Source of the DNA: Arcticibacterium luteifluviistationis
Lineage (GTDB): Bacteria > Bacteroidota > Bacteroidia > Cytophagales > Spirosomataceae
DNA: 64,000 bases
Assembly (NCBI RefSeq): GCF_003258705.1
Contig: NZ_CP029480.1
Coordinates: 1,240,001 to 1,304,000, forward strand
Direction of reading: 5' to 3'
Positions 1-64,000 of this stretch are shown here, one piece after another. The notes under the pieces are model-generated. The model was given only the letters and a program-made list of their open reading frames with translations, ran no database searches and was not told the DNA's origin. Made by a program: the position numbers and the translations under genes. Numbering within the stretch: the stretch's first letter is position 1; every line of letters begins with the position of its first letter.

Positions 1-2675
1 TTAAGTGTACTACCTTTTACATTGTAAAATAGCCCCATGTCTAGGCCTTTTTCAAAACTGTTGTAGCTTATTCCTCCGTTAAGAATATAAGGAGCCTGAC
101 CAGCCATTTTACGAACAGCCTCTATAGTTTCGCCATCTCTAACATACTCCAGACGAGAATTATATTCTGAAGCTGACATATCAATTTGTGATTTGACCGC
201 TGAAAAGTTCAGGCTTAACTGCCAATCCTGCATTGCTTGGCTAACGAAAGAAAGGTTTCTTATTAGCTCTAGCTCAACTCCCAGCACCATTCCATCTCCT
301 ACGTTTCTTGGCTGATACTCTGTACTTGTTTGTTGCTCAGGAATACGAATTAATTCAATCGGATTTCTGAATTTTTTATAGAAACCACTTAAAGAAATCA
401 ATTCACCTCGCTCACCATACTTTTCCAACCTCAAGTCAAAATTATCAATCTTAGTCTCAAGTAGTTCACCATCCCAGTCTGAGTAGGTAAACAAGCTTCC
501 GTTAAAAATACGATTGGTAAGTGGGTCAATAATCTGTGCAAATGAAAGTTCTTTAAAAGAAGGTCTAGCAATTGTTTTTGCATAGGCAAATCTGGCATTA
601 GCTAACTCTCCAAGCTTATAAATCACGTTTAAAGAAGGGAATAGATTTACAGAGCTTAGTACCACCTCGTCGTCTAAATTTCTACCATTTACTATGTCGC
701 CACTAGCATAACTCTGATCTCTTCCGGTATGATATTGTTTAAATTCTTCCAGTCGCAAACCTGCAATAACCTTAGTTCTATCTCCGAAACTCATTTCATT
801 GGATACATAGTATCCTTGATTAAGGCTTCTTGAATTATATTCATTCGGGTTAGGGTCGTTATTACCTGACTGATAGTAAATATTATTTGGCTGCTTATTT
901 GGGTAAATATTTCCTTCATTCAGAATGGTACTGAAGTCGTCAGTAGCCCAAGTTCCTCCTGCTGCACCGCCAAAGAAGGCCATTTGAAATTGCTTAATTT
1001 CAAAATTTCTTTCTTTTCTTAGGACATTTGCCCCGATTCTAACTTTAGCTGAATTCCCTTTGAAAGCGTAACCATAAGAAAGGTCTACTCTTCCATTCTG
1101 ACCTACTTCATCTAAGTCTCTCCAAATCCTGGATGGTAATCCGCCGGCCCCTGCAGAGAACACAATATCATTATTGCTGGTATAGGTAAAAGCTGATTTT
1201 CTAATATCTGGATCTTCAGATATAGAGTATGTAGTACTTAGCTTCCAGTCAATTTCTAATTTATCATTACTTAACAGATGTGTTCCAGCTAGCAAGAAAT
1301 TATTAAGAGAACGCTGGTTATACTCTAGGTTATTAGATTTGGCAATATATCCTGATTGACCTACAGCTGCACCATCATTATCAATATCAAAAATACCTGC
1401 TCTCTTCTCTCCATTCTGAAGCCTCATGGCAGTAAGTCTAATTTTAGTGCTCTTACCCTTAAAAGCCAAACCAGCCAAACCTCCAAGAAGTACACTCTCA
1501 TCTGTATATTGCCCGTTTTGAACGGTAGCATACCTCATCTCTGTTAAGGAAGCATCATTATACCTTTGATATTCTCCATAATTTACATCATCATAAAATT
1601 GATAATCAAGTTTATAATTTAAGGATAAAATATAGCCCAATTTATTAGAACTTTGCCCAAGTAAACGTTGATCACCAAAGGTTATCCCACCAGAATAATT
1701 AAGTGGACTTGTTTTTGTTTTGGTAGCTAATTCAGGATTGAAACTTTTCACAAACGAAGTCACCTCTTCTTTAGAATGACCACTTATAGGAGTAGGAACG
1801 TTCACTCCAGCAGCCAATCCTGGTAACTCTCGAGAGCCATCATCAAAGCCTAAAAAGTCATATTTCCCTCCGTCATAAGTTAAAAAATCAGACTTCAAGT
1901 TAGCCTGAGGGTTATATCCTACGCCAAAAGAAACATTAAAAACCTTATGCTCAGGAAAAGCTTTTGTCTCTACGTTCATCAAACCTCCAGTAAAGTCAGC
2001 AGGCATTTCAGCAGAGAAATTTTTGCTTACCATTATGTTGTCAATAAGACTTGTAGGAAAAATATCCATTTGAAGTGAATTTCGATCGGGGTCAAGACCC
2101 GGAATATCCATTCCATTTAGTGTGGTTTTAGTATATCTATCACCAAGTCCTCTTACATAAACGTATTTCCCTCCTTCTATTGAAACTCCCGTGATACGCT
2201 TAGCAGCCTCAACGGCAGTTGCGTCACCTGTAATCTTCATTTTAGCTGAAGAAATCCCATCCAAAATCACAGAAGAGTTGTGTTTTATCATGGTAATGGC
2301 TGCTTCTGAAGTACGTAAAAGCTCTGCCCTAACTACCACTTCTTGCAAAGTCTGGGTGTCTGTATCTAACACTATGTTTTCTAGGTAGACCTCACCCTTT
2401 TTCTCATTGATTATAATGTCTGCTATAGTTTTTTTCTGAAAACCGACATAGCTAATAATCAAATTATGCTTACCGTAAGGTACAGTGAGCGTAAATTCTC
2501 CATCAATATCTGTAAATGCTGCGTTTGTAGTACCTGCCAAAGTTACCGTAGCACCAATCGCACCTTCACCAGTTGTTGCCTCAGTTATTTTCCCCCTAAG
2601 GATACCTGTCTGAGCCATCATTTGGGTACTTATCAAAAGTAAACCCAGTATTAGTATTTTTTTAAACATATTCAT
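1..2675 (-). CDS. TonB-dependent outer-membrane receptor, C-terminus beyond window edge
   Basis: The reading frame is open from an ATG at 2675 to the window edge, giving about 891 residues with no stop. It begins with a signal peptide (MNMFKKILILGLLLIS...AQ). A carboxypeptidase-regulatory-like domain follows (about residues 25-110), then a plug with the motif VRGLGDRYTKTTLNG and the phrase DIPGLDPDRNSLQMDIFP, then beta-barrel strands. It should import a ligand across the outer membrane using TonB energy. It lies 91 bp downstream of the beta-helix lipoprotein on the same strand, and a hairpin between them may cut expression. It is not a SusC of the SusC/SusD type, since no SusD lies next to it. 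The Pho-box-like promoter upstream suggests a phosphate-related ligand, which is inference. A second in-frame ATG at 2669 is an alternative start. Confidence 0.88.
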   Translation of the reverse strand, partial: MNMFKKILILGLLLISTQMMAQTGILRGKITEATTGEGAIGATVTLAGTTNAAFTDIDGEFTLTVPYGKHNLIISYVGFQKKTIADIIINEKKGEVYLENIVLDTDTQTLQEVVVRAELLRTSEAAITMIKHNSSVILDGISSAKMKITGDATAVEAAKRITGVSIEGGKYVYVRGLGDRYTKTTLNGMDIPGLDPDRNSLQMDIFPTSLIDNIMVSKNFSAEMPADFTGGLMNVETKAFPEHKVFNVSFGVGYNPQANLKSDFLTYDGGKYDFLGFDDGSRELPGLAAGVNVPTPISGHSKEEVTSFVKSFNPELATKTKTSPLNYSGGITFGDQRLLGQSSNKLGYILSLNYKLDYQFYDDVNYGEYQRYNDASLTEMRYATVQNGQYTDESVLLGGLAGLAFKGKSTKIRLTAMRLQNGEKRAGIFDIDNDGAAVGQSGYIAKSNNLEYNQRSLNNFLLAGTHLLSNDKLEIDWKLSTTYSISEDPDIRKSAFTYTSNNDIVFSAGAGGLPSRIWRDLDEVGQNGRVDLSYGYAFKGNSAKVRIGANVLRKERNFEIKQFQMAFFGGAAGGTWATDDFSTILNEGNIYPNKQPNNIYYQSGNNDPNPNEYNSRSLNQGYYVSNEMSFGDRTKVIAGLRLEEFKQYHTGRDQSYASGDIVNGRNLDDEVVLSSVNLFPSLNVIYKLGELANARFAYAKTIARPSFKELSFAQIIDPLTNRIFNGSLFTYSDWDGELLETKIDNFDLRLEKYGERGELISLSGFYKKFRNPIELIRIPEQQTSTEYQPRNVGDGMVLGVELELIRNLSFVSQAMQDWQLSLNFSAVKSQIDMSASEYNSRLEYVRDGETIEAVRKMAGQAPYILNGGISYNSFEKGLDMGLFYNVKGSTL

Positions 2676-2718
2676 ATTGGTTATTAAAAACTACTTTCCT
2701 TTCAAAGGGAGAGTATGT

Positions 2719-2751
2719 AAAAACGGGACCTCAGAAGGAGACCCCGTTTTT
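2719..2751. terminator. Hairpin between lipoprotein and TonB receptor genes
   Basis: AAAAACGGG at 2719-2727 pairs with CCCGTTTTT at 2743-2751, and an inner CTC/GAG pair is separated by a small internal loop. It lies between the stop of the lipoprotein gene and the start of the receptor gene, both read leftward. The A/T arms make it usable from either strand. It may attenuate receptor expression relative to the lipoprotein. Confidence 0.6.
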
Positions 2752-2766
2752 CTATCTATTTTTTTC

Positions 2767-4230
2767 TTACTGAAGATTTCCTGACTGAGCAGCCCATGTC
2801 CAAGAAAGAACACTTAAGTCAGCAGAGTTAGTTGTACCCGCAGTAACTCCTGCAGGAACCTCACCATTCACATGACTTGCAAGCTCTGAAGCATCCACAC
2901 TTAATTCAATGCCTTCAAATGTTACTGCTGGTGCAGTCACACGATTTATTTTCTGATCAGTACCAACACCAACGAAGTAAAGATTTTTAAGTGCTACACC
3001 AGAATTATCATCTGTATTGATAAGGTCTTCTGAACCAGCTGCATTAATATATCCGTTTTGGATAATATGGCTTCCTGTAGTTGAACCTTCTGGTCCATCA
3101 AGCTCAAAACAATGACCTGAAACTGTAATTACAGCAAAGTTTGATAAAGTACCAGTCCAAGCCTGATCAGTATCTATTCCGTCATCTCCTACATTCCAAA
3201 CTACTACGTTTGACACATTTACTGTTCCACCAAACCACTCAATTCCGTCATCCTGATTGGCCACGATTTCAATGTTCTCAATTACTGTACCTGAACCAAC
3301 ACCACCAAGAGTCAAACCATTAATTTCGTTACCACTTCCAATATTAGCACCACCATGTCTGATAGAGATATATTTCAAAACACCAGAGTTATCTGCTGCA
3401 TCAGAACCACCATACAAACCATTAGGGTCAGAAGTAGGAATACCTTCAATTTGAACTTCAGAAACATCACCTGAAGAATTAGAAGCAGAGATAGGAGCAT
3501 TACCTAATACTATAACACCACCCCAAAGACCATTAACATCAGCATCAAGGTTAGGGCTAGCAAAATTACCAGCAGCGATATCAGCTTGGCTAATTTCATC
3601 AGCAATTGACGTGAAAATAATTGGGCTAGTTGCGGTTCCTTCAGCCATTATCTTACCACCACGAGCTACTAAAAGAGCTGTAGCGTTAGCACCAGTACCA
3701 GCTTGACCTTTGATAATTGTACCTGCTTCAATAGTAAGAGTAACACCTGACTCTACAGTGATTCTTCCACCTAAGATGTAAATCTTATCAGAAGTCCATG
3801 TAGTGTTAGCTGAAATATTAGAAGTTAAAGAAACTTCCGTAGCAACTGCTCCAATGTTAATAACAGCAGTAGCTTGAGATGTTTTTCCTTGTGAATCAGT
3901 AACTACTAAATTAACAGATGCAGCACCTGCAGCAGCACCTGCATCAAAAGTGATTTCAACAGTGTTTCCTGTTACTGAACCCGTTGCGTTACTTACTGTA
4001 ACACCATTACCTGTAGCTGCATATGTAGCTGTTAAGTCTGAATCTACTGATACATTAAAAGTAACAGTTGAACCTGTAGCACCAAATTCTATATCGGTAG
4101 CTTCAGAAGAGGATGCTGTAACCTGTGGTTCAGTGTAAACCGCAGCTGGAACATCTTCATCTTTTTCACAAGACGAAAAAATAAATGTGGAAGCCGCTAA
4201 TACGGCATAAATCATTTTTGAAAATTTCAT
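2767..4230 (-). CDS. Lipoprotein with Ig-like and parallel beta-helix regions
   Basis: The 487-residue protein has a lipoprotein signal with the lipobox cysteine in IFSSC (about residue 21). An Ig/cadherin-like stretch (about 40-130) ends in SQGKTSQATAVINIG. The remainder is a right-handed beta-helix-like repeat (for example TVESGVTLTIEAGTIIKGQ and NGLWGGVIVLGNAPIS), rich in Gly, Ala and Thr. Proteins like this are common next to TonB receptors in Bacteroidota. The receptor gene follows on the same strand, so the two are probably a functional pair with this lipoprotein on the cell surface. I cannot name a substrate. A promoter with two 11-bp direct repeats resembling a Pho box lies about 150 bp upstream. 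Confidence 0.8.
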   Translation of the reverse strand: MKFSKMIYAVLAASTFIFSSCEKDEDVPAAVYTEPQVTASSSEATDIEFGATGSTVTFNVSVDSDLTATYAATGNGVTVSNATGSVTGNTVEITFDAGAAAGAASVNLVVTDSQGKTSQATAVINIGAVATEVSLTSNISANTTWTSDKIYILGGRITVESGVTLTIEAGTIIKGQAGTGANATALLVARGGKIMAEGTATSPIIFTSIADEISQADIAAGNFASPNLDADVNGLWGGVIVLGNAPISASNSSGDVSEVQIEGIPTSDPNGLYGGSDAADNSGVLKYISIRHGGANIGSGNEINGLTLGGVGSGTVIENIEIVANQDDGIEWFGGTVNVSNVVVWNVGDDGIDTDQAWTGTLSNFAVITVSGHCFELDGPEGSTTGSHIIQNGYINAAGSEDLINTDDNSGVALKNLYFVGVGTDQKINRVTAPAVTFEGIELSVDASELASHVNGEVPAGVTAGTTNSADLSVLSWTWAAQSGNLQ

Positions 4231-4381
4231 TTGTTTGGGAAATTTGGAGTTTTAAAAAATCTTTGAATTCGGTTTTTAAACTTGAGTTTTAATTCAGCCT
4301 TCTCAGGCCATTTCTTTTTAATAGTATTTGATTCTTTTTAAAAGTTCGGATTAGCGTATACTTCTACCCCGAAATTTTGCA

Positions 4382-4415
4382 CAAAGCTAGAGCCTCAACA
4401 TTAACTTAATGTTAA
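4382..4415 (-). promoter_or_regulatory. Candidate Pho-box-like activator site and -7 element
   Basis: On the minus strand, TTAACATTAAG (4415-4405) is followed directly by TTAATGTTGAG (4404-4394). These match at 8 of 11 positions as tandem 11-bp repeats, the geometry of PhoB/PhoP-type boxes. Four bases further on is TAGCTTTG (4389-4382), an exact match to the Bacteroidota TAnnTTTG -7 element, with no clear -33 TTG. That arrangement fits an activator-dependent promoter for the lipoprotein-receptor pair. Assignment to PhoB is inference. Confidence 0.45.
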
Positions 4416-4710
4416 GTGAAGATTATGTAGTTGTTAATAATATAATTAACTTACTATCAGTAAATTATACACACTTACAATAAATAAACGATGAAGAGTC
4501 AGTTCTTTTTTTATCAGCGAAAAAATAAATTCAGGTGATAAGGCGTTATACTATTATATAAACCACACGTAGTCATAGTGGATCAATTGGTTAGTTCTTT
4601 TAATAAGATTTTTTAATAAATATAAAGGGTATAACTTACAGAGCGTATAGGCTTTAGCGAGAGTAACCTATACCTGACTTAAGCCAGCCAATAAAAATAG
4701 TAATGAATTA
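4416..4710. other. Intergenic DNA, no gene seen
   Basis: This AT-rich stretch has no credible reading frame on either strand. The one notable structure is a perfect 7-bp stem, GTATAGG (4645-4651) with CCTATAC (4667-4673), around a 15-nt loop, followed by a near-palindrome CTGACTTAAGCCAG. It could be a regulatory structure upstream of the small-RNA promoter or part of an older transcript. Confidence 0.4.
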
Positions 4711-4742
4711 TTTGCGTTGTATATAGAGAAAATCTACCTTTG
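4711..4742 (+). promoter_or_regulatory. Bacteroidota-type promoter for a candidate small RNA
   Basis: TTTG at 4711-4714 is separated by 20 bp from TACCTTTG at 4735-4742. Both elements match the Bacteroidota primary sigma consensus (TTTG, about 19-21 bp, TAnnTTTG) exactly. No protein gene lies downstream on this strand before an intrinsic terminator at 4809. Confidence 0.55.
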
Positions 4743-4749
4743 GAATATT

Positions 4750-4844
4750 AATAGGAAGTCATGAAACAAAAACATTTAAGATAAAAGTTGTGTGGATTTA
4801 GTAGCGGGAAAGGCTGGAGCAATTTGTTCCAGTCCTTTTTTTTT
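4750..4844 (+). ncRNA. Candidate ~95-nt small RNA
   Basis: The boundaries are inferred from a consensus promoter ending at 4742 and a strong intrinsic terminator at 4809-4844. Between them is only a 7-codon frame (ATG at 4761, MKQKHLR, stop), which could be a leader peptide or chance. I do not recognise the RNA as tRNA, 6S, tmRNA or a known riboswitch. The start site at about 4750 is estimated from promoter geometry. Alternatively it may be the attenuated leader of a gene since lost, because decayed coding DNA lies to the right (though on the other strand). Confidence 0.42.
4809..4844 (+). terminator. Strong intrinsic terminator
   Basis: AAAGG followed by CTGGAGCAA (to 4822) pairs with TTGTTCCAG (4824-4832) and CCTTT across a one-base loop, with one G-U pair and one bulged T. 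A run of nine T's follows at 4836-4844. Confidence 0.8.
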
Positions 4845-5149
4845 ATGTAGGTATTTAAAATACACGCATTTATAAGGAGGCAAGTGCACAACTTGGGGCT
4901 TGGATGCTTAAAGCATAAACTTGACAAAACCTTAAAAGGAAGAAATCACTACTTCTCTACATCCAGCTTTAAAAGATTTAATCTTCCCACGGTGCAACAC
5001 CTCTCTTAAAAGATTCTCTAACACATTGATACTTCTATTATCAAATCAGTAAAGAATGGTTCTGTAATAATGCTCAAACGTTCAAGCAATAGCGTTGAAT
5101 GAAATCAAGCTTGTCTTACCTCTTCATGCTATTTGGCTAGGTACAGTTA

Positions 5150-5545
5150 CTCTCACAAAACCATATGCTCCTTTTGTTTAGTAATTTTCCTTAATCGAAG
5201 AAGGAAGTCTTCAGTAGGGTTTCTAGTATATCAAACGCCGAACTTTTAGATTATAATCAAAATAAGTAGTGAGCTTGTCCAATTGTCTCTCAATGAATTA
5301 ATCTCCACTAGATATCTATCTCTCGCTTGGAGTCTAATTCATCTATCTAGTCCTGCCAAAACGTTGGTATCGCTTTAAGTCTTTCTTAAATTTCTTCTGA
5401 TTTTTGCCAGCATATATGTATTTGATGAACAATACAGCTTTCAATCTTTTTTTGGGGAGGATGCGTCGTACTAAAGCTATTTGTTAGTACAGGCAATTAA
5501 AATGCCCTTGATCACTTTTTTTTATAAATATCTTCTGTGTGCCAG
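5150..5545 (-). pseudogene. Decayed IS256-family transposase
   Basis: Reading the minus strand across frameshifts and stops recovers ordered IS256-family blocks. VIKGILIACTN (near 5515) matches the usual ...DILIACTDNL. SCIVHQI (near 5440) matches the conserved CIVHQIRNS. GKNQKKFKKDLKRYQ (near 5390) matches the KDQKEFMKDLK block. DKLTTYFDYNLKVRRLIY (near 5270) matches the YFDYP-IR-IIYTTN block. The order and spacing follow the family, but the frame changes at least twice and stops interrupt it, so it is inactive. The DNA left of 5150 to about 4900 may be further decayed IS sequence, which I could not align. Terminal inverted repeats were not found. Confidence 0.75.
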
Positions 5546-5677
5546 ACTAATCCCTCTTAAGTAGAGGCCGTCGTTGAAATAGTTCTATCCTCTAAACTTT
5601 GCGACTAGAGTGATTTGACACTTTTATGTTATATCTGAACAAACCCCTACCCATTGAACCGTTGCCCGCCCTTAGAG

Positions 5678-5720
5678 GGTTCAGAGTCATTTAGATGTTT
5701 CCCATCTCTGACTCTAAACC
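5678..5720. repeat. Long hairpin containing CAGAGTC / GACTCTG
   Basis: GGTTCAGAGTCA (5678-5689) pairs with TGACTCTAAACC (5709-5720) with one mismatch. An inner stem AGATG/CATCT sits inside the loop. The CAGAGTC core is shared with the hairpin repeats at 49814, 51195 and 51405. A gggaaagaaggc string just to the right (near 5741) also recurs near 50028. Confidence 0.55.
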
Positions 5721-5884
5721 GCATCTAAAAATGGCTTTATAAGGGGAAAGAAGGCTACCTCTTTTCCGAATAGTGATTTGTAGTCTTGAATTGAAACAAG
5801 ACTGTTCTTTGTGAATTGTCTAAATCTAATAATTCACTCGTTTTTTTGTAAACAGAATTTTATTTACACTCCCGATAAGTATAT

Positions 5885-7063
5885 TTATTTCAAAATAACC
5901 TTAACAGCTAAAGGAGTGTTAATCTGCTCTGAAAAAGTGCCGAGATAGCTTTCCCACTCCGCCTGGCTTTTAAACTGGCCACTTTCTTTCCATGTAAAGC
6001 CGGCATAATAAACCACCTTATTGTTATCAACTTTCATGTGAGCGTATGCATTGCTTAAGTCGGCTACCTCGGAGTCATAATTTTCAAAACCAATAAAAGT
6101 AGTTTTAGGAACCACAATGGCTGTGGCTAACTCAGAGTCTGCATGTGGTTGCCAATAGCTAACCCAAGCGTCGTTATTATTTTCATTTACAACACCGTCT
6201 TTTTCATGAAGTGTCAAACCAGCCGAAAGCGTATCTGTTCCGCTAATAGTTACTTCAAATTTTGAAAAGTTACTCCCAAGATCTAGACTTATAATTTTCG
6301 ACTCTTTTATTGGATTTCCATCCACATCCCAGTCCCCTATTTCAAGATAGAAACTCGTACGTATTGGACCAGTAGTTATAGTCTTCCACTTGGTGTAGTT
6401 CTTCGAGAAATAATACGAATCACCTTTTTTGATGGCAACCCCTCCTACCCCTCTGCTTTGACCTACATGAAAGTTATCTAAACCTTCACCAGAGTCTAAA
6501 TGGTAAGCCCCTTGGTTTTCCATCTCTTTTTTATACCAATTATTAATAATCGGATATTCCACTTTTTTCAGCCAAGCATCTACCCCACTAGAAAGTGTAC
6601 CTCCTGGAATATCCTCTTCAATCATCTGCTGAGCTCGTGGTCCGTACATCCTAAAAGCTACCTTGTTGTTTTCCCAGGTATAATCGTCTGTTCTTTCTGG
6701 CACAAATCTAGAATAACACAGTTCTTCTGCTTTTGGCTTTTCGGCTTCCGTTATACTGACTATATCGTACACCTTTTCAGAATTACCAGCAATGCTAGGC
6801 TGAAACAAGATGTCGTCCATAATTCCGTCGCCATCATTATCTACCAACTGTGTAAGTTGAAGTTCTCCCGTTTCTTTGTCTTTAATTCCTAAAACATTCA
6901 GGTCTTCCACATTCAGCTCTGACTTACTTAAAACAACAGTCTCAAAAGTCCGTTCAAAACCAAGTTCGTTTTTAACGGTAATGGTAGTTCCTTTTTCCTT
7001 TGGAACGCAAGAATTCAGCAACATCACACCAAGAGCAAAAACAGAGAAACTGAGCGTTTTCAT
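5885..7063 (-). CDS. DUF4861 family lipoprotein
   Basis: The ATG at 7063 was chosen because it begins a lipoprotein signal (MKTLSFSVFALGVMLLNSC, cysteine about residue 19). An upstream ATG at 7129 would overlap the kduD 3' end and bury the signal. The 392-residue product matches the DUF4861 family, with an N-terminal all-beta region and the core phrases FRMYGPRAQQM, HVGQSRGVGG and SYWQPHADSELATAIV. The family is repeatedly found beside uronate-catabolic and polysaccharide-lyase genes in Bacteroidota. Its biochemical activity is not established to my knowledge. It is the last gene of a kduI-kduD-DUF4861 operon (16 bp after kduD), so a role with unsaturated uronate-containing oligosaccharides in the periplasm is likely. 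The lipobox suggests membrane anchoring. Confidence 0.8.
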   Translation of the reverse strand: MKTLSFSVFALGVMLLNSCVPKEKGTTITVKNELGFERTFETVVLSKSELNVEDLNVLGIKDKETGELQLTQLVDNDGDGIMDDILFQPSIAGNSEKVYDIVSITEAEKPKAEELCYSRFVPERTDDYTWENNKVAFRMYGPRAQQMIEEDIPGGTLSSGVDAWLKKVEYPIINNWYKKEMENQGAYHLDSGEGLDNFHVGQSRGVGGVAIKKGDSYYFSKNYTKWKTITTGPIRTSFYLEIGDWDVDGNPIKESKIISLDLGSNFSKFEVTISGTDTLSAGLTLHEKDGVVNENNNDAWVSYWQPHADSELATAIVVPKTTFIGFENYDSEVADLSNAYAHMKVDNNKVVYYAGFTWKESGQFKSQAEWESYLGTFSEQINTPLAVKVILK

Positions 7064-7079
7064 AACGATATATTTAGAA

Positions 7080-7871
7080 TTATTCATTTGCAGGCTTACC
7101 AATTGTTGCCAAAATTCCACCATCAACATAAACTACATGACCATTTACAAAGTCACTCGCTTTTGAACTTAAAAAGATGGCTGCACCTTGTAAATCTTCC
7201 GGGTCTCCCCAGCGTGATGCAGGTGTTCTCTTAATGATGAACTCATTAAAAGGGTGTCCGTCTACTCTTATTGGTGCAGTTTGACTGGTTGCAAAATATC
7301 CTGGCCCAATACCGTTAGTTTGGATATTAAATTTAGCCCACTCTGTTGCCATACTTTGGGTTAGCATCTTTAAGCCGCCCTTTGCTGCAGCATAAGCACT
7401 CACGGTATCTCTTCCCAATTCGCTCATCATAGAGCATATATTAATAATTTTCCCACCACCTCTACTAATCATGCCTTTTACCACATGTTTTGAGACAATA
7501 AAAGGCCCTACTAAATCCACATCTACTACCGCCTTAAAGTCTGCCACCTCCATATCTACTATTGGAGTTCTCTTGATAATTCCAGCATTATTCACCAAAA
7601 TATCAATTGGTCCAACTTCCGCTTCTATTTTAGCCAGAGCTGCTTTGACAGCATTTTCATCTGTCACATCAAAAAGACTTCCATAAGCCTCAATGCCTTC
7701 TTTTTTGTATTCAAGAATGGCATCGTCTAATTTCTGCTGAGAGGAGCTTCCGTTTACTATAATTTTGGCTCCTGCATTACCTATTCCTTTTGCCATGGCC
7801 ATACCCAACCCATGAGTTGAACCAGTTACCAAAGCAATTTTACCTGTTAAATCGAATAATTTAATTGACAT
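7080..7871 (-). CDS. kduD: 2-dehydro-3-deoxy-D-gluconate 5-dehydrogenase-type SDR (KduD)
   Basis: This 263-residue classical short-chain dehydrogenase shows the cofactor motif TGSTHGLG (residues 16-23), NNAG (94-97) and the catalytic triad Ser147, Tyr160, Lys164 (YAAAK). KduD reduces 3-deoxy-D-glycero-2,5-hexodiulosonate (DKII) to 2-keto-3-deoxygluconate in the cytoplasm; there is no signal peptide. It lies 20 bp downstream of kduI, the preceding pathway step, which supports KduD over the close relative gluconate 5-dehydrogenase. The downstream steps kdgK and kdgA are not in this window. Expression is probably controlled by the divergent LacI-type regulator through the shared operator near 8790. 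Confidence 0.88.
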   Translation of the reverse strand: MSIKLFDLTGKIALVTGSTHGLGMAMAKGIGNAGAKIIVNGSSSQQKLDDAILEYKKEGIEAYGSLFDVTDENAVKAALAKIEAEVGPIDILVNNAGIIKRTPIVDMEVADFKAVVDVDLVGPFIVSKHVVKGMISRGGGKIINICSMMSELGRDTVSAYAAAKGGLKMLTQSMATEWAKFNIQTNGIGPGYFATSQTAPIRVDGHPFNEFIIKRTPASRWGDPEDLQGAAIFLSSKASDFVNGHVVYVDGGILATIGKPANE

Positions 7872-7891
7872 GTTTTTTCTTTAAAAGCTTA

Positions 7892-8734
7892 TTACTTCAA
7901 TTCATTTATTTTGCAATGGTCCATATCACCATAATCAAGATTTTCACCTGCCATTCCCCAAATAAAACTGTAACTACTAGTCCCAGAACCTGAGTGAATA
8001 GACCATGGTGGTGATATAACTGCCTGATTATTACCCATCCAAATATGTCTCGTTTCCTGTGGCTGACCCATAAAATGACATACTGCTTGGTCTTCCGCTA
8101 CTTCAAAGTAGAAGTAAACCTCCATTCTTCTGTCGTGCACGTGAGCGGGCATAGTATTCCATGAACTTCCAGATTTCAAAGTGGTCATACCCATCTGCAA
8201 TTGACAAACATCAACTACGCTATTAACTATATACTTTCTTAATGTACGTGCATTTGCTGTTTCTGGAGAACCCAATTGAATAACCTCAACATCATCCTGT
8301 CCAATTTTCTTAATTGGGAAAGCTTTATGAGCTGGCGTAGAGTTCAAATAATACATTGCTGGTTCTGAAGCTGACTCGCTAGAAAACTCAACATTCTTAT
8401 TCTCTCTACCTACATATAGGGCTTCCTTATTTTTTAATTCATACGAAGTACCGTCTACAGTTACTGTTCCGGCTCCACCAACATTGATAATCCCCAACTC
8501 TCTCCTTTCAAGGAAATAGTCTGCTTTTAATGCATCAATACTTTCTAGTTTTAAGGCCGAAGTTGTTGGCACTGCACTTCCTGTAATAAACCTATCATAA
8601 TGAGAGTAGACCAAGTTTATCTTATCCTCCTCCATTAAATTATCAATTAAGAATTCGTCTCTTAATTTAGCCGTATCATAAGTTTTTACATCTTGTGGTG
8701 AGGCAGCGTATCTGGACGTATAATGTGTTTTCAT
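7892..8734 (-). CDS. kduI: 5-dehydro-4-deoxy-D-glucuronate isomerase (KduI)
   Basis: The 280-residue cupin-type isomerase converts 4-deoxy-L-threo-5-hexosulose uronate (DKI), formed spontaneously from unsaturated uronates, to DKII. The metal ligands are visible: His198, His200 and Glu205 in PAHVHDRRMEVYF, and His247 in PPWSIHSGSGT, each offset by two from the E. coli KduI ligands. The length matches the family. It is cytoplasmic and the first gene of the kduI-kduD-DUF4861 operon. The operon makes sense as the sink for products of the three heparinase II/III-type lyases elsewhere in the window, although no GH88/GH105 unsaturated glucuronyl hydrolase is visible here to release the monosaccharide. 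Confidence 0.95.
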   Translation of the reverse strand: MKTHYTSRYAASPQDVKTYDTAKLRDEFLIDNLMEEDKINLVYSHYDRFITGSAVPTTSALKLESIDALKADYFLERRELGIINVGGAGTVTVDGTSYELKNKEALYVGRENKNVEFSSESASEPAMYYLNSTPAHKAFPIKKIGQDDVEVIQLGSPETANARTLRKYIVNSVVDVCQLQMGMTTLKSGSSWNTMPAHVHDRRMEVYFYFEVAEDQAVCHFMGQPQETRHIWMGNNQAVISPPWSIHSGSGTSSYSFIWGMAGENLDYGDMDHCKINELK

Positions 8735-8760
8735 TCTTTTGTTTTTTTATAATGACTCCG

Positions 8761-8821
8761 TAAAGATAATAAAACATTTCAAAATACAATCGATTGGCTT
8801 TTGGAATTAATCGTATATTTG
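8761..8821. promoter_or_regulatory. Divergent kduI / lacI promoters sharing a LacI-type operator
   Basis: CAATCGATTG at 8787-8796 is a perfect 10-bp palindrome with the central CG typical of LacI-family operators. Rightward, its TTG (8794-8796) is 17 bp from TATATTTG (8814-8821), an exact TAnnTTTG for the regulator gene. Leftward, the symmetric TTG (8789-8787 on the minus strand) is 18 bp from TATCTTTA (8768-8761) for kduI. One operator thus covers the -33 elements of both promoters. A half-site AATCG at 8809-8813 lies nearby. Confidence 0.6.
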
Positions 8822-8840
8822 TTGCACATTTAAAAGACAA

Positions 8841-9860
8841 ATGGAGACAAACAAGGTCACAATACATGACATTGCAAAGAGTTTAAACATTGATAGTTCC
8901 ACGGTTTCAAGAGCCTTGAACGATAGCCCTAGAGTTACTCAAAAAACCAAGGATAAAATCTTAGCAAAGGCTCAAAGTATGGGCTATCAGCGAAATATGC
9001 TGGCCTCAAATCTGCGAAAAAACGTAACCAATAGTATTGGTGTGGTAATACCCAGAATTTCGCGACACTTTTTCTCTTCCGTTATTCAAGGTATAGAAGA
9101 AACTGCCTATGACGCAGGCTACAGTGTGGTCATCTGTCAATCGCTAGAAGAACTAAAAAGAGAGCGTAATATCATTCAGACCTTAGTGGCTAATAGAGTG
9201 GCTGGTGTTTTGATTTCCATCTCCATGGAAACTACAAATTATGAGCATTTCCAAATTTTAAACAGTCAGGGTATACCTTATGTTTTTTTTGATCGTCATT
9301 GTGAAATACCGGCGAACAATAACGTAATCATAAATGATTTTAAAGGAGGGTATGATGCCACCCAACATTTAGTATCGAAAGGTTGTAAAAACATTCTTCA
9401 TTTTTCAGGGCCTGGTCATTTAGAAATATATAAGAACCGCTTAAAAGGTTACAAAAAAGCTCTATCTGATAACAATATCCTTTTTAAGACCGAAAATATA
9501 ATCAGTTCTAAGCTGATGGAACAAGACGGCAAAGTCATTACCAAAAAGCTCATGGACGATAAGGTAAACTTTGATGGTATCTTTTGTGCCAACGACCAAG
9601 TAGCCATAGGAGCTATAAAATATTTGAATGAAATAGGTGTAAAAATCCCTGAACAAGTAGCCATAGTAGGATTTAGTAATGAACCTGTTTCTAATGTAAT
9701 AACACCTAGTTTAACGACTATTGACCAACCCGGCTTTGAAATGGGGATAAAAGCAACAGAATTACTTATTAAAAACATAAAAGACCAAAGTGGGACATTG
9801 CCACCTGAAACAATTACTATGGAAACAAACCTTATTGAACGTAATTCGTCTCAGAAATGA
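8841..9860 (+). CDS. LacI-family transcriptional regulator
   Basis: The 339-residue protein has an N-terminal LacI helix-turn-helix (residues about 4-50: VTIHDIAKSLNIDSSTVSRALN...) with the hinge region near 55. The periplasmic-binding-like effector domain follows from about 60 to 330 (NSIGVVIPRISRHFF..., CANDQVAIGAIKYL, TTIDQPGFEMG). It is transcribed divergently from kduI-kduD-DUF4861 and the two promoters share the palindrome at 8787, so it most likely represses that operon and itself. The inducer is unknown; a keto-deoxy uronate pathway intermediate is a reasonable guess from context. Confidence 0.93.
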   Translation: METNKVTIHDIAKSLNIDSSTVSRALNDSPRVTQKTKDKILAKAQSMGYQRNMLASNLRKNVTNSIGVVIPRISRHFFSSVIQGIEETAYDAGYSVVICQSLEELKRERNIIQTLVANRVAGVLISISMETTNYEHFQILNSQGIPYVFFDRHCEIPANNNVIINDFKGGYDATQHLVSKGCKNILHFSGPGHLEIYKNRLKGYKKALSDNNILFKTENIISSKLMEQDGKVITKKLMDDKVNFDGIFCANDQVAIGAIKYLNEIGVKIPEQVAIVGFSNEPVSNVITPSLTTIDQPGFEMGIKATELLIKNIKDQSGTLPPETITMETNLIERNSSQK

Positions 9861-10040
9861 ATTATTAAGTACCTAACCTATTAAAAAAGCTACAACGCTA
9901 AACTATTGGGATGTAAACAATTTAGCCATTGCTTCTATATTAAAAAGGTTTAATGTTTTTGGTTTTAAAGGCTTAGTTTAAGATTATTGTTATTAAGTTA
10001 CTAACAATCAAACAGTTTAGATTACTCAAGCAAGCGTAGA

Positions 10041-13000
10041 ATGAGTTTAAAGAAGTATCTTTTTATTTTTTGTTATTTACTAAGCAGTATTTGTATTGGA
10101 CAATTCAACAATTTAAAATTTGAGAATTTAGATACATATAATGGGCTGTCTAGTAGTACATGCTTTGAGATATTTCAGGACCAAGATGGCTTTTTATGGT
10201 TTGGAACCATAGATGGTTTAAATAAATACAATGGCCATGAATTTGAGATTTTCAGGTCGGAACTAAACAATCAAAAGACATTAAGCAACAATAGAATTAA
10301 CGCCATAGAAGAAGATAGCGAAGGCAATTTATGGATTGGTACCAATAATGGATTAAATCTATATAACAAACAAACCAATGCTTTCACTAGAATAAATCTA
10401 TATAGCCAAGTCTCATTGGCAAATAGCTCTCAAAAAATCATAAATGACCTATTATTTGATGATACTACAAAAAAACTGTGGGTAGCCACTAATAATGGAG
10501 CTATTAAAATTGCTCTGGGAGACCATAGTGCCAACTCCAAAAACTATGAATATTCATACTACTTAAAAGACCAAACGGACGCAAACTCTTTAGATGACAA
10601 TATTGTAAATGTTATCTTAAAAGACGGTGACCAGAAAATATGGATTGGCACCAATGGTCAAAACTTAAATAGATACAATCCTACTAAAAACAACTTTGAC
10701 CGAATTCCAATACAAAATCAAAAGCCTTACGAGCTAAACCATAAGCCCAAAAAAGTATTCATAGATGCTGATGGTGACTTTTGGATAGGAAACGACCTTT
10801 CCAACTTGATTCTATGGAAGAGAAAAGAAAACGAATTCAAGCATGTTGCTTTGGTTAACAAAACCATCCCAATTCATGATATTTATCAAGACAAAAATGG
10901 CCTTTTCTGGGTTTCAGCTGATGCCTTTGGCCTATATTTGTTTTCAAAAGACAAAGGAGAAGTAAAGCTAGAAAAGCATATCGAAAGCAATACCTCCGAC
11001 CCCTTCTCTCTACCAAACAACAAACCCGCCAAAATATTCGAAGATACAAAAGGAATATACTGGATAGGCAGTTATGACAAAGGCGTTAGCAAACTAGACC
11101 CCACTAACTATTCTTTTGGCCATTACTATTATCAAGCTAACAACCCTAATGGCTTAAATGAGAAAATAGTCCAGTCTGTATTAGAAGACTCCAAAGGGAG
11201 AATTTGGATTAGTGCTTATAATGGAGGCCTTAACCTTTTTGACGAGAAAACGAAGTCGTTTAAACATTATAGTAGCAGCCGAACTGGCTTAAGTTCCGAC
11301 AGGATTCTATACACTTTTCAAAGCAGTGATGGGAGTATTTGGGTTTGTACATTAGACGGAGGTGTAAATAAATTCAACCCTGAGAACAACAGTTTTCAGA
11401 CTTTCCTTCACAAAAAAAACGACCCTAATTCTATAGGTCAAAGTTCAGTATGGACAGGCACCGAAGATAAGTTAAAAAGGATATGGTTTGGATTAAGAAC
11501 CGAAGGACTAAGCCTTTACGACCCTAAGACCGGCCATTTTAAGACATACAAAAACACAAATATTAAGGAGAAAGGCTTAGTAAGCAACTCGGTAATTTGC
11601 AATTTTATTGATTCTCAAAACCGCCTTTTCATAGGTACCTCACTCGGCTTAAATTATGTGGAACTTGACAAGCTGGATGGTTATATTCCAAAAGACATCC
11701 CTTTTAAGCTTATTAAAGAAAAAAATTTAGAAGGTGCCGGAATAAACTATGTGACCGAGGATAGTTCAGGTAATATCTGGATAGGGTCAGATTATGGAGT
11801 TTATAAGCTAAACAAAAAATTAAAACTTGAAAAGTCATACTCCTCCAATAATGGTTTACCCAACAATCTTGTCATAGGAATAAAAGAGGACAACAATAAA
11901 AAGATATGGATAACCACCAAAGGGGGCTTGTCTTTGCTAGACCCAAAAACAGATAATTTCAAAAACTATAATGTTCATGATGGAATTCAAGGGCCCGAAT
12001 TTCAGACAAAGTCCATTGAAAAAACGAAAAACGGACGTATCATAGTTGGAGGTATTAATGGTTTCAATATTTTTCAGCCTAGTGACATTAAAACCTCAAA
12101 TACCGATAGCCTGCACCCACTGATAACAAAGTTTAAACTAAATAATAAAATAGTTTCTGCCGGAGATACCATCAATGGACGCGTGCTTCTAAATAAGGGG
12201 ATTTCGAAAACTAAAAACCTTACTTTAAAGTACAATGAAAACTATATCTCGTTTGAGATTGTGGCTCTTCATTTTGACAATTCTGAACAGGTCAAGTACG
12301 CTTACAGAATGAAAGGACTTGATAACGAATTCATTAGTCTAGGCTCTAACAGAGTTGTAAATCTTTCAAACTTAGAATTCGGAAATTATATTTTTGAAGT
12401 GAAAGCTTCGCTTACTGGCGATTGGGATTCGGCTGAAACGGCCTATTTAAACATTGAAATCACCCCTCCTCTTTGGAGAACTTGGTGGGCGTATCTGATT
12501 TACTTCATTTTGGGTTCACTCCTGCTATGGGCCTTAGTGCACTACTATACCCTCAAAATACGAGAAGACCAGCAGCATGAGTTAGACCAAAAACAACTAG
12601 AGTTTTTCATGAATGTGTCTCATGAGTTTAGAACGCCTTTAACGCTTATTCTAAATCCCGTAAATAAAATATTAGCCAATTTCGGAAATGACCCACAAGT
12701 GATAAAAGCCTCCGCTACATCTATACAACGAAGTGCAAGGCGACTGATGCACTTGGTAAACCAATTACTGGATTACCGGAAAATGGACGTTGGCATGTAT
12801 CCTATGCAGTTAGAAAAAGGGGATATTGTCAAGTTTAGTAAAGAGATATTTTCACTTTTTAAAGATTTAGCTCTAAAAAAAGATATCCTCTACACATTTA
12901 AAAATAGCCCAGAGACTATCAACTGCCTTTTTGACTTTGATAAAGTTGAAAAAATCATCACTAACTTAATTTCAAACGCCATAAAATTCACCAACAGCGA

Positions 13001-14228
13001 AGGTTCTATTTCTGTATCGGTTGAGAAAATTAAGCTTCCAGCCAGTAATTCAAAACTCGCTTTATTTAAAAAGAAAGAATTGACAGACTACATTCTTCTG
13101 ACGGTAGAAGACACTGGAATTGGCCTAGATACAGACCAAAAGCAAAACATTTTTTCACGCTTCTACAGTATTGACAAAACTAAATCAGGAACTGGAATTG
13201 GGCTTAATTTCACCAAAGGATTAGTAGAACTTCATGGCGGTGAAATATCAATAGATAGTAAACGAAAAAAAGGAACAAAATTCATTGTTAAACTACCTTA
13301 CGATGTAAAATCAAAACCCAAAAATGTAGAAAACGTCAAAAATGAATACCTCATAAATTCTATGAGAGCTGTGGAATATGATATGCTAATATCAAACGAC
13401 ACCACTTCTGACAACAATGATGACAAAAAGTCTAAGCTAATTACCAATGAGAAACTACCAATGGTGCTCATAGTAGAAGACAATAAAGAATTAAGAGTAC
13501 ACCTGACCAATGACCTTAAAGACTCGTATCAGGTAAAAGAGGCTGTTAATGGAGAGGAAGGACTAAAAATGATAGAAAAGCACCATCCTGACATAGTAAT
13601 TTCTGATGTGATGATGCCCAAAATGGATGGCTTTGAGATGTGTAAATTGATGAAAACCGATTTAGAAACATCTCACATTCCTATAATATTATTAACTGCC
13701 AGAACATTAGAAGAAGACCGCATAGAAGGTTATGAAAATGGTGCTGACGGCTATCTATCTAAACCTTTTTCTATTGACGTTCTTAGGTCTAGAATAAGCA
13801 ATCTTTTGGTGGCAAAAAACAGGCTACGCCAACGCTTCTCAGAGATTGGAGGTGTTTTTCCGTCAAGAGAAGTCACTACCAACAATATTGATGAGGCGTT
13901 TTTAGATAAAGCGACAAGAATAGTCATGAAAAACATCAGTGACCTTGATTTCAAACAAGAAGATTTACTGAAAGATATGCATTTGGGAAGGTCACAGTTT
14001 TATAGAAAAATAAATGCTCTAACCGGAAACAATCCTAGCCATTTTATAAGAACCATTCGCCTTCGTTACGCTTCGGATTTGCTGCTAAAAAACGAATATT
14101 CTATCAAAGAAATTACCTATATGGCAGGATTCAACTCTACCGCATATTTCAGTAAAACCTTCCGTGAGTTATTTGAACTTACCCCTACTCAATATATGGA
14201 GCAAGCTGCAAAAACCGTAAAATCGTAA
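10041..14228 (+). CDS. Hybrid two-component system regulator (HTCS)
   Basis: This 1395-residue one-protein sensor-regulator starts with a signal peptide. A periplasmic Reg_prop beta-propeller follows, with many repeats of the DGxLWFGTxxGLN type (about 25-690), then a Y_Y_Y domain (about 700-800) and one transmembrane helix (about 817-837). The cytoplasmic part has a HisKA domain with phospho-acceptor His861 in NVSHEFRTPLT and a HATPase domain (about 970-1095, DTGIGL, GTGIGL). A receiver domain follows with Asp1189 in ISDVMMPKMDG, then a C-terminal AraC-type HTH (about 1290-1390). HTCS proteins sense glycan breakdown products in the periplasm and switch on the local utilisation genes. A truncated ghost of this gene's 3' end lies at 20612-20704, and the last 36 bp of the gene are part of the 113-bp repeat shared with that site. 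Confidence 0.95.
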   Translation: MSLKKYLFIFCYLLSSICIGQFNNLKFENLDTYNGLSSSTCFEIFQDQDGFLWFGTIDGLNKYNGHEFEIFRSELNNQKTLSNNRINAIEEDSEGNLWIGTNNGLNLYNKQTNAFTRINLYSQVSLANSSQKIINDLLFDDTTKKLWVATNNGAIKIALGDHSANSKNYEYSYYLKDQTDANSLDDNIVNVILKDGDQKIWIGTNGQNLNRYNPTKNNFDRIPIQNQKPYELNHKPKKVFIDADGDFWIGNDLSNLILWKRKENEFKHVALVNKTIPIHDIYQDKNGLFWVSADAFGLYLFSKDKGEVKLEKHIESNTSDPFSLPNNKPAKIFEDTKGIYWIGSYDKGVSKLDPTNYSFGHYYYQANNPNGLNEKIVQSVLEDSKGRIWISAYNGGLNLFDEKTKSFKHYSSSRTGLSSDRILYTFQSSDGSIWVCTLDGGVNKFNPENNSFQTFLHKKNDPNSIGQSSVWTGTEDKLKRIWFGLRTEGLSLYDPKTGHFKTYKNTNIKEKGLVSNSVICNFIDSQNRLFIGTSLGLNYVELDKLDGYIPKDIPFKLIKEKNLEGAGINYVTEDSSGNIWIGSDYGVYKLNKKLKLEKSYSSNNGLPNNLVIGIKEDNNKKIWITTKGGLSLLDPKTDNFKNYNVHDGIQGPEFQTKSIEKTKNGRIIVGGINGFNIFQPSDIKTSNTDSLHPLITKFKLNNKIVSAGDTINGRVLLNKGISKTKNLTLKYNENYISFEIVALHFDNSEQVKYAYRMKGLDNEFISLGSNRVVNLSNLEFGNYIFEVKASLTGDWDSAETAYLNIEITPPLWRTWWAYLIYFILGSLLLWALVHYYTLKIREDQQHELDQKQLEFFMNVSHEFRTPLTLILNPVNKILANFGNDPQVIKASATSIQRSARRLMHLVNQLLDYRKMDVGMYPMQLEKGDIVKFSKEIFSLFKDLALKKDILYTFKNSPETINCLFDFDKVEKIITNLISNAIKFTNSEGSISVSVEKIKLPASNSKLALFKKKELTDYILLTVEDTGIGLDTDQKQNIFSRFYSIDKTKSGTGIGLNFTKGLVELHGGEISIDSKRKKGTKFIVKLPYDVKSKPKNVENVKNEYLINSMRAVEYDMLISNDTTSDNNDDKKSKLITNEKLPMVLIVEDNKELRVHLTNDLKDSYQVKEAVNGEEGLKMIEKHHPDIVISDVMMPKMDGFEMCKLMKTDLETSHIPIILLTARTLEEDRIEGYENGADGYLSKPFSIDVLRSRISNLLVAKNRLRQRFSEIGGVFPSREVTTNNIDEAFLDKATRIVMKNISDLDFKQEDLLKDMHLGRSQFYRKINALTGNNPSHFIRTIRLRYASDLLLKNEYSIKEITYMAGFNSTAYFSKTFRELFELTPTQYMEQAAKTVKS

Positions 14229-14305
14229 CACTTAGTTGTTTAATTCAGGCATTTCTGCGTCTACCACGCTTTGCCATTGTTTTAAATCAGCCGCTAATTC
14301 TTTGG
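14193..14305. repeat. 113-bp direct repeat, copy 1
   Basis: This copy is identical to 20669-20781 except for two C/T differences just after the regulator stop codon, with no gaps (constant offset 6476). It covers the last codons of the hybrid regulator and, convergently, the last codons of a sulfatase gene. In copy 2 the sulfatase is complete and the regulator is a ghost; here the reverse is true. Confidence 0.95.
14232..14305 (-). pseudogene. 3' fragment of a sulfatase gene
   Basis: On the minus strand this stretch matches the final 74 bp of the sulfatase at 20708-22096 without a mismatch, including its stop codon. Right of 14305 the similarity stops abruptly. It is a dead duplicate end, not a gene. 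Confidence 0.9.
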
Positions 14306-14329
14306 TCTCGGTTATTTTTTTTGACGCTA

Positions 14330-14520
14330 ACCATTTTAAATTATGACGTAGAAAGCATAATTAAAACTAGCCGCTAATTAAGCTTTCAAGCTAATTGAAG
14401 CCAAAACTCCTCAACACTTTAATCCACTAAAAACAAGATTCAATTAGCTTACGCTTGTAAAAACCTATATTTTAAATCCTGCCAAACAAAGCTAAATATA
14501 GCACCTAGAGGTCTCTAGTT
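14330..14520. repeat. Intergenic region homologous to the one upstream of 25421
   Basis: Blocks shared in the same order with 25075-25260 include TTTAAATTATGA, AAGCATAATT, TTCAAGCT and ACCTATATTTTA, with small gaps between. Nothing codes here. It is a diverged duplicate of the regulatory region between the GH97 and MFS genes, now serving the GH10 operon. The rest of the gap from 14521 to 14658 is AT-rich and shows no gene. Confidence 0.65.
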
Positions 14521-14658
14521 TTATTTGAGAGCATAAAATTAAATTTTTAAATGATACTAATTTTATTACAAATAGAGTGGAGTTTTTATGCTTTATACAA
14601 CTTGAATTATTAAAAATATTATTGAAATAATTTCATAATGACAATAAACTTAACTAAC

Positions 14659-14681
14659 CTTATGGTATAATTAACCATAAG
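14659..14681 (+). promoter_or_regulatory. Inverted repeat just upstream of the GH10 gene
   Basis: CTTATGGT (14659-14666) and ACCATAAG (14674-14681) form a perfect 8-bp inverted repeat with a 7-bp spacer, ending 12 bp before the ATG. It is a good candidate operator for the xylan operon, for example for the Nudix-type regulator at 19622, or a 5'-UTR hairpin. Confidence 0.45.
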
Positions 14682-14693
14682 CTACAACGAATC

Positions 14694-15818
14694 ATGAAAT
14701 TTAGTCTCTATAAAATGACAAGATTGTCTTTATTATTTTTTTTAGTTATTCAAATTTTCTCCTGTCAAAACGTCGAAAAAGAAGAGTTATCGCTAAAAAA
14801 CGCTTTTGAAAATGACTTCATAATTGGAACAGCAGTAGGTGTATCAGAAATTAATGGAAGTAATCTGTTGGCAGATAAATTGATCAAAAAACAGTTTAAA
14901 GTTATTACTCCGGAAAATGATATGAAAAGTGAGATAATACATCCTGAATGGGATAAATACGACTTTGAAGTTTCGGATAAAATCATTGCCTTTGGAGAAA
15001 ATAATAATATCGATATTGTTGGCCATACCTTAATTTGGCATAGTCAATTATCACCGTTTATTAGCGAAGATATTTCATCAGACTCACTGAGACTATTTAT
15101 GGAAAACCATATTAATACTGTAGGTGGTCGTTATGACGGAAAAGTTTTAGGCTGGGATGTTGTAAATGAGGCATTGAATGAAGATGGAACATTAAGGAAT
15201 TCTATTTTTTTACAGAAATTAGGAAAAAATTATATCAAATATGCATTTGAATATGCAAATAAGGCAACCCCTAATTCAGAGCTTTACTATAATGATTATA
15301 ACATAGAACAGCCCGAAAAGCGAGAAGGCGTTATTAAGCTGGTGAAATCTATCCAGGATGCTGGTTTAAGAATAGATGGTGTTGGTATTCAGGCACATTG
15401 GAGTATTAATAATTTGCCATTAAAAGAAATAGAGGAAAGTATTATAGCTTTTAGTAAACTAAATGTAAAAGTTATGTTTACGGAACTTGATCTTACGGTT
15501 CTTCCTAACCCATGGGAACTCCAGGGGGCAGATGTCAATCAAAACTTTGAAGGAGATCCTAAAATGAACCCATATGTTGATGGGCTACCCATTGAAGTTG
15601 AGCAAAAGTTAGCTGAAAGCTATAAAAGCCTTTTTGAACTATTTTTAAAGCATAGTGATAAAATTAGTAGAGTCTCTTTTTGGGGTGTAAATGACGGTCA
15701 ATCTTGGCTTAATGGTTGGCCTATTAATAATAGAACTAATTATCCTTTACTTTTCGATAGAGACTATAAGCCCAAAAAGGCTTTTTATGAAGTAATTCAA
15801 TTAAAAGCCAAACAATAA
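14694..15818 (+). CDS. GH10 endo-1,4-beta-xylanase, lipoprotein
   Basis: The 374-residue enzyme begins with a lipoprotein signal (lipobox IFSC, Cys about 24), so it is probably anchored at the outer membrane or periplasmic face. The GH10 (beta/alpha)8 domain runs from about 35 to the end, with the acid/base Glu159 in WDVVNEAL and the nucleophile Glu264 in FTELDLTV. Also visible are GHTLIWHSQ and FWGVNDGQSWLNGWP near the C-terminus. It hydrolyses the beta-1,4-xylan backbone. It heads an operon with a GPH symporter (its stop overlaps the next ATG by one base) and a cytoplasmic GH43, a complete xylo-oligosaccharide uptake and hydrolysis set. Confidence 0.96.
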   Translation: MKFSLYKMTRLSLLFFLVIQIFSCQNVEKEELSLKNAFENDFIIGTAVGVSEINGSNLLADKLIKKQFKVITPENDMKSEIIHPEWDKYDFEVSDKIIAFGENNNIDIVGHTLIWHSQLSPFISEDISSDSLRLFMENHINTVGGRYDGKVLGWDVVNEALNEDGTLRNSIFLQKLGKNYIKYAFEYANKATPNSELYYNDYNIEQPEKREGVIKLVKSIQDAGLRIDGVGIQAHWSINNLPLKEIEESIIAFSKLNVKVMFTELDLTVLPNPWELQGADVNQNFEGDPKMNPYVDGLPIEVEQKLAESYKSLFELFLKHSDKISRVSFWGVNDGQSWLNGWPINNRTNYPLLFDRDYKPKKAFYEVIQLKAKQ

Positions 15819-17257
15819 TGCCAACAAATAAAATAAAAAGCAATACGCATAAACTTTCAGTATTAGAAAAAGTAGGCTATAGTTTGGGAGATTTGGCTGC
15901 AAATCTAGTTTTTCAAACGCTAGTGACCTACCTAGCTTACTTCTATACAGACATTTATGGTCTAAAACCTGAAGATGCTACCTTAGTGACTCTTTTTGTG
16001 GGTCTGTTTGCCGCTTTCGTCTTTAACCCAGTGATGGGGGCCGTAGCAGACCGTACCAGTACTCGTTGGGGTAAATTTAGACCTTGGATTTTGTGGACAG
16101 CCGTACCACTAGGTTTAGCAGCATTGTTAGCTTTTAGTACTCCCGATTTTTCTTATAAAGGGAAAGTCATTTATGCTATTATCACCTATAGTTTATTGTT
16201 GCTTCTTTATGCCGCCAATAACCTTCCCTACTCCGCTTTAAGTGGAGTTATCACTGGAAATATGGCGGAACGTAATAGTATGTCCGCCTATCGTTTTGTG
16301 GCGGTGATGTTCTCGCAGTTTTTTGTACAGGTGTTTATGTATAATCTCATCCTAAAAGCTGGTGATGGCGATAAAGCCGCAGGTATTGAAAAGGTGATGA
16401 CCATCTTGGCCATTGTTGGTACTGTAATGCTTCTGATTACTTTCTTTACCACCAAAGAAAGAGTAGTGCCTAAACCCGAGCAGAAATCGACTTTGAAAGA
16501 AGACTTGGGTGATTTATTTAAAAACATCCCATGGATCATCATGCTGGTAGTTACTACTTTGGTATTCATTACGCTGGCACTTAAAGGTGGCTCTTATGTG
16601 TATTATTTTGAAAACTATGTCAGTCCAGACTCCTTAACTAGCTTTTTGTCTCCATTAAAACCGTACTTACCCAAATTTGAAAATGATATTTCAATGGGTC
16701 TTGGGGTATTTAATGGTGGTGGTATTTTAATTGGCCTTATAGGCATCATGCTATCTAAAACATTGGCAGATAAGTATGGAAAAAGAAATGTATTTGGAGC
16801 TTCTCTATTTGTCTCTACGCTATTCATTATAGTATTTTATTTCTTCCCGCCACAGGCAATAGGTCTTATATTTGGTTGTCAGATATTACATATGTTTTTC
16901 TATGGCATCAGTACCCCTATCTTATGGACCATGATAGCTGACGTAGCAGATTACTCAGAATGGTTAAACAACCGCAGAGCCACTGCCATTATTTTCTCTG
17001 CCATGATGGTAGGCCTGAAGGGTGGCTTGAGCATCGGTAGCTCTCTGCTTACACTCATTTTAGGCATCTTTAATTATATGCCTCAGTCAAGTAGCGAGCA
17101 GTCTCCCGAAACCATAAACGGCATCAAAATGCTGGTTAGTATTTTCCCAGCAGTTCCATTTTTAATAGCCGTGGGGCTCATATTTTTCTATAAAATAAAC
17201 AAAGCCATGGAATTGAAACTAGAATCAGAATTAAAAATCAGAAGACAAGAAAACTAA
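15818..17257 (+). CDS. GPH-family sugar:cation symporter
   Basis: The 479-residue integral membrane protein has about 12 hydrophobic segments. The N-terminus VGYSLGDLAANLVFQ followed by a helix and the D-R-T-S-T-RWGKFRPW loop is typical of the glycoside-pentoside-hexuronide (MelB/XynP-like) family. It should carry xylo-oligosaccharides or xylosides across the inner membrane with H+ or Na+. The ATG overlaps the GH10 stop as TAATG, so the two are translationally coupled. GH43 follows 17 bp later. Confidence 0.92.
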   Translation: MPTNKIKSNTHKLSVLEKVGYSLGDLAANLVFQTLVTYLAYFYTDIYGLKPEDATLVTLFVGLFAAFVFNPVMGAVADRTSTRWGKFRPWILWTAVPLGLAALLAFSTPDFSYKGKVIYAIITYSLLLLLYAANNLPYSALSGVITGNMAERNSMSAYRFVAVMFSQFFVQVFMYNLILKAGDGDKAAGIEKVMTILAIVGTVMLLITFFTTKERVVPKPEQKSTLKEDLGDLFKNIPWIIMLVVTTLVFITLALKGGSYVYYFENYVSPDSLTSFLSPLKPYLPKFENDISMGLGVFNGGGILIGLIGIMLSKTLADKYGKRNVFGASLFVSTLFIIVFYFFPPQAIGLIFGCQILHMFFYGISTPILWTMIADVADYSEWLNNRRATAIIFSAMMVGLKGGLSIGSSLLTLILGIFNYMPQSSSEQSPETINGIKMLVSIFPAVPFLIAVGLIFFYKINKAMELKLESELKIRRQEN

Positions 17258-17274
17258 AATTACTTATTATTGAA

Positions 17275-18318
17275 ATGCCAGAAAATAGCATAGAACATAT
17301 TGATTTTAAAGAGTTAAATGAAAAGTCGATTTCACAGCCATTAGTCAAACACATTTATACCGCAGATCCTTCTGCTCATTATTTTAACGGCAAAATCTAC
17401 ATTTACCCATCTCATGATGTTGATGCTGGTGAGGCATTTGATGATTTGGGAAGTCACTTTGCCATGGAAGACTACCATGTGATCTCTATGGACACGGTAG
17501 ATAGCGAAGCCTTGGACAATGGCATTGCTCTACATGTAGATGATGTGGCCTGGGCAGATAAACAAATGTGGGCACCAGATGCCAACGAAAAAGACGGTAA
17601 ATACTATCTATTTTTTCCTGCCAAAGGCTATGATGGAATTTTTAAAATCGGCGTAGCGATAAGTGACTCGCCTACCGGGCCTTTTACTTCACAGCCTGAA
17701 GCCATCAAAGATAGTTTTTCCATTGACCCAGCTGTTTTTAAAGATGACGATGGCAGCTACTACATGTATTTTGGTGGTATTTGGGGAGGGCAATTGCAGC
17801 GTTGGAGAGAAGGTGTATTTAATGCTTCTGAACCTGACAGCCCTTTTGCTCATTTACCGGCAGACGATGAACCAGCTCTTTGCCCTAAAGTGGCAAAAAT
17901 GACTGACGACCTTCTAGAGTTTGCACATGAGGCTAAAGACCTAGTAATTTTAGATGAAAAAGGCGATCCATTACTTCAGGGAGATACAGATAAAAGGTTT
18001 TTTGAAGCCGCATGGATGCATAAGTATAATGGCAAATATTACTTCTCTTATTCTACGGGTGATAGCCATTTAATCTGTTATGCTATAGGTGATAATCCGT
18101 ATGGACCATTTACCTATGCAGGTAAAGTATTAGAACCCGTTGTAGGTTGGACGTCGCACCACTCCATCTGTAAAATAGAAAACGATTGGTATTTGTTTTA
18201 TCATGATTCCAGCCTTTCTAAAGGAACTACTCATTTACGTAGTGTAAAAATGACAAAAATCACTCATTTGTCTGATGGCTCTATAGAAACTATTAATCCA
18301 TATAGAGCAACCTTTTAA
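17275..18318 (+). CDS. GH43 beta-xylosidase / alpha-L-arabinofuranosidase
   Basis: The 347-residue five-bladed beta-propeller hydrolase lacks a signal peptide, so it is cytoplasmic. The three GH43 catalytic acids are recognisable: Asp31 in YTADPSAH (base), Asp151 in SIDPAVF (pKa modulator) and Glu244 in FFEAAWM (acid). It probably releases xylose (or arabinose) from oligosaccharides imported by the adjacent symporter. It is the third gene of the GH10 operon, and pentose-phosphate genes follow. Which of the two sugars is preferred cannot be read from the sequence. Confidence 0.92.
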   Translation: MPENSIEHIDFKELNEKSISQPLVKHIYTADPSAHYFNGKIYIYPSHDVDAGEAFDDLGSHFAMEDYHVISMDTVDSEALDNGIALHVDDVAWADKQMWAPDANEKDGKYYLFFPAKGYDGIFKIGVAISDSPTGPFTSQPEAIKDSFSIDPAVFKDDDGSYYMYFGGIWGGQLQRWREGVFNASEPDSPFAHLPADDEPALCPKVAKMTDDLLEFAHEAKDLVILDEKGDPLLQGDTDKRFFEAAWMHKYNGKYYFSYSTGDSHLICYAIGDNPYGPFTYAGKVLEPVVGWTSHHSICKIENDWYLFYHDSSLSKGTTHLRSVKMTKITHLSDGSIETINPYRATF

Positions 18319-18516
18319 AAATCAGATCTTGTATTTCGCAGGATAATACATTGGAAATCCATCTGTATAAGCTGCACTAGTTGACATTAAAAGTATCAAA
18401 AGCATAAGTGTCGTCAGCAACCTGAATCAGTAATAAGCATATTAACACTGAAAATGGATGGGCTACACAGGGTATAATTCCTAAATAAGCATCTATTCGG
18501 CTTATCATCAAGCCTT

Positions 18517-18681
18517 CCAGTGAACTTACAAGGTCTTGTTGGCAACAGCGGTAAGATGCTTGGTTTAGAACATTTTGGTTTTTCTGCACCTGCATCTGTT
18601 TTGGACGACAAATTTGGTTTTACCCCAGAAAAGGTAAGCCAAGAAATTTTAAAGTATTTAAAAATAACTAATAATAATTAA
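18517..18681 (+). pseudogene. Transketolase 3' remnant
   Basis: The only open part of the frame encodes a transketolase C-terminus (GLVGNSGKMLGLEHFGFSAP, then FGFTPEKVSQEILKYLK) ending in TAA at 18679-18681, one base before the transaldolase ATG. Everything upstream to 18319 is non-coding or unrecognisable; a transketolase needs about 2 kb. An intact transketolase probably once stood between GH43 and transaldolase and was lost by deletion. Confidence 0.82.
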
Positions 18682-18682
18682 T

Positions 18683-19339
18683 ATGAAGTTTTTCATAGAC
18701 ACAGCAAACCTAAACGATATTGCGGAAGCACAAGCATTAGGTATTTTAGATGGCGTAACCACAAATCCTTCTTTGATGGCGAAAGAAGGTATCACAGGAA
18801 AAGAGAATATATTAAATCACTATAAAGCTATTTGCGATATAGTAGATGGCGATGTGAGTGCGGAAGTTATAGCTACTGATTTTGAAGGAATGGTTAAAGA
18901 AGGGAATGAACTAGCTAATTTGCATTCTCAAATAGTAGTTAAACTACCTATGATTGCTAACGGCGTTAAAGCTTGTAAATACTTTTCTGACAAAGGAATC
19001 AGAACTAATGTAACATTGGTTTTCTCGGCCGGCCAAGCTTTATTGGCCGCTAAGGCGGGTGCAACTTATGTTTCTCCTTTTTTAGGTAGGCTAGATGATA
19101 TTTCAACAGATGGACTAAGTTTAATCTCCGATATTCGATTGATTTATGATAATTACGGATTTAAAACTCAAATTTTGGCTGCTTCTGTCAGACATTCAAT
19201 GCACGTTATTAATTGTGCAAAAATTGGGTCCGACGTAATGACAGGCCCATTATCATCTATTGTGGGTTTATTGAAACACCCTTTAACAGATTCAGGTCTT
19301 GCCAAATTTTTAGAAGATTATAAAAAGGTTAATCAATAG
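18683..19339 (+). CDS. Transaldolase, short MipB/TalC-like form
   Basis: The 218-residue (beta/alpha)8 aldolase belongs to the short transaldolase / fructose-6-phosphate aldolase group. It carries [23 protein letters not shown] and the Schiff-base Lys87 in VVKLPMI, with [18 protein letters not shown] and ILAASVRH. It moves a dihydroxyacetone unit between sugar phosphates in the non-oxidative pentose phosphate path. It follows the dead transketolase end and the GH10-GPH-GH43 genes, so it fits pentose catabolism from xylan. Transaldolase is preferred over F6P aldolase from context; the residues visible do not settle it. Confidence 0.92.
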
Positions 19340-19465
19340 GGTATTTCTTACCCCATATTCATAATAGCAAAAAATGATTCGTAATCACATTTAATCTATA
19401 AGGGGCTAAAACGCTGGTTCAGCTTTAATAATCAATTTAATTTCCATAACTCTGTTTTCTTAATG

Positions 19466-19497
19466 TTTCTAGATAGGCCTCAAAGCCTATCTAGAAA
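19466..19497. terminator. Perfect hairpin between convergent genes
   Basis: TTTCTAGATAGGC (19466-19478) and GCCTATCTAGAAA (19485-19497) form a perfect 13-bp stem with a 6-nt loop. It lies between the convergent transaldolase and Nudix genes. No T-tract follows on either strand, so it is only a probable terminator. It could instead be a palindromic repeat. Confidence 0.5.
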
Positions 19498-19621
19498 ACA
19501 GTGTATATTTTCAATCACGAACTAAGAATATTTATATCAGCCGATTGAAAATTAACTCAGAATGGTGTCAAACTCAATAAAAAAAACAGAAAGCGAGCCA
19601 AAACTTAATTATCGCATCACA

Positions 19622-20308
19622 CTAAATCTCGAAAGTAAAACCTTTTTCAATGAGCTTATTATACATCGCTTCGTCAAACCTGTACAACATAGCCGCACGG
19701 TGAGAAACGTCTTGCTCTCTTTCATTACAAGACACTAAAAGATTCATTTTTGAGAACTTGCGTCTGAAATTAGATTTGTCTAGTTTTTGGCCAAGAATGG
19801 CTTCGTAAAGTTCTTGAAGTTGCAGGAGGGTGAATTTCTCTGGTAGTAAATTAAAACCTAAGGGTTCGTGCTGAATTTTGTGCTGAAGGTGAGCGAAACA
19901 GCTATCAAGAATATGACCGTGGTCAAAACTCATGCTAGGCACTTCTCGCACATTAAACCACCGTACTTCTGTAACCGCCGGTCCAGCTTCTAGCTCAAAT
20001 CTGTCAATATTAACCAGTGCATAATATGTAATGGTAATAACTCGCTTGTCGGGAAACCTGTCTAAGTCGCCAAAAGTTTTAAACTGCTCTAGAAAGACAT
20101 TATCTAGTGCTGTTTGAGAAGATAAAATTCGGCTAGCGGCTTCATCCAAACTCTCATTATATTTAATCCAGCTACCAGGAAGAGACCATTGACCTTTAGC
20201 AAGACCTTCTCCGTGTTTTACTATAAGTGCATACAATTCAGCGTTTTTAAAGCCAAAAATGACACAGTCAATAGATAAAGCGTCAATTATTTCGTTAGAA
20301 AGTTTCAA
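19622..20308 (-). CDS. Nudix-domain transcriptional regulator (NrtR/AraR-like)
   Basis: The 228-residue protein has an N-terminal Nudix fold (about 8-140) and a C-terminal winged-helix (about 150-225, FTLLQLQELYEAILG...NFRRKFSKM), the NrtR/AraR-type architecture. In the Nudix box (45-67) the REUxEE signature is degraded: the Arg is kept but the Glu pair reads Ser-Ser, so hydrolase activity is not expected and the domain probably senses a sugar ligand. Regulators of this type control arabinose and xylose genes in Bacteroidota. Its position beside transaldolase, GH43 and GH10 makes it the likely xylose/xylan regulator. The inverted repeat at 14659 is a candidate target. Confidence 0.87.
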   Translation of the reverse strand: MKLSNEIIDALSIDCVIFGFKNAELYALIVKHGEGLAKGQWSLPGSWIKYNESLDEAASRILSSQTALDNVFLEQFKTFGDLDRFPDKRVITITYYALVNIDRFELEAGPAVTEVRWFNVREVPSMSFDHGHILDSCFAHLQHKIQHEPLGFNLLPEKFTLLQLQELYEAILGQKLDKSNFRRKFSKMNLLVSCNEREQDVSHRAAMLYRFDEAMYNKLIEKGFTFEI

Positions 20309-20611
20309 GAGCTGTTTGGTGCAAGGTTAAGCCGTAAAGTTACATTAAGAATAGCTACTGGCAAATTTGAGAAAGGGAGATTGACTTGTCGGCCAATCTT
20401 CTTTTTGAGTTAAATATATCCGTAATACACTCGATTCTTCATTCTTCTCAATTTTTGTTAAATCAATTTGTCGACATCTATTTTAGGCAGCAATAGTAAA
20501 AAAAACTCCGATTTTGAACTTTTCTTATTCGAAGATATGATTTTCAAGAAAGACCTTTCCTTGAAATAATAAAGCCAACCTCTACCAAACTTCATTGCCT
20601 ACATTCATTAT
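20309..20611. other. Intergenic DNA, no gene seen
   Basis: No credible reading frame is present. A short stretch near 20510-20570 (FEDMIFKKDLSLK in one frame) faintly resembles the kinase region of the hybrid regulator, in keeping with the clearer ghost that begins at 20612, but this is too weak to call. Confidence 0.35.
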
Positions 20612-20704
20612 TTGGAGGTGTTTTCCCTTCAAGTGAAGTCACTACCAACAGCATTTACGCAACTTTGGTATATGGAGCAAGCTGCAAAAACCGTAAAATC
20701 GTAA
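20612..20704 (+). pseudogene. Ghost of the hybrid two-component regulator 3' end
   Basis: 20612-20655 matches the regulator gene near 13847-13890 (TTGGAGGTG...GAAGTCACTACCAACA). 20669-20704 matches its final codons and stop at 14193-14228. About 300 bp of the DNA-binding domain is missing in between. It is a decayed second copy of the regulator, convergent with the intact sulfatase. Confidence 0.85.
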
Positions 20705-20781
20705 TATTTAGTTGTTTAATTCAGGCATTTCTGCGTCTACCACGCTTTGCCATTGTTTTAAATCAGCCGCTAATTCTTTGG
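20669..20781. repeat. 113-bp direct repeat, copy 2
   Basis: Partner of 14193-14305 (two mismatches). Here it spans the end of the regulator ghost and the 3' end of the intact sulfatase. Confidence 0.95.
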
Positions 20782-22096
20782 CTTTGGCTGGGTACTTTTT
20801 AAGCAAATTTATTTGTTCACCTAAATCCTCTTTTAGGTTATAAATAAACTCCTCTTCTGTTTCAAATTCATAAATATACTTCCAGTCTCCTTTTCTGATA
20901 GCTGCACCCATTGAAAGCCCTTCTTTTCTGTGATGTGGAAAGTGCCAGTAAAGTGACCTTTCAGGAAATTCGTTTTGATCATTAAGTAATGGCAATAAGC
21001 TTTTACCTTCTAATTGACCGTAATCCTCTGGCGAACCACCAGCCAACTGAAGCAAAGTAGGAAAAAGGTCAACACTTGTAACTGGTGTTTCACAAATACT
21101 AGCGGCTTTAATCTTCCCAGCCCAATTGACAATCATAGGTACACGAATACCTCCTTCATGAAGCGTACCTTTCTTTCCTTTGAGCGGAGCGTTTCCCCAC
21201 AGTCCACCATTATCCGAATAAAAAATAACGACAGTATTTTCAAGCAAACTTAGCTCCTTTAATTTATCCATTAGCTTACCTATATTTTGGTCAAGCTTGT
21301 TAATCATTGCGAAGTACTTATTTCCACCAAATTTCTCCAATGTTTCCTTTGGTGCTGCCAATGGCGTATGAACTGTATAAGTCGCAAAATTCAGAAAGAA
21401 AGTTTTATCCTTATTATTTTCTACAAAAGCCACAGCTTCATCACCCAATCTGTCTGTCAAATATTCACCATCTGGGCCATCTTTTATAGTTCCATTTTTA
21501 TAAGGCGAAAAGTAGCTAGCCGGTTGCCCGTAAGCACAGCCGGCAATATTAACGTCAAAACCATGGGCATTGGGTAAGTACCCTTTATTGACAATGCCAT
21601 CTTCGGTATAAATAGAACCCTCGCCCCCTAAATGCCATTTGCCAATATAGCCAGTAGTGTAACCTTGATTTTTCAGAGCTTCTCCATTAGTTAATTCTTC
21701 ATGAGGCAAATGGTCCACAAAATAGCCTTCCTTTAACTTTTTCCCTTTGTTTAAATTGGTTAAATACTTTTCCATACCCATACCAGGAATGTGGCAAGTT
21801 AATTTTAAAGCCGCTGGTGATTTACCTGTCAAAATACTAGCCCTGGTAGGCGAGCAAACAGGTGCCGCCGCATAGGCATCAGTAAACATCATACCGCTTT
21901 CTACCAATTTATCAATATTAGGGGTTTGAATTCCCTCTTTATGTTTCATGTAGCCCACATCAGAATAACCTAAGTCATCTACCATTATGAGTACAATGTT
22001 TGGCTTACTTTCACTCGTGACCGTACTTTCTTCGATAAAAGCAAACGAGATAGCTATGAGTATAATAGCTATTAAACTTATCCAGATATTTTTCAT
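20708..22096 (-). CDS. Family S1 sulfatase
   Basis: The 462-residue formylglycine-dependent sulfatase has an N-terminal signal/anchor segment and the S1 start block PNIVLIMVDDLGYSD (metal-binding Asp pair). The modification site is Cys81 in CSPTRAS, with GKWHLG and SDNGG further on. It removes sulfate esters from a glycan in the periplasm after maturation of Cys81 by a formylglycine-generating enzyme not encoded here. It is the last gene of GH97 - GH117-like - sulfatase on the minus strand, 5 bp after its neighbour. Its 3' end is duplicated as a fragment at 14232. Confidence 0.95.
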   Translation of the reverse strand: MKNIWISLIAIILIAISFAFIEESTVTSESKPNIVLIMVDDLGYSDVGYMKHKEGIQTPNIDKLVESGMMFTDAYAAAPVCSPTRASILTGKSPAALKLTCHIPGMGMEKYLTNLNKGKKLKEGYFVDHLPHEELTNGEALKNQGYTTGYIGKWHLGGEGSIYTEDGIVNKGYLPNAHGFDVNIAGCAYGQPASYFSPYKNGTIKDGPDGEYLTDRLGDEAVAFVENNKDKTFFLNFATYTVHTPLAAPKETLEKFGGNKYFAMINKLDQNIGKLMDKLKELSLLENTVVIFYSDNGGLWGNAPLKGKKGTLHEGGIRVPMIVNWAGKIKAASICETPVTSVDLFPTLLQLAGGSPEDYGQLEGKSLLPLLNDQNEFPERSLYWHFPHHRKEGLSMGAAIRKGDWKYIYEFETEEEFIYNLKEDLGEQINLLKKYPAKAKELAADLKQWQSVVDAEMPELNN

Positions 22097-22101
22097 TAAT
22101 G

Positions 22102-23109
22102 CTAATCTTGTTTCATTTCAAACCTTAACAAATATGTCTTCTTGTTTTTTTGAACCATGGCTATTCCCCAGTTCTCAGTGTCTCTTTCAGAGCTATTAAT
22201 TAAGCTTGGCCTATATAAACCCGGTGCTTTAGGAATGTTTACCAAATCCTGATAAAGAGGACTAAAATTAAGGCCATCAGCAGCTAAATAAACACTCTGG
22301 CTGAATGATGCCAAAGATGCTACACCCTCGTTTTCTGTCCAAATTAAAACCTCATGGCTTTTATCTAAAATTGGTTCTCTGTTTTTAACAAAAGGACCTT
22401 CAGGCCTGTCAGCAAAAGCGACTCCCATCTGGGTCAATTTTGGCCCGTTCTTTCCATGACTCATAGACCTACCTTTATAATACAGCCATACTTTATCCTC
22501 TCTAACCAGTAAACTCGCGTCGTCTACTCTATAACTGTCAAAGTCTTTGGTCACGTCAGAGACCGTTAAAACTGGGTTGTGCTCTACACGGACAAAAGGT
22601 CCATTTGGACTATCAGAGACAGCCAGACCTATTGCTGTAAAATCATTCATAGAATTCCCTTCAAATTCATTATTAACATTCCCCTCGGTAGGTTTCACCG
22701 CAGTATAATACAGATAGTATTTACCATTTTGAACTAAAATATTAGGCGTAAAAACGGAATGACTATCAAAAGCACCTTGCTCTCCCAAACCCAGGGCCAT
22801 TCCCTGCTCCTTCCAAGTGAAACCTTCGTCTGATGAAGTAGCATACCAAATAGTACCCCAATAACCAGAAGTTACAGGGCTATCCATACGTGTATACCAG
22901 ATATAATAAGTATCGCCAACTTTTATAATATCACTATTATCTCGCCTATTATAAAGTGAATCACTCCCAATACCGATAATTTCGGAGTACTTAAATTTCA
23001 GATTCCTGCCATTTGCTTTTACCGTTCCCCGTTCGCCATCTTGAGCATTGGCACTTTCGCTTGTACAAACAATGCCCATCAATACAAATAGTAATTTAAT
23101 AACTTTCAT
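22102..23109 (-). CDS. GH117-like beta-propeller glycosidase
   Basis: The start at 23109 is preferred because it gives a clean signal peptide (MKVIKLLFVLMGIVCTSESANAQ); the longer frame from 23163 overlaps GH97. The 335-residue product is a five-bladed propeller with RRDNSDIIKVGDTYYIWYTR, FDSHSVFTPNILVQNGKYYLYYTA, YRVDDASLL and WTENEGVAS. The spacing of acidic residues is as in GH117 and the wider GH43 clan. GH117 enzymes cleave terminal alpha-1,3 linkages of 3,6-anhydro-L-galactose in marine galactans, but relatives act on other sugars, so the substrate is open. GH97 lies 16 bp upstream and a sulfatase 5 bp downstream, suggesting exo-trimming of a sulfated glycan. Confidence 0.7.
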   Translation of the reverse strand: MKVIKLLFVLMGIVCTSESANAQDGERGTVKANGRNLKFKYSEIIGIGSDSLYNRRDNSDIIKVGDTYYIWYTRMDSPVTSGYWGTIWYATSSDEGFTWKEQGMALGLGEQGAFDSHSVFTPNILVQNGKYYLYYTAVKPTEGNVNNEFEGNSMNDFTAIGLAVSDSPNGPFVRVEHNPVLTVSDVTKDFDSYRVDDASLLVREDKVWLYYKGRSMSHGKNGPKLTQMGVAFADRPEGPFVKNREPILDKSHEVLIWTENEGVASLASFSQSVYLAADGLNFSPLYQDLVNIPKAPGLYRPSLINSSERDTENWGIAMVQKNKKTYLLRFEMKQD

Positions 23110-23125
23110 TCTTAAAGTTTTAATT

Positions 23126-25030
23126 CTAATTATTTGGCCTAATCCATAGGCAGTGTCCTCCACCGGCTACCATTTGCACCTTTATCACATCTCCCTTTTT
23201 GACTGTTCCTTTTCTAATTTGATAAGCCTCTGGATTAGTTTTGCTGTCAGTTTCTTGAGTGTCTTCATAGTAAGTTACTTGGTACTCTTTTCCATCTTCA
23301 AGGAAATCTAAATTTATAGCTAAACTACCACCTTTACTATGTACTGAACCTATAAACCATTCGTCGTCATGCCTTCTAGCTGTAGAAATATAGTCATCCA
23401 TTTTAGCATGTAACACCTTAGTTTCATCCCATTTCCCTACTGGCATTTTTTTAATAAATTCAAACAAATCTAACTTAGCCGCATAGGCCTCTGGAGCATC
23501 TGGAATACAAACTAAGCCACTAAAAATAATTAGTGTCCTGGCCACTTCCGCAGTAACCGTAGTTCTCAAAGAATTTAACTCTTTAGGGCCTTTTTGTCTT
23601 TTCCCAGAATTAACTCCTGTAATATCAAAAATGCCATTATTCATATCTAAAGGCCCTTGCAATGCATTAATAAGAGCCATTCTGATAAATGCTTCTGGTG
23701 TAAAAGCACGCCTTGAATCTTGCTGGGCATGACAATACTCTCTGGAAATGGCATTAGGATAAGTTCTGGTCATGCCCGTAAAGGGTACCGGACTATCATG
23801 AAAATCTATGAGCAATTTACTTTCAGCACTCAAGCGAATAGCCTCTCTAGAAAACGATACATTATTTCCCATAAAGCCATATTTAATACCACTCATTCCT
23901 AAAGACTTATAGTATGGAAAAAGCTCCTCGTCTCCATATACACCTTTATGTCTATCATAATATAAAATCAAGTCTACACCTTTCTCCTTTGCGTAATCCG
24001 AAACCTTTTGTAAATCCAATTTATCAGACATTTCTATATGTCCTTTTTTCACATCAGTGTACCAAGAATCGTCTATTAAGAAATACTCGATTTCGTGCTC
24101 AGCTGCAAAATCAATAAAACGATAATAGCTCTCATTGTCAATGCCATAAGTAAAGCCATCGGCTGCTTTATAGCTATGTACTCTCCAATCCCACAGCGTT
24201 TTCCCAGGCTTAATCCAAGACGGGTCTTCTATCTTATTAGCCGCTGCCACATTGAGGGCTATGGTATTGGTTACCAAGTCACCTATATTTTTCTCAATCA
24301 AAATTAGTCGCCAAGGAGTCACTAAACCATCATCAGTATTTGAAAACCGATTCCTTCCTACCAGCTTATTCTCAAACTTAAAATCAATGACATTGAAACC
24401 TGGAGCACTGGCCAAATCCGACTCCAGAAGAGCTACAAAATGCTTGTCTTTGGCTTCTACCAAAAGCGGCATCAGTAATTTTTGCTTGTTTGTGGAGTCA
24501 GATAAGTAGTTTAATCTAAATGGCCCTTTAGGCTTACTCTCTCCTGCTGGTGTATATAAATTACTAGCCTCGGATAAGCCATATTCCATAAAAAACTCAG
24601 CCTTTGTATTATTCGGAATGTTTTCAACTATATAGCGAAAAGCTACACCACCATTATATGCTCTGATGTAAAGCTTAACAGGTATGGTTTCATAAAGCAG
24701 TGAAAGCTCTAGCTCATTGTACAGGTTTTCAATTTCACTAAACTGCCCCCAAACTGGCTTCCACTTTTCTTTCACGCTCTTCAGTTCAGTTCCCAAAACC
24801 TTGACCTCCGCATTAGGAAAAATTGACATCTTAGATTTTGATAGCAACTCGTCCCCTTCTACGTTTATGGAATAATGAAAGACCTTGCTTTGAGTGTCAA
24901 TATTTACTGAAACTTTACCATTCGGTGACTCTAGTTCCTTTTGAATTGGCTCTGTACTTTTAGGAAATGCACTTATTTTGAGGCTTAAGGAAAGGAATAA
25001 AACCATTCCAAGTATGGCCTTTATCTTCAT
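23126..25030 (-). CDS. GH97 family glycoside hydrolase
   Basis: The 634-residue periplasmic enzyme has a signal peptide and the GH97 order of domains: an N-terminal beta-sandwich (about 30-280, with ELESPNGKVSVNI and AYNGGVAFRY), a (beta/alpha)8 barrel (about 290-560, with YFLIDDSWY, IKYGFMG and LIDFHDSPVPFTGMTRTYPN) and a C-terminal beta domain. GH97 contains calcium-dependent alpha-glucosidases (inverting) and alpha-galactosidases (retaining). I did not assign the mechanism. It is the first gene of a three-gene minus-strand operon and diverges from the MFS gene at 25421. It is clearly paralogous to the second GH97 at 31122 but far diverged. Confidence 0.92.
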   Translation of the reverse strand: MKIKAILGMVLFLSLSLKISAFPKSTEPIQKELESPNGKVSVNIDTQSKVFHYSINVEGDELLSKSKMSIFPNAEVKVLGTELKSVKEKWKPVWGQFSEIENLYNELELSLLYETIPVKLYIRAYNGGVAFRYIVENIPNNTKAEFFMEYGLSEASNLYTPAGESKPKGPFRLNYLSDSTNKQKLLMPLLVEAKDKHFVALLESDLASAPGFNVIDFKFENKLVGRNRFSNTDDGLVTPWRLILIEKNIGDLVTNTIALNVAAANKIEDPSWIKPGKTLWDWRVHSYKAADGFTYGIDNESYYRFIDFAAEHEIEYFLIDDSWYTDVKKGHIEMSDKLDLQKVSDYAKEKGVDLILYYDRHKGVYGDEELFPYYKSLGMSGIKYGFMGNNVSFSREAIRLSAESKLLIDFHDSPVPFTGMTRTYPNAISREYCHAQQDSRRAFTPEAFIRMALINALQGPLDMNNGIFDITGVNSGKRQKGPKELNSLRTTVTAEVARTLIIFSGLVCIPDAPEAYAAKLDLFEFIKKMPVGKWDETKVLHAKMDDYISTARRHDDEWFIGSVHSKGGSLAINLDFLEDGKEYQVTYYEDTQETDSKTNPEAYQIRKGTVKKGDVIKVQMVAGGGHCLWIRPNN

Positions 25031-25074
25031 ATTATTTATAGGGTTGATCTTTACATCACAAGATTAAGAAACAT

Positions 25075-25260
25075 TTATGTAAACCAGTTTAAATTATGAT
25101 GCGATAAGCATAATTCAATGTTCATTCTGTCATCATTTAGCTTCTAACTTAGCATTCAAGCTGGTTTAAAGTATAATTTCCTGCAATTTAATCGACCGAA
25201 AAGGACGTTCTATAAGCCTACATTTGCAAAAGACCTATATTTTATACCCTTTGATTCATG
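25075..25260. repeat. Intergenic region homologous to the one upstream of GH10
   Basis: This divergent promoter region lies between GH97 (minus) and the MFS gene (plus). It shares ordered blocks with 14330-14520. It also carries AAACCAG...CTGGTTT arms about 70 bp apart, which might be sites for a dimeric regulator. No gene is present between 25031 and 25420. Confidence 0.6.
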
Positions 25261-25368
25261 TTTTATACAAGTCGGACGCAAATATTTTTAATATTGTATC
25301 TATATAATTATTTCAAAAAAGCTTAAAACATTTTCAAGGTATAACTTTCAAAAGTCTAGCTTTTATTT

Positions 25369-25381
25369 GCTATTTAATAGC
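25369..25381. promoter_or_regulatory. Palindrome upstream of the MFS gene
   Basis: GCTATTTAATAGC is a perfect 13-base palindrome with a single central base, 39 bp before the MFS ATG. It is a possible operator. Confidence 0.35.
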
Positions 25382-25420
25382 TGCAATCAATTATAAAACA
25401 GCGTAACCCTATCAATTATA

Positions 25421-26746
25421 ATGAATAAAAAAATATTACTGTGGTCTATCACTGCTGCCCTAGCAGGTTTCCTATTTGGCTTTGATGTAGTAGTTATTTC
25501 AGGAGCAGACAAAAAATTACAAAACTTGTGGCAATCTTCCGATTCATTTCACGGCTGGGTGGTTATGGGAATGGCTCTTTGGGGCACCGTGGTTGGAGCT
25601 ATTTTTGGAGGAATTCCTACCAATAAATATGGCCGAAAGAACACCTTAATTGTTATAGGTATTTTATTCGCTGTTTCGGCCGTTGCCTCTGCATTTGCAA
25701 GTGACCCTTATGTTTTTGCTTTTGCTCGTTTCATTGGTGGTTTGGGAGTAGGTGCTTCTACTATTGCTGCACCAGCTTATATTTCTGAAATAGCCCCTGC
25801 CAAAAACAGGGGTCGTTTAGTGGCCATGTATCAATTCAACATTGTGTTCGGAATCATGATTGCTTTTTTGTCAAACTACCTCCTAAGCAATTTAGGAGAA
25901 AACGCTTGGCGATGGATGCTGGGCGTTGAAGCCATTCCTGCTTTATTATATGTTTTGTTTACGCTGAAAGTACCCAAAAGCCCTAGATGGCTACTGTCTC
26001 AGGGCAGAGAAACGGAAGCAAAAGAAGTCTTAAAGCTTATTGAGCCTACAGCAGACATAGATAAATTGGTAAAAGAACTAAATGCACATTCGGATAAAAG
26101 CGACAGTACAGAAACCATTTTCTTGAAAAAATATAGATTTCCATTAACCTTGGCTTTTCTTATTGCCTTTTTCAATCAGTTATCAGGAATAAACGCCTTT
26201 CTCTACTATGCCCCAAGAATTTTTGAAGAAGCCGGCTTAGGTGAAAGCACCGCACTTTTAAGCAGCGTAGGTATTGGAATCACAAACCTACTTTTCACCC
26301 TTTTAGGTGTTTTCTTAATTGATAAATTAGGCAGGAAAACGCTTATGTACATTGGTTCAGCAGGATACATCATCTCTTTAAGTTTAGTTTCAGCAGCCTT
26401 CTTTTTAGGCTGGACCGGCATGGCAGTTCCAGTATTCTTGTTTTTGTTTATTGCCGCTCATGCTGTAGGCCAAGGTGCGGTAATATGGGTATTTATTTCT
26501 GAGATTTTCCCTAATCATTTAAGAGCATCAGGTCAAGCTTTTGGAAGCTCCACACATTGGATATTAGCAGCTATAATTCCCTCTTCCATACCTTACTTAT
26601 TCAATCACCCAAGTATAGGGGCAGGTGTCGTTTTCTTAGTTTTTGCAGGTACCATGGTCTTACAATTACTGTTCGTTGCCTTTATGATGCCAGAAACCAA
26701 AGGAAAAACGCTGGAAGAACTGGAGGTCATTATATTAAAGAAATAG
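25421..26746 (+). CDS. MFS sugar porter (XylE/AraE-like)
   Basis: The 441-residue, 12-helix transporter of the sugar porter family has GFDVVVISGAD in helix 1, the GRK loop motif (NKYGRKNTLI), the helix 4-5 motif (RFIGGLGVGAS...YISEIAPAKNRGR) and the C-terminal PETKGKTLEELE. It should import a monosaccharide such as xylose, galactose, fucose or glucose by proton symport. It is the first gene of a long rightward run of glycan-degrading genes, with a sulfatase next. It belongs to a different family from the GPH symporter at 15818, so it probably serves a different sugar. Confidence 0.93.
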   Translation: MNKKILLWSITAALAGFLFGFDVVVISGADKKLQNLWQSSDSFHGWVVMGMALWGTVVGAIFGGIPTNKYGRKNTLIVIGILFAVSAVASAFASDPYVFAFARFIGGLGVGASTIAAPAYISEIAPAKNRGRLVAMYQFNIVFGIMIAFLSNYLLSNLGENAWRWMLGVEAIPALLYVLFTLKVPKSPRWLLSQGRETEAKEVLKLIEPTADIDKLVKELNAHSDKSDSTETIFLKKYRFPLTLAFLIAFFNQLSGINAFLYYAPRIFEEAGLGESTALLSSVGIGITNLLFTLLGVFLIDKLGRKTLMYIGSAGYIISLSLVSAAFFLGWTGMAVPVFLFLFIAAHAVGQGAVIWVFISEIFPNHLRASGQAFGSSTHWILAAIIPSSIPYLFNHPSIGAGVVFLVFAGTMVLQLLFVAFMMPETKGKTLEELEVIILKK

Positions 26747-26845
26747 GAGCAATTATGATTCATAAAAGGCATAAAATGGAAATTCCATAGACAGCCAACC
26801 GATATTTCTTTGTTACTTTTTCACCCTATCAATAATTATAGAAAA

Positions 26846-28306
26846 ATGAATATCAGTGTAATTAAATATTTTTTAGCAATAGCTATTCTAGTCAGTTTCT
26901 CATTTAGTGCTCTGGAAACGAAACCAACTGAAAAACCAGTAACGGATAAACCTAATATCATAGTGCTGTTGTGCGATGATTTGGGCTACGGAGATTTATC
27001 TTCATTTGGACATCCTTTTATAGAAACTCCAAACTTAGATAAACTTGGAGCTACAGGAATCAAGCTTACAAATTTCTATTCGGCTGCTCCAGTTTGCTCT
27101 CCTTCTCGTGTTGGTTTATTGACAGGAAGAAGCCCAAACCGTGCAGGTATCTATGACTTCATTCCAGCTCCTAAGAAAAGTGAAGACATTCGAGATTTGG
27201 TACATCTTCAGGCTCATGAGCAGACTATTCCAGCTTTACTTAAAACTGTTGGTTATTCTACCTGTTTGGTAGGCAAATGGCATGGTAGTTCTAAATTCAA
27301 CTCTGATGAGCAGCCAAAGCCTGACCATTTTGGTTTTGACCATTGGATGGCTACTCACAATAATGCTGGACCAAGTCATCAAAACCCTAAAAACTTTGTA
27401 AAGAACGGAGAAGCCGTTGGCGAAATAATTGGTTTTAGTAGTCAAATAATAGTCTCTGAGGCTATTGATTGGTTAGAAAAGAAAGAAAATGACAATCCGT
27501 TTTTCTTAGAAGTAGCCTTTCATGAACCACATGAGCCAATCATGTCGCCTGAAAATCTAGTTCAGAAATACCTTAAATACACAGACGTCAGAGAAGAGGC
27601 AGAATACTTTGCCAATGTAGAGAATGTAGATATTGCGGTAGGCCGTTTGATAGTATATTTAGAAGAAAACAACATGGACAATACCCTAATAGTGTTCAGT
27701 TCGGATAACGGACCTGAAACTTTGCAAAGATACCCAAGAGCCACAAAGAACTACGGTATTACTGCTGGTCTTAAAGGCAGAAAACTATGGACCAATGAAG
27801 CTGGAATTAGAGTACCCGCGGTAATGAAGTGGATTGGCAAAGAAACTTATACTGGCACTTCGGAGGCAGTAGTTTCTTCCTTAGACTTCCTACCAACCTT
27901 TTGTGAGTTGGCTGGTGCCAAATTACCAGAAAATGAACTAGATGGTGAGTCTTTCAAATCGCTTTTAGATAAGGGCGAATTTAAGAGAAGTAAACCTTTG
28001 ATTTGGGCATTCTATGACGCCATAAATGAGCATAGAGTGGCAATGAGAAGCGGTGATTATAAAATCATGGCCCGTTTGGTAGCAGAAAATGAGGAGCTAC
28101 CGCACATCCATAATTTGTATGATGGCAATATTGACTTTGTCAAAGGTGCTAAGCTTACGGATTTTGTACTATTTAATTTGACAAAAGACTTTGCAGAGTC
28201 TGAAGATTTATCTGCCAAAGAGCCAAAGGTATTTAAGAAAATAAAAAAGGAATTTGAAGCCGAATACAAAGATTTACTTGCAGGAAGTCATGTATGGGTA
28301 CGTTAA
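26846..28306 (+). CDS. Family S1 sulfatase
   Basis: The ATG at 26846 is preferred over 26810 because it starts directly at a signal peptide (MNISVIKYFLAIAILVSFSFSA). The 486-residue sulfatase shows PNIIVLLCDDLGYGD, the formylglycine site Cys84 in CSPSRVGLLTGR, GKWHG and SSDNGP. The usual GKWHLG is altered to GKWHGSSKF, which may reflect substrate specificity. It acts in the periplasm. The lyase gene at 28311 starts 4 bp after its stop, so the two are likely coupled and their products may work on the same chain. Confidence 0.94.
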   Translation: MNISVIKYFLAIAILVSFSFSALETKPTEKPVTDKPNIIVLLCDDLGYGDLSSFGHPFIETPNLDKLGATGIKLTNFYSAAPVCSPSRVGLLTGRSPNRAGIYDFIPAPKKSEDIRDLVHLQAHEQTIPALLKTVGYSTCLVGKWHGSSKFNSDEQPKPDHFGFDHWMATHNNAGPSHQNPKNFVKNGEAVGEIIGFSSQIIVSEAIDWLEKKENDNPFFLEVAFHEPHEPIMSPENLVQKYLKYTDVREEAEYFANVENVDIAVGRLIVYLEENNMDNTLIVFSSDNGPETLQRYPRATKNYGITAGLKGRKLWTNEAGIRVPAVMKWIGKETYTGTSEAVVSSLDFLPTFCELAGAKLPENELDGESFKSLLDKGEFKRSKPLIWAFYDAINEHRVAMRSGDYKIMARLVAENEELPHIHNLYDGNIDFVKGAKLTDFVLFNLTKDFAESEDLSAKEPKVFKKIKKEFEAEYKDLLAGSHVWVR

Positions 28307-28310
28307 GAAG

Positions 28311-31118
28311 ATGAGATTATTATTATTTTTATGCGTGAGCTTGTTTGTACAACAAACGGCTTTTGCTCAATTTGCTTTCCCTGAGACCATTGAGCGGAAT
28401 CATCCTAGGTTAATTTCTCCTCAAGTAAATAAAGATGATATCCGTCAAAAACTAAAGGATTCTCCAGAGGTAAAAGAATCTTATGAAGCCATAAAGGCTA
28501 AAATATCTAAATATGTAGCCCAATTTAAAACTGACCCAGAATGGCTATCATCTCGTTTGCAGATGCATTGGAAAACCCATGCTACGGAGATTTATGTAGA
28601 TGGCGAGTTTTATTCGCATGCTTCAGGCCATGCACCGGTTCCAACCGTCCGACTTACAGGGCAGCGTGATTACGTAACAGATTATAAAACGTCTTCATTA
28701 GAAGAAACGCAGCCTTACCTAGAAGATGAGCGAGGCATGTATCTTCAACATAAAGAAACCGGCAAATGGGACTGGATTAACCCATCAAAAACAGGAAGAA
28801 TAATTGAAAATACCAATGAGAAAATTCTTAGAATAGCTAAAGATGCTGCCTTGGTATATTTCATTGAAGGAGATGAAGCTTATGCCAAATTAGCCACCCA
28901 TGTTTTTGATGTCTATATGCATGGTTTGTATTACAGAAACGAGCCAATAGACCTGCAAAAAAGCAATATCCAAAACATAATTGGAATCACATCTTTTCAA
29001 GTAATTAAGGAAAATATCGTAGATGAATTGGCTGAAACCTATGATTTCCTTTACGATTACCTTCAAAAAAACAAAAAAGAGCAAATCCCTATTTACACCG
29101 CTTCGCTAAAAAAGCTCGCTGAAATTATTATAAAGAATGGTGTACCAGATAATAACTGGAACCTGCATCAGGCCAATTTTGTAATTCAATTAGCCTTAGT
29201 TCTTGATGACAACACTGCGTATCCAGATGGCAAAGGATGTCAATATTATTTGAATCGCGTTTTTAATGAAACCGAAGCTAGACAATGGTCAGTTAAAGAC
29301 GTTTTGGCTTCTGGTTATGACCAACAAAACGGCATCTGGAATGAGAGTGCCGGCTATGCCATCAGTGTGGCAAAAGGTTACTCTCATTTAGTCAGAGTTA
29401 TTCAAGAGGCTTTGAATATCAACATTCTACCCTACATGCCAATCTTACCAAAAGCAGTGGCAATAATGCCGCAGTATTTATACCCAAACAAATCGATTGT
29501 TGCTTTTGGCGACTCACATTACGGACCACTAGATACAGAAGCCTTTTTAGATTTAGTGAGCAATGCACAGCAGTTTAAAAATCGAGAGCAGGAAGAAGAA
29601 TTCACGTCACTTATTTATATGCTCGAGGGGAAGAGTGAAAAACATAGCAAACGTCAAAATGCCTTTAACGAGTTCTTGTATGATTCCAAAGTTATATTAG
29701 ACGCCAGTATTTCACCCGCTAAACCAGAAGATTACATCACTAGTACATTTTACGCCCCAAATGTAAGTTGGATAGCCATACGAAACGGATTTGACCAGAA
29801 ACATGGTTTAATGATTTCGCAAGTTGGTTCTTTAGGAAACCATGCACATTCAAATGGTATTGCGATGGAGCTTTATGGTAAAGGATTCATTTTAGGACCA
29901 GAAGGTGGTAGAGGTTCTAGTTACTTCCAATCTGACTATAGAGAATACTATTCTCAGTTCCCTGCACATAATACCGTGTCTGTAAATGGTAAATCGCAGT
30001 ATAATAAGATGCGGAGTTATTACGCTTTTGAGGTTAATTCTTTATACCCAGCCTCAGAAAGGAAGACTGGTTTTTATCCAAGCATCAACTTCTCTGACCT
30101 TTACTTCAATGAGCCAAGCACTAATGCAGACCAAAATCGCGTCATGAGCATAGTGAGAACTGCTGAAAGCACTGGATATTACGTTGACATTTTTAGGTCG
30201 AGACAAAAAGAAGGTGCTGATGAATACCACGATTATTTTTATCATAATCTAGGACAGCAACTAGAATTCACCACTATTGATAATCAAAGCATAACTTTAG
30301 CACCTAGTTCAAAATTGACCTCCATAGAGGGAAATATCAAAGCCTACGATTATTTAAAGGAAGAACACTCTGCTACTTTTGATAAATCATTCAAGGCTAC
30401 CTATAACCTAAACCTAAGTGGACAAGAGCAGGTCGACATGAACATGTGGGTTCTAGGAAATGAGAACCGAGAAATTTTTAAGGTATCAACACCTCCATCT
30501 GAAGCATTCAGACATAATGTAATTCCAGATGAAATAGTCAAAGACCCACTTCTAACCACCGTAGTCAGGCAATATGGGGAAGCATGGACTAAGCCATTTA
30601 TAGCAGTTTACGAGCCATCTACGGAAACCGAGCCTGCAACTATTAGCAACGTTGAATACTTCAAATCAGGTAATAGTGAGAATTCTTTTGTTGGTTTGAA
30701 AATAGAAAGCTTAGATAATAGAACTGATTACGTTTTCTCCTCCGACATTCATGCCGTTTATAAGCATGATGGAATTTCGTTTGAAGGAACATACGCTCTG
30801 GCAACTACAGAAAATGACGCTACTACCCTCTTTCTAGGAGCAGGAAAAAGTATCTCAAAAGAAGGTTATTCCATAGAAGTCCTTGGGAAGAAATCAGGAT
30901 CGGCGGCTTTAGTTTTAGGAAGTGAAATGATGCTCAGCTGCGATGAAGCCATTCTACTAACCATCCCTGATTTCCTACAGGAAGGAAAACCAGTATTAAA
31001 TATTGGCATGAAACCACTAAACGGAAGCAGAGCCATAATAGACGGAAAAGCTTATATCTCTTTCAAAGTACCAGCAACAGAATATCAAACCATTACCCTA
31101 GAATCAATAAAAGATTAA
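28311..31118 (+). CDS. Heparinase II/III-type polysaccharide lyase, ~935 aa
   Basis: The start at 28311 (MRLLLFLCVSLFVQQTAFAQ) gives a signal peptide; an upstream ATG at 28254 lies inside the sulfatase. An alpha/alpha toroid region (about 60-450, with NNWNLHQANF and NGIWNESAGYA) precedes a heparinase II/III-like beta-sandwich region. Candidate catalytic residues are His511 and His513 in GNHAHSNG, Tyr in YREYYSQ (about 546-548) and His553 in PAHNTV. The family breaks uronate glycosidic bonds by beta-elimination, giving 4,5-unsaturated ends. The protein is longer than PL12 or PL17 enzymes. It is paralogous along its whole length to the protein at 33151, which shares the SSRLQ-WKT, APVPTVR-G and YHN-G blocks. 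Substrate unknown; PL family not assigned. Confidence 0.87.
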   Translation: MRLLLFLCVSLFVQQTAFAQFAFPETIERNHPRLISPQVNKDDIRQKLKDSPEVKESYEAIKAKISKYVAQFKTDPEWLSSRLQMHWKTHATEIYVDGEFYSHASGHAPVPTVRLTGQRDYVTDYKTSSLEETQPYLEDERGMYLQHKETGKWDWINPSKTGRIIENTNEKILRIAKDAALVYFIEGDEAYAKLATHVFDVYMHGLYYRNEPIDLQKSNIQNIIGITSFQVIKENIVDELAETYDFLYDYLQKNKKEQIPIYTASLKKLAEIIIKNGVPDNNWNLHQANFVIQLALVLDDNTAYPDGKGCQYYLNRVFNETEARQWSVKDVLASGYDQQNGIWNESAGYAISVAKGYSHLVRVIQEALNINILPYMPILPKAVAIMPQYLYPNKSIVAFGDSHYGPLDTEAFLDLVSNAQQFKNREQEEEFTSLIYMLEGKSEKHSKRQNAFNEFLYDSKVILDASISPAKPEDYITSTFYAPNVSWIAIRNGFDQKHGLMISQVGSLGNHAHSNGIAMELYGKGFILGPEGGRGSSYFQSDYREYYSQFPAHNTVSVNGKSQYNKMRSYYAFEVNSLYPASERKTGFYPSINFSDLYFNEPSTNADQNRVMSIVRTAESTGYYVDIFRSRQKEGADEYHDYFYHNLGQQLEFTTIDNQSITLAPSSKLTSIEGNIKAYDYLKEEHSATFDKSFKATYNLNLSGQEQVDMNMWVLGNENREIFKVSTPPSEAFRHNVIPDEIVKDPLLTTVVRQYGEAWTKPFIAVYEPSTETEPATISNVEYFKSGNSENSFVGLKIESLDNRTDYVFSSDIHAVYKHDGISFEGTYALATTENDATTLFLGAGKSISKEGYSIEVLGKKSGSAALVLGSEMMLSCDEAILLTIPDFLQEGKPVLNIGMKPLNGSRAIIDGKAYISFKVPATEYQTITLESIKD

Positions 31119-31121
31119 AGA

Positions 31122-33119
31122 ATGAGTAATTTATTGAAAATATATGGTCTTGGTATTAGCCTATTTCTGACATTGGTTTCAGGAATACAAAGGCCGGATT
31201 ACATTCAAGTAAGCTCTCCTGACGGTAGCAAAACTTTTATGCTAATAAGCTTAAAAGGTGAAAATAACATCCGCTTTTCTATCTTAAATAATAAACAAGA
31301 ACTTGTCTTACCGTCCGATTTAACCCTAATTTCGAAAGAGTTAGACTTCAAGGGGAAGCTTTCTATTCTTAAAACAGAAAAGGTTTCTATTCGCCAAGAG
31401 TGGAGTTCTACTTTCGCTGAATTGAATACCATTCCCGACAACTATAATCAAATAAAGGTTTATCTAAAAAAAGGAAAAGCTCATGTAAACCTTATTTGCA
31501 GAGCTTATAATGAAGGGATAGCATTCTCCTATGAAATTCCAGAGCAAACTGGTGTTTCAGAAATCGGACTGGAAGAAATCATCTCCTATAATTTCAAAGA
31601 TGACTATCAAGTTTGGTCTACGCCAAAGCGTGAAAAAGGAGTCCTGACAGCACAAGGGGAATACAGGAAAATACCTTTAAGTCAGCTAGAAGAAGGCTGT
31701 GAGCGACCACTTTTAATAGATATGGGTGAAAAACTAAAAGTGGCATTGGCAGAAGCCAAACTTATAAATTTTGCTCGGCTTAGTTACACCAAAGGAAACA
31801 CCTCCGCCTTTAGTATTTTGTCTACTCTTGATGGGGAAATGGCAACACAAAAACAAGACACTATAACGGGTGCCATAATATCAGAGAGTTTAAAAAAAGG
31901 GGCTAAAGTCTATAAGCAACTACCCTTCCAGTCTCCATGGCGAGTAATTATGATAGCTCAAACTGAAGGCGAACTTTTAGAAAATAATTACATCATTCCA
32001 AACTTAAACGACCCATCTAAAATCAAAGATGAGTCATGGATTACTCCAGGGAAAGTTTTGAGAGAAACAACGCTGACTACAGAAGGTGGTTATGCCGCTA
32101 TAAATTTTGTAGCAGAGCATAACATGCAATATGTCTTGTTTGATGCTGGCTGGTACGGAAATGAAATGTATGACAACTCAGATGCTACCACCATTACGCC
32201 GGATCCTAAACGAACTAAAGGTCCTTTTGATATTGAATCTATTTGCAAATATGCAGGCAGTAAAGGCATAAAAGTAATTCTGTATGTAAATCGCAGAGCA
32301 CTTGAAAAGCAGTTGGATGAAGTCTTACCACTTTTTAAAAAATGGGGTGTTTCGGGAATAAAGTTTGGCTTTGTAAGAGTAGGCGACCAAAATGCCACAA
32401 ACTGGCTACATGAAGCCATAAAAAAAGCCGCTGAGTATGAAATGATAGTGGACGTTCATGACGAATACAGGCCTACAGGTTTTTCACGAACGTACCCTAA
32501 TTTACTTACCCAAGAAGGAATAGCGGGTGATGAAACTAGTGTAACTAATGAACACACATTAATCTCTTTGTTTACCCGAATGCTGGCCGGTGCTGCTGAT
32601 AACACCGTTTGCTATTACAACAATAGAGTAGACAAAATGGGCTCTAGAGCCTCACAATTAGCTAAAACAGTTTGTTTATTTAGCCCCTTACAGTTTTTAT
32701 ACTGGTACGACAAGCCTTTAGATTCGCCTGAAAAAACAGATGGTTTATGGGGAGACAGTAGACATATCGGTGTCGAGCCGGAATTAGCTTTTTTTGATGC
32801 TGTGCCCACTACTTGGGATAAGACCAAGGTAATTATTGGAGAAATAGGAGCTATAGGCGTGATAGCAAGAAAAAAGGGCAAGCAATGGTTTATTGGCGGC
32901 ATTAATGGCACAGAAGAGCGTAAAGTAACTTTGAATTTCTCTTTTCTAGAGAAAGGCCATACTTACAGAGCAACAGTTTATACCGATGACCCAGCAGTAA
33001 ACACCCGAACCCATGTAAAAATTGAAGAGTTAAAAGTAACCGCCGACTCTAAACTAGAATTGGTCGTGCGTAGTAATAATGGTTTTGCCATTCAAATAGA
33101 CCAAATAGTTATCAAATAA
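31122..33119 (+). CDS. GH97 family glycoside hydrolase (second copy)
   Basis: The 665-residue enzyme has an N-terminal signal/anchor segment and GH97 hallmarks: the beta-sandwich with SSPDGSKTFML and RAYNEGIAFSYEI, SPWRVIMIAQTEGEL, then the barrel with VLFDAGWYG, GIKFGFV, IVDVHDEYRPTGFSRTYPN and a C-terminal beta domain. Relative to the GH97 at 23126 the acidic motif reads VHDEYRP rather than FHDSPVP, so mechanism and substrate may differ. It sits between two paralogous heparinase-type lyases, 3 bp after one and 31 bp before the other. It probably removes alpha-linked galactose or glucose-type residues. Confidence 0.91.
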   Translation: MSNLLKIYGLGISLFLTLVSGIQRPDYIQVSSPDGSKTFMLISLKGENNIRFSILNNKQELVLPSDLTLISKELDFKGKLSILKTEKVSIRQEWSSTFAELNTIPDNYNQIKVYLKKGKAHVNLICRAYNEGIAFSYEIPEQTGVSEIGLEEIISYNFKDDYQVWSTPKREKGVLTAQGEYRKIPLSQLEEGCERPLLIDMGEKLKVALAEAKLINFARLSYTKGNTSAFSILSTLDGEMATQKQDTITGAIISESLKKGAKVYKQLPFQSPWRVIMIAQTEGELLENNYIIPNLNDPSKIKDESWITPGKVLRETTLTTEGGYAAINFVAEHNMQYVLFDAGWYGNEMYDNSDATTITPDPKRTKGPFDIESICKYAGSKGIKVILYVNRRALEKQLDEVLPLFKKWGVSGIKFGFVRVGDQNATNWLHEAIKKAAEYEMIVDVHDEYRPTGFSRTYPNLLTQEGIAGDETSVTNEHTLISLFTRMLAGAADNTVCYYNNRVDKMGSRASQLAKTVCLFSPLQFLYWYDKPLDSPEKTDGLWGDSRHIGVEPELAFFDAVPTTWDKTKVIIGEIGAIGVIARKKGKQWFIGGINGTEERKVTLNFSFLEKGHTYRATVYTDDPAVNTRTHVKIEELKVTADSKLELVVRSNNGFAIQIDQIVIK

Positions 33120-33150
33120 CTATCAACACCAAACCTTAGAAAAGTATAAC

Positions 33151-35934
33151 ATGACAAAAAGGTATTTAATAATCATTTTAAGCTTGCTATTTAATGTATC
33201 TGCATCAATAGCACAAAGCACTGATCACCCCAGAATATATATCAATAATGCTTCTAAGGCAGATTTTCTTAAAACATTAGAACAGATTGAATGGAAAAAT
33301 GAACTTGTAGAAAAGAAAAAAGAGAACCTAGAGAAATACCTAGGTCTGATAAAGAAAGACCCACAATGGCTGGTTTCTAGGTTACAAATGAACTGGAAAA
33401 CCAAACATGACAAGGTTTACTTAAAAGAAGGTAATTTCTCTCATTCTGAAGGGTCGGCACCTGTACCTACCGTGCGATATTCAGGCACAAGAGACTGGGC
33501 TACGGATTATAATCGACCAAAGTTGGAGGATGTTATTCCTTACTTAGATGACCCTAGAGGCCTTTACCTAGAACATAAAAAGACTAAGAAACTTGAGTGG
33601 ATTCATCCATCAAAAGCAGGTCATGCCATTGAAAAAATCAATGAGCAGATAATGGGGATTGCTGAAGATGCTGCCTTCTTATTTTGGTTAACTAATGAGC
33701 AAAAATACGCCGAACTGGCTGCTCCTATCTTCTTAACCTACATGGATGGCATGCACTATAGAGATGCCCCTATAGACTTAGAAAACACTAATCAAGCTAA
33801 TATATCGGGCTTAGCTACTTTTGAGGTAATTCATGAGGGCATAGTGGTTTCTTTAGTTACTGCTTATGATTTTATGCATGATTATTTGGTCAGTAAAAAC
33901 ACCAATTTGGATAACTCCATAGCTGTTTTTCAAAAATGGGGCGACCAGATTATTGATAAGGGAATTCCTGATAATAACTGGAATCTTTTTCAAGCACGTT
34001 TTTTAACCTACATCGGTTTAGTTTTAGAGGATAATCAAACCTATAAAAACGGTAAGGGAAGAGAATATTTTTTAGACCACACCTTCAAAACCTCCACAGA
34101 CAGACAGCTTTCTATAGAAGAATCTCTTTTAGTATATGATTTCGAAACTGGAATTTGGCCAGAGTCTCCCTCCTACTCCGTGCATGTTATTACCACTTTG
34201 TTAAGGATTTTGACACTGCTAGACAATGCCACCAATCAGAACGAATTCCTAAATTATCCTATCATAGAAAAGGCAGCATTAGCCTCCTTTCAATATTTAT
34301 TCCCAAGTGGATATACACTTGGTTTTGGAGACTCCAATCATAAAATATTACCGCCTGAAAACTTTGAGTTACTAATCGCTAATTATCAAAAATACAATAA
34401 CACAGAGAAGGAGGTATTGATATCTAGTTTGCTAGACGAAATGATTTCAGACGACTTATATACACGAAAAGCTAAAGATTACTTTCAATTATTCTTTTAC
34501 CTGGATAAAGTAAAGCAAGCTTCCAACAAGGAGCTTCCGAGTTTAAACTCCACTACCTTTTATGCTCCAAATGTCAGCATGTTTAATCAAAGAATGGGCA
34601 CGGGAGATGACGCCGTCATGGTTTCTACAGTGGGTTCTTTTGGTAATCACGCTCACGCAAATGGTATTTCTTTAGAGTTATTCGCCAATAAATACGTCTT
34701 GGGGCCAGATTTAGGAAAAGGGCCAAGCTATTGGCACGACGACCATCTAAACTTCTACTCACGTTTTCCTGCACATAATACCGTGGTGGTTGATGGCAAA
34801 TCAGACTATGCCGCCATGCGTACTTATAACCCTTACACTTTGGATAACTTCTATCCTAAAGTGGGAGAAACTCCTTCTTTTAATAAATTGACATTTTCAA
34901 AGGTTTCATTTTTTGAGCCAGAAACAGTTTCTGACCAACAGCGATTTACCGCTATTATCAAATCAAACTCTGCGAAGCCTTATATCGTTGATGTGTTTCG
35001 TTCAAAGAAACAAAAAGAGGGTACCCAAAAACACGAATACATCTATCATAACCTTGGGAAATCGCTTGAAGTATTTAACTCGAAAGGCCAACCTCTAAAT
35101 TTGACAGCAACAGATGATTTAAGTTCTAAAAAAGGCGATTTAAAAGGATATGACTATTTCTCAGATAAGAAAAAGACCGTTTACTCAGAAGATGTTCAGG
35201 TACTCTTTCGCTTAAAAAGCAATGAAAGTCCAGACAATTTGATGAAACTATGGGTCAAAGGCAGCCCAAATCAAACGGTATATTATGTCAACTCCCCAAA
35301 ATCAAATGCTCTAAGTGAGGGTACTGCTCCCGCAGAAATAGTAGACGACCCGCTGCCAACTTTAATTCTAAAAAGAGAGGAAGCGGCTTGGTCAAATCCC
35401 TTTGCGGTAGTGTTTAACCCATACTTTGAAAACGGTGACAACCCTATTGAGAATGTCAGCTATTCTTCTTTAGCTAAATACCCAAACACGCAAATCATTG
35501 ATGTGCTTCTAAACGATAAGAAAACGGTAGATAGAATAGTATTAAATGCTTCAGAAAACGCAGTAGCGGCTGAAAACTCCTTTTTCCAAAGAGGTCTATT
35601 TTCAATCACTCGTCAATTAAACATTGATAATAAATTAGATTTCCTGTTTCTATCAGGAATGGAGAAATATGAAAACATGGGTTGGGATATTATCTCTTCT
35701 GGTGAGCCATTTACGCTTACCTTAGAAAGCACAGCAGGCGGCTTTTTAGTTTCTACCGATAAGCCTATTACCATTAACATGCCTTTGGCCAAAGGCAAAG
35801 AAGCTTTTATCAAATTATATAATGATGCTGATAAGCTGATAAAGTCAAGAAAAGGTACCACAAATAGAAATGACGATTCGCAAGTGGTGTTTAAGATTGA
35901 AAAAGCCTACAAGAAAATTGAAATAACATACTAA
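33151..35934 (+). CDS. Heparinase II/III-type polysaccharide lyase, ~927 aa, paralogue
   Basis: The 927-residue secreted protein (signal peptide to about residue 22) has the same two-part layout as the product of 28311: an N-terminal alpha-helical toroid (NNWNLFQARF) and a heparinase II/III-like beta-sandwich. His500 and His502 lie in GNHAHANG and His542 in PAHNTVVVDGKS. Shared blocks along the whole length (PQWLVSRLQMNWKT, SAPVPTVRYSGTRDW, DAPIDLENTNQ) show that the two arose by duplication around the GH97 gene. It probably cleaves a different linkage or sulfation pattern of the same uronate polymer. The esterase gene starts one base after its stop. Confidence 0.87.
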   Translation: MTKRYLIIILSLLFNVSASIAQSTDHPRIYINNASKADFLKTLEQIEWKNELVEKKKENLEKYLGLIKKDPQWLVSRLQMNWKTKHDKVYLKEGNFSHSEGSAPVPTVRYSGTRDWATDYNRPKLEDVIPYLDDPRGLYLEHKKTKKLEWIHPSKAGHAIEKINEQIMGIAEDAAFLFWLTNEQKYAELAAPIFLTYMDGMHYRDAPIDLENTNQANISGLATFEVIHEGIVVSLVTAYDFMHDYLVSKNTNLDNSIAVFQKWGDQIIDKGIPDNNWNLFQARFLTYIGLVLEDNQTYKNGKGREYFLDHTFKTSTDRQLSIEESLLVYDFETGIWPESPSYSVHVITTLLRILTLLDNATNQNEFLNYPIIEKAALASFQYLFPSGYTLGFGDSNHKILPPENFELLIANYQKYNNTEKEVLISSLLDEMISDDLYTRKAKDYFQLFFYLDKVKQASNKELPSLNSTTFYAPNVSMFNQRMGTGDDAVMVSTVGSFGNHAHANGISLELFANKYVLGPDLGKGPSYWHDDHLNFYSRFPAHNTVVVDGKSDYAAMRTYNPYTLDNFYPKVGETPSFNKLTFSKVSFFEPETVSDQQRFTAIIKSNSAKPYIVDVFRSKKQKEGTQKHEYIYHNLGKSLEVFNSKGQPLNLTATDDLSSKKGDLKGYDYFSDKKKTVYSEDVQVLFRLKSNESPDNLMKLWVKGSPNQTVYYVNSPKSNALSEGTAPAEIVDDPLPTLILKREEAAWSNPFAVVFNPYFENGDNPIENVSYSSLAKYPNTQIIDVLLNDKKTVDRIVLNASENAVAAENSFFQRGLFSITRQLNIDNKLDFLFLSGMEKYENMGWDIISSGEPFTLTLESTAGGFLVSTDKPITINMPLAKGKEAFIKLYNDADKLIKSRKGTTNRNDDSQVVFKIEKAYKKIEITY

Positions 35935-35935
35935 T

Positions 35936-36787
35936 ATGACTAAGAAAATCACATTATGCCTAGCTGGATTACTCTTCATGAGTAATCTCTTTGGCCAAGA
36001 TAAATCAGCCAATGATATCACATACAAAATAGTAGACGGAGATACACTTAAGCTAAGATTGATTTATCCTGACAATTATAAAAAAAACAAGAAATACCCT
36101 ACCATCGTTTTCTTTTTTGGTGGTGGCTGGAATGGCGGAACCATTCTACAGTTTGAAGACCAAGCTAAGTATTTTGCCACCAGAGGAGTTCTTTCTGCAC
36201 TGGTAGATTATCGAGTAAAATCTAGGCATAAAACAACGCCTTATGAGTCTGTAAAAGATGCAAAATCTGCCATGCGATTCTTGAGAAGCAATGCAAAAAA
36301 ATATAGCATAAATAGTAAGAAAATGGTAGCCGCAGGAGGCTCTGCAGGCGGGCATTTAGCTGCTGCTGTCAGCATGCTTTCTGGGGTAAATGAAGATACC
36401 GATGATTTATCAGTCAGTTCCAAAGCCAGTGCTTCCATTTTATATAATGCCGTGATTGACAATGGACCTACGGGTTTTGAACATAAAAGAATGGGCGAAC
36501 ACTATTTAGAGATTTCACCTATGCATAATATCACAAAAGGAGCTCCACCAGCCATTTTCTTCTTAGGCGATAAGGATAAATTGATTCCCGTAAGCACTGC
36601 TTATGAATTCAAAGCAAAAATGGAAGCGGTAGGAAGCAGGTGTGATGTATTTATTTACAAAGACCAACCTCACGGATTTTTCAATAAGGGGAAACAAGAA
36701 AACGACAGATGTTATATAGAAACAACACGTGAAGCAGATGTCTTTTTACAGTCTATTGGTATTCTAAAAGGAAAAGCAACCCTATAA
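35936..36787 (+). CDS. Alpha/beta-hydrolase esterase, secreted
   Basis: The 283-residue enzyme has a signal peptide ending near FGQ (residue 21) and the esterase/lipase fold. The oxyanion-hole stretch is FFFGGGWNGG, the nucleophile Ser136 lies in GGSAGG, acid candidates Asp212 and Asp214 in LGDKDKLIP, and His246 in QPHGFF. It resembles BD-FAE/acetyl-xylan-esterase-type enzymes that deacylate glycans. Its start follows the lyase stop by one base and the beta-helix gene begins 7 bp after its end, so it probably removes acetyl (or other acyl) groups that would block the lyases or glycosidases. Confidence 0.85.
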   Translation: MTKKITLCLAGLLFMSNLFGQDKSANDITYKIVDGDTLKLRLIYPDNYKKNKKYPTIVFFFGGGWNGGTILQFEDQAKYFATRGVLSALVDYRVKSRHKTTPYESVKDAKSAMRFLRSNAKKYSINSKKMVAAGGSAGGHLAAAVSMLSGVNEDTDDLSVSSKASASILYNAVIDNGPTGFEHKRMGEHYLEISPMHNITKGAPPAIFFLGDKDKLIPVSTAYEFKAKMEAVGSRCDVFIYKDQPHGFFNKGKQENDRCYIETTREADVFLQSIGILKGKATL

Positions 36788-36794
36788 ATTATAT

Positions 36795-39161
36795 ATGAAA
36801 AACATACTCTTATTTTTATTGGCAATAGTTTTTGCCACTTCCTGTGCCCTCAAAAAAGAAACAGTGTATCTTTTTGTGGCTAAAAATGGAGAAATCACAA
36901 ATGATGGTTCAGAAGAAAAGCCTTTTTCAAGCTTAGATGATGCCGTAAAAAGAGCAAGTGAAATAAAGGCAAGAACACCCGATGCCGAAATAAGTATTAA
37001 CATTTCAAAAGGCGATTATTATTTAAGTAGCCCCATCATAATTCCACCTAATTTAAGCGGGTTGACTATAAAAGGAACTGATGCCTCTAAAGTTAAAATT
37101 AAGGGTTCAAAGATTTTAACTGGCGATTGGCAAAAACACACGGATGACATTTACGTCATGTCCGTTTCTGAAGGTTTAGATTTTGACCAGTTGGTGGTAA
37201 ACGACAAAGCACAGATTTTGGCACGTTACCCAAACTATGACGAAAGCTCACAATATTGGCAAGGCTATGCGGCAGATGCTATTTCAAAAGAAAGATTGGC
37301 GAGCTGGGAAAAACCTCAGGGAGCTATATTTAATGTTTTACACTCAGGCAGATGGGGTGGATTTCATTATTTAGTATCGGGAATAAATAAAGACGGCACT
37401 GCCATTTTAGAAGGTGGACACCAAAACAACCGATACTCCAAACCTCACGAAGAATTTAGGATGGTTGAAAACGTCTTTGAAGAATTGGACAGTCCAGGCG
37501 AATGGTATTTAGACGCATCAGCAAATAAACTGTACTTCTGGCCTCAAAAAGAACTAGACTTAAACACCGCCGATATAGAAGTGTCACAACTGAAAGACCT
37601 AATTCAAATTGTGGGTACGCTAGAAAATCCAGTAAGAGATGTGAATATTAGCGGCATCACCTTTGAAAATACGAAACGAACTTTCATGGAGGATTTTGAA
37701 CCTCTTTTAAGGAGCGACTGGACTATTTATAGAGGAAGCGTTCTCTTTCTAGAAGGTACTGAAAATTGCAAGATTGAAAATAACGAATTCACTAATCTCG
37801 GTGGAAATGCCATCATGGCGAGTAAATACAATGATGGTTTGCTTATAAAAGGTAACCATATTCATGAATGTGGTGCTAGTGCTATATCGTTTATTGGCGA
37901 CCCATCGGCGGTTAGGTCGCCGTCGTTTACTTATAAAGAGTTTGTTCCACTTGCTGAGATAGACACGGTAGCTGGGCCACAAAATGAATTATACCCAAGA
38001 AACTGTTTGGTGGAAGATAATCTCATTTACAGAATTGGTAGAATAGAGAAACAAACGGCAGGAGTCCAGATTTCTATGGCAATGGACATTACTGTCAAGA
38101 ATAATAGTATTTATGATGTTCCAAGGGCTGGAATAAACATTGGTGATGGCACTTGGGGTGGTCATATATTAGAATTTAATGATGTTTTTAACACAGTTTT
38201 AGAAACCAGCGACCATGGTTCGTTTAACTCGTGGGGCAGAGACCGCTTTTGGCATCCTAATAGAAATATCATGGATAGTATTATCGCTGCCAACCCTACG
38301 ATGTATGAATGGGACGCTATAAAGACCACCATTATCAGAAACAATCGATTCAGGTGCGACCATGGATGGGATATTGACTTGGACGACGGCTCGTCTAATT
38401 ACCATATTTACAACAATCTCCTGCTTCACAATGGTTTAAAACTCCGTGAAGGACTTAATAGAGTGGTTGAAAACAACATTATCGTCAATAACTCTTTGCA
38501 CCCTCATGTGTGGTTTGAAAACAGTGAAGACGTTTTTAGGCATAATATAATAAGTGATGGTTACAAAGACATAAGACTATCTGGCTGGGGAAAAGAGCTG
38601 GATTATAACTTATTCCCAAATGAATTAGCCTTGATGAAATCTCAACTTTATGATAGAGATGAGCATAGCATTTATGGTGACCCAATGTTTAAAGACCCGG
38701 AAAACTTAGATTTCACGGTGGCAAGCAACTCTCCTGCCATAGAAATAGGTTTTGAAAACTTCCCTATGCATCAATTTGGCGTACAAAAACCGGAATTAAA
38801 GGAGATTGCCAAAACACCAGAAGGTATTGAATTAGCAAACACCTCGGAAGTAAATATTGAGAATGCACTCATAGTGCCGTGGTTAGGAAACGAATTAAAA
38901 AGTGTGGAATCGGAGCAAGAGCAATCTGCTTACGGCTTGAGCAAAGCAGAAGGTGTAATACTTGTAAACATTAGAAAAGATAGCCCTGCCGTTAAAAACG
39001 ATGGCCTGAAAAAAGGTGATGTTATCATAGAGGCGGCAGGTAAAAAAATCAAAACGGTCAAAGACTTTTTCCAAGTTAATTTAGAAAACAAGACAGGCAA
39101 TTTGGACTTAACAATAATGCGTAATCAATCAGAAAAAAACATAACCATTAACACTAAATAA
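36795..39161 (+). CDS. Parallel beta-helix lipoprotein with C-terminal PDZ domain
   Basis: The 788-residue lipoprotein (lipobox ATSC, Cys about 17) has an N-terminal GH141/GH120-like entry region (FVAKNGEITNDGSEEKPFSSL...). A right-handed parallel beta-helix follows (about 270-640, many N-x-I/F-x-N turns), with the strongly conserved WGGHILEFNDVFNT and HGSFNSWGRDRFW. After the linker AIEIGFENFPMHQFG, the last 90 residues form a PDZ domain (ILVNIRKDSPAVKNDGLKKGDVIIEAAGKKI...). It is probably a glycoside hydrolase or lyase. A PDZ tail on a beta-helix carbohydrate enzyme is unusual. The closest relative in the window is the protein at 45468, with the same ending. Confidence 0.8.
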   Translation: MKNILLFLLAIVFATSCALKKETVYLFVAKNGEITNDGSEEKPFSSLDDAVKRASEIKARTPDAEISINISKGDYYLSSPIIIPPNLSGLTIKGTDASKVKIKGSKILTGDWQKHTDDIYVMSVSEGLDFDQLVVNDKAQILARYPNYDESSQYWQGYAADAISKERLASWEKPQGAIFNVLHSGRWGGFHYLVSGINKDGTAILEGGHQNNRYSKPHEEFRMVENVFEELDSPGEWYLDASANKLYFWPQKELDLNTADIEVSQLKDLIQIVGTLENPVRDVNISGITFENTKRTFMEDFEPLLRSDWTIYRGSVLFLEGTENCKIENNEFTNLGGNAIMASKYNDGLLIKGNHIHECGASAISFIGDPSAVRSPSFTYKEFVPLAEIDTVAGPQNELYPRNCLVEDNLIYRIGRIEKQTAGVQISMAMDITVKNNSIYDVPRAGINIGDGTWGGHILEFNDVFNTVLETSDHGSFNSWGRDRFWHPNRNIMDSIIAANPTMYEWDAIKTTIIRNNRFRCDHGWDIDLDDGSSNYHIYNNLLLHNGLKLREGLNRVVENNIIVNNSLHPHVWFENSEDVFRHNIISDGYKDIRLSGWGKELDYNLFPNELALMKSQLYDRDEHSIYGDPMFKDPENLDFTVASNSPAIEIGFENFPMHQFGVQKPELKEIAKTPEGIELANTSEVNIENALIVPWLGNELKSVESEQEQSAYGLSKAEGVILVNIRKDSPAVKNDGLKKGDVIIEAAGKKIKTVKDFFQVNLENKTGNLDLTIMRNQSEKNITINTK

Positions 39162-40529
39162 ATGAAGATGAAATACTTACAAAAACTAGCACTCCTAACA
39201 TTGGTGCTCTTTGGTACCAATGTTGGATATGCACAAAGTAGTGCTAATAAGAAACTATCAGACGACGAGCGTATGGAATGGTGGCGAGATTCCAAGTTCG
39301 GTATGTTTATTCACTGGGGAGCATACTCTGTGATAGGAGGAGAGCGAGGAACCAATATTGCTGGAGGTGGTGCAGAATGGGCCATGGATAAATTAGATTA
39401 CACCGTTGAGGATTATGAGAAATTCCCAGAAATGTTCAATCCCGTATTCTTCGATGCTGACGCATGGGTAACTATGGCAAAGGACGCTGGGATGAAGTAT
39501 ATTGTAATTACCTCTAAACATCACGAGGGTTTTGGACTGTGGGATTCTAAAGTATCAGATTATGACATCATGGATACGTCTCCTTTTAAGCGAGATATTA
39601 TCAAAGAGTTATCAGAGGCTTGTAAAAAACAAGGCATCATATTTTGTTTTTACTATTCTATTGTAGACTGGCATCATCCACAAGCACAAGGAAATTTATA
39701 TCCTAATTACAACATTGCACAGCATGATGATCCCTCTGTAGTAAATCCAGAATTTCCTGAATATTATAAAAACTACATGAAACCTCAAGTAAAGGAGCTT
39801 TTGACTAACTATGGTGATGTAGGAGTAGTATGGTTTGATGGCGATTGGATTTCAGATTATACAACAGAAATGGGTAAAGACCTTTATAAATTCATTCGTG
39901 AGATTCAACCAAATACCATTGTAAACAACCGAGTAGACAAAGGCCGTAATGGAATGGAAGGCATGGATATGGAAGGTGAATTTGCTGGCGATTTTGGTAC
40001 ACCAGAGCAAGAAATTCCGGATACAGGGATTGATTCTGACTGGGAAGCCTGCATGACTATGAATGGCTCTTGGGGCTATAAACCATCAGATAATAAGTGG
40101 AAAAGCAGCGAAGACCTTATTCAAAAGCTAGTAGATATTGTTTCTAAAGGCGGTAACTTTTTGTTAAACATTGGTCCTGACGGTTTTGGAAGATTCCCTG
40201 CAGAAAGTATTAGACGTTTAAAGGCTATGGGAGAATGGACTAAAACGAACGGAGAAGCCATTTATGGAGCTTCGGCGAGTCCTTATGAGAAACCAAAATG
40301 GGGGCGTTACACAGAAAAAGACGGTGTTATTTATGCACATGTTTTTGATTGGCCAAAAACTGGAACATTAAAGCTACACAAAGACATTAAAGTTAAAAGA
40401 GCGACAGTATTAACTGCCCCTGATACCACATTAGAATTCCTTGGAACATCTCGTGAAGTATTAGTCAGTGTTCCTTTGTTGGCTCCAGATGCTACAGTTT
40501 CTGTTATTAAAATAGAACTATCTGAATAA
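39162..40529 (+). CDS. GH29 alpha-L-fucosidase
   Basis: The 455-residue secreted enzyme (signal peptide to about YAQ, residue 25) shows the GH29 barrel: FGMFIHWGAYSV, YIVITSKHHEGFGLWDSKVSDYD, nucleophile Asp226 in VVWFDGDW and NFLLNIGPDGFG, followed by a short C-terminal beta domain. The general acid/base is not obvious from sequence. It cleaves terminal alpha-linked L-fucose with retention. The ATG directly abuts the stop of the beta-helix gene. It is the last gene of the 25.4-40.5 kb run and the clearest indication that the target glycan carries fucose. Confidence 0.94.
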   Translation: MKMKYLQKLALLTLVLFGTNVGYAQSSANKKLSDDERMEWWRDSKFGMFIHWGAYSVIGGERGTNIAGGGAEWAMDKLDYTVEDYEKFPEMFNPVFFDADAWVTMAKDAGMKYIVITSKHHEGFGLWDSKVSDYDIMDTSPFKRDIIKELSEACKKQGIIFCFYYSIVDWHHPQAQGNLYPNYNIAQHDDPSVVNPEFPEYYKNYMKPQVKELLTNYGDVGVVWFDGDWISDYTTEMGKDLYKFIREIQPNTIVNNRVDKGRNGMEGMDMEGEFAGDFGTPEQEIPDTGIDSDWEACMTMNGSWGYKPSDNKWKSSEDLIQKLVDIVSKGGNFLLNIGPDGFGRFPAESIRRLKAMGEWTKTNGEAIYGASASPYEKPKWGRYTEKDGVIYAHVFDWPKTGTLKLHKDIKVKRATVLTAPDTTLEFLGTSREVLVSVPLLAPDATVSVIKIELSE

Positions 40530-40539
40530 AAATTAAATA

Positions 40540-40580
40540 GCCATTCCTTCAGGTTAATCATCTGAAGGGTATGGCCATTT
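40540..40580 (+). terminator. Hairpin terminator after GH29
   Basis: GCCAT-T-CCTTCAG (40540-40552) pairs with CTGAAGG-GT-ATGGC (40562-40575) around a 9-nt loop, followed by CATTTTAATCC. It lies 10 bp after the GH29 stop and ends the 15-kb gene run. The T-tract is weak. Confidence 0.65.
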
Positions 40581-41028
40581 TAATCCTTATTGAAAACCAA
40601 TCCTATAAAATATATTGACTTGTTTTTTGATTTCTTTAAAGCATATAGTTTTCCAGGCAGAAGGTTAGAAAACAAAGATCGGCTCAGCTTTCATCTGTGT
40701 TTAAAACCAGATGAGATTGACCGGAACACAGAAGTCTTTAGGTAGAAATACGGTTCATTCTAATGTAAAAGTTTACGAATTTATAGCACCTTTAATCACA
40801 CTAGACTCTGTTCTTACAATTCATAAATCTTGTATTCTTTTTTTGATAAAACAAGCTAAACCTATCACTCTAAACACATAACTAACAATCATTTGCAGGC
40901 CTAATCCTCCGTTCCTTTGTTTACAATTTTCAACATTAAATAATAGCTTTTTTTGTACTCTTTGTTATTATAACAAATACCATTTATTTAAAAATGAATA
41001 CCTTTTTATAGCATGAAAACTGATTTAA
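40581..41028. promoter_or_regulatory. Intergenic region with inverted repeat upstream of DUF4249
   Basis: No gene is seen. A perfect inverted repeat TTTGTTA (40961-40967) / TAACAAA (40971-40977) lies 51 bp before the DUF4249 ATG and overlaps a TACTCTTTG string that resembles a -7 element with one extra base. It is a candidate operator for the DUF4249-TonB receptor operon. A CATCTG/CAGATG hairpin near 40700 is of unknown meaning. Confidence 0.4.
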
Positions 41029-42165
41029 ATGAAAACTAACTTTTTAGCTAAAAGTATTATTTTTTTCATCCTTATGTCTTGCACTAGCCCTGTAACTCCA
41101 GAGTTTGACATAAAAGATGGTCTTATTTCCGTGGATTCATTTTTATCAAATTTCCCCGGATCTTCTTATACGAAAATTTATAAACTAAACGAGTTTAATA
41201 TAGGCCTAAATCAATACGTAAATACACCTGTGACTGGAGCAGAAGTGTTTTTAATTAATTCAGATACTGGTGAAGCTGTACAGATGACAGAAGATAATGA
41301 GGTGTATTTACCACCGAATGATTTTGTAGGCTCAGTAGGTGATACTTGGCAGTTGAGTATTAAAATGGAAGATGGTATAGAATATCATTCTTCCCCAGAA
41401 ACTATGGCTGACCTAGTTGAACTATCGGATATAAATGCAGAATACAAAACAGAAATAGAGTACAACAAGGCTGTTGGTCGTTTTGTCCCTGGACATTCTA
41501 TTCAAGCAATTTTTGATGATCCTCTTGAAAAAGGAAACTTCTATTATTGGGGTTATAGAATATTTCAAAAAAAAGATATTTGCCAAGTATGCTCAATTGC
41601 TAACTATTTTAGAAACAATGCTTGTATTCCTTATACAGATGACCCTAGTACACCCGGGTTAAGACCATATTTTACCTATTCATGTCAATCAGCTTGCTGG
41701 GAAATAGACTATAATACAGGGATAAATATTTTTGCGGACGATTTTATTAACGGTGATACAATTAAAATGCCCGTAGCTAATATTCTATTGGAAAATAAAA
41801 GAAATTTTTTAATAGAAATTCAACAATACTCTATTTCTGCCTCTGCATACAAATATTACGAAATACTAAAGAAAATAACGGAGGAAAGTGGCGGTTTAAA
41901 TTCGCCTCCTCCTGCGGCATTGATTGGCAATATGTTTAACCCAAATGACGATAATGAATATGTTTTAGGAAGGTTTACAGCAGCGGCGGCATCAGAAAAA
42001 AGACTAATGGTTAAACTTTCAGGAATAAAAGAAACACAATTAATACCAGGCTATGCTATAATAGAAGAAACCAACCCCATTTCAGAAAACCGAAGGGTCT
42101 ATACTGCTCCCTGTGGCCCTGAAACACGATATAGTACTAACTTGGAGCCAGATGGTTGGGAATAA
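41029..42165 (+). CDS. DUF4249 lipoprotein
   Basis: The 378-residue lipoprotein has its lipobox at LMSC (Cys about 17). The body is all-beta and matches the DUF4249 family, with SVDSFLSN near the start, a central Cys-rich insert (CQVCSIANYFRNNAC and SCQSACW) and a C-terminal phrase GYAIIEETNP. DUF4249 proteins are encoded next to a TonB receptor in Bacteroidota and are thought to sit on the cell surface with it, analogous in position to SusD but unrelated in fold. The receptor gene follows 28 bp downstream. Ligand unknown. Confidence 0.85.
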   Translation: MKTNFLAKSIIFFILMSCTSPVTPEFDIKDGLISVDSFLSNFPGSSYTKIYKLNEFNIGLNQYVNTPVTGAEVFLINSDTGEAVQMTEDNEVYLPPNDFVGSVGDTWQLSIKMEDGIEYHSSPETMADLVELSDINAEYKTEIEYNKAVGRFVPGHSIQAIFDDPLEKGNFYYWGYRIFQKKDICQVCSIANYFRNNACIPYTDDPSTPGLRPYFTYSCQSACWEIDYNTGINIFADDFINGDTIKMPVANILLENKRNFLIEIQQYSISASAYKYYEILKKITEESGGLNSPPPAALIGNMFNPNDDNEYVLGRFTAAAASEKRLMVKLSGIKETQLIPGYAIIEETNPISENRRVYTAPCGPETRYSTNLEPDGWE

Positions 42166-42193
42166 TAAAAATTCATAGAATGCAACTACCATT

Positions 42194-44596
42194 ATGAAAA
42201 TATCCTATTTAAGTCTGCTACTATTTTTGATTTGCTTTAAAAGTTTGGGTCAAAAAGAAATGCTCAAATTAAATATTCAAGTAATAGATAGCGTAACAAA
42301 TACTCCATTAGAGAATGCTAATATTTCCATTAAACCCTGTTCATGTGGTGGAATGTCTGATGCTGAAGGATTATTTTCGATAAGCCTACCGGCTAAAAGT
42401 TATCAAGTAAGTACATCATATATTGGATTTAAGGAAAATAGACAAACGCTGGTTTTAGGTAAAAATACTTTTGTCAAGGTTTTTCTTAATGAAGACCAAG
42501 GAAACCTATCTGAGATAATAGTAAAAGCAAAAAAAGATAATCTAGAGTCTCCACAAATGGGGCTTTTAGCATTAAAAGCTAGCGAATTAAAAAAAATACC
42601 CGCTGCACTTGGCGAATTTGACGTTTTACGAAGTATAACCTTAATGGCAGGGGTAAATAATTCAGGCGAAGTGAGCAATGGTGTATCTATAAGAGGCGGA
42701 ACCCTAGATCAAACTTTATTATTGTATGAATATGCCCCGGTTTTTAACCCGACTCATCTATTTGGGTTATTTTCCGTTTTTACTCCAGACGCTTTAGCTT
42801 CTGTAGATATTTTTAAAGCTAATATCCCTGCAAAGTATGGAGGTCGGTCAACTTCTGTTGTTGATATCAAAGTCAAAAACCCACTTGTAGACAAATTCAA
42901 ACTCTCTGGAGGTATCGGATTGGTTTCAAGCAGATTAACAGTAGAAACTCCTCTTATAAAGGATAAACTTATGGTGATTGCAGGTGTAAGAGCAGGTTTG
43001 ACCGATTTTTTACTCCCTATTTTCTCAAAAGACCTTAAGAATATAAAAGCTAATTTTTATGATGGAACCATTAAGCTTATGTACTTACCAACTAGAAAAG
43101 ACCAGCTGTCATTTACAGGATTTTATAGTAAAGATTTTTATCAAATAGATTTAATTACTAAAATCAAAGGTTTTACTTCTGAAATAAATCAATATGATTT
43201 TGAAACAAACAATGGGACATTAAAATGGTTACACAACTTTAATGATAAAACTAGTCTTAAAACCGTATTAGTCCGCAGTTATTATACTCCAAAAAACATT
43301 ATTCCCGAGTTAGAAAGTTCTAATAAAATTGAGTATCAATCTAAAATTAATTATTCCAGTCTAACTACTGAGATTTCTCAATATGTCTCCCAAAAATTTG
43401 ATTTCTATTCAGGAGTTCAACTGAATAAATACAAGATCAATCCAGGAGACCTTAACCCAGGAACAGCCACAAATGTTTTACCCATTTCTTTATTAGAAGA
43501 AAACAGTTACGAGCTTTCCGCTTATTCTAATTTTAATTGGAACCCATCTAGTCATTTGTCCTTTGCAGCAGGTTTTAGGTATAACCAGTTTCTATTCCAA
43601 GGTCCCTATGTATTAAATATTTATGACGAAACAGGGAATGTCATATTAGATTCTGAATTTATTAAAAAAGGGGAAAAAGTGAAGTCATATAATAATCTTG
43701 AACCTAGGTTCGGAGCTAGCCTTAAAATAAATAAGACTACATCTATTAAAGCTAGTTACTCAAAAGCAAATCAGTATTTGCAAAACATATATAATAGCAC
43801 TACTCCTTTACCTACTTCAAGGTGGAAAACGTCAGACTCTTTTATAAAGCCCCAAAGTAGTGATTCTTTCGGAATCGGAGTATTTAAAAACATAAATGAC
43901 GGTGCAATAGATTTAAGTTTAGAGGGATATTACAGAAATTCAAAGAATAACTTAACATATAAGCCGGGAGCCGATTTTTTCTTGGCAGAGTCCGTAGAAC
44001 AAAGTTTACAGCAAATAAAAGGGAAAGCTTATGGAGTTGAGTTGAGCTTCAAAAAAAATGGAGGCAAGGTTAATGGTTGGTTAAATTATACTTGGTCCAG
44101 AAGCTTGTTGCGTTCTGATGGAGATGAGTTAGCAAATAGAATAAATAATAACAACTGGTTTAATTCAGATTTTGATAGACCACATGTTTTAAATGCTAAT
44201 ATCTTTATTAAATCAAATAGCTATAACACAATTAGTTTTAACTTCACAGGACAAACGGGCAGGCCCTATACTATCCCAAATGGTATTTTTCAATTAAAAA
44301 ACGTAGATGTTCCTATTTTTTTAGAACGTAATAATTCGCGTTTACCAACCTATCACCGTTTAGATTTTTCTTGGAAAATAGAAAATAATAAAAAAGAGAA
44401 TCCACGTTGGCTGGGCGATTGGACCTTTACGGTCTACAATGTCTATGGAAGAAAAAATGCTTACAGCAAATTCTACACACAACGCTCTGGAAACCTTGAT
44501 AAAGATTATTTTGGAGGATTTGCATTAGGATCTTATCAACTTTCAATTTCAAGGAGTCCAGTATTTGCGTTAACATACAATTTCACTTTCCATTAA
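42194..44596 (+). CDS. TonB-dependent receptor, partner of DUF4249
   Basis: The 800-residue receptor has a signal peptide (to about GLGQ, residue 18), a carboxypeptidase-regulatory-like domain (about 25-110, DAEGLFSISLPA...SYIGF), a plug (about 115-230, GEFDVLRSITLMAGV and GVSIRGGTLDQTLLLYEYAPVFNPTHLFGLFS) and a beta-barrel ending in aromatic YNFTFH. It lacks the extra features of SusC. With the DUF4249 lipoprotein it probably takes up a compound from the surface, possibly an oligosaccharide given the context, though this receptor type also serves other ligands. It sits between GH29 and DUF1080 in the middle of the glycan genes. Confidence 0.9.
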   Translation: MKISYLSLLLFLICFKSLGQKEMLKLNIQVIDSVTNTPLENANISIKPCSCGGMSDAEGLFSISLPAKSYQVSTSYIGFKENRQTLVLGKNTFVKVFLNEDQGNLSEIIVKAKKDNLESPQMGLLALKASELKKIPAALGEFDVLRSITLMAGVNNSGEVSNGVSIRGGTLDQTLLLYEYAPVFNPTHLFGLFSVFTPDALASVDIFKANIPAKYGGRSTSVVDIKVKNPLVDKFKLSGGIGLVSSRLTVETPLIKDKLMVIAGVRAGLTDFLLPIFSKDLKNIKANFYDGTIKLMYLPTRKDQLSFTGFYSKDFYQIDLITKIKGFTSEINQYDFETNNGTLKWLHNFNDKTSLKTVLVRSYYTPKNIIPELESSNKIEYQSKINYSSLTTEISQYVSQKFDFYSGVQLNKYKINPGDLNPGTATNVLPISLLEENSYELSAYSNFNWNPSSHLSFAAGFRYNQFLFQGPYVLNIYDETGNVILDSEFIKKGEKVKSYNNLEPRFGASLKINKTTSIKASYSKANQYLQNIYNSTTPLPTSRWKTSDSFIKPQSSDSFGIGVFKNINDGAIDLSLEGYYRNSKNNLTYKPGADFFLAESVEQSLQQIKGKAYGVELSFKKNGGKVNGWLNYTWSRSLLRSDGDELANRINNNNWFNSDFDRPHVLNANIFIKSNSYNTISFNFTGQTGRPYTIPNGIFQLKNVDVPIFLERNNSRLPTYHRLDFSWKIENNKKENPRWLGDWTFTVYNVYGRKNAYSKFYTQRSGNLDKDYFGGFALGSYQLSISRSPVFALTYNFTFH

Positions 44597-44631
44597 AGTA
44601 TTTTCAGAACAAAAAGTAACAACCCTAGAAA

Positions 44632-45453
44632 ATGAATAAAATAACCTTAGCAATCCTTTTTTGTATTACTGTACTTCCTTTTGCGGTTACCGCACAAAAA
44701 AAGCACAAATCAGAAAAAGGCTTTGTCCAAATCTTTAATGGAAAAAACTTTGATGGTTGGTATCTGAAACTCCGAAATGGAGATGAAGAAATGGCAAAGG
44801 AAGTTTATGCGATTGAAAATGGCATGGTACACGTTTTTAAGCACATGCCAGACAGCCTAAATCTTAACACTGGAGAAAACGCTACACATGGTCTTTTTTA
44901 TACCAAAAAGAAATATAGTAAGTACATTCTGAGATTTGAATACAAGTGGGGAAGTAAAATAACCAACAATTTTGATAGATGGCAGTACGACGCAGGTGTT
45001 TACTATCACGTTATTGATGATGCCGTCTGGCCTGTAGGCATAGAATATCAGGTCCGTTATGATCATCTTATAGATAAAAACTACACGGGCGACTTCATAC
45101 GTCCTCCTGGAGCAGATTATGACTGGTACACTACAGCAGACGGTAAATCATATTTACACCCAGATGATGGAGGGCAGTTAGAAAAAAACAAAAAGGAATG
45201 GTACCATTTTGCTAAACCTACAGAGAATTACAACGCCCTAAACGATAAATGGAATCAGTGCGAAATCATTGTTATGGGAGATCAGTACACCATTCATAAG
45301 TTAAATGGAGAAGTGGTAAATATGGCATTCAACCTTACTCCTGGAGAAGGAATCATAGGATTCCAATCTGAAACAGCAGAGATTTTCTATCGTAATATTA
45401 AAATCAAGGAGTTTGATAAGGTAATACCAGCAGAAATCTTCTTAAAAAAATAA
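44632..45453 (+). CDS. DUF1080 (3-keto-disaccharide hydrolase-like) secreted protein
   Basis: The 273-residue protein has a signal peptide (to about VTAQ, residue 22) and a concanavalin-like fold of the DUF1080 family: GFVQIFNGKNFDGWY at the start, then YILRFEYKWG, GVYYHV, GIEYQV, NQCEIIVMGDQYTIHKLNGEVVNMA and FQSETAEIFYRNIKIKEF at the end. Some family members act on 3-keto-glycosides (hydrolases or lyases); others are untested. Its neighbours are a beta-helix enzyme and sulfatase, and a cytochrome c-linked dehydrogenase lies 13 kb away, which raises a possible oxidative route. Activity here is not proven by any motif I can see. Confidence 0.85.
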   Translation: MNKITLAILFCITVLPFAVTAQKKHKSEKGFVQIFNGKNFDGWYLKLRNGDEEMAKEVYAIENGMVHVFKHMPDSLNLNTGENATHGLFYTKKKYSKYILRFEYKWGSKITNNFDRWQYDAGVYYHVIDDAVWPVGIEYQVRYDHLIDKNYTGDFIRPPGADYDWYTTADGKSYLHPDDGGQLEKNKKEWYHFAKPTENYNALNDKWNQCEIIVMGDQYTIHKLNGEVVNMAFNLTPGEGIIGFQSETAEIFYRNIKIKEFDKVIPAEIFLKK

Positions 45454-45467
45454 CACCTTTACTAAGT

Positions 45468-48272
45468 ATGACCCGATCAAATAAAACATTACTTCTTTTT
45501 ACTCTTTTATGCTTGACACATTTGAGTCAAGCCCGTGACTTTTATGTTGCAAAAAGTGGAAACGACTTAAACAAAGGAACAAAAAAAAGCCCCTTCCATA
45601 CTTTTGAAAGGGCAATCAAGGAGGTAGAAAAATTGGCAGGGCAAGAAAAAGTAACCGTCTGGTTCTATGAGGGTACATACTACCTTGATAAAACTATTAC
45701 CTTAAGTTCAGAGTATTCAGGTACTGAAGAATACCCAGTCACATTTACTGCCATACCGGGTGCAAAAGTGATTATAAAAGGTTCAAAGAAACTCGAAAAC
45801 CTTAATTGGAAACCATATAAAAATGGCATTCTTGTAGCACAATTGCCCTCTGGTCTAAACTTTGACCAATTATTTATTAATAGTACGCGACAAGTCAGAG
45901 CACGTTTTCCAAACTATGACTATGAGAACCCCTTGCGTGGTGGCAAAGGTTATCAGCAAGTTTCGGGTGGAACAGACCGTCGTTATGACGAATGGTTTTC
46001 TTATAATCCCGATACGTTTACAAATAAAGACTGGAAGAATCCAGAAACCGGTATTGTACATGCCTTCCAAAGCCACAACTGGGGCAACATGCAGTATAAA
46101 ATCAAAAAAGTAAATAAAAACGAAGAGAAAGTTTACCTCGATGAGGGCGGTTGGCAATTGCAGCGTTCACACGGAATTGGAGGAAAAGGCTCTAAGGCTT
46201 CTTGGTTTTTCATTGACAACATTTTTGAAGAGCTAGATGTGGCCCGTGAGTGGTTCTTTGATAAAGAAACAAACCTGCTTTACTATTATCCTGAGGAAGG
46301 AACTGACTTGAACAATGCTCTGGTAGAAGTCCCAGTTTTAAAAGACCTGATTCAATTAAAAGGAAGTTCAGAAAAGCCCGTTAAACACATCACTTTTAAT
46401 GGATTCACATTTACCCAATCACTAAGTGTCTTTATGGATACTTATGAGCCTGTAGCTAGAGGTGATTGGGCTATCCATCGAGGAGGAGCTGTTTATATGG
46501 AAGGAGCAGAAAACTGTCAGGTCGTAGATTGCAACTTTGAATATTTAGGTGGCAATGGCGTTTTTATGAGCTCATACAATCGTTATAATAAAGTGTCTTC
46601 TTGTCGCTTTGTACATACTGGTGAAAGTGCCGTGGCTTTTGTGGGTTTACCATCCGCCGTACGCTTTTATCAAACATGGGACGATAAAGAAATCTTGGGC
46701 AAAAACTGGGAGGAGATGTATAAAGGAATGGATTTAAAACCAGACCCAAAATCACCAGATTACCCTCAAAACTGTACTGTAGAAAACAGTATCATGCACG
46801 ATTTTGGAGACTACGGAAAGCAAGTCGCGGGTGTATTTATTTCTATGAGCCATAAAATAACAGCATCTCATAATACCATTTACAACTGTCCCAGAGCAGG
46901 CATTTGCATAAACGACGGTACTTGGGGCGGACACATCATAGAATTCAATGACATTTGGGAAACTGTAAGAGAGACTGGCGAACATGGCCCTTTTAACTCT
47001 TGGGGACGCGAGCGTCAATGGCGAGGTTCAAGAGGTTTGGATGACCATTTCTTGAAAGAATTGACCAAACTCGATGCTATTGATAATGTCATTATAAGAA
47101 ACAACCGTATTGCCAATTATAGAAAATCTATCAGTGCAGGAAACTGGACCATAGATTTGGATGATGGCTCTAGTTACTTTGAAATTTACAACAATCTAAA
47201 CCTTGGTTCCACCATCAAATTAAGAGATGGCATGGCTCGTAAAGTGTTTAATAACATCACCGTAAGTGCGGTTCCCCTTGGATGGCACGTTTGGCCAAAA
47301 GATTCTGAAGACGAGATTTATAAAAACATTTTTGTAATTTCTGGAGCCATCCCTGGGAAAGAAGAACCTACCAAAAACTTCATACGAGATGTGGCTTTAC
47401 CTACCGACAGACCTTGGAGTAAACATTATGACAATAATCTCTACTGGAACATTAACTATCCTGACAGTTTTGAAGTAACGGCAGGTGTCAACTTTAATGA
47501 CTGGCAAAAGAAAGGTTACGATTTAAACGCCACGGCTGCCAACCCACTATTCATCAATCCACAAGAAGGAAACTTTCAGGTAAAAGATAACTCTCCTGCA
47601 TTAAAACTTGGCTTTGAAAACTTCCCTATGGATAAGTTTGGGCATCAAATGACCCGTATTACTCCTTATGGCGGCGATTTCTCCGAAGAAACCTTAGTCA
47701 GTTTAGAAGCTGATATCCGTGTAGAAAATGGTAAGCAAATTTATTATACTTTAGATGGCTCCGTGCCAACAGTGAACAGCCTAAAATATACCACAGCTAT
47801 GCCATTAAAAGAATCAGCCATTCTTAAAGCTCAAACATTTACTGCTGATGGACTCCCCGTAGGGTTCATATCAGAAGCCACTTTCACCAAAGTAAAAGAA
47901 GTATCCTACCCAAGTTGGTATAATACGCTAATAGCTGGAACATACTTAGGCGATAAAGAAGAAAATACTAAAAAAGCACTTGAGGCAGAACTAGCAGGTG
48001 CGATTCTAATAAACATTGCAGAAGACCCTGACCTTATAGACGCCACTGGAGGATATGATTATGGTTGTTACATAAAATCTATAGATGCAAAAAAAGGAAA
48101 AATGTGGTTAGACGCTGGCTTGGATAAAGATTGGGTAATTCAAGAAATAAATGGAACTAGGGTTCAAAACATTGCCGATTTGCAAAAGTATTCACAAGAA
48201 TATCAAGGAAAAAAAGTAAGTTTGACTGGAGCAAGAGATTATAAACGAAAGAAATTTAAGGTCATTTTTTAG
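45468..48272 (+). CDS. Parallel beta-helix protein with chitobiase-like and PDZ tail
   Basis: The 934-residue secreted protein (signal peptide to about QAR, residue 22) shares its core with the protein at 36795: FYVAKSGNDLNKGTKKSPF, the parallel beta-helix (about 280-650), WGGHIIEFNDIWETV and HGPFNSWGRERQW. After the shared linker LKLGFENFPMDKFG come a chitobiase/hexosaminidase C-terminal-like beta-sandwich (about 745-805, IYYTLDGSVPTVNSLKY) and a PDZ-like domain (about 845-934, GCYIKSIDAKKG, WVIQEINGTRVQNIADLQKY). It is likely a glycan-active hydrolase or lyase, with the tail domains for binding or tethering. It is followed by a sulfatase 2 bp downstream. Confidence 0.8.
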   Translation: MTRSNKTLLLFTLLCLTHLSQARDFYVAKSGNDLNKGTKKSPFHTFERAIKEVEKLAGQEKVTVWFYEGTYYLDKTITLSSEYSGTEEYPVTFTAIPGAKVIIKGSKKLENLNWKPYKNGILVAQLPSGLNFDQLFINSTRQVRARFPNYDYENPLRGGKGYQQVSGGTDRRYDEWFSYNPDTFTNKDWKNPETGIVHAFQSHNWGNMQYKIKKVNKNEEKVYLDEGGWQLQRSHGIGGKGSKASWFFIDNIFEELDVAREWFFDKETNLLYYYPEEGTDLNNALVEVPVLKDLIQLKGSSEKPVKHITFNGFTFTQSLSVFMDTYEPVARGDWAIHRGGAVYMEGAENCQVVDCNFEYLGGNGVFMSSYNRYNKVSSCRFVHTGESAVAFVGLPSAVRFYQTWDDKEILGKNWEEMYKGMDLKPDPKSPDYPQNCTVENSIMHDFGDYGKQVAGVFISMSHKITASHNTIYNCPRAGICINDGTWGGHIIEFNDIWETVRETGEHGPFNSWGRERQWRGSRGLDDHFLKELTKLDAIDNVIIRNNRIANYRKSISAGNWTIDLDDGSSYFEIYNNLNLGSTIKLRDGMARKVFNNITVSAVPLGWHVWPKDSEDEIYKNIFVISGAIPGKEEPTKNFIRDVALPTDRPWSKHYDNNLYWNINYPDSFEVTAGVNFNDWQKKGYDLNATAANPLFINPQEGNFQVKDNSPALKLGFENFPMDKFGHQMTRITPYGGDFSEETLVSLEADIRVENGKQIYYTLDGSVPTVNSLKYTTAMPLKESAILKAQTFTADGLPVGFISEATFTKVKEVSYPSWYNTLIAGTYLGDKEENTKKALEAELAGAILINIAEDPDLIDATGGYDYGCYIKSIDAKKGKMWLDAGLDKDWVIQEINGTRVQNIADLQKYSQEYQGKKVSLTGARDYKRKKFKVIF

Positions 48273-48274
48273 AC

Positions 48275-49804
48275 ATGAAAAAGAGCATACTTTTAAGCCT
48301 AGCATTTGGTATTTCACTCCTAATTTTAACTGGCTGTAATGACAAAGAGTTGTCAAAGACAAAACCTAATGTCATATTTATTCTGGCCGATGACATGGGC
48401 TATGGTGATGTGTCTTCTTTCAATGAAAACTCTAAAATACAGACTCCCAATATTGATAAACTAGGTGAGCAGGGTGTCAAATTCACTGACGCACATACTA
48501 GCAGTGCTGTATGCACACCCACCAGGTATGGCGTTTTGACCGGCAGATACAATTGGAGGTCAAGGCTAAAGCAAGGTGTTTTATTTGGTTATGACAAAGC
48601 TCTTATTTCTCAAAACAGAAAAACCTTACCAAGCTTTTTACAAGATAACGGTTACAAAACAGCAGGCATTGGAAAATGGCATTTAGGCTGGGACTGGAAG
48701 AATATAGAAGCTGGTAAAGACAGTATTGATTATTCTCAAAGTGTAGAAAATGGACCTTCCACTTTAGGATTTGATTATTTTTATGGGTTTAACGGTTCTT
48801 TAGATATGCCTCCTTATGTATGGGTTGAAAATGATAAGCCCACCATGGTTCCTACCAAAAGCACGGTGAATAAAGGAAAGCAGTCTTGGTGGCGAGAAGG
48901 ACTAACGTCTGATGATTTTTCTCACGAACTCGTTTTACCCCATATCACGGATAAAACGATTAGCTACATTGAAGAAAACGCTAATAAAGACAAGCCTTTC
49001 TTTGTTTATATGCCTTTACCTGCCCCTCACACTCCTATTCTTCCTACAGAAGAGTTTAGAGGAAAAAGTGGTCTAAATGATTACGGAGACTTTGTAATAA
49101 TGGTAGATGCTTTGGTAGGCCGAATAATGGCTTCGCTAGAAGAGCAAGGTATTGCGGATAACACCATTTTAATATTCACTGCCGACAATGGCTGCTCTAA
49201 CCAAGCCGATTTTGACGAGTTGGCTACTAAAGGCCATGACCCAAGTTATGTTTACCGTGGGCATAAAGCAGATATTTTTGAAGGTGGACACCGAGTACCC
49301 TATGTCGTTAGATGGCCAAATAAAGTCAAACCGGGTAAGTCAGACCAGCTCGTTTGTACCACGGATTTATTTGCAACACTAGCCGATGTATTAGATGTAC
49401 CTCTTGAGGATAATGCAGCGGAAGATAGTTTTAGCTTTTTGTCTTTATTAAATGTTCCGACAAATAAACCAAAGAGAACAAGTATTATTCACCATTCTAT
49501 CAATGGCTCTTTTGCTTATAGAAAAGCCGAATGGAAAACTATTTTTTGTCCTGACTCAGGAGGTTGGAGTGCCCCAAAACCTGGTTCAGACGGCATAGAA
49601 AACCTTCCTCCTTTTCAAGTTTATAATTTGACAAATGATGCCGCGGAAGAAAAGAACCTATTTGAACAAAATCCAGAAGTATTTGCTCAACATAAAAAAG
49701 AGCTAGCCGATATCATCTTAAATGGAAGAAGTACGCCTGGAACACCTCAGGAAAATGATGCCATAGACTTTGAGTGGAAACAAGTTGACTTTATTAAGCA
49801 ATAG
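48275..49804 (+). CDS. Family S1 sulfatase, lipoprotein
   Basis: The 509-residue sulfatase has a lipobox (LTGC, Cys21). It shows PNVIFILADDMGYGD, the formylglycine site Cys80 in CTPTRYGVLTGRYNWRS, GKWHLGWDW and TADNG. RYNWRS after the active-site helix is typical of one large S1 subgroup. It is probably anchored in the outer or inner membrane facing the periplasm, and removes sulfate before or after the beta-helix enzyme acts. It is the last gene before the repeat island at 49.8 kb. Confidence 0.95.
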   Translation: MKKSILLSLAFGISLLILTGCNDKELSKTKPNVIFILADDMGYGDVSSFNENSKIQTPNIDKLGEQGVKFTDAHTSSAVCTPTRYGVLTGRYNWRSRLKQGVLFGYDKALISQNRKTLPSFLQDNGYKTAGIGKWHLGWDWKNIEAGKDSIDYSQSVENGPSTLGFDYFYGFNGSLDMPPYVWVENDKPTMVPTKSTVNKGKQSWWREGLTSDDFSHELVLPHITDKTISYIEENANKDKPFFVYMPLPAPHTPILPTEEFRGKSGLNDYGDFVIMVDALVGRIMASLEEQGIADNTILIFTADNGCSNQADFDELATKGHDPSYVYRGHKADIFEGGHRVPYVVRWPNKVKPGKSDQLVCTTDLFATLADVLDVPLEDNAAEDSFSFLSLLNVPTNKPKRTSIIHHSINGSFAYRKAEWKTIFCPDSGGWSAPKPGSDGIENLPPFQVYNLTNDAAEEKNLFEQNPEVFAQHKKELADIILNGRSTPGTPQENDAIDFEWKQVDFIKQ

Positions 49805-49813
49805 ATTTCCCCA

Positions 49814-49912
49814 CTCAGAGTCTCCGTCAGGGACTCTGAGCATTGAATGTAATAAGTTCCCAAAACACTACCTATAGTCATTGGCAGTTTATTTTTTATA
49901 ACAGCAGAATGC
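49814..49912 (+). repeat. 99-bp direct repeat copy A with hairpin
   Basis: It matches 51195-51293 at 91 of 99 positions without gaps. It begins with a hairpin, CTCAGAGTC (49814-49822) with GACTCTGAG (49832-49840), with CC/GG pairs inside. It starts 9 bp after the sulfatase stop. The stretch to 50053 shows no gene, only degenerate pieces of the same repeat family. Confidence 0.9.
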
Positions 49913-50053
49913 TTGACAGAGATTTATCAGGTGATATCTATATTGCCATTGGTATGACTATCTTGGTATTAGCGTAATTTGAAAAGAAGGTTACAAAGTC
50001 CTTTGCGGAGACTCTGTAAAAGGGAAAGAAGGCCTAGAGACTCATATTTCATG

Positions 50054-50103
50054 CGGTCCTTAGACCGAAAAACATATTCCACAAAGTCAAAAAGACTTTG
50101 CGG
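50054..50103 (+). repeat. Double-hairpin repeat unit, copy 1
   Basis: The first hairpin is CGGTC-CTTA-GACCG (50054-50067). A spacer AAAAACATATT follows, then the second hairpin CCACAAAGTC-AAAAA-GACTTTGCGG (50079-50103). The same unit recurs at 50640 (same direction) and 51302 (inverted). Confidence 0.85.
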
Positions 50104-50143
50104 AGCGAGGATTACCCCCAGGAAACAAAATCTTTAGATAAAT

Positions 50144-50602
50144 ATGAAATTTGACATAGCATTAACCATCGACCGAAAGGTACAAAGTAAGGCTTCAATA
50201 GTCCATTCCGTTGCAAAGAGGATAGGAGTTTTTTTTGCAGACAAAAAATATGGAGTTGGGATTAATGAATTCTTAGTCGGTGTTGCCATTGTAAATCCGT
50301 CAAAAGGGTTTGAGCATTTATTCAAAGAGTATAAACCAAAGTTGATACCTTCGAAAAAAAGTATAAATGAATATACCAAAGAAGAAATTTTAATTGAAAA
50401 GCAGTTTCATTACTCAATTAGAATTGATGGAGATGACTTTTCAAAATTCACTGAGGCTTCGGAAATAATTTGTCGAGAAATGGTGGTTTCTGCTATTTTT
50501 AGTTCATTAAATGCTGCGTTACCAATTTTATCAAAAATTAAAAGTTTTGAGGCCGTGAAGTTTAAAAATGATTGCGACCAATTTTTGACTGAATTCAAAT
50601 AA
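50144..50602 (+). CDS. Uncharacterised protein, 152 aa
   Basis: I do not recognise this protein. It has no signal peptide or membrane segment and is predicted soluble alpha/beta. It has a basic N-terminus (MKFDIALTIDRKVQSKAS), a conserved-looking core (YGVGINEFLVGVAIVNPSKGF), and an acidic stretch (FHYSIRIDGDDFSKF) before C-terminal helices. It stands alone inside the hairpin-repeat island and differs in character from its secreted, glycan-active neighbours, so it may be a cargo gene carried with the repeats, for example an immunity-type or stress protein. That idea rests on position only. Confidence 0.6.
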   Translation: MKFDIALTIDRKVQSKASIVHSVAKRIGVFFADKKYGVGINEFLVGVAIVNPSKGFEHLFKEYKPKLIPSKKSINEYTKEEILIEKQFHYSIRIDGDDFSKFTEASEIICREMVVSAIFSSLNAALPILSKIKSFEAVKFKNDCDQFLTEFK

Positions 50603-50611
50603 CTGCTGTGC

Positions 50612-50626
50612 AAGGTCTTCGACCTT
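50612..50626. terminator. Small hairpin after the 152-aa gene
   Basis: AAGGTC-TTC-GACCTT is a perfect 6-bp stem 10 bp after the stop codon. It could end transcription or be another fragment of the repeat family. Confidence 0.4.
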
Positions 50627-50639
50627 ACTTGTATGGAGG

Positions 50640-50729
50640 CGGTCTTTAGACCGAAAAACATATTCCACAAAGTCTAACCAGTCTGCCGATTTATCCGCCG
50701 AATGGAGGACAGGCAGGAAGACTTTGCGG
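50640..50729 (+). repeat. Double-hairpin repeat unit, copy 2, with nested insert
   Basis: CGGTC-TTTA-GACCG (50640-50653) and the spacer AAAAACATATT are as in copy 1. The second hairpin has the same arms, CCACAAAGTC (50665-50674) and GACTTTGCGG (50720-50729), but they are separated by 45 bp instead of 5. The insert itself folds (CTGCC with GGCAG, then TCCGCC-GAAT-GGAGGA). Confidence 0.8.
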
Positions 50730-50773
50730 AGCAGGGACTCTGAATGGCTACTGTGAGGGGGGAAAACTGGCCT

Positions 50774-51148
50774 TCATTGTTGTTTCGATTTATTAAATAA
50801 TGAGTAAATTCCATGAACAATAGAAAAAATTGCAATTAATCCTAACCATATTTCTAAAAGATCTTTAATCATTCTAGACCAAAATTGAGGCGTCCAAGTT
50901 CTATCCATCCGTGTTAAAAATATCAAAATAATAAATAAAGGCAGTGTACTTGTGTTGAAAACTAAACCAATACCATAAGACTGTTTATTCTTTTTAAGGT
51001 GCTTAACTAAAAAAAGGTTAATACCCACATGAATTATTCCCATAACAATAAGACCACCCTGATATAAAAAATAGCCAGATGCCAAGCCAAGCAAAATACC
51101 AATAGCGGATATAATATTGTAGAACACTATTTCATTTAGTTTAATCAT
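50774..51148 (-). CDS. Small integral membrane protein, ~124 aa
   Basis: The ATG at 51148 begins a hydrophobic protein directly; starts at 51169 and 51307 are possible, but the longest reads back through the 99-bp repeat, which is unlikely to be coding. About four membrane helices are visible (FYNIISAIGILLGLASGYFLYQ, GGLIVMGIIHVGINLFLV, STLPLFIILIFL, IWLGLIAIFSIVHGIYSLF) with basic loops. I do not recognise a family. It is convergent with the 152-aa gene and also lies within the repeat island, and may be cargo of it. Confidence 0.6.
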   Translation of the reverse strand: MIKLNEIVFYNIISAIGILLGLASGYFLYQGGLIVMGIIHVGINLFLVKHLKKNKQSYGIGLVFNTSTLPLFIILIFLTRMDRTWTPQFWSRMIKDLLEIWLGLIAIFSIVHGIYSLFNKSKQQ

Positions 51149-51194
51149 CCTTATCTGAAGCCCTCTCATATATATATCGCCATTCTTTTCCCAT

Positions 51195-51293
51195 CTCAGA
51201 ATCTCCGTCAGGGACTCTGAGCATTGAATGTAAAAAGTTTCCAAAACACCACCTATAGTCGTTGCCAGTTTATTTTTTATATCAGCAGAATCC
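51195..51293 (+). repeat. 99-bp direct repeat copy B with hairpin
   Basis: Partner of 49814-49912 (8 mismatches, no gaps). The two copies bracket the 152-aa gene and most of the membrane-protein gene. It starts with CTCAGAATC...GACTCTGAG. Confidence 0.9.
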
Positions 51294-51301
51294 GCCCCGC
51301 T

Positions 51302-51351
51302 CCGCAAGGTCTTTTTGACCTAGCGGAATATGTTTTTCGGTCTTCAGACCG
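51302..51351 (-). repeat. Double-hairpin repeat unit, copy 3, inverted
   Basis: It reads in the opposite direction to copies 1 and 2: CCGCAAGGTC-TTTTT-GACCTAGCGG (51302-51326), then the inverted spacer AATATGTTTTT, then CGGTC-TTCA-GACCG (51338-51351). Paired substitutions (AAGGTC/GACCT here, AAAGTC/GACTTT in copy 1) keep the stem. Confidence 0.85.
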
Positions 51352-51404
51352 ATTTAGTGAAATTACACAAATAAACCCTTGTCCAATGGTTTTACCTTTT
51401 CCCT

Positions 51405-51431
51405 CTCAGAGTCTCCGTTAGGGACTCTGAG
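51405..51431. repeat. Hairpin repeat, third CTCAGAGTC copy
   Basis: CTCAGAGTC-TCCGTTAGG-GACTCTGAG repeats only the hairpin head of the 99-bp repeats. The sequence diverges soon after. From 51432 to 51696 nothing else is recognisable apart from the 5' region of the lyase gene. Confidence 0.85.
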
Positions 51432-51696
51432 CAATGAAAGCCAAAGGTACCTCTGTTACCACCTGATTCCCATCTAATAAATAGAAGCTATTTCGTTTTC
51501 TCAGCCAATAGCTAATTATTGAACATAGCCAATAATTTCTAGGCATAAATAAGCACTATTTCACTCAAATAACTCATAATTTATAGCCCATGAAACATGA
51601 GTAATACACTAGGGGCTAGAAAAGGGATAATATTGCATATAGCAAAAAGTGGAGAATCGCTCTGCTTTTTGAATTATGATACTTTAATCTATAATT

Positions 51697-53991
51697 ATGC
51701 TAAGAAGCTTATTTCTCCTTTTGTTTTGTGCTTTTGTACTTTCGGCCAATGCCCAAAACAGGAAATACCTAATCTATACGGATGAAAATATTGCTCGCCT
51801 TAAAGAACAAATAAAGAATAATGAATCTGTAAAAAAGAACTGGGAGAACCAGCATCAGCATGCCCTAGAATTATTAGAGAAAAAAAAGCTAAGGTCTTCA
51901 GACGGTCTCTTACTAGGCTTGGCCTACAGGCTAAGCGGCGAAGAGAAATTTGCCGCTAGGCTAAAAACACTACTTTTTGATTATGCCGCTCAACAAACTT
52001 GGGAAGGTAGAACATTGCTTCAAAGAGACCCACCTTGGCAAGCGGGATTAGGAACCTCGCACACCAGTTACGATATAGCCATGGGCTATGACAGCATTTA
52101 TGATTTTCTAACAAAAAATGAGCGAAAAGAATTAGCACAACGCATAGTGGACTTGGGTATAGTACCAGCAAGAGAAGACTGGCTAGACCCTGCAAAGAAT
52201 ATGCACACTTTTGACACCATGGGTCATAACTGGTGGAGTGCCTGTGTTTACATGTCCGGCTTTGCTTCCTTAGCTGTAAGAGACGAAATACCAGAAGCTA
52301 CCAACTGGGCTAAAGAAACAGAAGGATATACTCAGGAGTGGATGAGCTTCACAGGTAGCGTTCTCCAAAACAAACCGCCAACATTTGACAAAGACGGTGG
52401 CTTTTACGAAAGTCTTAATTATGCGGAATATGCCGCTTCGCAATACTTATTATTTCTCTCTGCTTATAAAAACGTGTGGCCAAAAGCCACCTATTATCAG
52501 TCACCTATACTAGATAATTTAGGAGACTTTTTCATCAACACCACGTATTACACTGACGGCGAGAATGATTTAGCCGTAAACTTTGGAGATGCCAACGTTA
52601 AAGCTACTGGCGAAAGAATAATTAAACTCCTATGGTCTGTTGGTTTTCAAAAGGAGCAGTACGCTTGGTACTTAAACCAAGTAAAAAATGAGGAATCTAA
52701 ATATTGGAAATCTGCAGAAGCATTGGCATTAATGCCAAATTTGCCAACGCTGAGTAAATCTTATGTCCCTAATAGCCATAAATCACACCTTTATGAAGAT
52801 ATGGGCTGGGCTACCATGAGAAACTCTTGGGATGACAACAAAACCATATTAGCTGTCAAATCAGGCTTTACATGGAATCACGCTCATGCCGATGCAGGTT
52901 CCTATATTTTATTTCATAATGGCAAAAACCTTATCATAGACCCCGGAAGTGCCAGCTATTTGAGCCCACTTTATACAGAGTATTACTGCCAAAGCGAAGC
53001 TCACAACGTTGTCTTTTTTGATGGCAAAGCCCAAAACAGAAACGACCCTTACTTCGGAAACGTCAATTCAGGTTCACTGCATAGCCTTATTGAAGGAAAA
53101 AACTTCAAATACTTACTGGCAAATGCCACTGGCCCCTATTCTCAGATTCTTGCCAGAAACTATCGAAACTTTATTTGGGTGGGCGATGTAATTTTGGTTA
53201 TTGATGATTTATTGGCCTATGAGCCAGGTCAATTTGAGTGGTTATTACACTATAATGGCGAGTCAAACTTAAAAGGTGGTATTGATTTAAAAATCCAAGA
53301 TGAAGACGCCAAAATAAGAGTTCGTCCGCTATTTCCTGAGACTTTCCCTCCGGGTGGCGAGCGTCCTCATGACTTCCCTGAAAACATGCGGCTGACAGAG
53401 AAAATGGGTTACGCAGACCATAAACCTGAAGTTAGTAAGCCTTATTGGTCTATCAGTCATTTTGAAAAAACGACTCGTACCAAATTTGTTACCGCCATCA
53501 TTTTAGAGAATGAAAATGAGCTACCAATTATTACTCGCGACTACGGTAAAAACTATTTAAAAATATCTATTACTCAAAAAGGGGAAACCACGGTAGTGTA
53601 TTTTAATCTACTGGCCGATGGCCGTTTAAAGCACCGAAATAGCCAAATAAACATAGAAGGTTGGGAAACCGATGCCTACCTAACAGTTTTAAAGTTTGAC
53701 GAAAACACTGACAATACGGACATCAATAATATCAACGAAGTGTTCATAGGCCATGGCAGTTATTTAAGAAGAGACTCTCAGACTTTATTGCATTCGCTTT
53801 CAAAACACTACACACTTGTTGAAGATTTTGGAAAGAATCCGAAAATAAAGTTTGACGGTCAGCCCAATGCTACTGTTAACCTTTATAATGCAGAGAAAGT
53901 CAAAAGCATCACGCTCAATGAAAATGCAAAAACCGTAAGTTACGATGCGTCAAAAAACACAATACGATTTCAGATAAGAGATAATAAATAA
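51697..53991 (+). CDS. Heparinase II/III-type polysaccharide lyase, 764 aa
   Basis: The 764-residue secreted protein (signal peptide MLRSLFLLLFCAFVLSANAQ) has an alpha/alpha toroid domain (about 25-360, with MGHNWWSACVYMSG and GGFYESLNYAEYA) and a heparinase II/III beta-sandwich. Likely catalytic residues are His395 and His397 in WNHAHADAG, a Tyr in YTEYYCQ and His436 in EAHNVV. Its length and layout are closer to PL12/PL17/PL21-type lyases than the two ~930-residue paralogues. It should produce unsaturated uronates for the KduI/KduD route. It starts a fresh rightward run of glycan genes after the repeat island. Confidence 0.9.
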   Translation: MLRSLFLLLFCAFVLSANAQNRKYLIYTDENIARLKEQIKNNESVKKNWENQHQHALELLEKKKLRSSDGLLLGLAYRLSGEEKFAARLKTLLFDYAAQQTWEGRTLLQRDPPWQAGLGTSHTSYDIAMGYDSIYDFLTKNERKELAQRIVDLGIVPAREDWLDPAKNMHTFDTMGHNWWSACVYMSGFASLAVRDEIPEATNWAKETEGYTQEWMSFTGSVLQNKPPTFDKDGGFYESLNYAEYAASQYLLFLSAYKNVWPKATYYQSPILDNLGDFFINTTYYTDGENDLAVNFGDANVKATGERIIKLLWSVGFQKEQYAWYLNQVKNEESKYWKSAEALALMPNLPTLSKSYVPNSHKSHLYEDMGWATMRNSWDDNKTILAVKSGFTWNHAHADAGSYILFHNGKNLIIDPGSASYLSPLYTEYYCQSEAHNVVFFDGKAQNRNDPYFGNVNSGSLHSLIEGKNFKYLLANATGPYSQILARNYRNFIWVGDVILVIDDLLAYEPGQFEWLLHYNGESNLKGGIDLKIQDEDAKIRVRPLFPETFPPGGERPHDFPENMRLTEKMGYADHKPEVSKPYWSISHFEKTTRTKFVTAIILENENELPIITRDYGKNYLKISITQKGETTVVYFNLLADGRLKHRNSQINIEGWETDAYLTVLKFDENTDNTDINNINEVFIGHGSYLRRDSQTLLHSLSKHYTLVEDFGKNPKIKFDGQPNATVNLYNAEKVKSITLNENAKTVSYDASKNTIRFQIRDNK

Positions 53992-54010
53992 CCCTAGAAA
54001 TACAAGACCC

Positions 54011-56143
54011 ATGAAATTAAAATTACTTTTTTTGGTAAGCATGCTTTATGTTTCCATATCATGTTCCAATACTGAATCAAAAAATGAAATAGCGTTCTAC
54101 GTTTCTCCAGATGGTAGTGACACACAGAATGGAAAAAGTGCTAAAAGTCCGTTTGCTACCTTAGAAAAGGCAAGAAATACTATAAGAGAACTCAAGCAAA
54201 GCAAAAAGCTAGACAAAGCTGTTACAGTATATCTGCAAGGTGGAACTTATCAGCTTTCTGAGCCTTTTGTTTTAACAGCTGAAGATTCAGGAACGGAAGA
54301 ATTCCCTATCACATATAGTGCTTATAATAACGAAAAGCCAATAATTAGTGGTGGTTTGAAAGTTAGTCAATGGACAGAAACCAAACTAAATGATTATAAG
54401 GTCTTGGTTTCCGATTTGTCAAATCTTGAAGGTTATACTCCCTTTGAACAGTTATGGGTAAACAGTCATCGTGCTATTCAAGCAAGGACTCCTAACAGTG
54501 GTTATTTAAAAGTACCAATGTCACAAGGCGAAGACACCAAAGAAGTAAGACGAAGTAGTGCTAATGATTTTGCATATCGGCAAGCAGATGAACATTATCT
54601 AAAAAATGCAGATGACGGCGTAGCTGTGGTGTTTAATAAATGGTTGGAGTATCATATGCCTATAGACAGTATTGACAGCCAAAACAAAAAGATTGTCTCA
54701 ACAAAAAAAAGTGGTAGAGCTATTGAAGCTGATGATGATTACTATCTAGAGGGTGGTCGTATTATGTTAGATAAACCTGGCGAGTGGTATCTAGATAGGC
54801 AAGCTAAAAAACTGTATTATTTCCCATTAGAAGGAGAGACTGATGTAGTAGCAACAATACCATCTTTAGTAAATGTACTTCGTTTAGAGGGAGATGCCGC
54901 TAATAATAAGTTTGTTAAAAACATTCATTTTAAAGGAATAACATTTAGCCACACTACATGGATTTTGCCTAGAGAGGATGAATTATCTGGTTATAGCCAA
55001 GCAGATATTCAAATGGAAGGGGCACTGTTTCTTACGGGTGCTAAAGATTGCCTTTTTGAGGCATGTGAAATTACGGCAATTGGTAACTACGGTCTCGAAG
55101 TCTCATTAGGATGTACAAATAATCGCATCTTACGATGTGAAATTCACGATTTGGGTGCTGGCGGTGTTCTTATTGGCCCTAAAGTCCGACCTAAAGGTAA
55201 GGTAGGACCTGAAGGCATTGGAGAAGAGTTTCCTCCAGTATTAGAAAGACCATCGGATGCCACCAGTAATATTGAAATAGCTGATTGTAGAATTTATGAT
55301 GGTGGAAAATATTTTCATTGTGCGGTTGGCATTTGGATTGGCCAGAGCCCAAACAACCAAATACATCACAACGAAATCTATAATTTTTATTACTCTGCCA
55401 TTTCCACCGGCTGGACTTGGGGATATGGACCTGCATTAGCAACCAACAATACTTTTGAGTATAATCATATTCATCATATAGGTAAGCTAAAAAATGGCGA
55501 TGGTTCTGTTCTGAGTGATTTAGCAGGCATTTATTCCTTAGGTAACCAAACAGGAACTGTTATTCGGAATAATGAATTCCACGATATTTGGGCTGGTAAA
55601 TATGGAGGCTGGGCCATTTATTGTGACGAGGGTACCTCCAATATATTGATAGAAAATAATCTTGTTTATCGTTGTCGCCACGCAGCCTTTAATCAGCATT
55701 ACGGGAAAGATAATCTAGTTAGAAATAACATTTTTGCTTTTGCAGATGCCAGCGTTGTGATGATGGCAAAAATTCAACCGCACACTGGTTTTATATTGAA
55801 AAATAATATTTTACTAAGTGATGGTACTCCAATATATGCTGGCGGTTATGAGTACAATGTGGAACAAAAAGGTGCTTTTATTGCTGACAGTAATTTGGTA
55901 TGGTCTACTGCAGGTGAGGTGCTAGGTGGACAAAATCGCTTCCCTAGTAGAATTTACGAACCTAAGGAAGCCGTTATGAGTTGGCTCGATTGGCAGAAGC
56001 TTGGCAATGACAAGAATTCAATTATTGCTGACCCAGGCTTTATAGACCCAATCAATGGTGATTTTAATTTAACTAAAGATAGTCCTGCTTTACAAATAGG
56101 CTTTAAGCCCTTCCCATTGAATCAGGCCGGACCACGTGAGTAG
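54011..56143 (+). CDS. GH141-like parallel beta-helix lipoprotein
   Basis: The 710-residue lipoprotein (lipobox SISC, Cys about 18) begins with the FYVSPDGSDTQNGKSAKSPFATLEKA entry block. An N-terminal beta domain follows, then a right-handed beta-helix (about 300-640, with NQIHHNEIYNFYYSAISTG and GGWAIYCDEGTSNILIENN). This pattern matches GH141, which includes alpha-L-fucosidase and xylanase activities. The C-terminus is short (SPALQIGFKPFPLNQAGP) and has no PDZ tail, unlike the related proteins at 36795 and 45468. With GH29 it supports fucose removal. It lies between a lyase and a sulfatase. Confidence 0.82.
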   Translation: MKLKLLFLVSMLYVSISCSNTESKNEIAFYVSPDGSDTQNGKSAKSPFATLEKARNTIRELKQSKKLDKAVTVYLQGGTYQLSEPFVLTAEDSGTEEFPITYSAYNNEKPIISGGLKVSQWTETKLNDYKVLVSDLSNLEGYTPFEQLWVNSHRAIQARTPNSGYLKVPMSQGEDTKEVRRSSANDFAYRQADEHYLKNADDGVAVVFNKWLEYHMPIDSIDSQNKKIVSTKKSGRAIEADDDYYLEGGRIMLDKPGEWYLDRQAKKLYYFPLEGETDVVATIPSLVNVLRLEGDAANNKFVKNIHFKGITFSHTTWILPREDELSGYSQADIQMEGALFLTGAKDCLFEACEITAIGNYGLEVSLGCTNNRILRCEIHDLGAGGVLIGPKVRPKGKVGPEGIGEEFPPVLERPSDATSNIEIADCRIYDGGKYFHCAVGIWIGQSPNNQIHHNEIYNFYYSAISTGWTWGYGPALATNNTFEYNHIHHIGKLKNGDGSVLSDLAGIYSLGNQTGTVIRNNEFHDIWAGKYGGWAIYCDEGTSNILIENNLVYRCRHAAFNQHYGKDNLVRNNIFAFADASVVMMAKIQPHTGFILKNNILLSDGTPIYAGGYEYNVEQKGAFIADSNLVWSTAGEVLGGQNRFPSRIYEPKEAVMSWLDWQKLGNDKNSIIADPGFIDPINGDFNLTKDSPALQIGFKPFPLNQAGPRE

Positions 56144-56172
56144 GTTTCTAAAAAAAAACTTTAAACAAACAC

Positions 56173-58020
56173 ATGAGAATAAATCTAAAAAAGGAACACA
56201 AGGTCTTAAATCTAACAAAATACATTTCTTTGCTTTTGTCCATATTCTTATTCATTTCCTGCACATCGCAGAATGAGAATGATAATAAGCCCAATGTAAT
56301 CCTCATCATGGTCGATGACCAAGGTTATGGCGACATAGCAAGTTTAGGAAATGAGTATATCAAAACACCGAACATGGATTACCTCCATGACAACAGTGCT
56401 AGGTTTACACAGTACCACGTTTCGCCTACCTGTGCCCCTACCCGTGCTGCCATCATGACAGGGCATCATTCTAACAGAGCCGGGGTTTGGCATACAGTCA
56501 ATGGTCGTTCTCTGATTTTAGAAAGGGAGACCACCATGGCACAGATTTTCAAAGAAAACGGATACAGCACCGGTATTTTTGGCAAATGGCACTTAGGAGA
56601 TAATTACCCTTTCAGACCAGAAGACAAAGGTTTTGATGAAGTACTGGTACATGGCGGTGGCGGAATAGAACAAACCATGGATTATTGGGACAATGACTAT
56701 TTTGATGATACCTATATCCACAATGGTAAACTTAAAAAGTTTGATGGTTTTTGCACAGATATTTGGTTTGAAAATGCTAAAAAGTATATCGGCGGAAATA
56801 AAGACAAACCTTTCTTTTGTTATTTATCAACCAATGCTGCTCACTCCCCATATTTTGTAGATGACAAATATTCTGACCCTTATAAAGACAATGAGAATAT
56901 CCCCAATGCGGCATTTTATGGCCTATTAGCCAATGTAGATGAGAACATTGGTAAGTTGGTAGAATATCTAAAAGCCATAGAACTTATGGATAATACCATT
57001 ATCATTTTCACTACGGATAATGGCACTGCAGCTGGAGCCAAAATGGCAAAAGGAGAAGATAGATTAGACGGTTTTATAGGCAAGGGCAATAACGCAGGAA
57101 TGCGTGGCGTAAAGGCGAGTATGTATGAAGGTGGCCACCGTGTTCCACTTTTTATTCATTGGAAAGATGGTGGTATTTCTACCGGAAAAGACATTAACGA
57201 GTTAACCGCTCACTATGACATCCTTCCTACTTTAATTGACCTTTGTAAACTAGAAGCTAGTCCTGAATTAAAGTTTGATGGAAAAAGTTTGACTCCGCTA
57301 ATGACTGGCAATAAAGAGGGGTTTAAAGATAGAATAGTCATTACTAACTCACAGCGAATTGAAAATCCAGAACCTTGGAGAAGAACTGCTTTAATGCAGT
57401 CAAATTGGCGATTGATTAATGGAGAAGAATTATATGACTTAAGTTCAGACCCAGAGCAGCGTTCAAATATTGCGGAGCAACACCCTGAAAAGATGGATGA
57501 GCTTAAAACGGCTTATGATGAGTGGTGGGCTGAAATATCACCAAGCTATAAAGACCAACCCTTCATCTATATTGGTCATGAGGCCGAAAACCCAGTTAAG
57601 CTCTATTCTCATGATTGGCATACTGATGCAGTGGCTAGCCCTTGGCACCAAAGGCATATTAGAACAGGATATAAAGACAATGGCTACTGGCTAATAAGGG
57701 TAGCAGAAAAAGGCAAATACTCTGTAAAACTACGCCGCTGGCCAGTAGAAACTAAATTGGCCCTAAACGCTGAAGCTCCAATACGCCCTGCCAAAGAAGG
57801 AACTAGCGTAAGAGCAAGCAAGAAAGGTAAAGCTTTAAACATCACAGCAGCCAGAATAGCGATACAAGACCTCGCTTTGTCTAAAGAAGTGGATTCTAAC
57901 GCAGAATTTACCGAATTTGAAGTCGAATTAGAAAAAGGTGAAACACACCTTAAGACCTGGTTTACTTTAGAGGATAAAGAAGAGTTAGGGGCTTATTTTG
58001 TAATAGTTGAGAAGTTATAA
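56173..58020 (+). CDS. Family S1 sulfatase with C-terminal extension, lipoprotein
   Basis: The 615-residue lipoprotein sulfatase (lipobox FISC, Cys30) shows PNVILIMVDDQGYGD, the formylglycine site Cys87 in CAPTRAAIMTG, GKWHLGD and TTDNG. After the catalytic domain (to about residue 460) there is an additional beta-rich region of about 150 residues (YIGHEAENPVKLYSHDW..., GYWLIRVAEKGKYSVKLRRWP). It is longer than the other four sulfatases here (462-509 residues) and may bind the glycan or shape the pocket. The next gene starts 3 bp after its stop. Confidence 0.94.
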   Translation: MRINLKKEHKVLNLTKYISLLLSIFLFISCTSQNENDNKPNVILIMVDDQGYGDIASLGNEYIKTPNMDYLHDNSARFTQYHVSPTCAPTRAAIMTGHHSNRAGVWHTVNGRSLILERETTMAQIFKENGYSTGIFGKWHLGDNYPFRPEDKGFDEVLVHGGGGIEQTMDYWDNDYFDDTYIHNGKLKKFDGFCTDIWFENAKKYIGGNKDKPFFCYLSTNAAHSPYFVDDKYSDPYKDNENIPNAAFYGLLANVDENIGKLVEYLKAIELMDNTIIIFTTDNGTAAGAKMAKGEDRLDGFIGKGNNAGMRGVKASMYEGGHRVPLFIHWKDGGISTGKDINELTAHYDILPTLIDLCKLEASPELKFDGKSLTPLMTGNKEGFKDRIVITNSQRIENPEPWRRTALMQSNWRLINGEELYDLSSDPEQRSNIAEQHPEKMDELKTAYDEWWAEISPSYKDQPFIYIGHEAENPVKLYSHDWHTDAVASPWHQRHIRTGYKDNGYWLIRVAEKGKYSVKLRRWPVETKLALNAEAPIRPAKEGTSVRASKKGKALNITAARIAIQDLALSKEVDSNAEFTEFEVELEKGETHLKTWFTLEDKEELGAYFVIVEKL

Positions 58021-58023
58021 GAA

Positions 58024-60249
58024 ATGAAATTGAAGAAAAAGTACGTTTTACTTATTGGAATTCTAGCACTAAACGGCTGTATCAAAAAGTTATATTCTGA
58101 TGAAATATACCAGAAACATGAAATAGTTAGAGAAGCCCCCTCCACTTTCCTTTCTCCTGAAGAAAGCATGGAAACTTTCCATTTGCCAGCGGGATACAAA
58201 GTAGAGTTAGTAGCTAGCGAACCGATGGTAGACGAACCTGTGGCCATAGCTTGGGATGGCGACGGGAAAATGTATGTGGCAGAAATGAACACCTACATGC
58301 AAGATGTAAATGGCTCCGGTACCGATAATGCCATTAGTAAAATCAAGCTTCTAATAGATACAGATGGCGATGGAAAAATGGACAAAAGCACCGTATTTAT
58401 AGATAGTCTGATGTTGCCGAGAATGATTTTACCGCTCAAAGACGAGCTGATAGTAAACGAAACTTATTCTTACGATTTATGGAGTTATAAAGACACAAAT
58501 AATGATGGCGTAGCCGACAAGAAAGAGCGTGTTTACTATAATCCTAAACGAAGAGGAGGAAACCTAGAACATCAGCAAAGTGGATTGGTTTGGAACTTAG
58601 ATAACTGGGTATATACCACCTATAATCCTATGCGTTTCAAATTTCAAGCTGGCGGAATTCAAGTAGATACCCTTGAAAACATGCCGAGTGGCCAGTGGGG
58701 ACTTACACAAGACGAAATGGGCATTAACTATTACTCTTCTGCAGGTAGCGAAAACCCGGCTTATGGATTTCAACAGCCCCCTGCTTATGGCAATTATAAC
58801 CCTGAAGGTAGATTATCAAAAGGTTTTATAGAGCCATGGCCTATTGTAAGCACTCCAGATGTGCAGGGTGGCCCTAAAAGACTTCGTGAAGACAATACAC
58901 TAAATCATTTTACGGGCGTAGCAGGTCAGGAGATTTTCCTTGGTCATAAACTCCCCCCTTCTACTTATGGCGATTTGTTTATTCCTGAGCCTGTAGGCCG
59001 ATTAATCAGGAGAGCAAAAGTCAAAACCGAAAATGGCAAAAAAGTTCTTTATAACGCCTATGACAAAACCGAATTCATGGCATCTACTGACCTAAATTTC
59101 AGACCCGTGCAAGCTAAAACTGGCCCTGATGGTGCTTTATACATTGTAGATATGTACAGAGGAATTATTCAAGAGAGTAATTGGACTAGAGAAGGAAGTT
59201 CTCTAAGACCAGTAATTATTCGTAAAGAATTGGATAAAAACATTGGAAGAGGAAGGATTTACAGAATAGTACATGAAGATATCACTCCTGATGTAAAGCC
59301 AAATCTGTCAAATAAATCAGCCGCAGAATTAATCCCCTATTTGGGCCACCCAAATGGTTGGTATCGTAACACTGCCCAAAAATTATTGATACTAATGGAC
59401 GACAAATCTGCTGTGGAGGAATTGAGGCATATCGCTGACAGTAATATGTCGTTTTTTGATAAATTATTTAACAGCGACAAAGACTTTGGAATAGAAAGAG
59501 TGCACGCACTGTGGACATTAGAAGGCATGGGCGTGATTGACAAAGAACTAATCACCAAGAAATTAAAAGATTCAGACCCAAGAGTACGAATAACAGCGAT
59601 AAGATTAAGTGAGAACTTTTTAAGAAATGGAGATGCAAACATGGTTTCTAGCCTAGCCAACTTGTTGAAAGATTCAAATATTGAAGTAGTCAATCAGCTC
59701 GCTTTAAGTTTGAGGTATAGCAAAGACCAAAATGCTACAGACATTTTGAATGAAATGGCTGATATGTATTTTGAAAACGAGATAGTATCACATTCTGTAA
59801 CAGAAAGCCTTAAAAAAGATGATTCTGCTTTAGCAAAATTAAAAGAACAAATTGCCGAGCGGAGTTTGGGTGAAAAGCAAAGTATCTTAAGAGGCTATGA
59901 CTCTTACAAACAGCTTTGTACCACCTGTCATGGGCCAAATTTAATGGGCCTTGCCACTGAAGATGGCTCACTAATAGCTCCATCATTAATAGGAAGTGAG
60001 CGAGTAAAGGGGGACAAAACCATACTAAGTAAAATACTCCTTAACGGACTTATAGGGCCTATAGAAGGTAAAGAGTACGGTATAATGATGCCGCTTAAAA
60101 GCAATAGTGATGACTGGATAGCAGACGTATTGACTTATGTAAGAGCCATGAATAATGAAGATGGTGTCCATAAAAGAGTAGTAAGAGATGCTAGAGCAGA
60201 AACTGGCGATAGAGAAGATTACTGGACCTTAGAAGAATTGACAAAATAA
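58024..60249 (+). CDS. Propeller dehydrogenase with HEAT repeats and cytochrome c domain
   Basis: The 741-residue lipoprotein (LNGC, Cys about 19) has an N-terminal beta-propeller of the membrane-bound dehydrogenase type (about 45-420, LPAGYKVELVASEPMVDEPVAIAWDGDGKMYVAEM, and ALYIVDMYRG), a HEAT-like helical region (about 435-605) and a C-terminal cytochrome c domain. Heme is bound by Cys632, Cys635 and His636 in CTTCH, with a Met ligand probable in IMMPLKS. Such PVC-type proteins are thought to oxidise sugars or alcohols in the periplasm and pass electrons to the respiratory chain. It sits between two sulfatases, which is unusual in a Bacteroidota glycan locus. Substrate unknown. Confidence 0.85.
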   Translation: MKLKKKYVLLIGILALNGCIKKLYSDEIYQKHEIVREAPSTFLSPEESMETFHLPAGYKVELVASEPMVDEPVAIAWDGDGKMYVAEMNTYMQDVNGSGTDNAISKIKLLIDTDGDGKMDKSTVFIDSLMLPRMILPLKDELIVNETYSYDLWSYKDTNNDGVADKKERVYYNPKRRGGNLEHQQSGLVWNLDNWVYTTYNPMRFKFQAGGIQVDTLENMPSGQWGLTQDEMGINYYSSAGSENPAYGFQQPPAYGNYNPEGRLSKGFIEPWPIVSTPDVQGGPKRLREDNTLNHFTGVAGQEIFLGHKLPPSTYGDLFIPEPVGRLIRRAKVKTENGKKVLYNAYDKTEFMASTDLNFRPVQAKTGPDGALYIVDMYRGIIQESNWTREGSSLRPVIIRKELDKNIGRGRIYRIVHEDITPDVKPNLSNKSAAELIPYLGHPNGWYRNTAQKLLILMDDKSAVEELRHIADSNMSFFDKLFNSDKDFGIERVHALWTLEGMGVIDKELITKKLKDSDPRVRITAIRLSENFLRNGDANMVSSLANLLKDSNIEVVNQLALSLRYSKDQNATDILNEMADMYFENEIVSHSVTESLKKDDSALAKLKEQIAERSLGEKQSILRGYDSYKQLCTTCHGPNLMGLATEDGSLIAPSLIGSERVKGDKTILSKILLNGLIGPIEGKEYGIMMPLKSNSDDWIADVLTYVRAMNNEDGVHKRVVRDARAETGDREDYWTLEELTK

Positions 60250-60290
60250 GCCTTAAATAATATAGCACCTTGTTTAACAAAACTTACAAA

Positions 60291-61754
60291 ATGAAAAAAT
60301 ACGCGGCAGTACTAGTTCTTTTTGGAACCATGTTTTCATGCTTCACAAACAATAACAAAGAGTCGAAAGAACAAAAGCGACCTAATTTCCTTTTTGTATT
60401 GGCGGACGACCAATCACCATTCGATTTACAAACCTATGACCCAAAGTCAATTTTAGAAACTCCGAACATTAGCCAATTAGCTAAAGAAGGTATTGTGATA
60501 GAGTCTGCGAGGCACATGGGTTCTATGAATGGAGCTGTATGTACGCCTTCTAGGCACATGACTATGTCTGGCAGAACGCTATGGCATTTACCACCAAGTG
60601 CTGAGTTTCAAAAACAAACAGACCCTCACTTTTTAGATGAGCAAACCATAGGAGCCGTTTTTAATAGAGCCGGATACAAAACAATGAGAACCTGTAAAAA
60701 AGGAAACTCATACCCAGGTGCTAACAAACAATTTACCGTAGTACACGATGCTACTAAACGAGGAGGAACAGAAGAAACCGGTAGTGCATGGCACTCAAAA
60801 CAAGTCATAGAATATTTGGATGACAGAGAAGCTACAAAAGAGCAAGACCCGTTTTTTGTGTACCTAGGATTCTCTCATCCTCATGATACTAGAAATGGAA
60901 CACCTGAACTATTAGAAAAATATGGTGCAGTAAATCATACGGACCAAAACAGCCTTCCATTGGCTAATCCTAAGCAGCCTGTTTTACAAGACAACTACCT
61001 AGAAGCTCACCCTTTCTTTCATGGACATCCTGAATTAAGAGATGAGGAGCGTGTAAGTGGCGTATGGAAAAACAGAGACGAAAATACCATTAGAAACGAA
61101 CTAGGTAGAGAATATGCTTGCTCTGAAAACATTGACATTCAGTTAGGTAAAGTGCTTAAAAGGCTGGAAGAACTAGGCGAATTAGATAATACCTACATCA
61201 TTTATACGGCTGACCACGGCATGGCCATAGGACGACATGGCCTACAAGGAAAGCAAAACCTATATGAGCATACTTGGCGTGTTCCTTTTATCATAAAAGG
61301 ACCTGGCTTAGCAGCTAATAAACGTGCCGAGGGTAATATTTATCAGTTAGACCTATTGCCAACCTTATGTGAATTGGCAGGCATAGAAGCTCCAGAAACT
61401 GTAGAAGGAAAGAGCTTTTTACCCGTACTGAAAGGTGAAAAATCAGTGATTAGAGATGTAATGTATGGCGTTTATGCTGGTGGTACCAAACCTGGCATGC
61501 GTACCGTCAAGAAAGGCGACTGGAAACTCATAAAATATGATGTAATGGATGGAGCCGTAAGAGAAACCCAGCTGTTTAACCTTGCCGAAAACCCAAATGA
61601 GTATTTACCAGAACACCACAAATCAGGTGAGATGGAAACTGACTTAGCTGAAAGCCCAAAATACGCTGCAAAACTGGCCGAAATGGAAGCTGTGCTTTTA
61701 GAACAAATGGAGCAACATGACGACCCATATAGACTATGGAACCAAACTAAATAA
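60291..61754 (+). CDS. Family S1 sulfatase, lipoprotein
   Basis: The ATG at 60291 starts a lipoprotein signal directly (MKKYAAVLVLFGTMFSC); an upstream ATG at 60270 is less fitting. The 487-residue enzyme shows PNFLFVLADDQSP, the formylglycine site Cys84 in CTPSRHMTMSGR, a modified GKW region (CKKGNSYPGAN) and TADHGMAIGRHG late in the domain. The replacement of GKWHLG marks it as a different S1 subgroup from the others in this window, so it should remove sulfate at another position. It follows the dehydrogenase by 41 bp. Confidence 0.94.
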   Translation: MKKYAAVLVLFGTMFSCFTNNNKESKEQKRPNFLFVLADDQSPFDLQTYDPKSILETPNISQLAKEGIVIESARHMGSMNGAVCTPSRHMTMSGRTLWHLPPSAEFQKQTDPHFLDEQTIGAVFNRAGYKTMRTCKKGNSYPGANKQFTVVHDATKRGGTEETGSAWHSKQVIEYLDDREATKEQDPFFVYLGFSHPHDTRNGTPELLEKYGAVNHTDQNSLPLANPKQPVLQDNYLEAHPFFHGHPELRDEERVSGVWKNRDENTIRNELGREYACSENIDIQLGKVLKRLEELGELDNTYIIYTADHGMAIGRHGLQGKQNLYEHTWRVPFIIKGPGLAANKRAEGNIYQLDLLPTLCELAGIEAPETVEGKSFLPVLKGEKSVIRDVMYGVYAGGTKPGMRTVKKGDWKLIKYDVMDGAVRETQLFNLAENPNEYLPEHHKSGEMETDLAESPKYAAKLAEMEAVLLEQMEQHDDPYRLWNQTK

Positions 61755-61756
61755 TA

Positions 61757-61955
61757 TTAATTCAACCCGGTTTATGCATTGGAGAATTGCAATGAGTAGC
61801 TAAAGTGTAATAAATCAGACATTTAAACGAGATTAGCATAGCACCGCTCTGGTGATTGAGTTTAAATGGGTTTACGAACTGATTTGAAGCAATTTAGTTA
61901 CGGTCCCGATAGCTATCGGGAGATTTCCTAATGTATAAAGCGGGTTCAACCTTAA
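61757..61955. mobile_element. MITE-like element with imperfect terminal inverted repeats
   Basis: Left end TTAATTCAACCCGGTTTATGC (61757-61777) is complementary, with a few changes and a small gap, to the right end (61933-61955), which reads on the other strand as TTAAGGTTGAACCCGCTTTA and three more bases. The ~199 bp between them have no gene. Inside is an 18-bp perfect palindrome TCCCGATAGCTATCGGGA (61904-61921). No clear target duplication is visible. It could be an IS remnant or a non-autonomous element. It separates the sulfatase from the esterase gene that starts 5 bp beyond it. Confidence 0.55.
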
Positions 61956-61959
61956 TTTC

Positions 61960-63504
61960 ATGAAAAAGCACTTACAATTAGTCCTTCTAGTCTTATTCCT
62001 TTATCCCCAATTTGTTTTTGCGGATGTTAAGTTGAACGCTCTTTTCACAGACCACATGGTGATACAGCGAGAAACCAAAATTCCAATTTGGGGCTGGGCA
62101 GATGCAGGTGAAAAGGTTACCGTAAAAGGTAGCTGGGGAAAGAAAGCAAGTACGGTAGCCGACAAAAACGGAGCATGGAAATTGACTTTAAAAACACCCA
62201 AAGCAGGTGGCCCATACCAGATTACCGTTTCGGGAAAGAATAAAATATTAATTGATGATGTTTTGTCTGGAGAAGTTTGGCTTTGCACTGGACAGTCTAA
62301 CATGGATTTTGCCCTTGAAAAATTTTTAAACAATGCCAAAGACCCCAAACACCAACCTTTGGTAGAATACGTAAGAAATGAAGTTGCTCAGGCAAACGAC
62401 AATCAAATTCGGCATATTGAAGTACTTCAAAACACTTCCGTATATGAAAAACAAACAGATTTTAGTGGTAAATGGGTAAGTGCCAAAGGTGAAGACGTCA
62501 AGAAAATTTCTGCCACGGGTTATTTCTTTGCAAAAGAATTAAGACAACACCTCAATGTGCCCATAGGTTTGGTGGAATGCTCATGGGGAGGAACAAGAAT
62601 TCAACCTTGGATTTCGGAAGAGGCCTTTTTGGCTGACCAAAACCTAAGAGAATATTTCTTGGCCAGTAGGAAGGAAACAGAAAACAGTATAGAAAATTGG
62701 GAGAGCCAAGCAAAACCTACAGGTAACAAAAAACCTAAAGTGCATCCGCTTAAAGATATGCAAGTGCCAGCCACACTGTATAATGGTATGCTAAATGCAG
62801 TTATTCCCTATGGCATAAAAGGGGCTATTTGGTACCAAGGCGAAAGTAATGCGGTAAATATGCCAAATGACTATGAAACCATGTTTACCACCATGATAAA
62901 TAGTTGGCGAGCAGATTGGAATCAGGGCGACTTCCCATTTTACTGGGCACAGCTGGCGGCTTGCAAACGCGGAAATGACAAGGCTGACAAAGGTTGGGCT
63001 ACCGTCAATGACAAATTACGTAGAACTTTAAAACTTCCAAACACAGGCATGGCTGTGCTGTATGATATTGGCGAACCACGCGACATACACCCACACAACA
63101 AAATGGATGCAGGTAAGCGACTCGCTCTTTGGGCTCTCCAACAAGATTATAATATCAAAGTAGCTGCTGTAAGCGGTCCTTTATATAAAACTAAGACCAT
63201 TGATGGTAACAAAATTGAGATAGAATTTACAGAGGTGGGGGCTGGATTAATGGTTGGTTACAAAAATTTGATGGACCCAGCCATTCCGGTAAACGAGCCT
63301 TTAAAATGGTTTGAGATTGCGGGTGTAGATGGTGTTTGGAAATCGGCTGAGGCAAAAATAAATGCTTTCAACAAAATTGAGGTATGGAATGTCAGTGTCC
63401 TTAAGCCAATAAATGTTAGATACGCGTGGTCTGGCAACCCCGAAGGAGCAAATCTTTACAACAAAGAAGGCTTGCCCGCAGCTGTTTTTTCTACCGAACC
63501 ATAA
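61960..63504 (+). CDS. Sialate O-acetylesterase-type SGNH esterase
   Basis: The 514-residue secreted enzyme (signal peptide to about VFA, residue 21) has the family's N-terminal beta region (FTDHMVIQRETKIPIWGWA...), nucleophile Ser113 in CTGQSNMDF, VECSWGGTRIQPWIS, YQGESNA and a C-terminal Asp-His block near DIGEPRDIHPHNK. The family removes O-acetyl groups from sugars, and many members act on plant or marine glycans rather than sialic acid. It follows the MITE-like element and precedes a DUF6250 gene, so it probably continues the same degradative programme. Confidence 0.9.
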   Translation: MKKHLQLVLLVLFLYPQFVFADVKLNALFTDHMVIQRETKIPIWGWADAGEKVTVKGSWGKKASTVADKNGAWKLTLKTPKAGGPYQITVSGKNKILIDDVLSGEVWLCTGQSNMDFALEKFLNNAKDPKHQPLVEYVRNEVAQANDNQIRHIEVLQNTSVYEKQTDFSGKWVSAKGEDVKKISATGYFFAKELRQHLNVPIGLVECSWGGTRIQPWISEEAFLADQNLREYFLASRKETENSIENWESQAKPTGNKKPKVHPLKDMQVPATLYNGMLNAVIPYGIKGAIWYQGESNAVNMPNDYETMFTTMINSWRADWNQGDFPFYWAQLAACKRGNDKADKGWATVNDKLRRTLKLPNTGMAVLYDIGEPRDIHPHNKMDAGKRLALWALQQDYNIKVAAVSGPLYKTKTIDGNKIEIEFTEVGAGLMVGYKNLMDPAIPVNEPLKWFEIAGVDGVWKSAEAKINAFNKIEVWNVSVLKPINVRYAWSGNPEGANLYNKEGLPAAVFSTEP

Positions 63505-63529
63505 ACTTCAACAATAACAATCACAAATC

Positions 63530-64000
63530 ATGAAAAGTAACACGTTGAATTTCACGCTCTCTATATCCATTCTTTCATTCATTGCTGTGCTATCTTCTTG
63601 CAATGTCAACTCTAAAAAGATAATTATCAATGATAAAACTTACACGAGTAAACTGATTTTTGAAGATGATTTTGACAAAGGATTAGACAATTGGAAAGTA
63701 GAGCAAATGCCCAAGGGCAATACCGTGGTTAATAAAAGTAAACTAGAAATAGATGATGTGTCTGGCTGTACAGTATGGCTTAACAAAAAGCTAGAAGGGG
63801 CTATTAGCATTGAATACGACGTTTTCATCATCCGAGACGGAGGGGCAAACGATCGCGTTTCAGACCTCAATTGTTTTTGGATGGTACAAGACCCAGAGAA
63901 TCCAGAAAACCTGTTTGCAGCATCAGAAAAACGTGGTGGTAAGTTCTCAAATTATGACTCCCTGAAATTATACTACATGGGTGTAGGAGGAAACGACAAT
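63530..64000 (+). CDS. DUF6250-type lipoprotein, truncated by window end
   Basis: The ATG at 63530 opens a frame that runs to the window edge (157 residues seen). It has a lipobox (LSSC, about residue 24) and then a jellyroll-like domain: FEDDFDKGLDNWKVEQMPKG, DDVSGCTVWLNKKLEGAISIEYDV, DRVSDLNCFWM. This matches DUF6250 proteins found with polysaccharide-degrading enzymes. The function is probably glycan binding or hydrolysis, but the catalytic part cannot be judged because the C-terminus is missing. Confidence 0.78.
   Translation, partial: MKSNTLNFTLSISILSFIAVLSSCNVNSKKIIINDKTYTSKLIFEDDFDKGLDNWKVEQMPKGNTVVNKSKLEIDDVSGCTVWLNKKLEGAISIEYDVFIIRDGGANDRVSDLNCFWMVQDPENPENLFAASEKRGGKFSNYDSLKLYYMGVGGNDN

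Follow-up and report, generated by a model that had tools for sequence, protein, structure and literature searches.

Duplication and deletion around insertions are a well-known kind of event. The systems closest to the locus described here are of two kinds: the clusters of Aureibaculum luteum SM1352 and A. flavum A20, in which genes for a hybrid two-component regulator (HTCS) and a sulfatase lie convergent and adjacent, with GH97 and MFS genes beyond them; and the xylan loci of the host family, of which that in genome G033 carries GH10, GPH and GH43 genes in this order. A third point of comparison is BtAraR, described in the available text of PMC4666351 as an NrtR-family regulator of arabinose use in Bacteroides thetaiotaomicron. 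A literature search returned no title or abstract opening on the present locus, and none for A. luteum.

The locus lies in a 64-kb window (the whole stretch of DNA that was analysed, within which all unprefixed positions below are given) of the Arcticibacterium luteifluviistationis genome, a single contig of 5,379,839 bp. Here the HTCS/sulfatase junction is present twice, with a set of xylan and pentose genes between the two copies.

The doubled junction

The left copy of the repeat (14193-14305) comprises 36 bp of HTCS tail, a 3-bp gap and 74 bp of sulfatase tail, and the right copy (20669-20781), in direct orientation, contains an HTCS tail ghost at 20669-20704. They differ at 2 of 113 bp, as the first-pass annotation had said. 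Both mismatches (CAC against TAT) fall in the gap that separates the two stop codons, the one of the HTCS ending at 14228 and the one of the sulfatase lying from 14232, so that the coding bases (36/36 and 74/74) are identical. Immediately beyond the repeat edges identity drops to 20-40%, and a DNA search of the whole genome (E<=0.001) placed the repeat at these two sites only. It belongs to the coding regions of the two genes that flank it; no Rfam match at gathering scores was found across 9000-27000 and no tRNA within the window.

On the left, the HTCS gene (10041-14228, forward strand, 1395 aa; Reg_prop, Y_Y_Y, HisKA, HATPase_c, Response_reg and HTH_18 domains in Pfam) is intact, with its 3′ end within the repeat, and the convergent sulfatase survives as the final 74 bp of its gene (14232-14305, reverse strand), identical to 20708-20781. 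On the right, the sulfatase (20708-22096, reverse strand, 462 aa; PF00884, 2e-57; 73% to Aureibaculum) is intact and the regulator is reduced to a ghost of 36 and 39 bp. This reciprocal arrangement is as had been claimed. The regulator ghost, earlier annotated as 20612-20704, is real but is not one run: an outer piece on the forward strand (20612-20650, matching 13846-13884 at 36/39) is followed by 18 bp of unrelated filler and then by the 36 bp inside the repeat, and 308 bp of the gene (13885-14192) are missing. The outer piece stands well above chance, with a local score of 63 against 23.8 +/- 2.4 (maximum 33) in 300 shuffles.

A third duplicated piece lies before GH10. The region upstream of the MFS gene (25082-25320, forward strand), of which 25228-25320 resembles the corresponding Aureibaculum promoter region, has a copy of its 25082-25250 portion at 14329-14480 (forward strand; by blastn 82% over 14329-14362 and 70% over 14368-14480). 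The alignment scores 117, compared with 45.4 +/- 7.0 (maximum 70) in 300 shuffles, and no other place in the genome spans both pieces (E<=1). This copy starts about 20 bp past the sulfatase remnant, and together with the remnants of both genes it is colinear with the originals. Searched across 20 host-family loci, the GH10 spacer gave nothing better than E 0.01.

Genes between the repeat copies

The interval opens with three genes on the forward strand: GH10 of the xylanase family (14694-15818; PF00331, 6e-96), a GPH-family sugar:cation symporter (15818-17257; PF13347; TIGR00792, 320 bits against a cut-off of 231) and GH43 (17275-18318; PF04616). For these the description "xylan module" stands; the remainder is a pentose-type tail and an insertion-sequence (IS) remnant. 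The tail consists of a transketolase ghost (18532-18681, forward strand; the final 49 codons and stop, aligning to TIGR00232 positions 613-651 of 654 at E 2.7e-4), a transaldolase/fructose-6-phosphate aldolase (18683-19339, forward strand; TIGR00875, 281.8 bits against 245.95) and an NrtR/AraR-type Nudix regulator (19622-20308, reverse strand, with a TTG start in the ORF list). The Nudix protein matches PF21906 (6e-28), PF19368 AraR_C (4e-14) and PF00293 (7e-9), all above gathering scores. Nudix and winged-helix NrtR/AraR domains together, the combination of the AraR/NrtR family, make it a putative relative of BtAraR, although against the NCBIfam model TransRepNtr it scores 129.7, under the cut-off of 400.

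The IS remnant (20396-20578, reverse strand, clear to about 20521 and weaker to about 20578) is 83% identical over 130 bp to G000:2049762-2049891, which is the upstream end of an element of the ISAon1 family lying at about G000:2048260-2049960 (L113); the ORF for that element's transposase matches NF049917 ISAon1 at 283.9 bits (cut-off 250). Of such an element this end alone was recognised in the window, and no transposase gene accompanies it. The promoter copy before GH10, the transketolase ghost before the transaldolase and the IS remnant before the HTCS ghost are all additions to the first-pass annotation.

The transaldolase is matched in 215 of 222 family genomes, our own included. Its neighbourhood in 29 further loci of the family (flanks of up to 1.5 kb) contains no match to the transketolase ghost, nor does that of the second transaldolase copy of the same genome, and neither sequence was matched (E<=0.1) in 20 family loci carrying the trio or the Nudix gene or in 27 loci of other groups. 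A source place for the module was not found in the loci searched.

Affinities of the module and of its surroundings

The GPH and GH43 genes, in a joint tree, are sister to those of host-family genome G033 (support 100/99), and GPH identity is 82-89% in nine host-family loci as against 69% in Aureibaculum. The G033 locus has the trio in the same order as the window (GPH 89%, GH43 82%); it differs in that its Nudix gene (63%) is directly upstream and divergent, whereas ours is downstream, and in that no HTCS or sulfatase match was found within 19.9 kb. Aureibaculum, which also has the trio, was considered as the source of the module and rejected, since the host-family identities are higher and the tree agrees with them. 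Its trio, part of a longer operon, and its HTCS-sulfatase junction are on separate contigs. A circular intermediate read from the position of the Nudix gene was likewise set aside: in 20 family loci, picked from GH43 and Nudix matches, the GPH-GH43 pair has the Nudix gene upstream in four and downstream and convergent in four, and as both orders occur, order alone proves nothing.

The regulator has other relatives. Along its full length the HTCS is 74% identical to that of Aureibaculum, with which it forms a clade at 100/100, and in 221 other genomes of the host family (none from the genus Arcticibacterium) nothing matches it better than 34%; among plasmids it found distant matches only, the best 5000 records being all below 60% identity. 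The module-free arrangement that the first-pass annotation had proposed looking for in relatives is present in both of the Aureibaculum genomes found (HTCS 74%, sulfatase 73%), whose loci (L102 and L103) hold one junction-like stretch each and no second copy; L103 has a GH43b match and L102 has none. In A. luteum identities are similar on the two sides of the module (HTCS 74%, sulfatase 73%, GH97 72%), and seven more genes follow the MFS gene in window order, so that the right flank is largely colinear; along the stretch past MFS there is no match to the window gene at 35936 or to genes 41029-49804. Relatives of the sulfatase at 69-71% occur in three other genera, which span several families, and it is present at 61-63% in two genomes of the host family, in one adjoining a GH43b relative (60%) and in the other a GH97 relative (50%).

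As the HTCS groups with Aureibaculum and the GPH and GH43 genes with the host family, the module is a family-type one within a cluster whose regulator is of Flavobacteriaceae type. The sugar-degrading cluster looks borrowed from a distant relative; of its genes, the HTCS alone shows this clearly.

Origin of the arrangement

We propose, with about even confidence, that a tandem duplication of the cluster was eroded by deletions, that a family-type module lies between the copies, and that the junction was later homogenised or is younger. A cluster segment, from inside the HTCS gene to at least the MFS promoter, would have been duplicated in tandem. The left copy would then have lost most of the sulfatase together with GH43b and GH97, bringing the promoter to about 20 bp past the sulfatase remnant, and the right copy most of the HTCS, beside an IS insertion. 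Module DNA, a host-family-type GH10-GPH-GH43 operon with parts of a pentose-catabolism segment behind it, would have come to rest between the copies, downstream of the promoter copy. It now splits the place where HTCS and sulfatase converge in a cluster for sulfated glycans. Finally, the 113-bp junction may have been homogenised by gene conversion, or may come from a younger event. We infer the tandem duplication, the order of events, the gene conversion and the direction of transfer from these comparisons, and the gene conversion is an assumption of ours.

From a tandem duplication one expects two or more copied pieces arranged alike to the left and right, as is the case here, and also similar divergence among them, which is not seen. 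The repeat differs at 2/113, the outer HTCS piece at 3/39 and the promoter region at about 28% (about 2%, 8% and 28%), and thus either the repeat was homogenised afterwards or the pieces arose in distinct events. By Fisher's test, 0/110 ghost bases against 3/39 gives p 0.017, and 2/113 against 3/39 only 0.11. The earlier suggestion that the event is recent is therefore not supported as a single age. Losses inside the locus (of transketolase, IS and 308 bp of HTCS) indicate that deletion has been common there; in the genomes compared no intermediate was seen.

A one-step insertion is a less likely yet still serious explanation. A repair event, or a single-crossover circle carrying at least 13846-14305, would have doubled that stretch, and the ghosts would be its ends; the only later loss required would be that of 308 bp from the HTCS ghost on the right. 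Both ghosts are then explained at once, as they bound a single stretch of 460 bp, excision of the 6,476-bp product would exactly undo such an integration, and the pattern of such insertions, a direct repeat at both ends that is single in relatives without the insert, is present. What it leaves unexplained is the MFS promoter copy, in order and orientation, just beyond the sulfatase ghost; moreover, the terminal 60 bp on either side of the insert share no inverted repeats (two right ends tried), and none of the six genes enclosed by the repeat copies is an integrase, transposase or recombinase (Pfam). The position of the promoter copy favours duplication of a longer segment followed by deletions. 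The first-pass history, in which the junction was duplicated and each copy then lost one partner, is thus supported as to a duplication, one longer than the repeat, while partner loss is one of two readings, because a single insertion doubling about 460 bp would leave the same two ghosts.

It is rather improbable that the cluster was acquired twice, as two related but differing alleles, one to each side of the module, and that the repeat copies became similar through exchange at the junction. This would account for HTCS and outer ghost being 3/39 apart although the repeat is near identical, and for the ghost being slightly closer to Aureibaculum: it matches A. luteum at 34/39 and A. flavum at 33, where the HTCS itself matches at 31/39 and 31. 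However, the left HTCS and the right sulfatase and GH97 are similarly close to A. luteum, more events are required and the differences are few. We had first read the ghost differences, from Aureibaculum alone, as ancestral states; this was abandoned, as states at the three sites are mixed among 20 other loci (22 in all), and we give ghost polarity little weight for the same reason.

A working mobile cassette, using its own recombinase and the repeat as its site, is very unlikely. A 6.5-kb unit is bounded by the repeat and has an IS remnant on one side, but the repeat is coding sequence with no further genomic copy, its first 36 bases have no exact match in viral contigs, and inverted ends and a recombinase or transposase within the unit are lacking, as noted above. 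Nor did Pfam reveal a transposase or recombinase in the flanking HTCS, LacI, sulfatase, GH43b and GH97 genes (regulators and enzymes), and the single IS remnant, on the right, has neither a second IS copy nor the matching inverted ends of a composite transposon. An assembly or sequencing artefact, which an almost exact repeat might suggest, is least probable of all, as a mis-join would not make filler, deletion and promoter copy, and the genome paper, in its available text, reports 45x PacBio coverage from 20-kb libraries, whose reads can span 6.7 kb, with 315x Illumina, in one scaffold (PMC6258284).

Implications for cluster rebuilding

The locus is an ordinary genome rearrangement, though an unusually readable one. 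It offers an example of how a glycan-degradation cluster may be rebuilt, with host-family-type genes set within a cluster whose regulator is borrowed, the cluster's own promoter copied ahead of the xylan genes, and flanking genes that each keep a whole 3′ end because the junction is doubled. We infer that the HTCS may control the xylan genes via the copied promoter; if so, such rearrangement can rewire substrate sensing.

In-silico recombination across the repeat removed 6,476 bp and left the HTCS and sulfatase proteins both unchanged; to this extent, in silico only, the repeat could excise the module of about 6.5 kb, as had been suggested. That the two junction copies form a neutral socket, from which the module excises as a 6,476-bp circle and to which it returns at low frequency with the flanking genes undamaged, we consider a long shot. 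If true, populations would vary in the coupling of xylan use, through the copied promoter, to a borrowed sulfated-glycan regulator.

The window has the linked regulator and carbohydrate-active enzymes of a polysaccharide utilisation locus: HTCS, LacI, GH10, GH43, GH97, alpha-L-fucosidase and sulfatases. In the 32 of 36 ORFs of at least 120 aa covered by Pfam searches (at differing E-value limits) SusD gave no hit, and a TonB-dependent receptor with a CarbopepD_reg_2 domain lies at 42194-44596.

Results

The 113-bp direct repeat at 14193-14305 and 20669-20781 is a convergent-gene junction: each copy holds the last 36 bp of the hybrid two-component regulator gene (HTCS, intact at 10041..14228, + strand) including its stop, a 3-bp gap, and the last 74 bp of the sulfatase gene (intact at 20708..22096, - strand). 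The copies differ at two positions, both within the gap, so that 0/110 coding bases are changed; identity is 20-40% immediately beyond the repeat edges, and a search of the whole genome (a single contig of 5,379,839 bases) found no third copy. The sulfatase ghost lies in the left copy (14232-14305), and the HTCS ghost comprises the 36 bp inside the right copy plus an outer piece of 39 bp at 20612-20650, which matches 13846-13884 at 36/39 positions; 18 bp of filler separates its two pieces and 308 bp of HTCS are missing. The right spacer, with the repeat removed, scored 63 against the HTCS gene (maximum of 300 shuffles, 33). The first-pass annotation was correct in describing a near-identical repeat with reciprocal gene ghosts around a xylan module.

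That module (the xylan trio GH10-GPH-GH43, then a transketolase ghost, a transaldolase gene and a Nudix regulator gene) is accompanied by further debris. The stretch 14329-14480, 5′ of GH10, resembles the DNA that precedes the MFS gene (25082-25250), to the right of the sulfatase. It aligns as two colinear blocks (82% and 70% identity), with a score of 117 against 45.4 +/- 7.0 (maximum 70) for 300 shuffles. The MFS upstream region itself aligns with the promoter region of the corresponding operon in two Aureibaculum species (143 and 129, against means of 51 and 48); the GH10 promoter copy matches those regions no more than by chance (69 and 70, against 56.7 +/- 8.0 and 55.5 +/- 8.1). In each Aureibaculum locus a fucosidase-like gene stands between GH97 and MFS, and A. 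flavum also has a GH43-like match there; the window has neither at 25031-25420, and therefore the matching promoter region lies directly 5′ of MFS. On the + strand of the window, CCTATATTTTA occurs only at 14464, 25234 and 52901, the last within an ORF.

The transketolase ghost (18532-18681) is the last 49 codons, directly 5′ of transaldolase, and no other part of that gene was recognised in the spacer before transaldolase. An ISAon1-family element has left one of its ends at 20396-20578, in the interval that separates the Nudix gene from the HTCS ghost; elsewhere in the genome a fuller, broken copy is present at about G000:2048260-2049960 (L113), with a further remnant at G000:1316549-1316674 (L114), 5′ of a phage-integrase-family gene. 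A terminator-like, 32-bp self-complementary stretch (88%) occupies 19466-19497, where the transaldolase and Nudix genes converge.

The module-free arrangement which the first pass had proposed to seek in relatives was found, as predicted, in Aureibaculum luteum and A. flavum. There HTCS and sulfatase are convergent, nearly or fully complete, with 38 bp between their aligned ends, and each locus has a single junction-like stretch. Beyond the sulfatase, A. luteum continues with GH97, MFS and then seven genes in window order (partners of those at 26810, 28254, 31122, 33151, 36795, 39162 and 51697), although some window genes have no partner there. Outside the window this junction is known from that one genus only, since 0/20 HTCS loci from 19 other genomes of Aureibaculum's family carried a sulfatase ortholog within about 11 kb past HTCS; three of the 20 (L147, L149, L150) share the left neighbours SDR-KduI-LacI-HTCS with the window.

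Among 221 other genomes of the host family, Spirosomataceae, the best HTCS match reached 34% identity (two candidates scored per genome). At E <= 1e-270, matches were found in 20/397 sampled genomes of A. luteum's family (53-74% identity) and in two others of a 390-genome sample of the host order, Cytophagales (54% and 46%). In a 35-row tree the window's HTCS and the two from Aureibaculum form a clade with 100/100 support, nested in a set of 25 rows (22 Flavobacteriaceae, two host-order rows and the window); the tree output cautions that long branches come together where the ten host-family rows split off. On these searches and this placement, HTCS is Flavobacteriaceae-type.

The module, in contrast, points to the host family. 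With a cut-off of E <= 1e-110, 168/221 other Spirosomataceae genomes have a GH43 match, at best 84% identical, and in 20 host-family loci picked from GH43 and Nudix matches, GPH and GH43 adjoin in 18, with GH10 directly in front in 11 of these. A GPH+GH43 tree makes the window pair sister to G033, another host-family genome, at 100/99; the Aureibaculum pair branches outside the ten-row group holding both, and a second, more distant host-family set is placed elsewhere. The Aureibaculum xylan trio belongs to a longer operon, on a separate contig from its HTCS-sulfatase junction. Relatives of the Nudix gene occur at 71-79% in 10 host-family genomes and more weakly in two more, and transaldolase is present in 215/222, the window's genome included.

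Discussion

This contrast of affinities between regulator and module, drawn from sequence comparison, is our main addition to the earlier account, and from it we infer that HTCS moved into the Arcticibacterium lineage rather than out of it.

As to how the arrangement arose, we see about an even chance that duplication of a segment spanning HTCS and the MFS promoter was followed by trimming of both copies, the module coming to sit between them. Such a duplication predicts an extra, in-order piece past the sulfatase ghost, which the promoter copy fits. However, the pieces diverge unevenly (2/113 in the repeat, 3/39 in the outer HTCS piece, about 28% in the promoter), which counts against this reading and makes the single recent duplication first proposed too simple. 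In its rate of change the outer piece (3/39) stands apart from the repeat's ghost bases (0/110; Fisher p 0.017) more clearly than from the whole repeat (2/113; p 0.11). Because of this unevenness, duplication would also require that gene conversion homogenised the repeat, or that a second, younger event took place. A single insertion that doubled about 460 bp would account simply for both ghosts, as ends of the doubled stretch, but leaves the promoter copy before GH10 without explanation, and we think it rather unlikely. Mis-assembly is unlikely, because 45x PacBio (20-kb libraries) and 315x Illumina gave one scaffold, according to the genome paper (PMC6258284).

Excision had been raised as a possibility; joining the flanks at the repeat in silico removes 6,476 bp and leaves the HTCS and sulfatase proteins unchanged. 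The copied promoter may put the xylan trio, whose gene families provide for xylan breakdown and uptake, under HTCS control. The flanking cluster likely targets a sulfated algal glycan, given its sulfatases, GH97, fucosidase and heparinase-like genes. The genome paper names a xylanase in an enzyme list, and a term search within it gave no mention of sulfatase or PUL.

The origin of the cluster outside HTCS is less clear-cut than that of HTCS, and the sulfatase block travels widely. The sulfatase is 73% identical to that of Aureibaculum and 69-71% to those of Algibacter, Echinicola and an uncultured Carboxylicivirga; 2/221 host-family genomes have it at E <= 1e-120 (61-63%), adjoining a GH43b relative (60%) in L071 and a GH97 relative (50%) in L070. 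Parts of the block thus occur in the family (genomes G118 and G149, respectively), and no HTCS was seen in the 4.3 kb of each locus examined. Farther right, direct and inverted repeats cluster at 49806-51451 around ORFs 50144-50602 and 50774-51307, neither with a Pfam match at E<=0.01. With its listed GTG start, GH43b shares 38 bp (23126-23163) with the end of GH97; a later start is possible.
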